A stretch of 39,301 bases of DNA, from the NCBI GenBank assembly GCA_009377575.1, contig WHTU01000027.1, forward strand, positions 1 to 39,301, given 5' to 3'. Below are positions 1-39,301 of the stretch, one piece after another (position 1 is the stretch's first letter; every line of letters starts with the position of its first letter). A program made the translations under genes and the position numbers. The stretch is from Nitrososphaeraceae archaeon (lineage in GTDB: Archaea > Thermoproteota > Nitrososphaeria > Nitrososphaerales > Nitrososphaeraceae). A model generated the notes under the pieces. That model saw only the letters and a list, made by a program, of their open reading frames with translations. It did not search any database and had not been told where the DNA came from.

Positions 1-451
1 TTATCTACCGTGATATCTTAACAAGCCATTTCGAGCATGTAATTTAATACTGAGGAAAGGAAAAAGCAACTTTAGTAGATGAGGGCAGACTTACATTATG
101 GGAGGGATTTGAAGGAGATGCAGTCTTGTAAGCCTAGTTGTATTTAATCTTGGGAGAGATCTATCGTTCTCCTTTTTTGGGATCTTCTTGTGTTTACGTA
201 TTTTCATATCAGTAACATTCAGTCCATGCCTCTATTGCACTGGATATCAGTTCTGCCGGAGTCAGAATCATGGACATTACTGTTTAGCATTCCTTGAGAT
301 CAACAGCTTGAAATAGCTCTGGAAAAATAACTAAAAGTCTATGTCCCAAGCAAATGGGAGGCGAGACGGATTTGATACGCTGCTTTAGCCATCTGGTAAT
401 GTGTTACCACAATTTTCAAATTTCCCAAGATTGATAATTTAGGTTAACCAG
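1..451. other. Intergenic region, nearly empty
   Basis: No convincing gene. The minus strand holds a 22-codon frame (209-277) whose peptide, MSMILTPAELISSAIEAWTE and then CY, has natural-looking protein composition and ends at a TGA, so it may be the stub of a lost gene. A hairpin followed by a T-run lies at 153-178. The rest shows nothing recognisable. Confidence 0.3.
153..178 (+). terminator. Hairpin plus T-run, possible terminator
   Basis: GGAGA at 153-157 pairs with TCTCC at 168-172 and is followed directly by six T. Archaeal termination depends mainly on T-tracts, so the T-run is the more meaningful part. No plus-strand gene ends just upstream inside the window, so its client could lie beyond the left edge. 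Confidence 0.25.
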
Positions 452-1075
452 TTAGTTTGTGAGATTATTTAATATTTCAGAGCTTCGCTTTATTTGTGCA
501 CCATAATTATTCTTAATATAAGATAAGCCAGACTCATGATCTTCTCTAGTAAATGCACTCACTGCATCCTCCAGGATTATGATATTGTATCCTCTAATAA
601 AAGCTCCATATGCTGTATGTTTTATGCAAATATGAGTATGAATTCCGGCTATGATCAAGGTGTTTACTCCTTTACCCTCATACAATTCCTTCAGTAAAGC
701 ATCGAGATCGGTGGAATCAAATGAACCATAGAATCTTTTTGGAACTACATGATCCTGTTGAGCTGGTTCGAGTTCCCTTATTACCTTTGAACCGTTTGTC
801 CCTTTCATAGCATGAGGACCCCAAATTTTTAGTTCAGGATCGTCTTCCACATGTTCGTCATTACAGTAGAATACAGGTACGTCTTTTTTTCTGGCAACCG
901 ATACCAAATCTCGTATTTGTGTTATTATTTTAGATGCTCTATCTGATTTAAGATCACCATAGATAAAGTCGTTGAGCATATCATTTACCAGGATAGCAAT
1001 TCTTTGTCTCGAGATATTTAAATGTCCATCATTACTATACGAGTCCAAACTGGTAGTATGTTTATTTACAGACAT
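452..1075 (-). CDS. Cysteine hydrolase, isochorismatase family
   Basis: Predicted 207 aa cytoplasmic hydrolase of the isochorismatase/nicotinamidase superfamily, which cleaves amide or enol-ether bonds through a Cys nucleophile. The catalytic triad can be placed: Asp32 in ILVNDMLNDF, Lys113 in VPKRFYGSF, and Cys150 in IAGIHTHICIKH, the usual Asp-Lys-Cys order. Length fits the family (180-220 aa). The His-rich metal motif of nicotinamidases is not obvious, so the substrate cannot be named. It stands alone, with a PhzF-like remnant behind it. The first ~20 residues are poorly conserved in this family, so the true start may be a little internal. Confidence 0.88.
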   Translation of the reverse strand: MSVNKHTTSLDSYSNDGHLNISRQRIAILVNDMLNDFIYGDLKSDRASKIITQIRDLVSVARKKDVPVFYCNDEHVEDDPELKIWGPHAMKGTNGSKVIRELEPAQQDHVVPKRFYGSFDSTDLDALLKELYEGKGVNTLIIAGIHTHICIKHTAYGAFIRGYNIIILEDAVSAFTREDHESGLSYIKNNYGAQIKRSSEILNNLTN

Positions 1076-1339
1076 TTCTATTATTCCGTTGGCTAATCAT
1101 TACACATAACCGAAATTTAATATTAATTAATGGTGAAGGTGATCCAAAAACCAAATTCACATCCAGAACATCATCTGGCAATGCATCTAACTGAAGCGTC
1201 AAGGCAGGTTTAGTTGGTTAAAACAAGTTTTGATCCGATCCTGTACGATTATAGTTGGGCTAAACAGCATATTTGAACTCATTTTCTCTGAAATTTTACA
1301 GAAAACAATATGAGTTAGTACAACTGAATCGACAGCTAC

Positions 1340-1495
1340 TCAAATTAGGAGAATCTGACAATGGGAATAAGCCTTACCCATATTGCTGTAGCGAAGACTT
1401 CCTGTAGCAGAACCAGTAACGCTTTCCTCATTGATAATAGGACCATCCAGGAGTCGATTGATATAGAAAACTGTAGACTGTATCCATGTGAATGT
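1340..1495 (-). pseudogene. PhzF-family gene remnant
   Basis: An open minus-strand stretch without a start codon reads FYINRLLDGPIINEESVTGS followed by ATGSLRYSN. This resembles the C-terminal EDPVTGSATGAL signature of the PhzF/phenazine-biosynthesis-like isomerase family, where the Asp/Glu-Pro-x-Thr-Gly-Ser loop precedes an alanine-rich helix. The remainder of a ~280 aa PhzF protein is absent on both sides, so I read it as a relic. Recognition rests on one motif and could be fortuitous. Confidence 0.4.
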
Positions 1496-1648
1496 CTAAT
1501 AAGCATTATCCATACTTTCACTCCCTAGGCATCATTTAACCTCCACCAAACCAAATCAAGATCCATTAGGATAAAGGATATCTATCCATGCGAGGCTCAA
1601 TCCTTACTACCGTCTTTATCCTCATGTTAAGGAGATACCACAGTTAGC

Positions 1649-1978
1649 TTACCGAGGCTTGCTCTCATTTCTATTGGTCTCTTTTAGTAGTGCTGTTTCT
1701 TTTCTGAATCCTCCTAATTTGAATATAGAAAAGAGAATAATTGCAATAGACAATCCGATAAACATGTATGAGTAGGTGGTCAGAAATATACTGGTGCCAA
1801 GGGGTAGTAAAAAGCCAATAAATGAAAAACATGCTGGACACACTCCAAGCACAACTCCTAACGTAGAGCCAGCAAATCCTGGTCTACCGTCTTCTTTCTT
1901 ACAACCTAAACATTTGCTTCTAGTATACAGATATAGCGAAACGAACACTCCAAATAAGATTGAGAAAAAGCCATACAT
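1649..1978 (-). CDS. Small membrane protein with two CxxC motifs
   Basis: 109 aa. An N-terminal membrane helix (about residues 3-19) is followed by CLGCKK, then two further hydrophobic stretches (about 38-60 and 67-88), the first containing CPACF, and a charged C-terminal tail. The two CxxC pairs could bind metal or act in thiol chemistry at the membrane; no function is known to me. It sits 67 nt downstream of the sulfurtransferase on the same strand, so co-transcription with a sulfur-transfer enzyme is possible but unproven. Confidence 0.65.
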   Translation of the reverse strand: MYGFFSILFGVFVSLYLYTRSKCLGCKKEDGRPGFAGSTLGVVLGVCPACFSFIGFLLPLGTSIFLTTYSYMFIGLSIAIILFSIFKLGGFRKETALLKETNRNESKPR

Positions 1979-2045
1979 CCTGTCTTGACTTTGCTAATCA
2001 ATCATATTTTATGGGGTTTGATGAGCTTTCAATGTCTTGAATGTT

Positions 2046-2876
2046 TTAACTCCCCTTCTCTATAGGATTTGCTATCATATTTCCCCATTCAGTCCATGAA
2101 CCGTCATAGTTCTTTACATTTGGATATCCAAGTAGATATTTGAGGACAAACCATGTATGAGACGATCTTTCTCCGATTCGACAATAGGCGATAATCTCTT
2201 TATCAGGAGTTATGCCTTTTGATTCATACAATTGCTTTAGCTGATCTGCTGGTTTGAATGTTCCGTCAGCATCATTAACTGCTTGTGCCCATGGAATATT
2301 TAGTGCACTTGGTATATGTCCACCTCTCTGTGCATGTTCAGTTGGGTATTCAGGAGGCGCTAATATTTCACCGGTGAATTCCTTTGGACTTCTAACGTCT
2401 ACAAGCTTATTCATTCCCTTAGTAGATATAGATTCTTTTACATAGTCTAGAAATACCCTAATCTTATCATCAGGACCTGATGCTCTAAAGGTGCCTTTAG
2501 CATGTTGAGGGGGCGTATCTTTGGTTAGTGGTCTATCTTCTAGTAGCCATTTCTTCCTGCCACCATTCATTATCCTAACATCCTTAAATCCATAGTATTT
2601 GAACACCCAGAAAGCAAAGGCAGCAAACCAGTTGTTAAAATCTCCGTAAAGTACAAGTGTTGTGTCATCGTTAACTCCGGCATCCTGCAAGAGCTTCTCA
2701 CATGCCTCTTTAGCAACTACATTTCTTGCGATAGGATCATTTATGTCATCTTTCCAATCAAATAATACAGCATTTGGAACATGTCCCAAGTCATAGTTCG
2801 CTTTTCTGTTGGGTTGTATCGATTTCTCACGAATAAAGTCGCTAGCGATATCTTGTGATATAAGGACGTTTTCCAT
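2046..2876 (-). CDS. Thiosulfate/3-mercaptopyruvate sulfurtransferase
   Basis: 276 aa with two tandem rhodanese domains. The C-terminal domain carries the active-site loop CRIGERS, with nucleophilic Cys232, inside EIIAYCRIGERSSHTWFVLK; CRxGxR is typical of thiosulfate sulfurtransferases, whereas mercaptopyruvate enzymes usually have CGSGVT. The N-terminal domain is the usual inactive copy, with DFNN where the loop would be. GHVPNAVLFDW and RGGHIPSALNIPWA are the paired cradle motifs. The N-terminus looks about ten residues shorter than in relatives just before YDLGHVPNA, which may be a small deletion. It transfers sulfane sulfur to thiols or cyanide. Confidence 0.9.
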   Translation of the reverse strand: MENVLISQDIASDFIREKSIQPNRKANYDLGHVPNAVLFDWKDDINDPIARNVVAKEACEKLLQDAGVNDDTTLVLYGDFNNWFAAFAFWVFKYYGFKDVRIMNGGRKKWLLEDRPLTKDTPPQHAKGTFRASGPDDKIRVFLDYVKESISTKGMNKLVDVRSPKEFTGEILAPPEYPTEHAQRGGHIPSALNIPWAQAVNDADGTFKPADQLKQLYESKGITPDKEIIAYCRIGERSSHTWFVLKYLLGYPNVKNYDGSWTEWGNMIANPIEKGS

Positions 2877-2922
2877 TGCCTAGAAGTTTATTGTACCTCT
2901 AGGAGCGTAACAAAATGGTTTA

Positions 2923-3258
2923 TTAGACACGCGGAACATTCTCATCATTTTTATCAACTAACTCAGGTTGTATCGTAGCCAACAATCGTATTATTTCCTG
3001 GTAATGATTCCTCAACAGCAGACTCCTTGTCTTGCCATGCAACTCAGGGAATGCGTTTTGGGATTCCCTTATTCTAAAGAGTGCAGAATTAATCTTGTTT
3101 ACATAGAGAACACGGCTCAGTCTGAGCAAATAATACTCTGCTTTTAGCAATATAGCCTTATCATTCTGTGAAACATCAGTGCGTGTAGCAAACGTCGAAA
3201 GCGCTCTCTTTTGCTCCTCTATATCTATCCTAACCTTAAAAAAAAATTCTTCGGACAA
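2923..3258 (-). CDS. Hypothetical helical protein
   Basis: 111 aa, not recognised. The sequence is predominantly helix-forming with charged heptad-like stretches (for example AILLKAEYYLLRLSRVLYV), no signal peptide and no cysteines. It lies 46 nt upstream of the sulfurtransferase on the same strand and may be its operon leader gene. Balanced amino-acid composition and lack of a competing frame support it being real. Confidence 0.55.
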   Translation of the reverse strand: MSEEFFFKVRIDIEEQKRALSTFATRTDVSQNDKAILLKAEYYLLRLSRVLYVNKINSALFRIRESQNAFPELHGKTRSLLLRNHYQEIIRLLATIQPELVDKNDENVPRV

Positions 3259-3759
3259 AGGTTACCAGTTATGAACAAGATGGCTCAACTATTTACCTTC
3301 TTCGATGTAAGATGATGTAATAGACTTGAAGGACTAGCTCCGTTCTTAATCTTAACCATGACAATGGAAAAACTTCAATAGTGTCATTATAGTCCGTCAG
3401 AGAAAAAGATAAACTTACCAGCCAATAAATGAGGTGAAATTAAAAGGGAATGTGGAGTATCCAATCTTATCTCAGATACCTCAGGTACATCAGTTACCTT
3501 AGACAGTTATTATAACTTCGATGTGATGTTTCTGAGAATCTGAGGTCATGCTAAGGTATGATAGATTACACTCTAAGATCCTCCTGGGAGGTCGACTTAG
3601 ATATAGATAAAGGAATGGATATTCTTATTTGAAGTATAAATCATGCTCGTTTTGATATCAGACTGATGCAGAGAGTTACAAGAAATAGCGTACTAATATC
3701 ACATGATACCACACAGTAGCAAAAGCTAAATCCTTCTATATTCAAATGATATATGAACG
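3259..3759. other. Intergenic region with one hairpin
   Basis: Divergent spacer between the minus-strand helical protein and the plus-strand HTH gene. An imperfect inverted repeat at 3573-3600 pairs CTAAG with CTTAG and CTCC with GGAG around a small internal loop. No gene or remnant was recognised. AT-rich sequence just before 3760 (ATGATATATGAAC, about 3746-3758) is too close to the ATG to be its TATA box. Confidence 0.3.
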
Positions 3760-4794
3760 ATGGATAAAAAGCAAAAGGAGGCTCATATCAGAGCATTAGC
3801 TGAAAAAGGGAAGACTTATAGGGAGATTGCAAAAGAAGCGCAGGCATCTCCAAACACGATCAAGGCAGTTTTAAATAAAGCTGGTCTTGACGACTGTACT
3901 TCAATACACTCTAGAGCCTTCGAACTTTATTCAGAAGGGAAGACTCCTTTACAAGTGGCTATTGCACTTGGCCTCAACTCTGATCAAGCAATAGATTATC
4001 ATCAGGAATATCTTATGCTTCTGGGATGTACCGAATTCACGAAGATTTATCCTCAGATCAAAGGCAACCCTTGGCCATATGTAGATCTTGTCAAACTAGC
4101 TATGGAGAAACGAATTGGTACAGAACACATAATGAAACTTCTTGATATTGCTAACAATGATCTACCATTAGTCGAATCAAAATACGAAAAATTCAAAAGG
4201 GCAATAGATTCATTGGGGTTTGAAAAGATTAGTTCTGAGGTTAGAGTTTCGAATTTGCATAAGACAGTAGACCAACTTCAATTCATTGTTCAACAGTTAC
4301 GATACGAAGAAGCTAAACGGAATTACCAGAAGGAGAGGTTAGAGAACTTTGTAAAGAACTTTCAAAGCAATAACGAAATATGTAAGCTTAAGCAAATGAT
4401 GAAACAAGAGTTTGAAAACAATATTCTGAAGCCTAGACGTCTATTGAGGATTGCAATCGCTTCTTTATTCGAATCTGAAAGAAAGAATCCTGGAAAACTT
4501 CGAGCTCTATATTACAATAATTCTCCTAGCTTATCAGTAGAACAATTATTATCGCAGTCATTCCTCAGTCAAAATCAACAATATCCAAACCAATTTGGGC
4601 ATAATGAGGATGCCCTCGAGAGATTGCTCTTAGACGAGGCTGAACAGTGTTACAATCGGATGGTAGATGTCATTACAAACAATTGCATTAATGAGATGCC
4701 TAATGATACTGAGTCATCATCTCCGATATTACAGGTACCTGACATACAAGATGGTCTGTCTTCGGTAGGTCGAAGGGAGCGCTTAAGAAAGTAG
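3760..4794 (+). CDS. HTH-domain protein of thaumarchaeal type
   Basis: 344 aa. Residues 1-45 form a helix-turn-helix of resolvase/MarR-like type (AEKGKTYREIAKEAQASPNT, then IKAVLNKAGL), followed by a second repeat-like helical unit (about 48-85: ELYSEGKTPLQVAIALGLNS). A coiled coil spans roughly 165-215, and the C-terminal third is Gln/Ser/Asn-rich. I recall similar HTH-coiled-coil proteins as multicopy in soil ammonia-oxidising archaea; no ligand or target is known. Only 5 nt separate it from the membrane protein downstream, so the pair is very probably one transcriptional unit. Confidence 0.75.
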   Translation: MDKKQKEAHIRALAEKGKTYREIAKEAQASPNTIKAVLNKAGLDDCTSIHSRAFELYSEGKTPLQVAIALGLNSDQAIDYHQEYLMLLGCTEFTKIYPQIKGNPWPYVDLVKLAMEKRIGTEHIMKLLDIANNDLPLVESKYEKFKRAIDSLGFEKISSEVRVSNLHKTVDQLQFIVQQLRYEEAKRNYQKERLENFVKNFQSNNEICKLKQMMKQEFENNILKPRRLLRIAIASLFESERKNPGKLRALYYNNSPSLSVEQLLSQSFLSQNQQYPNQFGHNEDALERLLLDEAEQCYNRMVDVITNNCINEMPNDTESSSPILQVPDIQDGLSSVGRRERLRK

Positions 4795-4799
4795 CCAAG

Positions 4800-5057
4800 A
4801 TGATAGCAATCATAGTTGGATTATTTATTGCCGGATTAGCATACCTGCAATATCAACAACTGGCATCCTTTGATTGGAACAGGATTGAGGCTCTAGTTAT
4901 ACCTCCAACAGAACCACCAGCTGCTGATGTACAACTTCCTCCTTCAGATGAAGAACCCTTAGCCGCCGTACAATTTGAACAAGGACAACCTGACGTGCAG
5001 CCTCCTGGTGATGACGAATCTCCTGAAGAAGAGGGCTCAGAGAGTAGCAACAACTAG
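4800..5057 (+). CDS. Single-pass membrane protein, acidic proline-rich tail
   Basis: 85 aa. Residues 1-17 are one hydrophobic helix (MIAIIVGLFIAGLAYLQY), followed by a long disordered tail dominated by Pro, Gln, Glu and Asp and ending EEEGSESSNN. It begins 5 nt after the HTH gene stop. The tail has no domain I know; high negative charge suggests an interaction surface or spacer. Coupling to a DNA-binding protein could mean membrane tethering of the regulator, which is inference from adjacency only. Confidence 0.65.
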   Translation: MIAIIVGLFIAGLAYLQYQQLASFDWNRIEALVIPPTEPPAADVQLPPSDEEPLAAVQFEQGQPDVQPPGDDESPEEEGSESSNN

Positions 5058-5142
5058 CACTATCGAATCCTTTTCTTTTTTTTGAAGAATGTGGTTTGTT
5101 CGATGCCTTTCGTATGTCTCTGCAGTTCTGGCATTAGAGTAG

Positions 5143-5262
5143 TGGGACTGCACAAGAGAAAAAGAAGTTGACCGAAATGACCTCATCGAAGCGGCATACC
5201 ATAGAGCAATGGCTTATGCGTTACACAATACTTTGAGGGATCTTGAAATGATGATCGGATGA
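5143..5262 (+). pseudogene. Remnant paralogous to the 24736 gene
   Basis: An open stretch of 39 codons without a start reads REKEVDRNDLIEAAYHRAMA and then YALHNTLRDLEMMIG. It aligns with the C-terminus of the intact 82 aa protein at 24736-24984 (CASRDDFAEALYHRVMADMA, then HRILKELEMDG), sharing the AxYHRxMAxxxHxxLxxLEM pattern. The N-terminal coiled-coil half is missing, so this copy is a truncated relic. Confidence 0.5.
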
Positions 5263-5322
5263 GATGAACTAGGAACCAGGATGTCCTTGCAGTTCTGGCA
5301 ACCTGATTTTATACTGCATGCG

Positions 5323-5742
5323 TTAGGTAGTCGTGGACTCGACGTCTTTCCAGAAATCATCCCATTTGATATAGGACTTATCCCCTAGTTGTTTTCCACA
5401 AATATTGCGGAGTCCCGAATCTAGTGGTATAGTGAAGGTGTTGTTTTCATTTTCGACCATGAGATCCGCTTCCACCAGAAGTCTATAAACCTCGTCATGG
5501 ACTCGCTGATAAAATGGATGTTCTCCACTGAACTGGTAAACATCTACACCCAACCGATCCATGAAACCTCTAGCGCATTCCTTGATCATATCCACACTAT
5601 GAAACGACGTAGATTCGTTGGATACTACACGATCGCATATGCATTCCAAAATGCGATTCCTGAGCATGTCAAAGTATTCCTCCTCACTCTTTTGTCCACT
5701 TACTCCGTGTTCCATTGATCGGTTCCATTGCGATACTATCAT
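5323..5742 (-). CDS. Hypothetical protein
   Basis: 139 aa, not recognised. It is helical in its first two thirds, with ECICDRVV and IKECARGFMDRLG, and ends in a segment with a winged-helix flavour (VYRLLVEADLMVENENNTFT). No signal peptide or membrane segment. It is convergent with the HTH operon and flanked on both sides by gene relics, which lowers confidence that it is still functional. Confidence 0.5.
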   Translation of the reverse strand: MIVSQWNRSMEHGVSGQKSEEEYFDMLRNRILECICDRVVSNESTSFHSVDMIKECARGFMDRLGVDVYQFSGEHPFYQRVHDEVYRLLVEADLMVENENNTFTIPLDSGLRNICGKQLGDKSYIKWDDFWKDVESTTT

Positions 5743-5781
5743 TTATGAGCTTAGCTCTTAGTGATTTCCATACTCTTGCCC

Positions 5782-6067
5782 CTGCGAGACAAATATGACA
5801 TAGTTAAAGATATCCTCGAGATAGTATACGACACCGTCCTCCCCCCGCTCTTTATCGCAATCAGATGAATCAGACAAGGATGGTTACGAGGCAAACCTGA
5901 CACATCCGCAAACTGTCAACTATCTCCGCCTGCTTGTCGACCAAGGACTGCTCGTTTTGACGGATTTCAAACCCTTTCCATATTACGAAATCAAAAGTAA
6001 AGGGCGGCGATGTCTGCAGTTATTTGGCGAGATTGAGTATTACTTAAGAGCAGAAGTGATTACGTGA
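5782..6067 (+). pseudogene. Frameshifted winged-helix regulator
   Basis: Two frames together spell one archaeal winged-helix protein of the HTH_45 kind. The first (5782-5868) reads RDKYDIVKDILEIVYDTVLP and then hits TGA. The second (to 6067) reads YEANLTHPQTVNYLRLLVDQ, GLLVLTDFKPFPYYEIKSKG and RRCLQLFGEIEYYL. Family members read continuously from DILE through a MYxANLSYxQLxxYL recognition helix to YEITxKGxxFL, so indels near 5865-5885 broke this copy. No start codon is apparent at the 5' end. Confidence 0.65.
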
Positions 6068-6091
6068 ACAAATCTCTAGAAACATGACGAC

Positions 6092-6100
6092 ATATAAATA
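6092..6100 (+). promoter_or_regulatory. TATA box of the 6132 ORF
   Basis: ATATAAATA lies 32-40 nt upstream of the ATG at 6132, the spacing expected for an archaeal TATA box with a leader of under ten nucleotides. It shows that a truncated winged-helix ORF still has a good promoter. Confidence 0.5.
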
Positions 6101-6131
6101 GTAAATTGGCTTTCGTCAACTGGTAATTCCT

Positions 6132-6257
6132 ATGACGAGTAGGATCTTACAGCAACCTCACCGTGAGCACTACGAAATCATTCAACAATTACTTCAGACC
6201 GCATGTTCACAGGTAGATGGCTGCAAACAATTTGATTTAGCGTATGAGAGTCATTAG
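6132..6257 (+). pseudogene. Truncated winged-helix regulator, 41 aa
   Basis: Starts MTSRILQQPHREHYEIIQQL and continues LQTACSQVDGCKQFDLAYES before a stop at exactly the point where relatives enter the recognition helix. The RxxYEIIxxIL opening matches the start of HTH_45-like archaeal regulators, including the broken neighbour upstream. The rest of the ~90 aa domain is not found downstream. It could be a still-transcribed stub, given the TATA box at 6092. Confidence 0.5.
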
Positions 6258-6370
6258 GCTGCTAGGACTACGTTTTTATTAATATCAATCACACTTAGAA
6301 TTTCTTAGATCGTAGTCCCTAGTACATTATATCACACCGTAAATATAACAAATTTTACTGCATTATTCAG

Positions 6371-6628
6371 ATGTCCCTAGCATACGAAGATTATGTACAA
6401 CTATTTTGTGTTCGCTGCGGAGATGTTGGTCTCGACTGTAATTGTATTATTAATGGAATCGATGAAGAAAAAGTCATTGATAATACAATCATACACATGC
6501 TTGAATATCATGCAATTAAACCGGAAGAAATGACCATGTGTATGAGGTTGAAGATAAAAGAAAGTATGCATATACAACCACTCTCCCCCACCGGAAGTCA
6601 GCTGGCATATAAAAATCATTTTGGATAA
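6371..6628 (+). CDS. DUF1059-like small protein
   Basis: 85 aa cytoplasmic protein. The core, FCVRCGDVGLDCNCIINGID then EEKVIDNTIIHMLEYHAIKP, follows the DUF1059 pattern: Cys near the start, GxDC, a G-E-E turn, and a helix with HxxxxH. It may bind a metal through the Cys/His set; function unknown. A TAAATATAAC element at 6340-6349 is about 22-30 nt upstream. The next gene follows after 9 nt, suggesting an operon of two small Cys proteins. Confidence 0.65.
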   Translation: MSLAYEDYVQLFCVRCGDVGLDCNCIINGIDEEKVIDNTIIHMLEYHAIKPEEMTMCMRLKIKESMHIQPLSPTGSQLAYKNHFG

Positions 6629-6637
6629 ATATTAGAT

Positions 6638-6874
6638 ATGTCAAGACACAGCCGCACTAAGCTTGTTCCCCCAAAAACAAGGATTGAAAGTCAGACTCTG
6701 GAAGTATTAGAAGAGACGAGTCTGCCGCCAGACCAAAAAGAAGATCCAGTGGTAACTGAGCTAGATAATGAAATTGAATGTCCCCGATGTAATGATATTA
6801 TGGAACTGAATTCAAAATTTGATTCATTAATGTATTTTTGTGAGAACTGCGGATTCTTATTAAAGTGTGTCTAG
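6638..6874 (+). CDS. Small C-terminal zinc-ribbon protein
   Basis: 78 aa. The first ~48 residues are polar and probably disordered; the end is a compact zinc ribbon, ECPRCNDIMELNSKFDSLMY then FCENCGFLLKCV, with CPxC and CxxC knuckles about 21 residues apart. It starts 9 nt after the DUF1059-like gene. A frameshifted paralog lies at 30853-31105, which shows the family is duplicated in this genome. Role unknown; likely nucleic-acid or protein binding. Confidence 0.7.
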   Translation: MSRHSRTKLVPPKTRIESQTLEVLEETSLPPDQKEDPVVTELDNEIECPRCNDIMELNSKFDSLMYFCENCGFLLKCV

Positions 6875-7067
6875 CGGGCATTACTGAGTAAAAATCAAAA
6901 GATATATTCATCCTTTCGACAATAAGGTCTTTGAATCCCGATGTTATAAAAGATTTCTTAAGGTTATTTTCGTCGGAGTGGATGAATTTGAAAATCATAT
7001 TTACAATTGTAGACCTACTACGAATTAATACCTGATAATTTTAACAATCAGAAGGTCTAGGCAGTCT

Positions 7068-7598
7068 ATGAAGCAAGAATTAACTGGTAATGACAGGAGT
7101 CATAATATCCGCAGACTAATCAGAAATGTAACATGTAAGAGCGTGATGATGATGCTTTCATTAATAGTGATTGCATTGATAGGGAATATTGGTTATGAAG
7201 AATCAAGTAAAGCGCAGTCTGATACTATGAACCCTATCATAATGCATATTCATCCTCAGCTTAGTATTCTTGTAAATGGTACGTCATTTAGTGTACCAAC
7301 ACAAATTGGAATAGATCCATCTCTGTGGAAAGATCGTTCACTAGACAAATTTGGTATGCAGTCAATGCCAGAAATGAACATGTCGTCTATGGCTCCCTTA
7401 CATACACATGATGATAGTGGGATTGTACATGTAGAATCTACCGTAAATAGGAATTATACGTTAGGAGAATTTCTGAATATATGGGGACTAAATCTTGACG
7501 GTAAGACAGTGAAAATGACAATGAACGATAAGCAAATGGCAGACTTCAGAAATCATATTCTAAGGGATAGTGAACAGATCACATTAGAGATTCAATGA
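7068..7598 (+). CDS. Secreted or anchored His/Met-rich protein
   Basis: 176 aa. A basic N-terminus (1-26) leads into a membrane helix (about 27-46), then a soluble exterior domain. It contains MHIHPQLSILVNG, the Met-rich SMPEMNMSSM, and APLHTHDDSGIVHVES. These His and Met clusters would suit copper or another soft metal outside the cell, and I recall related HIHP...LHTHD proteins in archaea and bacteria without known function. The C-terminal part (YTLGEFLNIWGLNLDGKTVK) looks like a beta-rich fold. Ammonia oxidisers depend on copper, so metal handling is reasonable inference only. Confidence 0.65.
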   Translation: MKQELTGNDRSHNIRRLIRNVTCKSVMMMLSLIVIALIGNIGYEESSKAQSDTMNPIIMHIHPQLSILVNGTSFSVPTQIGIDPSLWKDRSLDKFGMQSMPEMNMSSMAPLHTHDDSGIVHVESTVNRNYTLGEFLNIWGLNLDGKTVKMTMNDKQMADFRNHILRDSEQITLEIQ

Positions 7599-7651
7599 AA
7601 GGCATCTAATAGCCTCCAATTCCATGTACTGAGGCTAACTTATTAACATTA

Positions 7652-7978
7652 TTAATAATTTAGATGCTCCATCAAGAATTCATTATTTTTTGATATTGCT
7701 ATATTAGATTCTGTAGTGTTGTGAAAGAACGTTTGAAATACATGTGGCATGCCTTCATAAATGTCTAATTTGACAGGGATGCCGGCTTGATCCAGACCTT
7801 GATACAAGCGAACAAAATCACTGAGGAGCATTTCTTTGGTACCACCTTGAATTAAGGTGGGTGGAAATCCTTTACTGAAATTACCGTATACAGGTGAAAC
7901 ATATGGATTCTTCTGATCAGAAGGATTAGCGTATGCATAAGCCATGTTTTGAACAGAATCTCTTGAACTGAGTATTCA
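7652..7978 (-). pseudogene. Alpha/beta hydrolase, 3' fragment
   Basis: Only the C-terminal ~105 residues of a hormone-sensitive-lipase-like esterase (Abhydrolase_3) remain. Readable parts are YVSPVYGNFSKGFPPTLIQG, the KEMLLSDFVRLYQGL helix with the acid Asp, and LDIYEGMPHVFQTFF with the catalytic His. The HGGG oxyanion motif and GDSAGG nucleophile are absent. Homology extends upstream of the first ATG (7945) as KRDSVQN and stops at an in-frame stop near 7983. The gene is therefore 5'-truncated and inactive. Confidence 0.75.
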
Positions 7979-8368
7979 CTTTTGATCACAACAATAAGTT
8001 TCAGAATTTATGGGCAAAGTATTTTGAAGCAGCTCTAACCTTATACCAATTAGATCTATACCAGTAATCTCTAAAGTATCGTATAGTTTGTCTAAAAGAA
8101 GACATTTGTAAGCTCTAAGGTTTAACTCATGTTGGGTTGGTGTTTTTATCGAGAATGCTTTATTGGTTGTATTGTCTTTTTGTATAACCTCAAACCAAAA
8201 TACTTCTTCGCCTTTATCTTTTTCTAGTAAGTTTGCTAAGATGCCAGTTCTTACACTGCTATGATATTCATAAACAGGTTTCCTTAAACGTTGTGTAAAT
8301 TTTAGTTCACGTTCTATTTCCAATTTGTTACTGAAGTGTTCTAACTCAGAGAAGGACTCTCTTAACAT
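7976..8368 (-). CDS. Hypothetical protein beside truncated MFS gene
   Basis: 130 aa, not recognised; highly charged, helical at the N-terminus (FSELEHFSNKLEIERELKFT), no membrane segment. It begins 1 nt beyond the stop of the truncated transporter gene and ends in the hydrolase fragment, so it lies between two broken genes. The tight junction could be a deletion endpoint rather than a native operon. Confidence 0.45.
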   Translation of the reverse strand: MLRESFSELEHFSNKLEIERELKFTQRLRKPVYEYHSSVRTGILANLLEKDKGEEVFWFEVIQKDNTTNKAFSIKTPTQHELNLRAYKCLLLDKLYDTLEITGIDLIGIRLELLQNTLPINSETYCCDQK

Positions 8369-8369
8369 T

Positions 8370-9194
8370 CTAGGTACCGCAAGAAATCGTAAGTAGTATT
8401 AATCTTAATAGCAGGTGCTTGCTTCGAACGAAGTAAATAGAAAATAGCCGCAGCATTCCTCCGTTTTTGATTCGATTATTATCTTCCTCAACAGAAGATT
8501 CTATTCTGGCAATACCCATTGATTCAAGAGTTGCATTTGTTTTCTCGAGTTTTCCTTTCGATAAAAGCCATCGAGGTGATTCTGGTAGGAGCCACCCAAA
8601 TAGTAATGCAAGAAACACTGCTATTCCAGGAATAATCAGTATGACTCTCCAACCGTTTATTATTGTTATTCCAAATACGTAGTCTTGTTCCATTAGAAGG
8701 ATAGCTATTGCACCAGAGAATACTAATCCTATTACTCCTAATAATATTGGGATTGAAGTATATCTTCCACGCTTCGATTTAGGTGACATTTCTCCAATAT
8801 AGACACTGACAATAGTGATGGCGGCACCTCCCCCTGCACCGGCTAACAGCTTAAATATTCCTAGCTGTGACATGTTTTGGGATACTCCTTCAAGTATAGA
8901 TCCTATTCCAAGAATTAAGACTGTTACCATAATGGCATTTTTTCTTCCATAGGAATCAGCGAATAGCGTAATGCAGATAGGACCGATAAGAAATCCTACT
9001 ATATTCATTGAGACGCCAAAGGCTATTTGCGTGTCACTTACATCCCAATTTTTTTTTATGATCGGACTAACATAAGGGAAACTTGCTATATCATAATACG
9101 ACAGGAAAATTGCAAAGCTTAATGCTATAAACACAGTTGTCTTAATTGGTATCCTTGTCAGCGAGTCTAAACTTCTTCCCAATTCATGGCTCAT
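8370..9194 (-). pseudogene. MFS sugar-porter-type transporter, truncated
   Basis: 274 aa covering only the N-terminal half of a ~430 aa major facilitator. Six membrane helices are visible, with the loop 2-3 signature FADSYGRKNA, the GAGGGAAITIVSVYIGEMSP stretch of helix 4, and PESPRWL, which marks the sugar/metabolite:H+ symporter group at the end of TM6. The central loop then runs into LLLRLILLTISCGT and stops. The C-terminal six helices are missing, so transport activity is unlikely. The remaining frame is clean, which points to a recent truncation. Confidence 0.7.
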
Positions 9195-9713
9195 TATCTG
9201 ATCACCCGCAGTGCTTCATTCTGAAATACATGTATGCTATGTAAAATGAGACGATCAAGAAATATGTTGTGGTAACAATAGCTATATGCTGGTTCAACAA
9301 TCTCGGTATATTTTCACATACAAATGATTTTGGTATATTTAAAATAGAAGGCTTAACTTTGAAAATAGAATATAGAGTCAGCTGATATAAAAAAGAAACA
9401 CGGTGATGAACTCTAGATTAATCCTTAACTATTAAAAATCGCCTGAAGTTCTTCTAAAATGAATAGTCATTTTCTTTTTCTAAAATATCGCCTAATTTTT
9501 TAGACGAAGTCATGCCTGGAATGATGTATATTTAGGTCTCGTTACGCATCTCGAATACTTATTTATGAATTGAAAGAATAATCCAAGTATTGCAGCCTGA
9601 ATCCCAGACTTACCAAAATTGGTGTACCCTATCTCATTTTTACATAGTTGGTTATGTATGTATAAGTATAGATGACATAATCTTAATTACTTGCCATTTA
9701 GTTACACCACGAC
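9195..9713. other. Intergenic region, AT-rich
   Basis: Divergent spacer between the truncated transporter and the 9714 gene. A short minus-strand frame near 9470-9530 (MTSSKKLGDILEKENDYSF) looks protein-like but has no neighbours to support it. Nothing else recognised. Confidence 0.3.
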
Positions 9714-10061
9714 ATGCATATACGTGTAAAAGGTGAAGGTGAAGACAAAATTGCCCAGGATCTCATGAAAATGGTCTCAGACGATCCTACTAGTGATCTA
9801 AAGGGATGGATTGAACGAATAGGTAAGACGGCTAAGGAGATATGTAATGATCCAGATTGTAAGCGTATAAAGCTGAAAACGTCTGAAAACGGACAGGATA
9901 TAGGTTTTGATTTCACGGATGAGAATGATGTCGGAGCAATGGACTGTGTGATCAGGGCTATAGAAAGACATATTGATTCTATTCCTATCGATATAAAACC
10001 AACATTTCAAAAAATTGTAGACGATTATAAGTCTAAGAAAGAGAATTTGGAAAGGTCGTAA
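9714..10061 (+). CDS. Hypothetical soluble protein
   Basis: 115 aa, acidic and soluble, not recognised. Mixed alpha/beta character: a strand-like start (MHIRVKGEGEDKIAQDLMKM), a CNDPDCKRIKLKTSENG hairpin with two cysteines five apart, and a C-terminal helix ending KSKKENLERS. No signal or membrane segment. Composition and a clean frame argue for a real gene; it is isolated, with no same-strand partner. Confidence 0.6.
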   Translation: MHIRVKGEGEDKIAQDLMKMVSDDPTSDLKGWIERIGKTAKEICNDPDCKRIKLKTSENGQDIGFDFTDENDVGAMDCVIRAIERHIDSIPIDIKPTFQKIVDDYKSKKENLERS

Positions 10062-10468
10062 AAAGTGTTGGTTACCATATGAAAAAGTGGATACCCTAAT
10101 GTGTTTGTCTTGGGAGTCACTAGTACTGGGTGGGGTATGACAGAATTGGTGGTGGAGTTACTAATACAATAACTGCAACCGCGATAATACTTTTCGTGTT
10201 TCGTTTTGTTTGTCGTTTTGTTTGATTCATGTGTGCAAGACATAACTAATGGAAAATCGATATTCTTGTCTAACTAGATGTAATACTCTTGCAATCCTAA
10301 ATTCTAAGAGCCATAGAATGATGACTGTAAGGGTCAGCATATGCAAAATGACTTGTTATTCATGCCGTAAACAAAAAAAGTCGTACAGGCTTATAGAATA
10401 GGATTTAACAATAACAAATAAAATAAAATGAGATATAGACTGAGATGGAAAAGAAAATAGGAAGAGAT
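10062..10468. other. Convergent intergenic region
   Basis: Lies between the 3' ends of two convergent genes. The repeated GTTTTGTTTGTCGTTTTGTT near 10198-10222 is T-rich and could serve termination. No gene or remnant recognised. Confidence 0.3.
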
Positions 10469-11035
10469 CTATTTGACTGCTTGTGCAATTTTACCCAATG
10501 CCTCTTCCGTTGTCTTCATAAAGTTATCTTTCGCGAAACCTCGTGCGAAAACTGGGATGTTATTCATATCCAAATCCCAAACTACATCAACCCTTGTTGC
10601 ATTGCTATCAGATATGGAATTCAATGTGAGTACTCGGGTGCCTGTCACTGGTCCTTCAGTGATGTTTGTCTGTATTAACTTCTGGTCTGAGCTTAGTGTT
10701 ACAAACTGACGAGTTTTTGTATCCTGGGGTCCAACTCCAATTGTAACCTCTCTATCAACCATGTTACCTGTCTTGTTGATATTTTTAATATCTTTAATTA
10801 TTGGCCAATATTTTGTTTCTTCGTCAACATTCGAAACAATATTCCAAACTTGATCAATAGGTGCAGATATTTCACGAGTGACTTTAAATTGTTCTGTAAG
10901 TAAAGGAGAGGAAGCACTTTGTGCTGAAACTGATGCTACAACACCGCTAGTGAGGATCATTGAAGGTATTGCAAACACTGATACGATTGTCATGACAACT
11001 GTGAATATTGCTCTAGTCATCGAAGTTGTTACCAT
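10469..11035 (-). CDS. Secreted SRPBCC (START-like) protein
   Basis: 188 aa. A signal peptide or anchor occupies about residues 8-38 (hydrophobic, then ASVSAQSASS). Residues 45-185 are a SRPBCC/polyketide-cyclase-like fold: VTREISAPIDQVWNIVSNVD is the classic first strand and helix, with VDVVWDLDMNNIP near the end and the long C-terminal helix TTEEALGKIAQAVK. These folds bind hydrophobic ligands; an exported version is unusual, and no ligand can be named. Its start overlaps the end of the upstream gene by 7 nt, indicating translational coupling with the PepSY protein. Confidence 0.8.
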   Translation of the reverse strand: MVTTSMTRAIFTVVMTIVSVFAIPSMILTSGVVASVSAQSASSPLLTEQFKVTREISAPIDQVWNIVSNVDEETKYWPIIKDIKNINKTGNMVDREVTIGVGPQDTKTRQFVTLSSDQKLIQTNITEGPVTGTRVLTLNSISDSNATRVDVVWDLDMNNIPVFARGFAKDNFMKTTEEALGKIAQAVK

Positions 11036-11661
11036 GATTTAATACCACCATCATCACTATTTGAACCAAACGACTTCCAAGGTGAAGATCCAAATGGCAG
11101 GCTATTCCATAACCCTCCAAAGAAACCATGGTGTCCCTTCCAATGTTCAAAGTTTTCGTGTCTTAATTGACCAAACGACTCCAATGATGTGCCTTCAGAC
11201 GCGCTTAATACTTGTCCGTTCCCTGCATCAATAATTACTTTGTGTATTGTTTTATCAGATGGATTTGCTACCAAGTATGTGTAAGCAAGAAATCCTTCTG
11301 TAACTCCTAAGTGGCCTCCTAATACTGTCCCATTGATGATCTGTTGTTGCGCAGTTTCAGCAGCAGCTGTAAATGGTATCTTTGTATTCTCTTCAAGGAA
11401 ATTCACTATGTTGTCTGCAATATTTACAGATCCATTTATTGTAGATCCTGTTTTATACTGGTTCAGTATCGTTTCATTTGTTCCTAACTGTTGCTGCTGC
11501 TGTTGTTGTTGTTGTGCCATTGTGGATACAAGCGGGGAAACTAGAAAGATAGCTGATAGAAGTATTCCAACTCCCAAGATGGAAGTAATCAGTACCTTCT
11601 TGCTTGCAAATTGTTTGTACGCTTTCATAGCAGAGCGATCTCGGAAGACTATTAAAGCCAT
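11029..11661 (-). CDS. Secreted PepSY-like protein with poly-Gln
   Basis: 210 aa. A membrane or signal segment at about 19-50 is followed by a run of nine Gln after the probable cleavage region. A PepSY-like unit follows (about 90-155: TAQQQIINGTVLGGHLGVTE, then KTIHKVIIDAGNGQVLSASEG). The tail is Gly/Trp/His-rich (WKGHHGFFGGLWNS). PepSY domains bind or inhibit proteases and occur in exported proteins; the partner is unknown. It is the first gene of an overlapping two-gene operon with the exported SRPBCC protein. Confidence 0.7.
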   Translation of the reverse strand: MALIVFRDRSAMKAYKQFASKKVLITSILGVGILLSAIFLVSPLVSTMAQQQQQQQQQLGTNETILNQYKTGSTINGSVNIADNIVNFLEENTKIPFTAAAETAQQQIINGTVLGGHLGVTEGFLAYTYLVANPSDKTIHKVIIDAGNGQVLSASEGTSLESFGQLRHENFEHWKGHHGFFGGLWNSLPFGSSPWKSFGSNSDDGGIKSW

Positions 11662-11791
11662 TGTTCACCAAAGATACGTAACTTTGTTACTTGATGCCTT
11701 GCTGCTTATGGGTTACGATTTAATGTTTCACATCATATTCATTTGCTTTTGATTTTTTGCTTAACTACGTTTAATCTTGACACACCTTTCG

Positions 11792-11935
11792 TTATTGCTC
11801 TGAATCGCATCTATGGTATATTGGAGTTTTGTTTTTTTCTATATCTAGAATTGCAATTTCTTCCTTAAGATCGTTAAAGATTGAATGTAGTGAATGTAGT
11901 GAATGTAGGTGTCCTCTGAAGAACTCTGAACTAAT
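11792..11935 (-). pseudogene. Coding-like remnant carrying an LHS repeat
   Basis: A 47-codon open stretch without start codon reads SSEFFRGHLHSLHSLHSIFN and then DLKEEIAILDIEKNKTPIYH and RCDSEQ. The 9-bp tandem repeat at 11882-11908 is in frame and gives the Leu-His-Ser repeats. Protein-like composition suggests a relic, but no family is recognised. Confidence 0.3.
11882..11908. repeat. Three tandem copies of a 9-bp unit
   Basis: TGAATGTAG occurs three times head to tail with no mismatch. The period of nine keeps frame, consistent with the coding-like stretch on the minus strand. Confidence 0.85.
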
Positions 11936-12768
11936 CTACCACCTTCTCTTAGCATGATTTTGCGAATCTATGCTAGAAAAAAGTTATCTTTTTGACTGCA
12001 CAGACCTAAAGTTATGTGATATATGAAATGATGAGTTAAGGCGTTTCCGTCTCTATGCGACTTTCATTCCTAACCCATCTCCCCATTATCATAATATTCT
12101 GATTTCCTGTCAGAAACAGTTAAGGAGTTGGTTATTCTTTTTTGGTACACATAAGTTACTCATAGGAGGTTGAGGTCAGGAATGAGCACCCTGATCTATT
12201 ACCTCCGCCTGATTTGAACCGCTTTATACAATATGGTATGTTATGTAGTACGTTCATAATCCACAACTATGGCGGCCAGACCTGCAATTCAAACAGAATC
12301 TCCATATCTAGCCGCATAGCTTGTATTATTGCTTTTTACATGTATGTTAGTAGGGTATGTTATGTTTAGGATACCAGGTGAATAGCCAGATACAATAAAT
12401 TACCGGTTTTATCTTGACGTGGGCCACGACAAAGTGTATTGTAAATGAAACTTACGCAAATTCAGGGTGATATTTACTCACATTAACGGCACTGCATCGC
12501 AAACAATCCTTCCAAAGATTTTCAGTCTCTAGGATAAGTAGATTTGAAATTTACGGGAATCCTAGCGAGGAATTACAAAATGTGCTCAGAAGCTTTGGTC
12601 CACAGACCTACAATCTATTTGCAGGATTCAGTCGTTGAGAGGCATCGATCTGGAACTACTTTAGCATTTTGACCTATCATGCTATTGAATGTCGTGTTGT
12701 AATAGTACTATTATAAGTATGCGTCAGAACTATGACCAATATATAGTATATTGCAATCCGAAATACTT
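11936..12768. other. Long intergenic region with two open stretches
   Basis: Mostly empty. A plus-strand stretch from 12166 reads EVEVRNEHPDLLPPPDLNRF and then IQYGML before less convincing sequence. A second, at 12471-12638, is listed separately. No RNA gene or mobile element recognised. Confidence 0.3.
12471..12638 (+). pseudogene. Coding-like remnant
   Basis: 55 open codons without a start, ending SRFEIYGNPSEELQNVLRSF and then GPQTYNLFAGFSR before TGA. The composition is that of a folded protein rather than random frame, but I cannot name a family. Probably the 3' end of a lost gene. Confidence 0.3.
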
Positions 12769-13038
12769 CTATGGAAATGGAGTGAAGTTTTCGCTAGATT
12801 CAACTTTTCCCTCTGCTTGTCCAGTTGCTATAGCAACACTATTTTCGTCCCCCTGTACTTGAGAACCTACGTTGGAGCACAAGACATTCAATGGGAACCA
12901 GTAGTTACCGCAATCATTATTCTGTGATATCATTTGGCTTTTTTCGTAACTACTAGCATATACAATATGCGTGCCTACAATTGAAGCTGCAACTAGAGAG
13001 ATGAAGGCTGCAATAGTGACAAGAAATCCATAGTTCAT
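12769..13038 (-). CDS. Small secreted protein, QGDxN family, copy 1
   Basis: 89 aa. Signal peptide or anchor at 1-29, then a short mature domain: YEKSQMISQNNDCGNYWFPL, NVLCSNVGSQVQGDENSVAI. It shares YEKSQ-SQ-N-CGN-PLNV-C-N-SQ-QGD-N-V with the copy at 13253, including two Cys about 14 residues apart that could form a disulfide. The C-terminal tail here is extended and acidic. I recall expanded families of this kind in soil ammonia-oxidising archaea, but the function is unknown. 214 nt separate the two copies, each with its own 5' region. Confidence 0.75.
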   Translation of the reverse strand: MNYGFLVTIAAFISLVAASIVGTHIVYASSYEKSQMISQNNDCGNYWFPLNVLCSNVGSQVQGDENSVAIATGQAEGKVESSENFTPFP

Positions 13039-13252
13039 ATTTCCATAATATATCTATCATTTGGAGTTTATGTCATTTAAGAAAAAACAATATGATACAC
13101 AAATCTTATATCTATTATATCAAATATTATGAAAAAATCTTCGCTACTACAAATCTGAACTTGCAATTATAATATCTTATAGTCCAAGATTATGTTCATA
13201 TATTAAACTTCAAGATAAAAAAAAGTGATGCGCTAGATGGCGGTGATTTTTG

Positions 13253-13489
13253 TCATTGTACTCCGATTACGTTTACTGCATTTCCGTCGCCCTGTATTTG
13301 CGATAATAGATTTTGACAGAAAACATTCAATGGCAATTTACCGTTGCCACATGAATTGGCTTGAGATGCTGCTTGGCTCTTCTCATATTTCTTCTTTCCA
13401 GCAAAGGCGCTATCTGTTGTAGAAAGTGCTGTTGCGCCGATCAACATAACTGTCACTGCAGCTACAATAAGGAGATGTTTATTGTTCAT
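13253..13489 (-). CDS. Small secreted protein, QGDxN family, copy 2
   Basis: 78 aa. Signal peptide at 1-30 ending near DSAFAGKKK, then KYEKSQAASQANSCGNGKLP, LNVFCQNLLSQIQGDGNAVN and a short end. The mature part is only ~45 residues with two cysteines. The SQIQGDGNAV ending is reminiscent of the short Gly-Asn/Asp repeats of extracellular beta-structured subunits, which is speculation. It is paralogous to the neighbour at 12769, so the pair arose by tandem duplication. Confidence 0.75.
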   Translation of the reverse strand: MNNKHLLIVAAVTVMLIGATALSTTDSAFAGKKKYEKSQAASQANSCGNGKLPLNVFCQNLLSQIQGDGNAVNVIGVQ

Positions 13490-13676
13490 ACTTCTGATAA
13501 TTTGTAATCACTGTCTTGCTTTTCTATTTTAAGAAAAAACAAGCACTAAATTAAATCTGATTTATTTTCTACTAGAAACATGAAATGTGTAGCGTAACAG
13601 AAAAAATTCCAAAATGGCAGCGGATTATCAATAATGGGAATGCATGAACTGCTGCTAACCTTTGCAACTTCTTTCA

Positions 13677-14612
13677 TCATTCATGTCGCAAGCTGGTGGT
13701 TACTCGCTGGCGCTCCAATGTATTACGATCCCAGTCTGCACTGGTCGCGGCAGCTTCATAGGTGCTTTGGAGGAAATTCAGCAATGTCTCATCAGGTGCA
13801 TTTGACGTTCGGATCACATCATACGGCAGCAAGAATTCACCCATCCCAGTATGATAGAAGGCCTCAGGTGGTTGGATTGAATAATCCTTAAAACCATGGG
13901 GTTCGGGATAAGCATAGGCATAGAAAACTGGTTCATTGACTGGACCACCACCGGGCCAGAATCCGCAACTACTCACTTCATGCGAATATGCTTCTGCCTG
14001 CACAAACTGGGCTACGTTTGGCGCCCCGGGATGCGGAGGTGCTGGGCGTCCTGAAAAACGGGTCACAGCTAGATCAAAAGCCCCCCAGAAAAAATGCACT
14101 GGGCTCACCTTGCCTGTGAACCTGCAACGGAACTCCGTAAGCACTCTACTAGTCTGTGCCAAAATTCGCCAGAACCTCTGGGCATATTCTGGATCATATG
14201 CTGCGTGTTTTTGATCCTTTTCGAATGGGGTTCGATCAGGCACTTCCACTGGCGTGGTCCAAATTGTTACAGGCATATCAAGTGATACTAAGGATGCCAT
14301 CAATTCTTGATAAAATTCAGCTACTGAGCGCGGTCTCAGAGCAATCGTCTTCGTATAACCTTCTGCCGTTTCAATGATTAAACGGTGAGCTATGAAATCG
14401 AAGCTTATCTGTAATAGTAGATCATGGTATGACATAGCGGATGTGGTGAGTCCGCGAGATGTCACATATAAGGCAGAATTCCACCAGTGATTCTCAAGAT
14501 GCGTGAGTGCTAATCGAATCTTTCCCACTATCTGAGTCCACATATGGAGTGTCTCATAAGTGTCCTTCCACTCTGCCAACGGTAATTCTGGCCATATGTT
14601 CACTGTAGTCAT
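13677..14612 (-). CDS. DUF5996 family protein
   Basis: 311 aa soluble protein matching the DUF5996 layout: WPELPLAEWKDTYETLHMWT at the start, the HWWNSALYVTSRGLTTS block, then FWGAFDLAVTRFSGRPAPPH and the GFWPGGG/FYAYAYPEPHGF region. Function unknown. Coding sequence is visibly GC-richer than neighbours and the family is common in bacteria, suggesting transfer into this lineage. Its ATG overlaps the upstream stop by one base (TAATG), so it is translationally coupled to the 74 aa ORF. The end, ERQRVTTSLRHE, looks intact. Confidence 0.88.
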   Translation of the reverse strand: MTTVNIWPELPLAEWKDTYETLHMWTQIVGKIRLALTHLENHWWNSALYVTSRGLTTSAMSYHDLLLQISFDFIAHRLIIETAEGYTKTIALRPRSVAEFYQELMASLVSLDMPVTIWTTPVEVPDRTPFEKDQKHAAYDPEYAQRFWRILAQTSRVLTEFRCRFTGKVSPVHFFWGAFDLAVTRFSGRPAPPHPGAPNVAQFVQAEAYSHEVSSCGFWPGGGPVNEPVFYAYAYPEPHGFKDYSIQPPEAFYHTGMGEFLLPYDVIRTSNAPDETLLNFLQSTYEAAATSADWDRNTLERQRVTTSLRHE

Positions 14613-14836
14613 TAGACCACTTCCCTCATCATCATCAAACGTACCAACATATCGTGTAGAAGAGGATAATGAGTTTCTGTCCAGCGAACTTCGCCAAGAG
14701 TGTCAACGAATATAGTCCGACTTTCGCTGAAGAACTTTGGGTCAAGTTCAGACCCTTGAGGTTCAGGAACATGTATCATATAATCATATAACAGAATCAG
14801 GTATCTAAGATTTTGTTTTTGATTTACGGGTACCAT
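14612..14836 (-). CDS. Small hypothetical, coupled to DUF5996 gene
   Basis: 74 aa, not recognised. Starts MVPVNQKQNLRYLILLYDYM and ends LLHDMLVRLMMMREVV. The stop overlaps the DUF5996 start by one base. It may be an independent partner or the remnant of a larger gene transferred together with its neighbour. Confidence 0.55.
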   Translation of the reverse strand: MVPVNQKQNLRYLILLYDYMIHVPEPQGSELDPKFFSESRTIFVDTLGEVRWTETHYPLLHDMLVRLMMMREVV

Positions 14837-14896
14837 TATAATGATTACCTAAAAATATGGCGACCACAAACACTGCTGGCAGTTGAGGCCTTCCAC

Positions 14897-17131
14897 TTAT
14901 ATCACGTGTATTTTGACTGCCTTTGATATTGAAACAGATTCATCCTCAGCTCCTAACATTAATGTGTATTCTCCAGGTATCGTATTTTGTGATGGTGTTA
15001 ATAAAAATGATACTTCCTGTTCAATGTTGTTGTCATCATTATCATTTTCGTCCTTATCAAACGAAATTAGAGGGACATCGAAGTACCCGCTAGAATTTCC
15101 AAGGTATCCAGTAGAAGTAAATGTTCCTGCTGCTCTCATCGTTATAAGGTCATCGTATTTAGACAGACCGGTGATTGAGGTTTGTTTATCATCTTTATCA
15201 TTTTCATACTTCAGATCCATTGCGACAACCATCTTTATTTTCTCAGATTCCCCTCTTTTAACAGTTAAATCCCTATCAGATTCTTGAATCTCAACATCAA
15301 ATGGGAGATCTTTGGTGACATCTATTCTTCCTATTTTGTTTGTGGACCACTCTGTAAACCATACTTCTCCTACAGCATCCTTCATGTTTTCTTCTTCATC
15401 TTCCTCCCTTTCGTCACTCTCCATTAGTGCAAAATTTAACACATTAGCAATACCACAATTCTTCATCCCGTTATGGTATTCACCAATCGAATCCTGTGCA
15501 CCAGCTCTTCCAACTTCTTCACAATTACCCCATTCATTATTCTGAGAAGGAATCCAATATTCTACAAGCTCTTGCTCAGAGGGGTCAAATTTGGATATTT
15601 TGTTTCCCTGCTGTTGGTTAAACCATATGGAACCATCACTTGCTTTCTTGATCCATGAAGGTAATGTATAGTATCCATTACGAAGATCATCATCCTTAGT
15701 CTCATTATCATTATCATTATTACCAATATCATAAAATGGCATACCGAAAATCCTAGGAGAAGCCATTGAAGTTGTGTATCTTTCAATATTTATATCATAA
15801 CTTGCATTTTGGCTGCTGCCTTCCCTCTGGTTTGCCTGATTATTTTCATTATCATTTTTCTTTTTTTCTTCCTCGCTTAATCCATAGTTATAAAAGATGC
15901 TTGTCCCAGGATTCGTAATCCAAAGCTCTGTAGTATCACCCTGGTTATTGTCATTAAGATTATTATCACCTACTACTATGCCAAGAGGAGAGCTAAGGTC
16001 GTCTGGCAATCCAAATATATTAAAAGTCTTGCTATCTAGATCGTATTCTATTATCTGACCTTTTCTTGAATATGATAACATGGAAATCCATGCCGAATTT
16101 CTGTCCTCATCAAACTCAAATGAACCTGAAGTCACATAAAACGGATCTATATTTTTAAATCCATATTCAATAGGAAGTTTAATTTCATGAATACCATTAG
16201 CGGTGCCATTTTTTAACTCGTCAATTTTTGCATACCACAAGGATGGAACAAATGTACCAATAAAGTATATTGACTTGCCTTCCTCATTCTCGTCCTTCTC
16301 ACCATCATCATTATCATCATCTGTACTCTTATTAGTAACGATATTGATAGTTATGGGATAGATAGTGCCAAATGATTCTGACTGAGCAGGAATCCTATAT
16401 ACTTCGAACTGCTCAGTAGATTTCTTGAAACGCCATATGGCGTTCTGAGCTGTATCAGTAAACCAAATCTCGTCTGACTCACCAGCATTTTCATTATCTA
16501 TTTTCACATCCCATACCTGTGAAAAGCCTCTTGGATTTTCTCGAACATACCATTGTGGAATCGTGTGCTGTTCAAATTTATTTTCTGTAATGTCATACAT
16601 TCCTAATATACCTCTTTTCGTGGATACATACCAGACCTCCTTATCTTTACTATCTACTGCAATACCCAACGGCATTTCGCAGCTTTGAGGAAGTCTGTAC
16701 TCTAAAACATAGTCAGAATATCCAGCTGTAGTGGAATTAATTCCACAAAAGCCTTTCCTAAATCCCTCTTGTCGTGAACTCGTAGTAATAGTAGAAGAAT
16801 CTGAAGTTAAATTTTGGCTCTCGGTTGTGTTGCTATTAATATTATTATTATTATTAGTTCTATTGCTCTTATGCTCCAATATAGTAATATTTAATGGCAT
16901 GTCAACGAATTGAACATCAGAATTTTTTTGATGTTCTGAATAAGATTCGCTATAATCAAAAGAGTGCGGCAACTTGTCGGACTCTTGTCCATAAACAGAA
17001 TTATCATTTGTATTGTTATGAGCAATGGATAAAACATAAAATGCAGGTAAGAACGCAAAAGCAAATACCGTTATCACCAATACACTCAAGGGCATAATAG
17101 TCATATGAACACAAATAGATTGTATCCACAC
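14897..17131 (-). CDS. Secreted Vgb-like beta-propeller protein
   Basis: 744 aa. N-terminal signal/anchor (about 12-35), a disordered Asn/Ser-rich linker with many NxS/T sequons, then a streptogramin-lyase-like (Vgb) propeller. Blade motifs recur as LGIAVDSKDKEVWYVSTKRG, DEIWFTDTAQNAIWRF, TELWITNPGTSIFYNYG, DGSIWFNQQQGNKISKFD and GEVWFTEWSTNKIGRID, the typical VWFTD...GKIGRFD pattern. A C-terminal Ig-like domain (about 630-744) ends GEYTLMLGAEDESVSISKAV. Loops are inflated with Asp/Glu/Asn runs. Probably cell-surface; Vgb lyase activity should not be assumed, since these propellers are common in archaeal exoproteins. Confidence 0.8.
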   Translation of the reverse strand: MWIQSICVHMTIMPLSVLVITVFAFAFLPAFYVLSIAHNNTNDNSVYGQESDKLPHSFDYSESYSEHQKNSDVQFVDMPLNITILEHKSNRTNNNNNINSNTTESQNLTSDSSTITTSSRQEGFRKGFCGINSTTAGYSDYVLEYRLPQSCEMPLGIAVDSKDKEVWYVSTKRGILGMYDITENKFEQHTIPQWYVRENPRGFSQVWDVKIDNENAGESDEIWFTDTAQNAIWRFKKSTEQFEVYRIPAQSESFGTIYPITINIVTNKSTDDDNDDGEKDENEEGKSIYFIGTFVPSLWYAKIDELKNGTANGIHEIKLPIEYGFKNIDPFYVTSGSFEFDEDRNSAWISMLSYSRKGQIIEYDLDSKTFNIFGLPDDLSSPLGIVVGDNNLNDNNQGDTTELWITNPGTSIFYNYGLSEEEKKKNDNENNQANQREGSSQNASYDINIERYTTSMASPRIFGMPFYDIGNNDNDNETKDDDLRNGYYTLPSWIKKASDGSIWFNQQQGNKISKFDPSEQELVEYWIPSQNNEWGNCEEVGRAGAQDSIGEYHNGMKNCGIANVLNFALMESDEREEDEEENMKDAVGEVWFTEWSTNKIGRIDVTKDLPFDVEIQESDRDLTVKRGESEKIKMVVAMDLKYENDKDDKQTSITGLSKYDDLITMRAAGTFTSTGYLGNSSGYFDVPLISFDKDENDNDDNNIEQEVSFLLTPSQNTIPGEYTLMLGAEDESVSISKAVKIHVI

Positions 17132-17221
17132 CGAAATTAATCTTTATGAATTACCTAGAAATTGAGAATCTACTTTCGTGCAATTACAACTAATCATTAT
17201 CTTCTACTATAGAAATTATCG

Positions 17222-17335
17222 CTAGCAGAGGACTGTCTACAACAAGATAGCGGCAGTATTAGTAATACTCATTACATCCCCCACAATCAGTTCCTATTTG
17301 GCAATGTAACTATTAATCCTGTTATCCTCTGCTAG
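17222..17335. repeat. 114-bp unit bounded by 11-bp inverted repeats
   Basis: CTAGCAGAGGA at 17222-17232 is repeated exactly inverted as TCCTCTGCTAG at 17325-17335. Inside, 17255-17269 is a perfect palindrome around one base (AGTATTA-G-TAATACT). There is no coding frame. It could be a miniature inverted-repeat element or a large structured regulatory site between the divergent propeller and cupredoxin genes; no target-site duplication is obvious. Confidence 0.5.
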
Positions 17336-17458
17336 TAGTATTATTTGTACTTGCATAATATATTAATATGGCCTTCTTATCTTGGACACTTCTAATAAGA
17401 AAACATGTCGCAGATTGTTTTATACTATTTTCTTATCAGATAAATGTCGATCATCAAT

Positions 17459-17467
17459 ATTTATATT
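17459..17467 (+). promoter_or_regulatory. TATA box of cupredoxin gene
   Basis: ATTTATATT lies 24-32 nt upstream of the ATG at 17491, so the transcript would be nearly leaderless, as is usual in these archaea. Confidence 0.5.
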
Positions 17468-17490
17468 GTATGTAGAACTAAAATCTCTTA

Positions 17491-17967
17491 ATGATAGCGA
17501 CAAACCATGATGGAAAGAGTGTAACAAAGATAGGATACAGCATTATATTCGTCGTATTAGCTATCTCGTTTGTTATCACAGATCCTGTAGAAGTCTTAGC
17601 ACAAGGCACAAATGATACAAATGCTACAAATGCTACAAACGCAAGTAGTACAGCTGGAGGAGCAGGTGGTCAAACGACCGTAGTGATGCCAGCGGGTTCA
17701 CTAGATCCTAATAGTGCAAAAGGATACGAACCAGACCCGGCAACAGTATCACCAGGTGGCTCAATAGTGTGGGATAATCAAGACAACGCTCTACATACTG
17801 CAACTTCTGGAAACGCTGAAACGGCAACTCCTGACGGTAAGTTCGACACAGGCATGGTAGGTGCAATGACACAAAGCCAACCAATAATTATGCCGACTGA
17901 GCCAGGAGAATATACATACTTCTGTACACTGCATCCATATCTAGTGGGTACAGTAACTGTACAGTAA
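17491..17967 (+). CDS. Secreted cupredoxin with axial Leu
   Basis: 158 aa. Signal peptide or anchor at about 13-37, a short Asn-Ala-Thr repeat linker with sequons, then a plastocyanin/amicyanin-like domain (about 62-158). Copper ligands are His102 (ALHTATSG), Cys145 and His148 (FCTLHPYL). In the amicyanin spacing C-x2-H-x2-M, the axial Met position is Leu151 here. A Leu in this place, as in some laccase type 1 sites, leaves a three-coordinate, higher-potential copper. Likely an extracellular electron carrier for the ammonia-oxidation chain or an associated copper protein. The small membrane protein follows 44 nt downstream. Confidence 0.88.
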   Translation: MIATNHDGKSVTKIGYSIIFVVLAISFVITDPVEVLAQGTNDTNATNATNASSTAGGAGGQTTVVMPAGSLDPNSAKGYEPDPATVSPGGSIVWDNQDNALHTATSGNAETATPDGKFDTGMVGAMTQSQPIIMPTEPGEYTYFCTLHPYLVGTVTVQ

Positions 17968-18011
17968 TAACTTCCCTTTTTTGTCATAACAAGCCTACAA
18001 TTTGATTTCAT

Positions 18012-18300
18012 GTGTGGTTAGAGATGCTCACTACTAGTAGATCATTCTTGTATTATGGAGCAGCGGCCAGTACCGGGATTGCTGGTATTTTACATCTTAT
18101 TCTAGTATCTAATGCTATCAATTTCAATATCAATAATGCGATCTTCTTCCTAATTGCCGGCATACTTCAACTGTTCGGGGTAATACCAATGATAAAAAGA
18201 TGCTATAGAAGTATTTCAGATTGCATACATTGTAATATCAGCTGTAATCATAGCTAAGGAGAGAGTCAGTAAGCCTCAAATGACTAAGGAGAAGCGATAA
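18012..18300 (+). CDS. Small membrane protein, apparent frameshift
   Basis: The uninterrupted frame (18012-18257, 81 aa) has two membrane helices (SRSFLYYGAAASTGIAGILH and FLIAGILQLFGVIPMIK) and then an implausible Cys-rich end. If one A is skipped in the AAAAA run at 18194-18198, reading continues in the +1 frame to 18300 as KDAIEVFQIAYIVISAVIIA then KERVSKPQMTKEKR, giving a third helix and a basic tail. That version looks like the true protein (~96 aa). Causes could be a homopolymer indel, sequencing error or programmed slippage. The alternative start is the internal ATG at codon 5. It follows the cupredoxin gene on the same strand. Confidence 0.6.
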
Positions 18301-18635
18301 GCTTCATTTTCTTTGAATCTTTGAAAGAACCTCTTCATAGTGACCTGTTCAAGGTGGTAGTTTATATTTATAGAATTAAGAACAAATATGCATAAACAAA
18401 CTAAGATAATAAAGGAGAGTTTCATGTTAGGACATTATTGAGATCATATGAAAGGGATGGAAGATCCAATGTCAATTACCTTTGCAACATGTGTCATATT
18501 ATCAAATTATGCATGTACAAAACTATATAATAGTTGTACATCTATGAAACTATCATTGCACAATCATTAGAATACTATTATTCGTGATACTGTGAATTAT
18601 TATGCCATGATTTCTTGTTGGTAACTTAAACACCC
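18301..18635. other. Intergenic region with palindrome
   Basis: Convergent spacer, AT-rich, without gene signatures. It contains the inverted repeat at 18513-18541, described separately. Confidence 0.3.
18513..18541. repeat. 8-bp inverted repeat around TATA-like core
   Basis: ATGTACAA (18513-18520) and TTGTACAT (18534-18541) are perfect inverted partners with a 13-nt spacer AACTATATAATAG. A symmetric arm pair flanking a TATA-like core would suit a regulator operator, but no gene starts nearby, so it may just be a hairpin. Confidence 0.45.
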
Positions 18636-18935
18636 CTAACCCTCTTCTTTTTTGTCTATAGCTGCTTCTATAGTCTTCTGCTTTTCCTTGTTAAGTTCAT
18701 CGAGAGTCATAGAATCTGCTGAGATTATAATGCTGCTATTTGCCTCCAGATTTCCTTGAATAGATATAACCGCATACTGTGAATTTCTCAAGATGTCAAT
18801 AGTAGAGTCACTGTTAGAACGTAGTTGGAGTACTAACTCTTCTAATGGAATCACAGAACCGTAATCATCAATGTCAAGCTTAGTTACATTAATCGTTTTA
18901 TTGTCATTATAAATACGATTTACTTTAACTAGCAT
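18636..18935 (-). CDS. Hypothetical small protein
   Basis: 99 aa, not recognised. Starts MLVKVNRIYNDNKTINVTKL, contains a central strand-rich part (AVISIQGNLEANSSIIISAD) and a charged C-terminal helix ending KKEEG. No signal peptide or membrane span. Acceptable composition; isolated gene. Confidence 0.5.
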   Translation of the reverse strand: MLVKVNRIYNDNKTINVTKLDIDDYGSVIPLEELVLQLRSNSDSTIDILRNSQYAVISIQGNLEANSSIIISADSMTLDELNKEKQKTIEAAIDKKEEG

Positions 18936-19483
18936 AATCCATATTTCAATAAAAACACAATCAAACTATTATACGTTAAGGCGATGACGGTAAATAATAC
19001 TACCTTGATTTAAGCAATTAGTAGATACCTGTCTCATCAAGTTGATTGTATAAAAAGACGGGGTGAGACTATAGCCTATGCAACTTTACACGATGACTTG
19101 TATGGATCCACCTAAGGTAGGTGACAATCACGCGGGATACATCGGCTTCAGAAATTCCATTAATATCTCTTCTAAAAGATGATGGAGCAATAAGTGTAGT
19201 CGTAGATCATTGAAATCAATAATTTAGCAACGCACATTAGGTTTGTGTTATTCCGTAGGATTTGTACTTGATACACGATTTTATGATGTGCCATCTGCCT
19301 CTCACCACGTGACTAGTGACGTACATAGATAACAGAAAAACATGGCTAAGAATTTGAGGTTGCAGAGCATTCTAGTATATCGAGGGAAATTTCGCTCAAA
19401 TGTTCACTGAATTATAGGAATGAGTTAAGATAGAGAAAATCAAAAAGAGAGGGGGTCAGTGCAACTTAATGTAGAGAACAAGA
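18936..19483. other. Intergenic region with one coding-like stretch
   Basis: Apart from the remnant at 19069-19206, nothing gene-like was seen on either strand. Confidence 0.3.
19069..19206 (-). pseudogene. Coding-like remnant
   Basis: 46 open codons without a start: STTTLIAPSSFRRDINGISE, then ADVSRVIVTYLRWIHTSHRV and KLHRL before TAG. The helix-like periodicity and composition suggest the C-terminus of a real protein, but I do not recognise the family. Confidence 0.35.
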
Positions 19484-20122
19484 TTATCCTGTTCTGTTTG
19501 TTGTACTTGTCAACGCTTGAAAAAAAGGGACAAACTCAGGTGATGACGGTTCTATTACTCCAAGCTGTGCCAGAAAAGTAAGGTCATCTTGAATCGCTTT
19601 ATGTTCTACTATTTTTCCGTCTTCGCCTACTCTGTATAAATGTACAGCTTCATATGAAATCTTATTGCCCGTGGGAGGAAGGATAAAAAAGTTACCAGTG
19701 TGTGTACCAGTCACATTAATTACGGAAACAACCTTATCATCTTGAGCAATTATTGCCTCTTCGTGATGCCGAAGATCAGGAAAAGCAATACGTAGATTCT
19801 CAACAGTATCTATAAACTCAGAAGGACCTCTAAGCTGTCCTCTGATAGGATCCACTTGAGATTCACGATTGAAATATCGTTCGCTTATGAAGTCAGCAAC
19901 ATTGCTTACATTTCCTGTATTAAATGCATCAATGACTTGCCTAGCAACCTTGATGTTGTTTTCCTCTGTTGTTCCTTGTCCTAATAACTCGTTTGATGGA
20001 ACTGAAGGTATTATGATTGCAAAGGTCATGCCAAACAATAACGTAATAGCGACGAATATACATGATTTATAACACAATTTTACATACCTTTCGCATTTTT
20101 GCAGATTCATAAAACTATGCAA
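19484..20122 (-). CDS. Secreted SnoaL-like/ester cyclase protein
   Basis: 212 aa. A signal peptide or anchor at about 20-45 precedes a SnoaL-like (NTF2-fold) domain at about 55-190. NIKVARQVIDAFNTGNVSNV is the usual first helix, FPDLRHHEEAIIAQDDKVVS and VTGTHTGNFFILPPTGNKIS match the ester-cyclase core, and GKIVEHKAIQDDLTFLAQLG the last strands. Ester cyclases carry conserved His/Asp in the pocket; Asp-Leu-Arg-His-His is present. The export signal is unusual for the family. Substrate unknown. Confidence 0.8.
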   Translation of the reverse strand: MHSFMNLQKCERYVKLCYKSCIFVAITLLFGMTFAIIIPSVPSNELLGQGTTEENNIKVARQVIDAFNTGNVSNVADFISERYFNRESQVDPIRGQLRGPSEFIDTVENLRIAFPDLRHHEEAIIAQDDKVVSVINVTGTHTGNFFILPPTGNKISYEAVHLYRVGEDGKIVEHKAIQDDLTFLAQLGVIEPSSPEFVPFFQALTSTTNRTG

Positions 20123-20230
20123 AGCATATTTTTATTTAAATATTACCGAGAAGTAAGTCAGCACCGTAAGCCTCAGAGGGTGGTATGTATCAGTCAATGA
20201 CATTCTGAATCAACTAAGTCGTTCCTTCTT

Positions 20231-20395
20231 TCATTCTATGCCTGCGTCGCTTATTTGATATTCTCCTCCGCCTATGTCATCAATCCATCCATTCCTTACT
20301 AATGCATCAATATTACTCTGTAAGTCTAAGCCTTCCCAAGCCACAGTCCAGAATCCTTCCCTCTTACTAGATCTCCTGATCTTTTCTATATTGAA
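20231..20395 (-). pseudogene. Winged-helix-like gene remnant
   Basis: 54 residues open without a start codon, between TAA and TGA: KIRRSSKREGFWTVAWEGLD, LQSNIDALVRNGWIDDIGGG, EYQISDAGIE. The ending (LVRNGWI...EYQISDAGIE) looks like the wing and last strand of a winged helix, where a recognition helix is followed by a YxIT/SxxG motif. The N-terminal part is missing. Confidence 0.4.
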
Positions 20396-20465
20396 TTAGT
20401 ATGAAGTATAACACCACTTGTCATCCAAGTATCATTACATAGTTTAATTCTGGATACTCCTTCGA

Positions 20466-21338
20466 ATGCACTATCTTTATAAACACGATTTAGATACGTC
20501 TTATATGATAGAGTCTTTTCAAAAGGCAAAATCTTTAGTCTTAATCTGCTTAGGTATTCTACTTTTCATGGCTTTTGCTACTCTAGAAGATGAGACATTG
20601 ATAATTTCCAACTCATTAGGAGATTCGTTGCCCGTGAACAATACGAATATAGTTCTAGTTCATGGATCTTGGAGCGATGGGTCTATTTGGAGCAAAGTAA
20701 TTCCTATTTTGACTGATGCAGGACACGGAGTTTTAGCAGTACAGCTCCCTCTACGTTCTCTGGGAGAAGATGTCGCTACTGTAGAGCGTGCAATTGAGCG
20801 AATTGGAGGACCTGCCATTCTTGTAGGCCACTCATATGGAGGAGAAGTAATCACAAATGCTGGTTACAATAACCCCAATGTCACAGGCCTCGTTTACCTT
20901 GCCGCTCTTGCTCCTGACGAGGGTGAAACCGGCAATGATTTCTTCGAACGGCTTCCCAATGAAACCTCGAAAACTTTCTTTGAGAATACTGCAGTTGATA
21001 GCGCAGGATTCTTATATTTTAACACAGAAAAATTCCATCAGTCATTTGTTCAAGATATCGACCCAAGAGAAGCAGACATCATGGCTGCTGTACAAAAGCC
21101 GTTCAATCAATCAATTAGTAGTGAAATGTCTGGTACAGCAGCATGGAAACAACTTCCTACATGGTATCAAATATCTGAGAACGACCGTCTTATACCCCCT
21201 GATATCCAGCGACTCTACGCAGATCGGATGAATGCAACCACTCTCTCACTTAACTCTAGCCATATGTCGCTTGTATCACAACCAGAAGCAATTGCTGAAC
21301 TAATCATAAATGCAACAAAAGGAAGTACTAATACATAG
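20466..21338 (+). CDS. Membrane-anchored alpha/beta hydrolase
   Basis: 290 aa. An N-terminal anchor or signal (about 22-40) leads to an alpha/beta-hydrolase domain of the salicylate-esterase/hydroxynitrile-lyase-like group. VLVHGSWSDGSIW carries the oxyanion-hole His-Gly; Ser123 is in LVGHSYGG, Asp240 in ISENDRLIP and His266 in NSSHMSLV. All three catalytic residues are present, so it should be active, outside the cytoplasmic membrane. Four or more NxS/T sequons occur. Substrate unknown. An internal ATG at codon 14 (MIESFQK) would give a more typical signal peptide. Confidence 0.85.
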   Translation: MHYLYKHDLDTSYMIESFQKAKSLVLICLGILLFMAFATLEDETLIISNSLGDSLPVNNTNIVLVHGSWSDGSIWSKVIPILTDAGHGVLAVQLPLRSLGEDVATVERAIERIGGPAILVGHSYGGEVITNAGYNNPNVTGLVYLAALAPDEGETGNDFFERLPNETSKTFFENTAVDSAGFLYFNTEKFHQSFVQDIDPREADIMAAVQKPFNQSISSEMSGTAAWKQLPTWYQISENDRLIPPDIQRLYADRMNATTLSLNSSHMSLVSQPEAIAELIINATKGSTNT

Positions 21339-21456
21339 ATAATGATCCCATCTTAGAAGTACTAAATCAGAAAAACATGCCACATCACTTCCTAAAAAGC
21401 TATGACACGACCTAGACATATCCTATTATCTGCTGGAATGACTTCTGATGAATTAT

Positions 21457-21675
21457 CTAACACTGTGGATCTGGACATGATTGTCGTAAGTAGTAGTACG
21501 TCTGAACTCCTGTGACATTTTTGCCGATAAGCTTTACAGCTGCATCGAGTTCGCTTTGTCGACGGCCACTGATGAACACATACGTCCCCTCTTCGACTAA
21601 TTTCTGTGTCGTGGCAAGACCTATGCCACTATTCCCTCCGGTGATGATAGCAGATTTTCCTTCAAGTATGTTCAT
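21457..21675 (-). pseudogene. SDR oxidoreductase, N-terminal stub
   Basis: 72 aa. The first 58 residues are the start of a classical short-chain dehydrogenase: [20 protein letters not shown] (TGxxxGIG nucleotide motif) and [19 protein letters not shown]. After GVQT the frame runs into unrelated residues and stops. The NNAG, catalytic Ser and YxxxK parts are absent, so the gene is truncated to the Rossmann beginning and inactive. Confidence 0.75.
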
Positions 21676-21900
21676 GATTTTTCCTGTTGTTACTATGATC
21701 TATGTCTTTAACATATTTTCTTTTCCAGCTTGGGAACCATATATCATATTTGATGCGTAAAGTTCTTCCCTCAGAAATCCTTGACTTTAACTGCTCTTGC
21801 TATAGAAGGCGTCCACTATCGCTTAAAGCCGTAAACCTGATCTCAACTAGTTTATGCCGACCAATATTTGACTCTCTGCATCTAATTGTGTACTTCCTTA

Positions 21901-23304
21901 CTACTTTATATTATGTAATAACTTATTAGAAATGTAATGTGATAGATCTATCTTGTCTTCTCCAGGTATATGTGCTATTTCAAATCGTTCTTTGTCTTTA
22001 AGAAGACTGACTGTGGCATCGATACCCAACTTTGTAGTTAATAAGTTAACCTGATCGCTAGAAGGATCCAAACTGGAGCCCTTTGCATTAGGAATTATTA
22101 AGAGTCCTTTGTCTGCTTGACATCGGGTAGAGATAGCATATTCGATTGCGACTGGATCAGTCGGATCGATGTCATCATCGACTATTATAGCCATCTTTAA
22201 TGATGGATGATTTGCGAACGCGGCCAACAGTGCGTTCTTAGATTCGCCTTCTAACCGTTTATGAATTTGTATTATTGCGGTTAACCAATTACTACCTCCG
22301 TCTGATAAGTGAACTGTCTTAGTAGAAGACACAACATTTTTTACTCCTTCATATAATTTTGCTTCCACAGGAAGTCCCATTAATAATCGGTGCTCAGAAA
22401 ATCCTGGTAAAATATCTTGAAAGAAAGCATTATTTCTAAATCTGATTTTATCAAGTTCGAATACAGGTTGTTGTCTCTTTATGTCATATGTCCTGAGCAT
22501 TTCTACCATCCATTCCTCTGCAGTTCTATCTTGAAGGATTCTGCCCTCAAGGATAATTTCGGAGTAGGTGGGAACATATAGACCTGAATAGTCACTTTTA
22601 CTTAATGAAAGCTCCCCTTTAAGCAGGGAATTTGCTAAAATCATTTCATCAAAACCATATGCAGCCTGATATGCAGAAGCTATACTAATTGCAGGATGAA
22701 CACCTACCACAATCGTAACTTTCAAGTCCTCTCCATGTTCCTTCGCAAAGGAATAGCATTTATGAAGATGACGTCCCTCTACCATTCTTATTACCATATG
22801 ATTACGATCTAATCTAAGAAAACGATGAATTGACGAGTTTTGGTTTTCTTTTTCCTGATCTTTTGCGTAGACTATTGAAGATGTAATGTAATGACCTGCA
22901 TCTTTTTCAAAATGCATTACGATAGGTAGATCATTCAAGTCTGTTGAAGAATTGTCATGGAACAGAGGTTTATCTTCAATAGTTTTCTTATAAGAAGCGT
23001 TTGTCAGTGATCCTATAATATGAGAATGAATTAATCCAGGCTCATCAGTCCCAAGAGCTAATGAAAACCTCTTTCTAGTACCCAAGATATTAGTCACGAC
23101 GCGCATTCCGCTTCCTTCTACATGTTCGAACAATACGGCTTGTTTTCGATCGAGCTTACGTGAAATAGCTGCTAACTCAAACATAGGGCTAACTTGTTTA
23201 TCTATTTTAAGAAGGTCATTGTGCTGCTCTAACAAGTGTAGAAATCCATGAAGATCGGATTTACTGTACTTAGGAGTGGTATATTCGCTGATCTTATTTG
23301 TCAT
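21901..23304 (-). CDS. UbiD-family decarboxylase
   Basis: 467 aa, the length of the prenylated-FMN-dependent UbiD family. Signature regions: FEHVEGSGMRVVTNILGTRK, VIRMVEGRHLHKCYSFAKEH (Arg and His near the metal/prFMN site), KVTIVVGVHPAISIASAYQA, and YSEIILEGRIL. The usual EGPFGE loop with two catalytic Glu reads EEWMVE here (Glu263 and Glu268), keeping the E-x4-E spacing but changing everything between. Archaeal UbiD proteins include anhydromevalonate-phosphate decarboxylase, but the divergent loop prevents that assignment. It needs a UbiX flavin prenyltransferase, not present in this window. Confidence 0.85.
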   Translation of the reverse strand: MTNKISEYTTPKYSKSDLHGFLHLLEQHNDLLKIDKQVSPMFELAAISRKLDRKQAVLFEHVEGSGMRVVTNILGTRKRFSLALGTDEPGLIHSHIIGSLTNASYKKTIEDKPLFHDNSSTDLNDLPIVMHFEKDAGHYITSSIVYAKDQEKENQNSSIHRFLRLDRNHMVIRMVEGRHLHKCYSFAKEHGEDLKVTIVVGVHPAISIASAYQAAYGFDEMILANSLLKGELSLSKSDYSGLYVPTYSEIILEGRILQDRTAEEWMVEMLRTYDIKRQQPVFELDKIRFRNNAFFQDILPGFSEHRLLMGLPVEAKLYEGVKNVVSSTKTVHLSDGGSNWLTAIIQIHKRLEGESKNALLAAFANHPSLKMAIIVDDDIDPTDPVAIEYAISTRCQADKGLLIIPNAKGSSLDPSSDQVNLLTTKLGIDATVSLLKDKERFEIAHIPGEDKIDLSHYISNKLLHNIK

Positions 23305-23497
23305 ATTTTTTGTATTCTATATCACTTTTGGTTAATATAAAGTCTGGACAAGGAACACTTTAGTGAATTGTCGTATCCATCTATCCTTAATTATCATTCA
23401 ACTCTATATATTGTGCCAATGGGATTAGTTGAATAAAAAAAGAAAAGGGTAACGTATTACCTTAGATCCTGATCTTCCAATTCGCCTAGGTGTCTGG

Positions 23498-23936
23498 CTA
23501 TTCCACGTTAAGCTTATACGTAATATCCGCAAAGTGAGGATTAGTACCAGGTGAGGTAAGCGCACCAGTTGGGGTGACACGAATATTGTATGAGACAGTA
23601 TGTTCTCCAGGAGGCAATGGTTTTAGGAATACCGCCCATCCATGACTTCCCGCACGCCATTCACCAGGTGTTTGGCCTGGCTTATGAGTGTCTGATGAAG
23701 ATCAAAATCTTTAGTATACAATTCGGTAACATTAGCTAGGGAATTTACCTGATAATCCAATTCTCCAGATACCAAAGACATCTTTACGTCGAGCTTGGCA
23801 ACAGGAGTACCATCGACCACAACATCCGATCTCATATTTCCAAGATTAGTTACCTCTCTTGCACATTTTGCTAATGGTTCGTTCGCCCCGCCTTAACACG
23901 AATAGTTTCATAGTTTCCAAATTCTGATATTATCAT
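23498..23936 (-). pseudogene. Secreted-protein gene broken by two frameshifts
   Basis: Three frames join into one product. From the ATG at 23936: MIISEFGNYETIRVKAG. Then, in the next frame, ANEPLAKCAREVTNLGNMRS and DVVVDGTPVAKLDVKMSLVS through to LHQTLISQA (about 23680). Then, in the third frame, TPGEWRAGSHGWAVFLKPLP, PGEHTVSYNIRVTPTGALTS and PGTNPHFADITYKLNVE to TAG at 23498. The last block is a conserved domain I associate with thaumarchaeal exoproteins. No signal peptide survives. Indels lie near 23895 and 23680. Confidence 0.65.
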
Positions 23937-23993
23937 AGTATTCTCTCCATACTATTGATAAGTGATGATGTCGTTATTGGGTGTCAGAGAAAC

Positions 23994-24170
23994 ATGGGTA
24001 AATGGAAATGCCTGTGGTGTTCTAAAGTCCTGGAAGGAGAATCTTTTATGGACCTAGTTGAGGCCTCCATGAGGGAGGAAAGAGGACAACACGTACATGG
24101 CTGGGAAAATATAACTTTAATAGAGGAAAAGCCAGTTGCTGTATTAGAGAATAAACTCTGGTCAGTCTAG
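23994..24170 (+). CDS. CxxC/HxH small protein, copy A
   Basis: 58 aa from the ATG at 23994, chosen because it matches the start of the paralog at 27438; an upstream TTG would add 13 unrelated residues. MGKWKCLWCSKVLEGESFMD carries Cys6/Cys9, and HVHGWENI carries His33/His35, a likely four-ligand zinc site. Between them is a charged helix. No function known. The upstream 50-60 bp are also shared with copy B, so the duplicated unit includes its regulatory region. It is divergent from the broken exoprotein gene. Confidence 0.7.
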   Translation: MGKWKCLWCSKVLEGESFMDLVEASMREERGQHVHGWENITLIEEKPVAVLENKLWSV

Positions 24171-24311
24171 TCCTCCATTATTTTATTTTGTTTATTGCCT
24201 TTGGATCATGATTTCAGCATTACAATCCTGATAGGTGCGTGATCTGCTGTATCTATTCATGATGAACTTCAATTATGTGATTAGCACCCAGTACAGATCA
24301 AGCGAATACAT

Positions 24312-24665
24312 ATGGGTGATACATTAGGAGATGCATACGATACAGACCAGCCTGTTCCAAATCAGCTTGATTACGACAAGTGGAGTCGTGGCTTCAAAAG
24401 ACAATTGCATTTCTGTGGCGAATCCAGTTCAAAGATACTGATGGTGATAAGCAATGAAGATTGTGATTCGCCTGCTGCACCAGCATGCCTTGATACTAAT
24501 AGTGATAAAGTACCAGACTCAAACGACAACTGTTTTCACCCTAACCCCGAGCAAAAAGATACTGACAGTGACTGTATAGGCGATCTCTGTAATCTTAATC
24601 CCAGAATCATGTTAGTACTAGCTCTTGCTCCTACTGAAGAAGGTCAAACGGGTTCAGATGGCTAA
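24312..24665 (+). pseudogene. Thrombospondin type-3-like Ca-binding fragment
   Basis: 117 aa. The central part, DTNSDKVPDSNDNCFHPNPE then QKDTDSDCIGDLCN, is two thrombospondin type-3 repeats (DxDxDGxxDxxDNC...NPxQxDxDxDGxGDxC) that bind calcium and use paired Cys. Some ligand positions are altered (N for D, K or C for G). There is no signal peptide and the rest is low in structure, so this looks like a fragment of a larger exported protein, although the frame is open. Confidence 0.5.
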
Positions 24666-24735
24666 CAAACTTTTTTGGCCATGAAATAGTCTAAATATTT
24701 GAGATGTGCAGTGCAGGGGAGGGAACCTCAGCAGA

Positions 24736-24984
24736 ATGTCATCTAGCCCAGAAGAAAGGGAAAGAAGATTAAACAACCTCGGTAGCTCATTCGGTCGCGA
24801 TCTAGATGTAGAGATAAGACGGGAAAAGATCACTCTAAGGGAAAAGTTAACTCAAGACTTTGAAAGAGAAATAGCCTTAGCTGAAGCATGCGCTAGTCGT
24901 GATGATTTCGCAGAAGCACTCTACCACAGAGTTATGGCTGACATGGCTCATAGAATATTAAAAGAACTTGAGATGGATGGATAA
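24736..24984 (+). CDS. Small coiled-coil protein
   Basis: 82 aa from ATG 24736 (a GTG at 24706 would add ten residues). Nearly all helical and charged: MSSSPEERERRLNNLGSSFG, then EIRREKITLREKLTQDFERE, ending EALYHRVMADMAHRILKELE. No Cys, no membrane segment. A truncated paralog of the C-terminus lies at 5143-5262, so the family is repeated in this genome. Function unknown. Confidence 0.6.
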   Translation: MSSSPEERERRLNNLGSSFGRDLDVEIRREKITLREKLTQDFEREIALAEACASRDDFAEALYHRVMADMAHRILKELEMDG

Positions 24985-25064
24985 TGATTACTAGTAATAG
25001 CGTGGACGCTAGTTTATGTTAGCCGTATAAAGCTATTTCATATATAGTGCTAGATCTTTTTATC

Positions 25065-25157
25065 ATGAGGAGGGCACAATGGAACGGAAAGTGGCCTTTC
25101 CATTCTAATAATGAAGAAGAAACTACCTACTTACCTATATCACTAGTGATATTTTAA
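25065..25157 (+). CDS. Possible 30-residue microprotein
   Basis: Short frame MRRAQWNGKWPFHSNNEEET ending YLPISLVIF. A TATA-like TTCATATATAG lies 18-29 nt before its ATG, and a hairpin-forming GGAAAGTGGCCTTTCC falls inside the frame. Composition is unremarkable; it could equally be noncoding. Confidence 0.25.
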   Translation: MRRAQWNGKWPFHSNNEEETTYLPISLVIF

Positions 25158-25285
25158 CACTTTCACGCTCAGGACTTTGGTAGTCTAATTAGTAACAGAA
25201 GGGGGAAGGGCGGCCAGGAAGAAATCCTAGTAACTAGATATTGCCAAAGATACCCATCAGTCATCGGTTCACAGTAGTATAACAC

Positions 25286-25519
25286 CTAATCCTTGTCTAG
25301 TTTCTTTTGAATGCTATTATTATGCATCTGCCTGCCATACGCAATTTCGTACTGTTGATACATTATTTCTTTCGTATTTTCAGCTAAATCCTTAAGCTCT
25401 GCTTTGCCATTATTACCATTATCTAGCTCATCAGATCTTTTCGCATCTGCCATACCTAGTGATTCTAGCTCATTTATCCACCAACCATAACTTTCTGGAT
25501 GTTCATCGATAGTAGCCAT
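25286..25519 (-). CDS. Hypothetical small protein
   Basis: 77 aa, soluble and charged, not recognised. It begins MATIDEHPESYGWWINELES, has an Asn/Gly linker (LDNGNNGKAE), and a C-terminal helix ending NSIQKKLDKD. No Cys and no signal peptide. No same-strand partner nearby; lies inside the decayed island but is itself intact. Confidence 0.5.
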   Translation of the reverse strand: MATIDEHPESYGWWINELESLGMADAKRSDELDNGNNGKAELKDLAENTKEIMYQQYEIAYGRQMHNNSIQKKLDKD

Positions 25520-25641
25520 AGCGGCGAGCTTTGTACACTAAACTATAAAAACCTTCAAACGTTTAAATAAGTTATTTTATTCTTTAGATCTTTTTCTTTA
25601 AGTTACAGCGGATTATTATTTATCCTGAGAACTACTTTCTG

Positions 25642-25999
25642 CTATTCGGCCTTCGATTTCGACATTTCTCTGAAAAATGCTTCTCCAGCCTTTCTAACTT
25701 CATCTGGTGATAGATCCATAGAATACCTTATATGACGAACGGTAACTTGTCTTCTATTTCTCAACTCTTGGAACGCATACAGCATAACGATAATCTAAGT
25801 GCATCCAGTGTATCATGATATACTGAATTAGTCTTATCTAATGCATATGGGTCATTACCTTTATTCTGTGCGGTTTTCAATGAAATTATAACCTGTTCAA
25901 ATTGCAGGTGTTCTTGTATTCATGCAAGAAACCCCAACACAATCTTAGTAGTAGCAAATTCATTCAAGTCTTTAAACGCTTGCTTTAGTTTCCGTTTTT
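25642..25999 (-). pseudogene. Conserved helical protein, frameshift plus nonsense
   Basis: Two frames and one internal TGA combine as RKLKQAFKDLNEFATTKIVL GFLA, stop, IQEHLQFEQVIISLKTAQNK, GNDPYALDKTNSVYHDTLDA LRLSL, then after a 1-base shift LYAFQELRNRRQVTVRHIRY and SMDLSPDEVRKAGEAFFREM. The restored ~115 aa helical product is coherent. A second, more decayed copy of its middle is at 26303-26426. Family unknown to me. Confidence 0.6.
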
Positions 26000-26060
26000 A
26001 CACTTACTTTACCTGGCTTCTCTTGCTAACTTAAATAGTTTCCTTAGTAAACATATAGTG

Positions 26061-26207
26061 ATGACTAATTCGCAAAAAACAAAAGAAAAAATCAAGGAAA
26101 AGGTAGCTCTGACAGATGACCCATGCTGTGATGACTCATGTTGTGCAGATGGTGGTCCTTCAGTTAGTTCTGAAAGTGAAGAAAGAAGAGGAGGTGGGTG
26201 TTGCTAA
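26061..26207 (+). CDS. Cys-pair microprotein, 48 aa
   Basis: MTNSQKTKEKIKEKVALTDD is followed by PCCDDSCCADGG, a polar linker, and GGGCC at the very C-terminus. Three vicinal Cys-Cys pairs in 48 residues, set among Asp, are a strong soft-metal or metalloid-binding pattern. A TTAAATAG element about 24-31 nt upstream gives promoter support for a near-leaderless mRNA. No family recognised; too short for most gene finders. Cytoplasmic, as there is no signal peptide. Confidence 0.55.
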   Translation: MTNSQKTKEKIKEKVALTDDPCCDDSCCADGGPSVSSESEERRGGGCC

Positions 26208-26302
26208 AGAAAGTATTGGTTGAAATAAAACTCTAATGCTGGAGCTTAATCTACTTCTCACGCATGACAAAGCTATCCTTCTATGTTCTAGAAGTTACTG
26301 GT

Positions 26303-26426
26303 TAGTAGCGGAATGCATGCAGCACAATAACAGTCGTAGGCTATCCAGCGTGTCGATCTGCTGATTTAGTCTTATCTAATGCATATGGATCATTACCTTT
26401 TATTCTGTGCACTCTTTAATGAAATT
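26303..26426 (-). pseudogene. Second, more decayed copy of the 25642 family
   Basis: Shares the ~65-bp block encoding GNDPYALDKTxS with 25642-25999 and continues, after indels, as DTLDSLRLLLCCMHS. Nucleotide identity between the copies is high over the core, then stops exactly at 26426, where the tRNA-like sequence begins. No start or stop context survives. Confidence 0.5.
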
Positions 26427-26498
26427 TGAGTAGAATTGGTATTGGGGTAAGGCCTACAGATCTGTAATCCTTCTCAGTGTTCGATTCCTGACTACTCA
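26427..26498 (+). tRNA. tRNA-like sequence, probably a pseudo-tRNA
   Basis: 72 nt bounded by perfectly complementary 7-nt arms (TGAGTAG and CTACTCA) in acceptor-stem position. Just before the 3' arm is a T-arm: TCAG-t-G TTCGATT CCTGA, a 5-bp stem and TTCGATT loop if one inserted T is removed. A GGTAAGG resembling a D-loop is present, but D and anticodon stems pair poorly (TACAGATCTGTA). No CCA is encoded. I read this as a decayed tRNA or tRNA-derived attachment site rather than a working tRNA. Confidence 0.35.
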
Positions 26499-26921
26499 CT
26501 CTCTTTATGCTAATTCACTTATTGCCAGGGCATGGTTTACTAGTTTGAGTAATCTGTATTATGCAAGATCTGTGATAGCAGCTTTCCCATCAGTCCCATA
26601 CGGGTCAGTTAGATTCTACAGACTAAGCTTTATTACATAATTTAATATTGCCAGGCTCTTTTAAATGAGTAATTAAATTAGTCGATTCGGACACAAGTCA
26701 CACTCATTATGTCCATATAATCGGACATAACCAACTGCTAAGAATTAAATCGTTTGGTCCTTCTTCTACAAGATATGGTATAATCCCAAATGGTAATAAA
26801 TGGATGTTCCAAGCCATCTATGGAATTAATGCCTTGGCAATAGCAACGGTACTCTCTCCCTCGCTGGAAAGTATTACAATATCTTTTATGATCTTTAGAT
26901 TATAGTGCACTGTGCTCCGTA
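26499..26921. other. Intergenic region with inverted repeat
   Basis: No gene seen on either strand. Contains the operator-like inverted repeat at 26707-26730. The last 30 bp before 26922 hold an AT-rich TTTAGATTATAG that may be the promoter of the zinc-ribbon gene. Confidence 0.3.
26707..26730. repeat. 8-bp perfect inverted repeat
   Basis: TTATGTCC and GGACATAA flank an 8-nt AT-rich spacer ATATAATC. The geometry fits a dimeric winged-helix operator overlapping a TATA-like core; equally it may be a hairpin. Another TCGGACA occurs just upstream at about 26687-26693. Confidence 0.45.
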
Positions 26922-27074
26922 ATGCCCTGTCGAAATACATGTACAAGAATAGGTTCAAGTTTTAGATATTATAACACAGGAATAAAGTATTGCAGAAGGT
27001 GTGAAATATACCTTTTTAATGATGGGTATATATGCCGTTGTTGTAAACGTCCTCTGCGAACTTCACCAAACTAG
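26922..27074 (+). CDS. Small zinc-ribbon protein, 50 aa
   Basis: MPCRNTCTRIGSSFRYYNTG then IKYCRRCEIYLFNDGYICRC and CKRPLRTSPN. The CRRC and CRCC knuckles 14 residues apart form a rubredoxin-like zinc ribbon, and RYYNTGIKYC...RPLRTSPN is a pattern I recall among very numerous small proteins of soil Nitrososphaeria. The extra CRNTC at the N-terminus may add a third metal pair. Complete from ATG to TAG, no frameshift. Likely nucleic-acid or protein binding; function unknown. Confidence 0.65.
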   Translation: MPCRNTCTRIGSSFRYYNTGIKYCRRCEIYLFNDGYICRCCKRPLRTSPN

Positions 27075-27180
27075 AGAAGAGGTAAGGAAAATGCACACCA
27101 ATCGATACCTAGAGATTTGATCAAATAAGAATCCTTTACCCCATGTCGTGTTCAATGATGATTTTGCGATTATCCCCTAG

Positions 27181-27381
27181 CTATCGTTCCCAGAACTCTA
27201 CTATCTTTACTTTCTTCTTCTTATGCCTGGTAGCTCCCCTATTACTATCTCCTATTTTATTGGTGGCTTCACTATGCATATGCAACCCCATTCGTGCTTT
27301 AGATATTTTTGCCTTATGTTCTGCTGTGAATACATAGCAGCATGCAATAGTTTGAGAGTTCCCTAATCCTGATATTATCAT
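27181..27381 (-). CDS. Stand-alone NUMOD3-motif small protein
   Basis: 66 aa. Residues ~20-52 (AEHKAKISKARMGLHMHSEA then TNKIGDSNRGATRHKKKK) match the NUMOD3 motif, a DNA-binding repeat normally attached to GIY-YIG or HNH homing endonucleases (HKxKISxAxxGxxHSEETxxKIxxxxxG). No nuclease domain is present here or beside it, so it is a relic or a small DNA-binding protein. Its first ~12 residues (MIISGLGNSQTI) resemble the start of the broken gene at 23936 because the upstream DNA is duplicated. It is divergent from copy B of the CxxC/HxH gene. Confidence 0.5.
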   Translation of the reverse strand: MIISGLGNSQTIACCYVFTAEHKAKISKARMGLHMHSEATNKIGDSNRGATRHKKKKVKIVEFWER

Positions 27382-27437
27382 AGTATTATCTCCAAACCAT
27401 TGATAAGTAATAATCGCTATAGCGTATCAGAAATAGC

Positions 27438-27620
27438 ATGGGTAAATTGAAATGCCTGTGGTGTTCTAAAGTGTTGGAAGGAGAATCTTTTATGGATCTA
27501 ATTGAAGCGTCTCGAAAAGAGGAAGGCGAGCAACATGTACACGGCTGGGAAAATATCACTTTAGAAAATGAAGAAGTAATTGCAACTGCTATATTGAAGA
27601 CTAAACTAACTGCGGTATAG
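27438..27620 (+). CDS. CxxC/HxH small protein, copy B
   Basis: 60 aa, about 75 percent identical by eye to copy A at 23994 over the first 41 residues: MGKLKCLWCSKVLEGESFMD, Cys6/Cys9, and HVHGWENIT with His33/His35. The C-termini diverge. The shared block extends about 60 bp upstream of the ATG (TGATATTATCATAGTATT and CATTGATAAGT are in both). Probably a zinc-stabilised mini-domain; function unknown. Confidence 0.7.
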   Translation: MGKLKCLWCSKVLEGESFMDLIEASRKEEGEQHVHGWENITLENEEVIATAILKTKLTAV

Positions 27621-27851
27621 TCTTACTTTATTTTATTATCAACTATTAGAATGTTCTTTCAATGATTTAGTTGTTTCCTTGTTTTTAAACCAATCTCAAT
27701 GCCTATTTAGAATATGCCTTGCAATTGAAACCAAAAAAGTAAGGTACCAATTTTAGGTACATTTCCTGAGCATGAACACTTACAGGTCCAAACGATGAAA
27801 TAGAAAAAAATAGGTTTAGTTGCATTCACTACTTGTGAATATGAATGCGAT

Positions 27852-27970
27852 TTATGGTGTCATTGCTGGAGGAGTTACCATTCCACTTCCAGCCATATCC
27901 GAACCAGTCATATTTCCTTCTGTATAATTTCCTCCATCTGTGGAGGCAGCTGCTTTATTAGAGAATAAAG
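27852..27970 (-). pseudogene. C-terminal remnant of a secreted protein
   Basis: Open frame without start: SNKAAASTDGGNYTEGNMTG then SDMAGSGMVTPPAMTP and TAA. The Met/Gly/Thr/Pro-rich tail resembles the low-complexity ends of thaumarchaeal exported proteins. Everything upstream is replaced by sequence of the CxxC/HxH family, so this is a 3' fragment at a recombination junction. Confidence 0.35.
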
Positions 27971-27984
27971 TGGTGTCAGTTTAG
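27943..27984 (+). pseudogene. CxxC/HxH module, copy C (3' end only)
   Basis: Thirteen codons, EAAALLENKVVSV plus TAG, correspond to the end of copy A (PVAVLENKLWSV). The similarity continues past the stop codon: TAGTCTTCCCTTAATTTATC here against TAGTCCTCCATTATTTTATT downstream of copy A. This is a third copy reduced to its 3' end. Confidence 0.5.
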
Positions 27985-28180
27985 TCTTCCCTTAATTTAT
28001 CTTGGTTATTATCATTCCATCTACTGCTTAGATTCCTCTTCAGAAACTCTACCGTCAATAAGATCTATGATGAATAACCACATAAGTAAATAATAGGCTC
28101 CCTCTCATGGTTACGACTCTTAAATTAGTCCCAAATCAATGAAAATGATATATAATAGTATCCCAGTTGTGATATAGAGT

Positions 28181-28390
28181 GTGAAGGGTTTAACTAATCT
28201 TTGGCGGCCAAAAATATTGATATCAGAAAGTGGGGAATATCTCTTTTATTCATGCTCCAATAACAGCAAAATATTATTTACTTTAATGGATAGAAGCGGC
28301 AATATAGTTAAGAGTGAGGAATTACCTTTGACTTTGGAATGCTTTCTTAAGGCAATGAAGAAGGTGGGATACAAAGCCATTTGGGATTGA
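28181..28390 (+). CDS. Hypothetical small protein, GTG start
   Basis: 69 aa starting at GTG, supported by a TATA-like GATATATAATAG 23-34 nt upstream. MKGLTNLWRPKILISESGEY, then LFYSCSNNSKILFTLMDRSG and ECFLKAMKKVGYKAIWD. Strand-strand-helix pattern, soluble, no metal motif. Not recognised. Confidence 0.5.
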   Translation: MKGLTNLWRPKILISESGEYLFYSCSNNSKILFTLMDRSGNIVKSEELPLTLECFLKAMKKVGYKAIWD

Positions 28391-28673
28391 ACTCCCACAT
28401 AAGTAAACAACCAGGAGAGGGGGCTGAAAGACGAAAACCTATGAACTGAGGAACATTTAACCCCTCTCCCTTACAGACTTATGTACAATCGTATTGTCGC
28501 AATGGTCCCAGCGTGGCAGCAAATAGGGCATAATGAGGCCATTGAGGCAGGTACCACACTATGCCCTATTGTGAAAGTTGGTTATTTTGCCTCATTGTGA
28601 AATGAGACTGTAGTATTATAGTAGTTCTGGATATTCTTAAGCATTCTACAAATGTTGTACATCACATTTTTCC
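28391..28673. other. Intergenic region with nested inverted repeats
   Basis: No coding frame seen. A structured block at 28522-28596 is described separately; the flanks are AT-rich and featureless. Confidence 0.3.
28522..28596. repeat. Nested inverted repeats, 11 and 8 bp
   Basis: AATAGGGCATA (28522-28532) pairs perfectly with TATGCCCTATT (28560-28570), and AATGAGGC (28532-28539) pairs with GCCTCATT (28589-28596). The arms compete, so two alternative hairpins are possible. The block has no coding frame and could be a structured RNA, a recombination site or a terminator pair. Confidence 0.5.
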
Positions 28674-28823
28674 TTATTCTTCATCCCTTTCGTTCTTAAC
28701 CCCTGAATCATTATCTTCCTCTGGTTCCGCTTCTTCCTGTATGTTATCCTCTCCTAGTGGTGGTATCTCTTCTTGTAGTATGTCCGCTACCATTTGCAGG
28801 TACTGAGTGGGATTTGGTCCCAT
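28674..28823 (-). CDS. Small acidic protein or 3' gene fragment
   Basis: 49 aa from ATG 28823: MGPNPTQYLQMVADILQEEI, PPLGEDNIQEEAEPEEDNDS, GVKNERDEE. The open frame extends upstream to ~28867 as KCTTWAAAATGATY, which reads naturally into MGPNPTQYL, so the gene may once have been longer at the 5' end. An amphipathic helix is followed by a very acidic tail. Family not recognised. Confidence 0.4.
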   Translation of the reverse strand: MGPNPTQYLQMVADILQEEIPPLGEDNIQEEAEPEEDNDSGVKNERDEE

Positions 28824-28898
28824 ATACGTAGCTCCTGTTGCCGCTGCCGCCCAAGTTGTACATTTAATACCTAATTAACACGGATTAATCAGCAGCGC

Positions 28899-29195
28899 AT
28901 GACAACACTGATGAATAAATTAAGAGAGGAAGAGGATAAACTAAATCTAGAGCTAGAAGAGTCACACGGAAATTATGAAATAATGAAGGCGGTATTTGAA
29001 AAGCGTATTGACCTTTTCAACCGCTTCCTTAAGGAGGAAAGTTTATCTGAGCTAGATAGACTTAGGCTGGAAAATAAACGTGAGTGGAATAAGTCACATT
29101 TACTATCATTAATAATAAACGAAGAAACGACTACTAAAATAAGAGACCTTCTGAAGCGGGTGTATCAGTTAGAAAAGGCTAATGGACTAGAATAG
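28899..29195 (+). CDS. Coiled-coil hypothetical protein
   Basis: 98 aa, almost wholly charged helix: MNKLREEEDKLNLELEESHG, then AVFEKRIDLFNRFLKEESLS and KIRDLLKRVYQLEKANGLE. Two predicted coiled-coil segments separated by a short break. No Cys, no signal. It is intact within the decayed island. Function unknown. Confidence 0.6.
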   Translation: MTTLMNKLREEEDKLNLELEESHGNYEIMKAVFEKRIDLFNRFLKEESLSELDRLRLENKREWNKSHLLSLIINEETTTKIRDLLKRVYQLEKANGLE

Positions 29196-29771
29196 TTAAT
29201 AATGGTACCGCATTGGTAACATTACTTCACGAATGACAGTCGTATATATCTTATGAGAGATTTGATTGTGTTAGAAATCTAGTCTAGGAAGTCCAAAATG
29301 GAAAAGGACTTTGTTACTCTTGAACTAGTAACAATTTGTAACATGTAACATTCTAATATAACTATGTTATATATCTAGCTATATGTCAACGTCAATACCA
29401 GAATCGGTAGAAAACTGAGTTGTCATACTTAGAAGATCTAAGTTAACAGAGCTACTTATCATTTACATATAGCAGATATACCTTCTTTCTACTGTTGATA
29501 TCATTAATTCTTCAATTCTTTTTGTCGTATCCTTCTCTTTGTTGTGAATTTTTTTAATAGTGGATCGTCTCCGCATGGTTTGATAGTATTATCTATAGTC
29601 TTCCTCGTCAGATAAATCTTACTTTTACACTTTCTAGCGTAACTAGCCTGTATATCTTAGTCCACTATTTGCTTCCCGGCGGTAAGCTGATGCTCTCGTA
29701 TGTAGTTATGATAAATCTGATATCCGGTTAGTATCGGAGTTGTCTTTAGATGTAAACCGAATATTTCTTAG
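29196..29771. other. Intergenic region, weak coding traces
   Basis: A perfect TGTTACT...AGTAACA inverted repeat (8-nt loop) and TGTAACATGTAACA direct repeat lie near 29311-29350. On minus, 29504-29656 is open without a start and reads QASYARKCKSKIYLTRKTID then NTIKPCGDDPLLKKFTTKRR; it may be a degenerate zinc-protein gene. Nothing firmer. Confidence 0.3.
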
Positions 29772-29897
29772 CTAAAAATCGAGTTCCCATGGATTAATGC
29801 AATAAAATTCTGCTTCATTGTGACTTGAAATTTGGTTGCATTTTGGACAATTCTCCGTTATATCTTCATGGGCCTCTTCAATGTCAGGACACGCCAA
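29772..29897 (-). CDS. Possible small zinc protein, TTG start
   Basis: 41 codons open from a TTG: LACPDIEEAHEDITENCPKC then NQISSHNEAEFYCINPWELD and F. CPKC plus upstream and downstream single Cys could make a zinc knuckle. There is no ATG, so it relies on a TTG start or is a gene remnant. Composition is protein-like. Confidence 0.35.
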   Translation of the reverse strand: MACPDIEEAHEDITENCPKCNQISSHNEAEFYCINPWELDF

Positions 29898-30388
29898 TCT
29901 CTTTCAATAGTGCAATAAGGAATCAGTTTAAGGTTAAGGCTACCAGTTTGTATTTAGTTATAGATTAAGCAGCTACGTTTCATATGTTGAATGTTTGCCA
30001 AATAACTCATTTATCATCTTTTGCTGTTGTATTATTAATGCCAGACACATCGATTCAAATGAAAAGTTCTTTTCCCTACTGTATTTCATAATTAAATCAG
30101 ACAGAACATGTAAACTAGATATTTATGTGAACCTTCTATTGTTACTGATAATTACATTAGTATGTATTTATTTGAAATATCTAGGTATCACATTAAGTAT
30201 AACTATGTGATAGAAGAAGGATCACCAGGCCTTTTTGAAGTATCGAAACTTGATACGTCATATTTGCCTTTAATTCATTTAATATGAGAAAGTCACATTT
30301 GACCGTACCAATATTATGAGATCAACTATAAGGCTGAAACTTTCCTTATACTATACAAAGGTCTATTTGTTCTAAACTTGATTGGTAG
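29898..30388. other. Intergenic region, AT-rich
   Basis: A 71-codon plus frame at 29995-30210 is rich in Ile, Leu, Phe and Cys, as expected from AT-rich noncoding DNA, and is not accepted as a gene. No remnant was recognised in the rest. Confidence 0.3.
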
Positions 30389-30600
30389 CTGTCTTTTTCA
30401 ACTTCAAGCTCTGTATCACGTAATAAATTAAAATGCATTAAACAAGAATTAATTAGTTTCGCACAAAAATATTCTAGAACTGCTGAAAAAGAAGGCTCTC
30501 CTCTTTTATACTGTTACTATCAAAGTGAAACTACAACAGTTAAAATTAGAGCCGAACAATCAGAGGCTCAAGCAGACAACTTTTCCATCCCCATCTCTAT
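30389..30600 (+). pseudogene. Coding-like remnant without a start
   Basis: Open frame from just after a TAG at 30386: RNKLKCIKQELISFAQKYSR then TAEKEGSPLLYCYYQSETTT and VKIRAEQSEAQADN. This part has real-protein character (helix, then a strand pair LLYCYYQSETTTVKIRA). Beyond about 30590 it overlaps the minus-strand gene and reads as antisense. No ATG, hence probably a 5'-truncated relic. Confidence 0.35.
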
Positions 30601-30867
30601 GAACTGTATCTCATTTTCAACAAGTGGAAACTCTATCCCATCTAGTCCTAGTCTCTTTTTAACAGTCTCTCCTGTTTCCTGTAAGTCCTTTTTGTATAAT
30701 TCTAGGGCGGTATATAGCAGATCTCTGTTACTTATTGGTGGATAGTTTTCTTCTCTCCATTCTTGTATTATACGACTAATTTCAGCCTCATACTTTATTA
30801 GATCTCGTCTTATGAAATGGTTTAACCTAATGATGTCGTTATTTGAATTGCTTTCACGAGTGAACAT
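30568..30867 (-). CDS. Hypothetical helical protein
   Basis: 99 aa, soluble. MFTRESNSNNDIIRLNHFIR, then AEISRIIQEWREENYPPISN, RDLLYTALELYKKDLQETGE and a C-terminal NEIQFIEMGMEKLSA. The ISNRDLLYTALELYKKDL helix resembles dimerisation helices of small DNA-binding or antitoxin-like proteins, but there is no toxin next to it. Its start lies within the 5' edge of the zinc-ribbon pseudogene on the other strand. Confidence 0.5.
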   Translation of the reverse strand: MFTRESNSNNDIIRLNHFIRRDLIKYEAEISRIIQEWREENYPPISNRDLLYTALELYKKDLQETGETVKKRLGLDGIEFPLVENEIQFIEMGMEKLSA

Positions 30868-31105
30868 CAGGCTCTCGAAACACTAGAAGAGGTTAGTCCA
30901 CAGGAGCAAAAAGAAGAGTTAGTGTTGTCTGAACTAGACACGGAAAATAGAATGTCCTAAATGTAATGAGATTATGGAGCTAGACTCCAAGTTCGATGAA
31001 TTAGTGTGCTCCTGTGAGAGATGTAGCTTCTTCTCTGCAAATTTGACTAGAGAGTCTGCTGTTCCTTTTTCGAAATTCAATGAGTTCGGTAGTAAAATAC
31101 GATAA
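30853..31105 (+). pseudogene. Zinc-ribbon paralog of 6638 gene, frameshifted
   Basis: First frame: SEHQALETLEEVSPQEQKEE then LVLSELDTEN, aligning with ESQTLEVLEETSLPPDQKED in the intact protein at 6638-6874. After a 1-base shift near 30945 the second frame gives KIECPKCNEIMELDSKFDEL, VCSCERCSFFSANL and a longer tail to TAA at 31105. CPKC and CERC match the intact CPRC and CENC. No start codon; the 5' edge overlaps a minus-strand gene. Confidence 0.65.
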
Positions 31106-31208
31106 GCAGGAACTTGATCTGATGAGTTTATTTACCATGCCATTTTTGATATATCACTCACATAAGAGATAATATATCTAACAGTATGACACAACTTCTT
31201 GATAAAAA

Positions 31209-31613
31209 ATGTTAGGAGAGCAAATTGAAGACCTAAAAGGCAAAATAATCGGTCAAAGAGTAGTTGATATCGAACCGCCTACGATAGAAACAAGTGTCTC
31301 AAGTAAAGGCAGTATTAGGGGAATAGAAGTGACAGAGATGCTCACCTTTGTGGGTACACCGACAACATCTGAAGGAGTACTTCATGGCAAAGGAGGTGGT
31401 ATAATAATGGCGGGCGGATCGGAAGTTGCAACCTTTACTGGCGAAGGGATAGGAAGATTTGGTTCAGCGGGAAGCAGTAGCTGGCGTGGTTCCGTTTTCT
31501 TTAACACGTCGTCAAAAGGCAAACTATCTTTTTTGAATAATCTGATTGGATCATTTGAAGGTGAATTTGATTCAGAGGGGAACTTTACCCATCGGTCGTG
31601 GGAATGGAAATAA
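31209..31613 (+). CDS. Beta-barrel-like conserved protein
   Basis: 134 aa. Starts MLGEQIEDLKGKIIGQRVVD, then alternating strands with GTPTTSEGVLHGKGGGIIMA, ATFTGEGIGRFGSAGSSSWR and GSVFFNTSS, ending EGEFDSEGNFTHRSWEWK. I recall this Gly-rich barrel pattern, with a terminal WEWK, in archaeal and bacterial proteins of unknown function. No signal peptide. An AATATATCT element at about 31171-31179 is the likely TATA box. Confidence 0.7.
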   Translation: MLGEQIEDLKGKIIGQRVVDIEPPTIETSVSSKGSIRGIEVTEMLTFVGTPTTSEGVLHGKGGGIIMAGGSEVATFTGEGIGRFGSAGSSSWRGSVFFNTSSKGKLSFLNNLIGSFEGEFDSEGNFTHRSWEWK

Positions 31614-31682
31614 ACAGATCCTAATTACCTGGGCATGGGACTGATCTAGTCTTATGGAACTAGAGTTTCCCCCAACCTTCAC

Positions 31683-33176
31683 TTAATTTGACCTTTCTAT
31701 AATCCTACCATTAGAAATGACTGCGTAAATCCGCTTAGTATTCTCTATAGCTTCAACAGGATTTGCGGACAGAATTAGGATATCTGCTTGTTTGCCAAGT
31801 TCAATAGTGCCTGTCTGATTTATCAAATCAAGAGCCTCTGCTCCATTCTTGGTAGCAATCTTCATAACATCCGACGTATTAATACCTGCCTCGACCAACA
31901 ATTCTAGCTCATGATGCAGACTTTCTCCTGGAACAAGTTCAAAGTTCGGTATATCTGTACCGGACAGAATTTTTACTCCGCTATCATGCATCATCTTTGT
32001 AAGTCGTAAGACCTTATTCCAACGCTGTTCATTTTGGGGATCCGCAAAACCTTGTCTAACAAAAATTGCTTCATATACGCTCAAAGTAGGATCCACTGGC
32101 ATCTGGTTCTGGACCAAGCTTTCTATCATATTTCTAATCTCAGAACTATTAAGGTCCACCAGATCAAGCCATAGCGAATGGTCAAATGGACCTCCACCAG
32201 TACGATTGAAGATTCTCTGCTTATCTTCTGGCAATAAAAAAGGGGATACGGGAACTCCATGTGTTAGAAAATCAATTCCAAGATTTGCAGCATCAGTCCA
32301 AGATGTAAGATAAAGATGTCCAATAACCTTTATTCCCTGACGTTGAGCTTCATCTATTGCTGCTTTTACTAAATCCGGTTTCAATCCAACGTATAGCTTG
32401 ATGTAATCTACGCCTGCTGCCGCCTGATGACGGACTTCCTCCCTGACCCCTTCCTCAGTAGTAAATTGTTTTTCTACAAATGGTACAGGAAATTCAGGAG
32501 TATTTAGAAGTCTACCAGCTGTAAAAACTTCAGGTCCACTTATAGTTCCATTAAGGACCTCTCCTCTTAGGCGCACTGTTTCATTAGTAGGGCCCCCAGG
32601 ATTTCTGACCGTCGTAACTCCGTAATCTAAAAGCATACCAAGCATATTTTTGGACATAGCCTGGTCATAAGAGTTCTTTCGTACTCCTGCTATATGAGCA
32701 TGCATATCGAAAAGTCCAGGCGTAGCATATTTTCCAGTTAGGTTAAGAACTCTTTCGTTTGATTGTGATCCATTGCTATCATTATTTAATGTTAAATTAT
32801 CACGAAAATTAGTCTGATTAGTGATTGCAACTATTCTTTTGCTATCGTCAATAACTATTACTGAATCAGCTTTTTGGGGGCCACCATTTCCATCGATTAA
32901 TGTAGCACCATCCAATACCAGTGTTTCATTTCCATTACCTGGATTCAGTGACGATAGAGACTTGTTGTCAAGGGCATTGAAATTCACGGCCCAGATATCA
33001 GCATCATTTGTTGTCTCTAACAACGAAAGTATGTAAAATGCAACTATGAAAATTGAAGGTACACCAATGAGAATTGTGTTCATAATCTTATTCTTCATAG
33101 TAAACTCTTCTGATTTATCAACTATTTCACAGATGATATGAGACAAAAATAAGGTGGCTGATAATGAAATTGACAT
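31683..33176 (-). CDS. Exported amidohydrolase, imidazolonepropionase-like
   Basis: Metal-dependent hydrolase of the amidohydrolase superfamily. Metal and catalytic residues, numbered from the 497 aa form, are His159/His161 (FDMHAHIAG), Lys260 (VDYIKLYVGL, normally carboxylated), His287 (VIGHLYL), His306 (DFLTHGVPV) and Asp408 (LSGTDIPNF). All are present. The N-terminus has a membrane segment; the internal ATG at codon 27 (MKNKIMNTILIGVPSIFIVA, position 33098) makes a more typical signal or anchor. Several NxS/T sequons suggest surface location. Substrate unknown; this subgroup includes prolidase- and imidazolonepropionase-like enzymes. Confidence 0.88.
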   Translation of the reverse strand: MSISLSATLFLSHIICEIVDKSEEFTMKNKIMNTILIGVPSIFIVAFYILSLLETTNDADIWAVNFNALDNKSLSSLNPGNGNETLVLDGATLIDGNGGPQKADSVIVIDDSKRIVAITNQTNFRDNLTLNNDSNGSQSNERVLNLTGKYATPGLFDMHAHIAGVRKNSYDQAMSKNMLGMLLDYGVTTVRNPGGPTNETVRLRGEVLNGTISGPEVFTAGRLLNTPEFPVPFVEKQFTTEEGVREEVRHQAAAGVDYIKLYVGLKPDLVKAAIDEAQRQGIKVIGHLYLTSWTDAANLGIDFLTHGVPVSPFLLPEDKQRIFNRTGGGPFDHSLWLDLVDLNSSEIRNMIESLVQNQMPVDPTLSVYEAIFVRQGFADPQNEQRWNKVLRLTKMMHDSGVKILSGTDIPNFELVPGESLHHELELLVEAGINTSDVMKIATKNGAEALDLINQTGTIELGKQADILILSANPVEAIENTKRIYAVISNGRIIERSN

Positions 33177-33253
33177 TCAATAAACTGGATAGCAGTAGCA
33201 GTCGTCGTCAATGAAGACCAGTACAATGTACCTGTGAATTGAGTCATTAAGCC

Positions 33254-33482
33254 TTACCAAAAATCCCATGTAAAGAACTTGGGAGTGATTTCAAACAAGG
33301 CCTCAATTCCATTCCCTGTATTAGCAATTAGCATAGTGGCTAATGGATGATCAAGTGTGCCTAGATATTTCTTATTTATTTTTTCTACGATCGACATGTA
33401 TTTACCTACTTTCAAGAAACCTATCAACTTTCTCTTCAGTCATTGAGTAGGTACTACCCACAGCTCCTGTAATCTTCATCAT
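33254..33482 (-). pseudogene. PPOX-fold flavin protein, internal deletion
   Basis: Only the two ends of a pyridoxamine-phosphate-oxidase-like gene survive. The N-terminal piece (33402-33482) reads MMKITGAVGSTYSMTEEKVD RFLESR and stops. The C-terminal piece (33254-33397) reads IVEKINKKYLGTLDHPLATM then LIANTGNGIEALFEITPKFF TWDFW, the usual end of these ~140 aa proteins. The central beta-barrel with the cofactor site is missing, so a deletion of about 60 codons has occurred. Confidence 0.6.
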
Positions 33483-33727
33483 TCATCAAAAGATAGACAG
33501 ATTACATTATAAAGATTAGGAAGAATTCATTTTGCCAAGAAAATAACTTTACAGAGGAATGATAAGTTGTAATCCGGGGGTTGGAGATGTGGTTGTTAAT
33601 GTTAATGATGATACAACGGATGAGAGCGTCAAAATTATCAAATCATAATGCTTCTTAGCTCTCTATATAGATGCACAGAACAACCTTGGGATATTTATCC
33701 CATTTCCCGACCAGCCTGAGTTACGAC
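33483..33727. other. Intergenic region with a short frame
   Basis: A 29-residue plus frame (33559-33648) reads MISCNPGVGDVVVNVNDDTT then DESVKIIKS; it is protein-like but has no promoter or partner that I can see. Nothing else recognised. Confidence 0.25.
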
Positions 33728-34042
33728 TCAGCTGAGTACTCCAAGAAAAGTCCTGGTAAATCTTCTCTTGGCTATGTGAAAAGCCTTCATACCTCTAGGC
33801 GTAAGGCTATACGTTATGGTCTTGCCTACCTTCTCTTCCTCACGCAAAAATCCCGCATACTTAAGACTCTTAAGAGCAGGATAAATTGTTCCTGGGCTCG
33901 GCTTGTCGCCCCTTCGTTTTGCCAGCTCATCTGCTATTTCCTGACCATGCATCGGCTTCTTAGATAGTAAAAAGAGAATCAGAAATCCTAACAACCCTCT
34001 CATGTCACAACATTCTTCGTCCCCGTATCTGGGCATGATCAT
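33728..34042 (-). CDS. PadR family transcriptional regulator
   Basis: 104 aa winged helix. CDMRGLLGFLILFLLSKKPM HGQEIADELAKRRGDKPSPG and TIYPALKSLKYAGFLREEEK contain the PadR signature (L-x-I-L-x-L-L, HGYEI-like HGQEI, SPGTIYPAL). The basic wing TITYSLTPRGMKAFHIAKRR follows. The C-terminal dimer helix is short, as in minimal PadR proteins. MRY/MPRYGDEECC at the start carries a Cys pair that could sense metal or redox state. It diverges from the 34101 gene across a 58-bp AT-rich, partly palindromic promoter, so it probably controls both. Confidence 0.88.
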   Translation of the reverse strand: MIMPRYGDEECCDMRGLLGFLILFLLSKKPMHGQEIADELAKRRGDKPSPGTIYPALKSLKYAGFLREEEKVGKTITYSLTPRGMKAFHIAKRRFTRTFLGVLS

Positions 34043-34100
34043 GTATATAGGATATCCGATATATATAAATACACCTTAGTGTATATATCGTATAGCCAAT
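34043..34100. promoter_or_regulatory. Divergent PadR promoter/operator
   Basis: 58 bp between the PadR start and the small gene. It holds CGATATATATAAATACAC followed, after CTTA, by GTGTATATATCG, an imperfect inverted repeat with two internal TATA boxes, and a GGATATCC palindrome nearer PadR. PadR proteins bind such spaced AT-rich repeats, so autoregulation and control of 34101 are likely. Confidence 0.6.
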
Positions 34101-34271
34101 ATGACATATGGAAACTGTGGTTGTGGTAATAGTAGTAGTAGGACAGACTTTGGAAAGGTAAGAAGCTTTTTAACTAGAGAAGAAAAGGTTTCAATGCTAA
34201 AAGAGTACAAAGACGACCTGGAAAGAGAAGTTCAGGGAGTAACTGAAAGAATCAAGGAATTAGAAAATTAG
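34101..34271 (+). CDS. Small CxC coiled-coil protein beside PadR
   Basis: 56 aa. MTYGNCGCGNSSSRTDFGKV then RSFLTREEKVSMLKEYKDDL and EREVQGVTERIKELEN. An N-terminal CGCG element precedes the FLTREEKVxxLKEYxxxLExE coiled coil, a layout I recall from DUF5320-type small proteins often found beside PadR genes. Likely metal-binding through Cys6/Cys8 and dimeric. It shares the divergent promoter with PadR and is too short for most gene callers. Confidence 0.7.
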   Translation: MTYGNCGCGNSSSRTDFGKVRSFLTREEKVSMLKEYKDDLEREVQGVTERIKELEN

Positions 34272-34329
34272 AAAATAAGTAAGCTTAGAAGATAATTAAG
34301 CGATCCCCTTCCCTTCCAGATTTTTTATT

Positions 34330-34563
34330 TCAATGCATTTCCTTTAGTTGTAAAATAATAAGCCTCTCACGTTTAATTTCTATATCTTCAATTACAAGGT
34401 TATAAGCTTCGCTCCTTAGGATCTTTTTATGACTAGTTGGTGGTATTAGCTCGATTTGTATTGAGCTCTTGTATTGTATGCAAGAAGGTCGGCAGAGATA
34501 TTTCAATTCAGTGGAGAATTCTGTTGTGGATGTTGGCAGGGTAGGACAGAAACATCGATTTAG
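34330..34563 (-). CDS. Open frame behind the methyltransferase, start unclear
   Basis: 77 residues: LNRCFCPTLPTSTTEFSTEL then KYLCRPSCIQYKSSIQIELI, PPTSHKKILRSEAYNLVIED, IEIKRERLIILQLKEMH. CFC and CRPSC could bind zinc, followed by a helical end. The frame opens 4 nt past the methyltransferase stop but has no ATG, GTG or TTG at its beginning, so it is either a gene that lost its start or a former separate partner. Composition strongly suggests coding origin. Confidence 0.45.
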   Translation of the reverse strand, partial: LNRCFCPTLPTSTTEFSTELKYLCRPSCIQYKSSIQIELIPPTSHKKILRSEAYNLVIEDIEIKRERLIILQLKEMH

Positions 34564-34569
34564 TTATTC

Positions 34570-35490
34570 TCAATCTGAGTAATTCGATTCAATATTATTT
34601 CTTGTAAGGTATGTTTGAATGTTCTCCGATATCTGATCTTCTGCAACTTTGATATATTGAGGGTCAATCTCTGTACCAATGTAATCAATCCCAAGTCGAA
34701 GACAGGCCAATGCCGTACTTCCTATTCCCATAAACGGGTCGTAAACGAGCGTATTCCTTCTAATGCCATGCAATCTTATACAGCGTTCAGGTAGCTTAAT
34801 GGGAAAGACTGCTGGATGAGGTCTCTCTTTCTGTATCGTTGGATAAGGTATAAACCATACATTACCTCTGTCCCGTTTGTCTTGTGTTGCAGATTTCCAC
34901 CTTCCGATGTTACTTTTATCTTGATATTTAACTCCTACGTTAAGCTTATTCAGTTTCACATTTCCAGTTTTACTAAAATGAAAGATGTATTCCTGTAAGT
35001 CGCTGAGATATCGGTCACTAACTATTGGTTTAAAATGGCCTATTGAAATGTTTTCATTTTCATAGAGCTCATTATTCTTCCCAATATCTTCTCGGTCAAA
35101 AGAAATGGACTTAATCCAATGGATCGTATTCTGCAGCTTATAACCAATATCTAGAAATTGATTAGCAACATAAAACGGAAGAGTTGAATCAACAGGTCTA
35201 CCAGCTATATTCAGGAAAAACGAGCCGTCATCTTTCATAATGGACGCACTTGCCTGAGCAACTAATCTTAACCACGATAGGTAATCATTTCTCTCCTTGT
35301 TATCTCTGTAAATCCCATATTGCTTGTTTATATTATATGGAGGAGAGGTCACAATGGTATCTACAAAAAGCTTCTCATTCTTCATTTTGGTCATGAACGA
35401 AAGGCAATCTTCACGATAAATTTGATTTTTCTTTATAGTCAGTCCATTCAACCAATAAAGATTCTTTTTTATAATCGTTATTCTATACAT
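34570..35490 (-). CDS. Orphan DNA methyltransferase, beta class
   Basis: 306 aa DNA amino-methyltransferase. The catalytic motif IV TSPPYN (residues 48-53) comes before the AdoMet motif I DPFMGIGSTALAC (from residue 251), the beta-class order. TSPPYN occurs in both N4-cytosine and N6-adenine enzymes, so the modified base is open. No restriction endonuclease lies nearby, so it is solitary; it could set an epigenetic mark or be left from a lost restriction system. GTEIDPQYIKVAEDQI is the normal post-motif I helix. The first 22 residues are Lys/Ile-rich and may not all be translated. Confidence 0.88.
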   Translation of the reverse strand: MYRITIIKKNLYWLNGLTIKKNQIYREDCLSFMTKMKNEKLFVDTIVTSPPYNINKQYGIYRDNKERNDYLSWLRLVAQASASIMKDDGSFFLNIAGRPVDSTLPFYVANQFLDIGYKLQNTIHWIKSISFDREDIGKNNELYENENISIGHFKPIVSDRYLSDLQEYIFHFSKTGNVKLNKLNVGVKYQDKSNIGRWKSATQDKRDRGNVWFIPYPTIQKERPHPAVFPIKLPERCIRLHGIRRNTLVYDPFMGIGSTALACLRLGIDYIGTEIDPQYIKVAEDQISENIQTYLTRNNIESNYSD

Positions 35491-35782
35491 AGTTTTAAAA
35501 TGGGAAATATTTTTGGCTTTTTTTGGAGCATGATATAAAGAATAATCCTATTCAACTGTCATCATAATGTGCTTTCTGCATAGAACCAGATTATTTTCGC
35601 ACCATAGTAATCAAGTACGCAAAATGACGCCACGGTAAGGCTTCTACCGAGCTGTGCATTTCAATCAAGTCTAGATATGTCTCTTAACACACACCTCTTC
35701 CATCGCCCAACCGAGTTCTACATCTGTTCATCTATGAAACTGTCCACCACGACGTTTTGCTGGACTGTGATTATTTTTCTGA
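35491..35782. other. Intergenic region
   Basis: Between two minus-strand genes. No promoter, repeat or remnant that I could support; the plus-strand frame at 35677-35898 is antisense shadow. Confidence 0.3.
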
Positions 35783-36277
35783 TTATTGTTTTCCCTCATA
35801 CGCTTGTTTTAGAACATTTATGTCGAGCTTGTGCATTTGAAGCATCGCCTTCATGGCTCTTTCTGATTTCTCAGTATCTTTGTCTTTCAGCATCTTGATT
35901 AAGACTATGGGAACGATTTGCCACGAGACTCCGTATTTGTCCTTGAGCCAACCGCACTGCTGCGCCTTTTCGTCGCCGCCCTCGGAAAGCTTCTCCCAAT
36001 AATAATCCACTTCTTCTTGCGTCTCGCAATGTACCTGAAACGAAATGGCTTCGTTGAATTTGAATATCGGGCCGCCGTTGAGAGCTACAAATTTTTGCCC
36101 TTCAATTTCAAAATCCACAGTCAATACTGATCCCTCCTCCTTTCTATGAATCTCGAACCCTTCTTTTCCATAGTGGGTAACATCGCCAATCTTTGAGTTT
36201 TTAAAAATGGAGGCATAAAACTTCGCTGCCTCCTCTGCCTTATCATCGAACCATAAACATGGAGTTATTTTCTGCAT
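35783..36277 (-). CDS. VOC superfamily protein, PhnB/3-dmu-9_3-mt type
   Basis: About 164 aa from the ATG at 36277 (MQKITPCLWFDDKAEEAAKF), the normal start of the family and correctly spaced from a TATA-like element; the longer frame to 36337 adds 20 unlikely residues. YASIFKNSKIGDVTHYGKEG, FEIEGQKFVALNGGPIFKFN and EEVDYYWEKLSEGGDEKAQQ are the family blocks, with GWLKDKYGVSWQIVP near the end. The old name (3-demethylubiquinone methyltransferase) is misleading; these are glyoxalase-fold proteins of unknown substrate. Slightly GC-richer than neighbours, so perhaps acquired. Confidence 0.88.
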   Translation of the reverse strand: MQKITPCLWFDDKAEEAAKFYASIFKNSKIGDVTHYGKEGFEIHRKEEGSVLTVDFEIEGQKFVALNGGPIFKFNEAISFQVHCETQEEVDYYWEKLSEGGDEKAQQCGWLKDKYGVSWQIVPIVLIKMLKDKDTEKSERAMKAMLQMHKLDINVLKQAYEGKQ

Positions 36278-36311
36278 ATCGACAATAATATATAAAGTAT
36301 AGTTTATAAGT
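36278..36311. promoter_or_regulatory. 34-bp bidirectional promoter
   Basis: AATATATAAAG and TATAGTTTATAAG in this short gap place TATA-like boxes for the VOC gene (minus) and the broken exoprotein gene (plus). With only 34 bp, both transcripts must start within a few bases of their ATG, or the two units share overlapping core promoters. Confidence 0.5.
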
Positions 36312-36816
36312 ATGCAAGGGATCAAAAGTATAGTCATTGTTGTTGTTTTTGTTGCTGCTGTTGTTACTGCAATCCATCTAAATATAAACTAGTTATAGAC
36401 GCGACAACAGAACCAGAAGATCTTCGGGCACCTACCACAATAAGAAAGTTTTAGGTGTAGGCATACATTACATATCATATTTAATCCTAATCTGTCCTAT
36501 CCACAACGTACCAGAGATGAAATGACAATGGGTATGAATTTAGCGGCTAAGTGATCCAGAAGCTTAGAGGACTAAAAGTGTTCAGGTCATCCAACGATGA
36601 TGGTTTGACATTTACGGGTAAAGCTAACTCGAGCAACGCCAGTAGCTCAGATCTTCTGATATAGATATGGTTGCGCAAGGTGACAATATAATAGTCACAT
36701 GGTAGGAAACAAACCAGACAAATTCTGAACTGGTAATGAGGATAAGTACAGACAGTGACATGACATTTGGACAAATACTAAAGCTAGGAGTTAATGGAAC
36801 TATTACCGATCAATAA
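36312..36816 (+). pseudogene. Secreted BNR-repeat protein, multiply disrupted
   Basis: The ATG at 36312 starts a clear signal peptide, MQGIKSIVIVVVFVAAVVTA, but TAG follows at codon 27. Further on, VFRSSNDDGLTFTGKANSSN (from 36578), then in another frame DMVAQGDNIIVTW, an in-frame stop, and NSELVMRISTDSDMTFGQIL KLGVNGTITDQ to 36816. These are sialidase/BNR-like repeats (VxGxxVYVVW...EIxFRxSxDxGxTF). At least two stops and one frameshift disable it. Intact relatives are long, repeat-rich surface proteins, so a large internal part is also gone. Confidence 0.65.
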
Positions 36817-36828
36817 AATAATTAGTAA

Positions 36829-37023
36829 CTAGTTCCATTCTATGTCATTCTTCATTTTTCGTTCCCGTGGCATACCTTGTTTTTCTAAACCGTAGAATGT
36901 GATATCTGCAGGACCTGGGTAACCAGGTAGGTTTGGGTGTCTAGTTACAACGCGACGGTCAGACTCGTCTGTCGAGTTGAAACCGTTAGCGGTGCAATAA
37001 TAGCATTTATGCGGAAAAACCAT
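36829..37023 (-). CDS. Small zinc-finger-like protein
   Basis: 64 aa. MVFPHKCYYCTANGFNSTDE then SDRRVVTRHPNLPGYPGPAD and ITFYGLEKQGMPRERKMKND. CYYC followed after ~16 residues by RHP gives a C2H2-like site (Cys7, Cys10, His28 plus a second ligand). The ...HPxLPGYPxxADIxxxGLExQGMPxE continuation is a pattern I associate with small proteins of soil ammonia-oxidising archaea. Intact; 57 nt downstream of the MBL gene on the same strand. Function unknown. Confidence 0.6.
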   Translation of the reverse strand: MVFPHKCYYCTANGFNSTDESDRRVVTRHPNLPGYPGPADITFYGLEKQGMPRERKMKNDIEWN

Positions 37024-37080
37024 TTCAAGTCTAATTCCTAGATCTCAATTATTATTGAATAATTAACCCTCAAAGCTTCC

Positions 37081-38139
37081 CTAAAAGGTAAATGTCGTGC
37101 CAACAGCACTTTGAATGAATTTGTCGGGCATTAGATCTATTATCCTATTTGTTGCTTTCCAGCCCGTACAATGACAAGGTATTACGTATTCAGGATCTGC
37201 GTTCTGTATTTCTTTTATCGTAGGATCCATAGCTTCTTCATAAATGCCACCATCAGCAGGAAGATGAAAGCCACCTATTATGGCATAAATCTTGTCTACT
37301 CCAGTTAGATCTTTAGCATAGTTTAAGGTATTTATAATACCTGCATGGCCACAACCAGTCAAGGCAATTAATCCCTTATTTCTGAGATTTACTACTATTG
37401 CTTGATCATCTCTAACCAATGGATCTGGAACGAGATTTAGACTCCTTTCATTACCATTATTATCATCATCTTCACTATTATTATTATCAGAGTTTTCGGC
37501 ATATTGATATGGAAACCCTTTTTCAAAGCTTGTCCTCCGGGGTATCTGACCGGTCATTAAGAGAAAAGGATTCTCTTTATTAGGAAGAATCGTAGCCTTG
37601 TCAGACTTATGTATTGATCCTCCTAATGATATTAGTTGCCTCTCGTCTAATGACGGCATCCTTGCTTTCCTTCCATCAGGAAGGACCAACCATCGTCGCA
37701 GAAAAGCATCAGGATGCAAGAAAACATCAATAGATGATAAACGTTTAGAAGATATTCTCTTAAGTATGTTGACAAGACCTGCAGAATGATCAAAATGACC
37801 ATGGCTCAAAAGGATCCCATTGATATTACTAAAATCAATACCGAGTAAATCCGCATTGTGAATTACTCCATCTTCGGTAACTCCAGTATCAAAAAGATAT
37901 GTATAATTAGTATTTCCATCGATATTTTCTGTCAGGTTTTTATTGCCGCTGTTGCTGTCGTCCTTGACAATATTGATTAGTGCAGAGAATCCGTGTTCAG
38001 CAGTTGGAGGAGGCAAATTCAATTTCTCATTCATTATCAAGGGGCTCCTTAATGCATGAGCAGAATTTTTTAATAATAAATCTGTTGAGTTGTCCATGAG
38101 AATTGTGATCGAGATTTTTCCAATTTCCTTTATAGACAT
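37081..38139 (-). CDS. MBL-fold hydrolase, DHPS-like
   Basis: 352 aa metallo-beta-lactamase fold. The metal motif LSHGHFDHSAG gives His113, His115, Asp117 and His118; GCGHAGIINTL, GGFHLP and the CHCTGW block complete the layout of the archaeal 7,8-dihydropterin-6-methyl-4-aminobenzene-phosphate synthase-like group. That name reflects one member; the actual substrate is not certain. An Asn/Asp-rich insertion (SDNNNSEDDDNNGNE) sits in a loop near residue 230. Preceding AT-rich DNA (TATAAATATATAAAC near 38323) may hold promoters for this and the divergent transporter gene. Confidence 0.88.
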   Translation of the reverse strand: MSIKEIGKISITILMDNSTDLLLKNSAHALRSPLIMNEKLNLPPPTAEHGFSALINIVKDDSNSGNKNLTENIDGNTNYTYLFDTGVTEDGVIHNADLLGIDFSNINGILLSHGHFDHSAGLVNILKRISSKRLSSIDVFLHPDAFLRRWLVLPDGRKARMPSLDERQLISLGGSIHKSDKATILPNKENPFLLMTGQIPRRTSFEKGFPYQYAENSDNNNSEDDDNNGNERSLNLVPDPLVRDDQAIVVNLRNKGLIALTGCGHAGIINTLNYAKDLTGVDKIYAIIGGFHLPADGGIYEEAMDPTIKEIQNADPEYVIPCHCTGWKATNRIIDLMPDKFIQSAVGTTFTF

Positions 38140-38357
38140 AGCTTATCTACTGATAAAAACTTCAAAAATAGATGCTTATTAACTTTTCTTGGTACTGTTT
38201 TCTGGTCATAGACCAACTATTCAATCAGTTTACTTGGTAGCTAAATTGGGATTCATATTTTGAAATTTATTGAAGTAGTAGAATTTACTTATACTGTGCT
38301 GAGCTTGGCTGTTTAATAACAAGTATAAATATATAAACGGAATCTTTATTAACAAAA

Positions 38358-38368
38358 CTATTTATATC
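38358..38368 (+). promoter_or_regulatory. TATA box of the metal receptor gene
   Basis: CTATTTATATC lies 26-36 nt before the ATG at 38394, giving a short leader. A second TATAAATATATAAAC further upstream (about 38323-38337) may belong to the divergent MBL gene. Confidence 0.5.
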
Positions 38369-38393
38369 TATTAATAATTACATATCTTTACCT

Positions 38394-39301
38394 ATGTTTA
38401 TCACATCACACGGAATTGGGATCATTTGCGTAGTGACCATCTTTTATTCCCTTCTCTTAACTATCCCTGGTGGAACCAACAACATTGTGAATGCATCGAT
38501 TGAAAGTAACAATTCGAAAGGAAGCCTTGTTGAGAATGACATTTCAGCCACGCCCTCAGCTAATTCTGTATCACCCCAAAAGAATCAAACATTCAGCGAT
38601 AACAATGAGACAATCAAAGTTTTAGCCTCCTTCTTCCCAATTTATGAATTTGTAAATGAAGTAGGAGGAGATAGAGTTGAAGCTACTACTCTTATCCCTC
38701 TAGGAATAGAACCACATGATTACGAGCCGACCATACAACAAATCCAACAAGCTGAAAATGCAGATATAGTATTTTTTAATGGTCTGGGTTTTGAGGGTTC
38801 TTGGATGAACAGAATCAATAATGACAATTTGATTGATACGAGTAAAGGAGTAAACATCACCAAGACAGGGGGCACAATAGATCCTCATATCTGGTTGGAT
38901 CCAATCTTGGTAAAAAATCAAGTAAAGAATATTGAAAGCGCATTAATAAAAATCGACCCCGGTAACAAAGAATACTATCAGAATAATGCCATTAACTTTA
39001 CTATAACATTAGATTCATTAGACGCACTCATAAGATCAACACTACAGACATGTGAGATGAAGGATTTCATTGCATTTCACGATGCGTTTAGTCACTTTGC
39101 GAATAGATACGGATTAAATCAACATAGCGTTCAAGGTGTCTCACCAGAGGGAGAAGTATTACCTCAGAGAATTCAGGAAATCGTAGAACTAGCCAAAGAT
39201 CTTGGAATAAATGTTGTTTACTCGGAAGAACTCGTTGATCCACGATTTGCAGAGGTGATTGCTCAGGAGATCCCAAATGGTAAAGTGCTCGTATTGAGTC
39301 C
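38394..39301 (+). CDS. ZnuA/TroA-like metal ABC receptor, partial
   Basis: At least 302 aa, running off the right edge. An N-terminal signal or anchor (about 7-27) and a Ser/Asn-rich linker with sequons precede a cluster A-I solute-binding domain from ~73. KVLASFFPIYEFVNEVGGDR is the family start; metal ligands are His108 (GIEPHDYEPT), His165 (TIDPHIWLDP) and His229 (IAFHDAFSHFANRYG), with the acidic fourth ligand expected beyond the edge. The His-rich loop of bacterial ZnuA is absent, so zinc or manganese remain open. It delivers metal to an ABC importer, whose permease and ATPase should follow downstream. Confidence 0.9.
   Translation, partial: MFITSHGIGIICVVTIFYSLLLTIPGGTNNIVNASIESNNSKGSLVENDISATPSANSVSPQKNQTFSDNNETIKVLASFFPIYEFVNEVGGDRVEATTLIPLGIEPHDYEPTIQQIQQAENADIVFFNGLGFEGSWMNRINNDNLIDTSKGVNITKTGGTIDPHIWLDPILVKNQVKNIESALIKIDPGNKEYYQNNAINFTITLDSLDALIRSTLQTCEMKDFIAFHDAFSHFANRYGLNQHSVQGVSPEGEVLPQRIQEIVELAKDLGINVVYSEELVDPRFAEVIAQEIPNGKVLVLS

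Follow-up and report, generated by a model that had tools for sequence, protein, structure and literature searches.

The locus analysed here lies within a stretch of 39,301 nucleotides (the window) from a Nitrososphaeraceae archaeon and has a UbiD-family gene as its left neighbour. At 23994-24170 (plus strand, stop codon included) is copy 1, the gene of a 58-residue microprotein of the form C-x2-C ... H-x-W; at 27438-27620, on the same strand, is copy 2, a 60-residue paralog in which L replaces W4 and which occupies a long branch of the DNA tree. A preliminary description of this DNA had proposed these two intact ORFs, with Cys6/Cys9 and His33/His35 in each, and both are present in that form. 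It had also proposed about 41 near-identical residues; by our own count 36 of the 42 positions agree over residues 1-42, and tblastn aligns 56 residues at 73%. The third element, at 27944-28021 (plus strand), is the 3' remnant of a further copy, of which only the last codons and the DNA past the stop are left, as had been surmised.

A repeat search divides the similarity into three parts: an upstream repeat (23901-23969 against 27346-27414, 86% identity), a gene-body repeat (23993-24139 against 27437-27583, 80%) and a tail repeat that joins copy 1 to the remnant (24130-24207 against 27944-28021, 77%). The first is part of about 92 bp of upstream DNA that copies 1 and 2 have in common (23901-23993 and 27346-27437, plus strand), each with a TATA-like TTGATAAG, at 23955-23962 and 27400-27407, respectively; the last includes a T-rich 3' tail at 24171-24207 (plus strand), a probable terminator. 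The upstream repeat contains 59 matches in 69 positions and the tail repeat 60 in 78; the corresponding maxima in dinucleotide shuffles are 39 and 41. Because both repeats so far exceed the shuffles, chance AT-rich similarity, which could have accounted for the roughly 60 bp of upstream DNA first reported as shared, is excluded. The remnant is also recovered, at E 9e-11, in a DNA search of the source genome.

Each intact copy had been thought to face a divergent partner on the minus strand, the unit acquiring new partners as it spread with its promoter. Copy 2 does face an ORF of 66 residues (27181-27381, minus strand), and its NUMOD3 motif holds up (PF07460, E 1.5e-4, 22.0 bits against a cut-off of 20.4); its first codons are antisense to the copied promoter and the remainder is unrelated, NUMOD3-like sequence. 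The frame opposite copy 1 (23871-23936, minus strand; MIISEFGNYETI...) had been read as the start of a broken exoprotein, but it ends in a stop after 21 codons without joining the exoprotein-like fragment, and we judge it not to be a gene. In the orthologous copies of Nitrososphaerales archaeon TH5895 the antisense frame closes after 17 and 12 codons, and the longest antisense frames of TH526 and TH5896 do not include the MIIS frame. Only in copy 2 does the frame run on, into the NUMOD3-like tail. Since the antisense frames of copy 1 and of its TH5895 orthologs close early, the acquisition of partners is not supported; joint duplication of gene and promoter is the part of the proposal that stands. 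The shared MIIS..GN..TI codons are the duplicated promoter read on its antisense strand, a by-product of its copying. These observations also bear on the idea that the genes are components of toxin-antitoxin or defence systems, each facing its partner. Small size, swings of copy number and a hypervariable location would all suit such a system, but the antisense frames are not conserved, there is no conserved neighbour, the flanks of paralogs are unrelated, and copies 1 and 2 have no Pfam or NCBIfam match above cut-off; we consider this reading very improbable.

The module had been counted as present three times. In the source genome (a Nitrososphaerales assembly of 3.89 Mb in 380 contigs) a protein search finds 13 strong copies of the subfamily, two carrying an in-frame stop, together with several N- or C-terminal fragments; a DNA search recovers the same set. 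A profile that takes in divergent members, of the MRWICIYCN...NFTDFIKQSD...YHAWRLL type, enlarges the family to 26-30 members. The copies are dispersed over many contigs and in both orientations, and fragments and stop-containing copies are common in the family. Two source-genome loci (L008, at G000:C358:15470, and L013, at G000:C361:8216) have intact frames with ACG or CCT as the expected start codon; they may be decaying or may use another start. The orthologs of L008 in TH5896 and in the metagenome-assembled genome plot3_rep3_bin15 carry ATG at that position.

The family proteins, 43-60 residues long, are built around the C-x2-C, an aromatic F, a short helix and H-x-W. An alignment of 32 members leaves C6, C9 and H35 as the sole invariant residues, F18 and W37 coming close. 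A whole branch (...PVHAWEN...) lacks His33, and, because several paralogs retain H35 as their sole histidine, the CxxC/HxH pattern that the preliminary description took as the hallmark is not a signature of the family. AlphaFold models show a strand, the CxxC turn, a second strand, a helix and a last strand immediately preceded by H35; the models are of moderate quality (mean pLDDT 70, pTM 0.49), residues 1-20 reaching a pLDDT of about 80 and those past 45 scoring low. A sequence search of the PDB and two fold searches gave no significant relative, and no PDB fold scored below E 1. Pfam likewise offers no significant match to the family, only a weak hint of zf-BED (PF02892; best E 0.018) in two of 12 wider-family members. 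Assignment to zf-BED or to C2H2 fingers would call for two cysteines with two conserved histidines, or His and Cys, and a profile match; the family differs in that H35 is its one conserved histidine.

A metal site is plausible, and to that extent the earlier suggestion of a zinc microprotein cassette survives; since only three potential ligands (C6, C9 and H35) are conserved, zinc binding stays a prediction. A one-metal knuckle would be the simplest reading of the modelled fold: a beta-knuckle/helix unit might hold a single metal ion by these three residues, with a fourth ligand possibly supplied by a partner chain or by a non-conserved residue. As outlined for Haloferax (PMC10716476, PMC11241148, PMC6562870), zinc micro-proteins are familiar in archaea, and HVO_0758 and the other C(P)XCG proteins of Haloferax volcanii resemble the present family in being shorter than 70 residues, in their metal-knuckle CxxC and in occurring many to a genome. 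In contrast, the H. volcanii proteins described there carry two C(P)XCG motifs, and the family has one C-x2-C, followed by Ser, Asn or Phe instead of Gly, and a single conserved His-x-Trp. What is one sequence family in 15-30 copies here is, in H. volcanii, many different proteins, and homology is not claimed. The likeliest role, tentatively put forward, is that of a small adaptor or regulator with nucleic acid or protein as its target, in which case the many copies would supply different contexts of expression.

The family is restricted to one genus, apart from two weak partial matches. Matches occur in five of 61 genomes of relatives, all five of the same genus as the source, with 8-30 strong matches in each of the five genomes of the genus; relatives holding only single copies, which would have spoken against a duplicating module, are therefore not what is seen. 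A draw of genomes at family level returned the same five genomes and the two weak partial matches outside the genus, a draw at class level gave one positive in 150 (the source genome itself), and a scan of 84,980 species found 18 loci, all in four same-genus assemblies (Nitrososphaerales archaea TH5895, TH5896 and TH526, and plot3_rep3_bin15). The viral, plasmid and phage collections that were searched hold no copies.

For several copies the position is shared by two to four species and the flanks are colinear. Copy 1 of the window is orthologous with loci in TH5895 and TH526, and L008 with loci in three relatives; further orthologous loci are L061, L062, L066 and L046, and L069 pairs with L070. 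Between copy 1 and its TH5895 orthologs dN/dS is about 0.1; most of the tested pairs lie at about 0.04-0.2 and one at 0.33, and pN is smaller than pS in 55 of 55 source-genome paralog pairs. The reading frame is under purifying selection, as in a selected protein-coding family, and the orthologous loci across species, taken with the low dN/dS, mark these as old, constrained genes. In the DNA tree copies group by locus; one clade of six (support 96/97) consists of source-genome copies only, and TH5895 carries a pair that is 93-97% identical at different loci. It follows from the orthologous loci, the source-only clade and this young pair that copying is both old and continuing.

What is copied is the gene together with some 60-110 bp of promoter. 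A TTAATAAG/TTGATAAG element, which we take to be the TATA box, lies at about -28 to -43 in most copies, and in many a 'GTATTAGAA'-like text precedes the ATG. One could suppose that the upstream DNA is not copied with each duplication and has merely been kept by selection for co-regulation; the recurrence in many copies of the TTAATAAG-like element around -40 and of the 'GTATTAGAA'-like text would fit, as would the thinning of similarity outside the transcription unit. But copies 1 and 2 are also alike in their non-core bases, as far as -92 and at 86%, and in the young TH5895 pair the similarity reaches -105 at 93%. This sharing beyond the core argues that the upstream DNA was copied, and selection on a promoter as the whole explanation is improbable.

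The ends of the copied unit are ragged. Between paralogs the start of homology varies from roughly the ATG to positions beyond -100, and its end from the interior of the ORF to about 35 bases past the stop codon. The members of the young TH5895 pair end differently on each side, and each has kept some ancestral flank that is missing from its partner: the match of copy B to L002 and L012 extends further upstream, that of copy A to copy 1 of the window further downstream. The two flanks of the young TH5895 copy occur joined in no relative's genome. Read by eye, the edges of the young duplicates show no terminal repeats and none of the target-site duplications whose presence around the unit had been raised as a question. 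Thus the constant termini, inverted repeats and target-site duplications of a transposable element or MITE are not found, and the part of the zinc microprotein cassette proposal that is not supported is the cassette with defined ends. A GGCGGCC-containing upstream motif was considered as a recombination site and set aside: its near-matches, 21 against 14 for a reversed-pattern control, do not greatly exceed that control, and the motif is therefore taken as inherited upstream DNA. The exact AAGGTYTGGCGGCC occurs twice in the source genome, each time upstream of a family copy.

A non-autonomous mobile cassette, with promoter and gene moved in trans by a recombinase or transposase, would explain why gene and promoter always make up the unit together, and dispersal in both orientations over many contigs, a conserved promoter that travels with its gene, copying that is still going on (the TH5895 pair and the source-genome-only clade) and the NUMOD3-like ORF adjoining copy 2 are all in its favour. 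Set against these are homology ends that differ from pair to pair, young duplicates devoid of a visible terminal inverted repeat or target-site duplication, many copies that have stayed at orthologous loci in several species, and the empty viral, plasmid and phage collections. If a mobile process had imprecise ends, its traces would resemble those of segmental duplication; all the same, we hold a mobile cassette to be decidedly unlikely. Our preferred reading, which we consider probable, is that a family of predicted zinc microproteins, restricted to the genus and strongly expanded, evolves by birth-and-death duplication. Ordinary short segmental duplication, by illegitimate insertion of fragments of 0.2-0.4 kb that happen to catch a complete small transcription unit, would generate the copies, which would then be kept, diversified or lost. 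On present evidence what is new is the family itself, with a copy number unusual for an orphan, and the mechanism of spread is ordinary. Expansion of Nitrososphaerales genomes has been attributed to gene duplication, with 77% of gene gains in the phylum, in the study that also provided the TH5895, TH5896 and TH526 genomes (PMC7603488); for the same group of genomes, the present analysis documents the promoter-plus-microprotein unit and its hypervariable location. In this orphan family, expanded to 15-30 copies in one genus of soil archaea, such duplication is seen to act on individual small transcription units, and the question of why some archaea retain many micro-zinc-proteins can be put to the test on it.

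The unit duplicates within rapidly changing DNA situated between conserved genes; here, copy 2 and the remnant are found in a hypervariable segment (25101-30860), about 51% of which has a DNA paralog elsewhere in the source genome. The segment amounts to 5.8-7.2 kb and is missing from the locus in two relatives. TH5895 keeps the order UbiD, copy 1 and window 30861 onward, with 2.5 kb of other sequence where the window has 5.8 kb (25100-30861), a join that is inferred since it requires two contigs overlapping at copy 1. In TH5896, 43 bp separate copy 1 (to 24216) from window 31419 onward. The duplicated content of the segment includes other small Cys-rich genes. For comparison, by our own tally, variable 14867-21557 has about 42% of its DNA repeated elsewhere in the source genome and conserved 21557-23300 none (0%); conserved 12600-14867 reaches about 29%, and the contrast between variable and conserved DNA is for that reason a tendency only. 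It is conceivable, if unlikely, that an unknown process copies small, complete transcription units (promoter, microprotein ORF and T-rich tail) to other places in the genome and in this way builds the hypervariable segments of the genus; each cell would then have a large and rapidly renewed repertoire of related metal-binding microproteins. Archaeal 'dark matter islands', which contain up to 22% of the genes of Candidatus Nitrososphaera gargensis (PMC4158269), are similar as clusters of narrowly spread, uncharacterised genes. They differ in that they are often integrated viruses, plasmids or defence loci, whereas the content here is dispersed intragenomic duplicates.

Several smaller observations concern the surrounding DNA. 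The stretch at 14867-21557 is itself hypervariable, with 6.7 kb in the window and about 0.7 kb in TH5895. Rfam has no matches in window 23300-32000. A repeat at 26423-26682 contains tRNA-like text (GTTCGATTCC, ending GAGTA...TACTC), with copies of 91-92% on contigs C188 and C122; ARAGORN makes no call there, and it was dropped as a tRNA. The repeat at 25979-26208 contains a gene for a 49-residue Cys-rich protein (26058-26207) with its promoter, dispersed in the genus. It is 95% identical over 230 bp to a source-genome copy on contig C313, the identity ending at the stop codon, and because the adjoining DNA is at 76%, gene conversion may also be active in this region. At 26850-27091 a Cys-rich small gene of the CxxC..CxxC type is present in decayed form; its family is dispersed, and the genus has more than 15 copies. 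Fixed ends were at first apparent for this repeat and for those at 25979-26208 and 30861-31032; on alignment the right end at 27091 proved to be the cut of the window copy, other copies continuing past it, and the ends of the other two are, by extension, treated the same way. Finally, window 30861-31054 and 6746-6871 hold members of a small two-CxxC zinc-ribbon family (ECPRCNEIME...CDNCSFLLKC), which is found in 41 of 70 genomes of the taxonomic family and has nine matches in the source genome.
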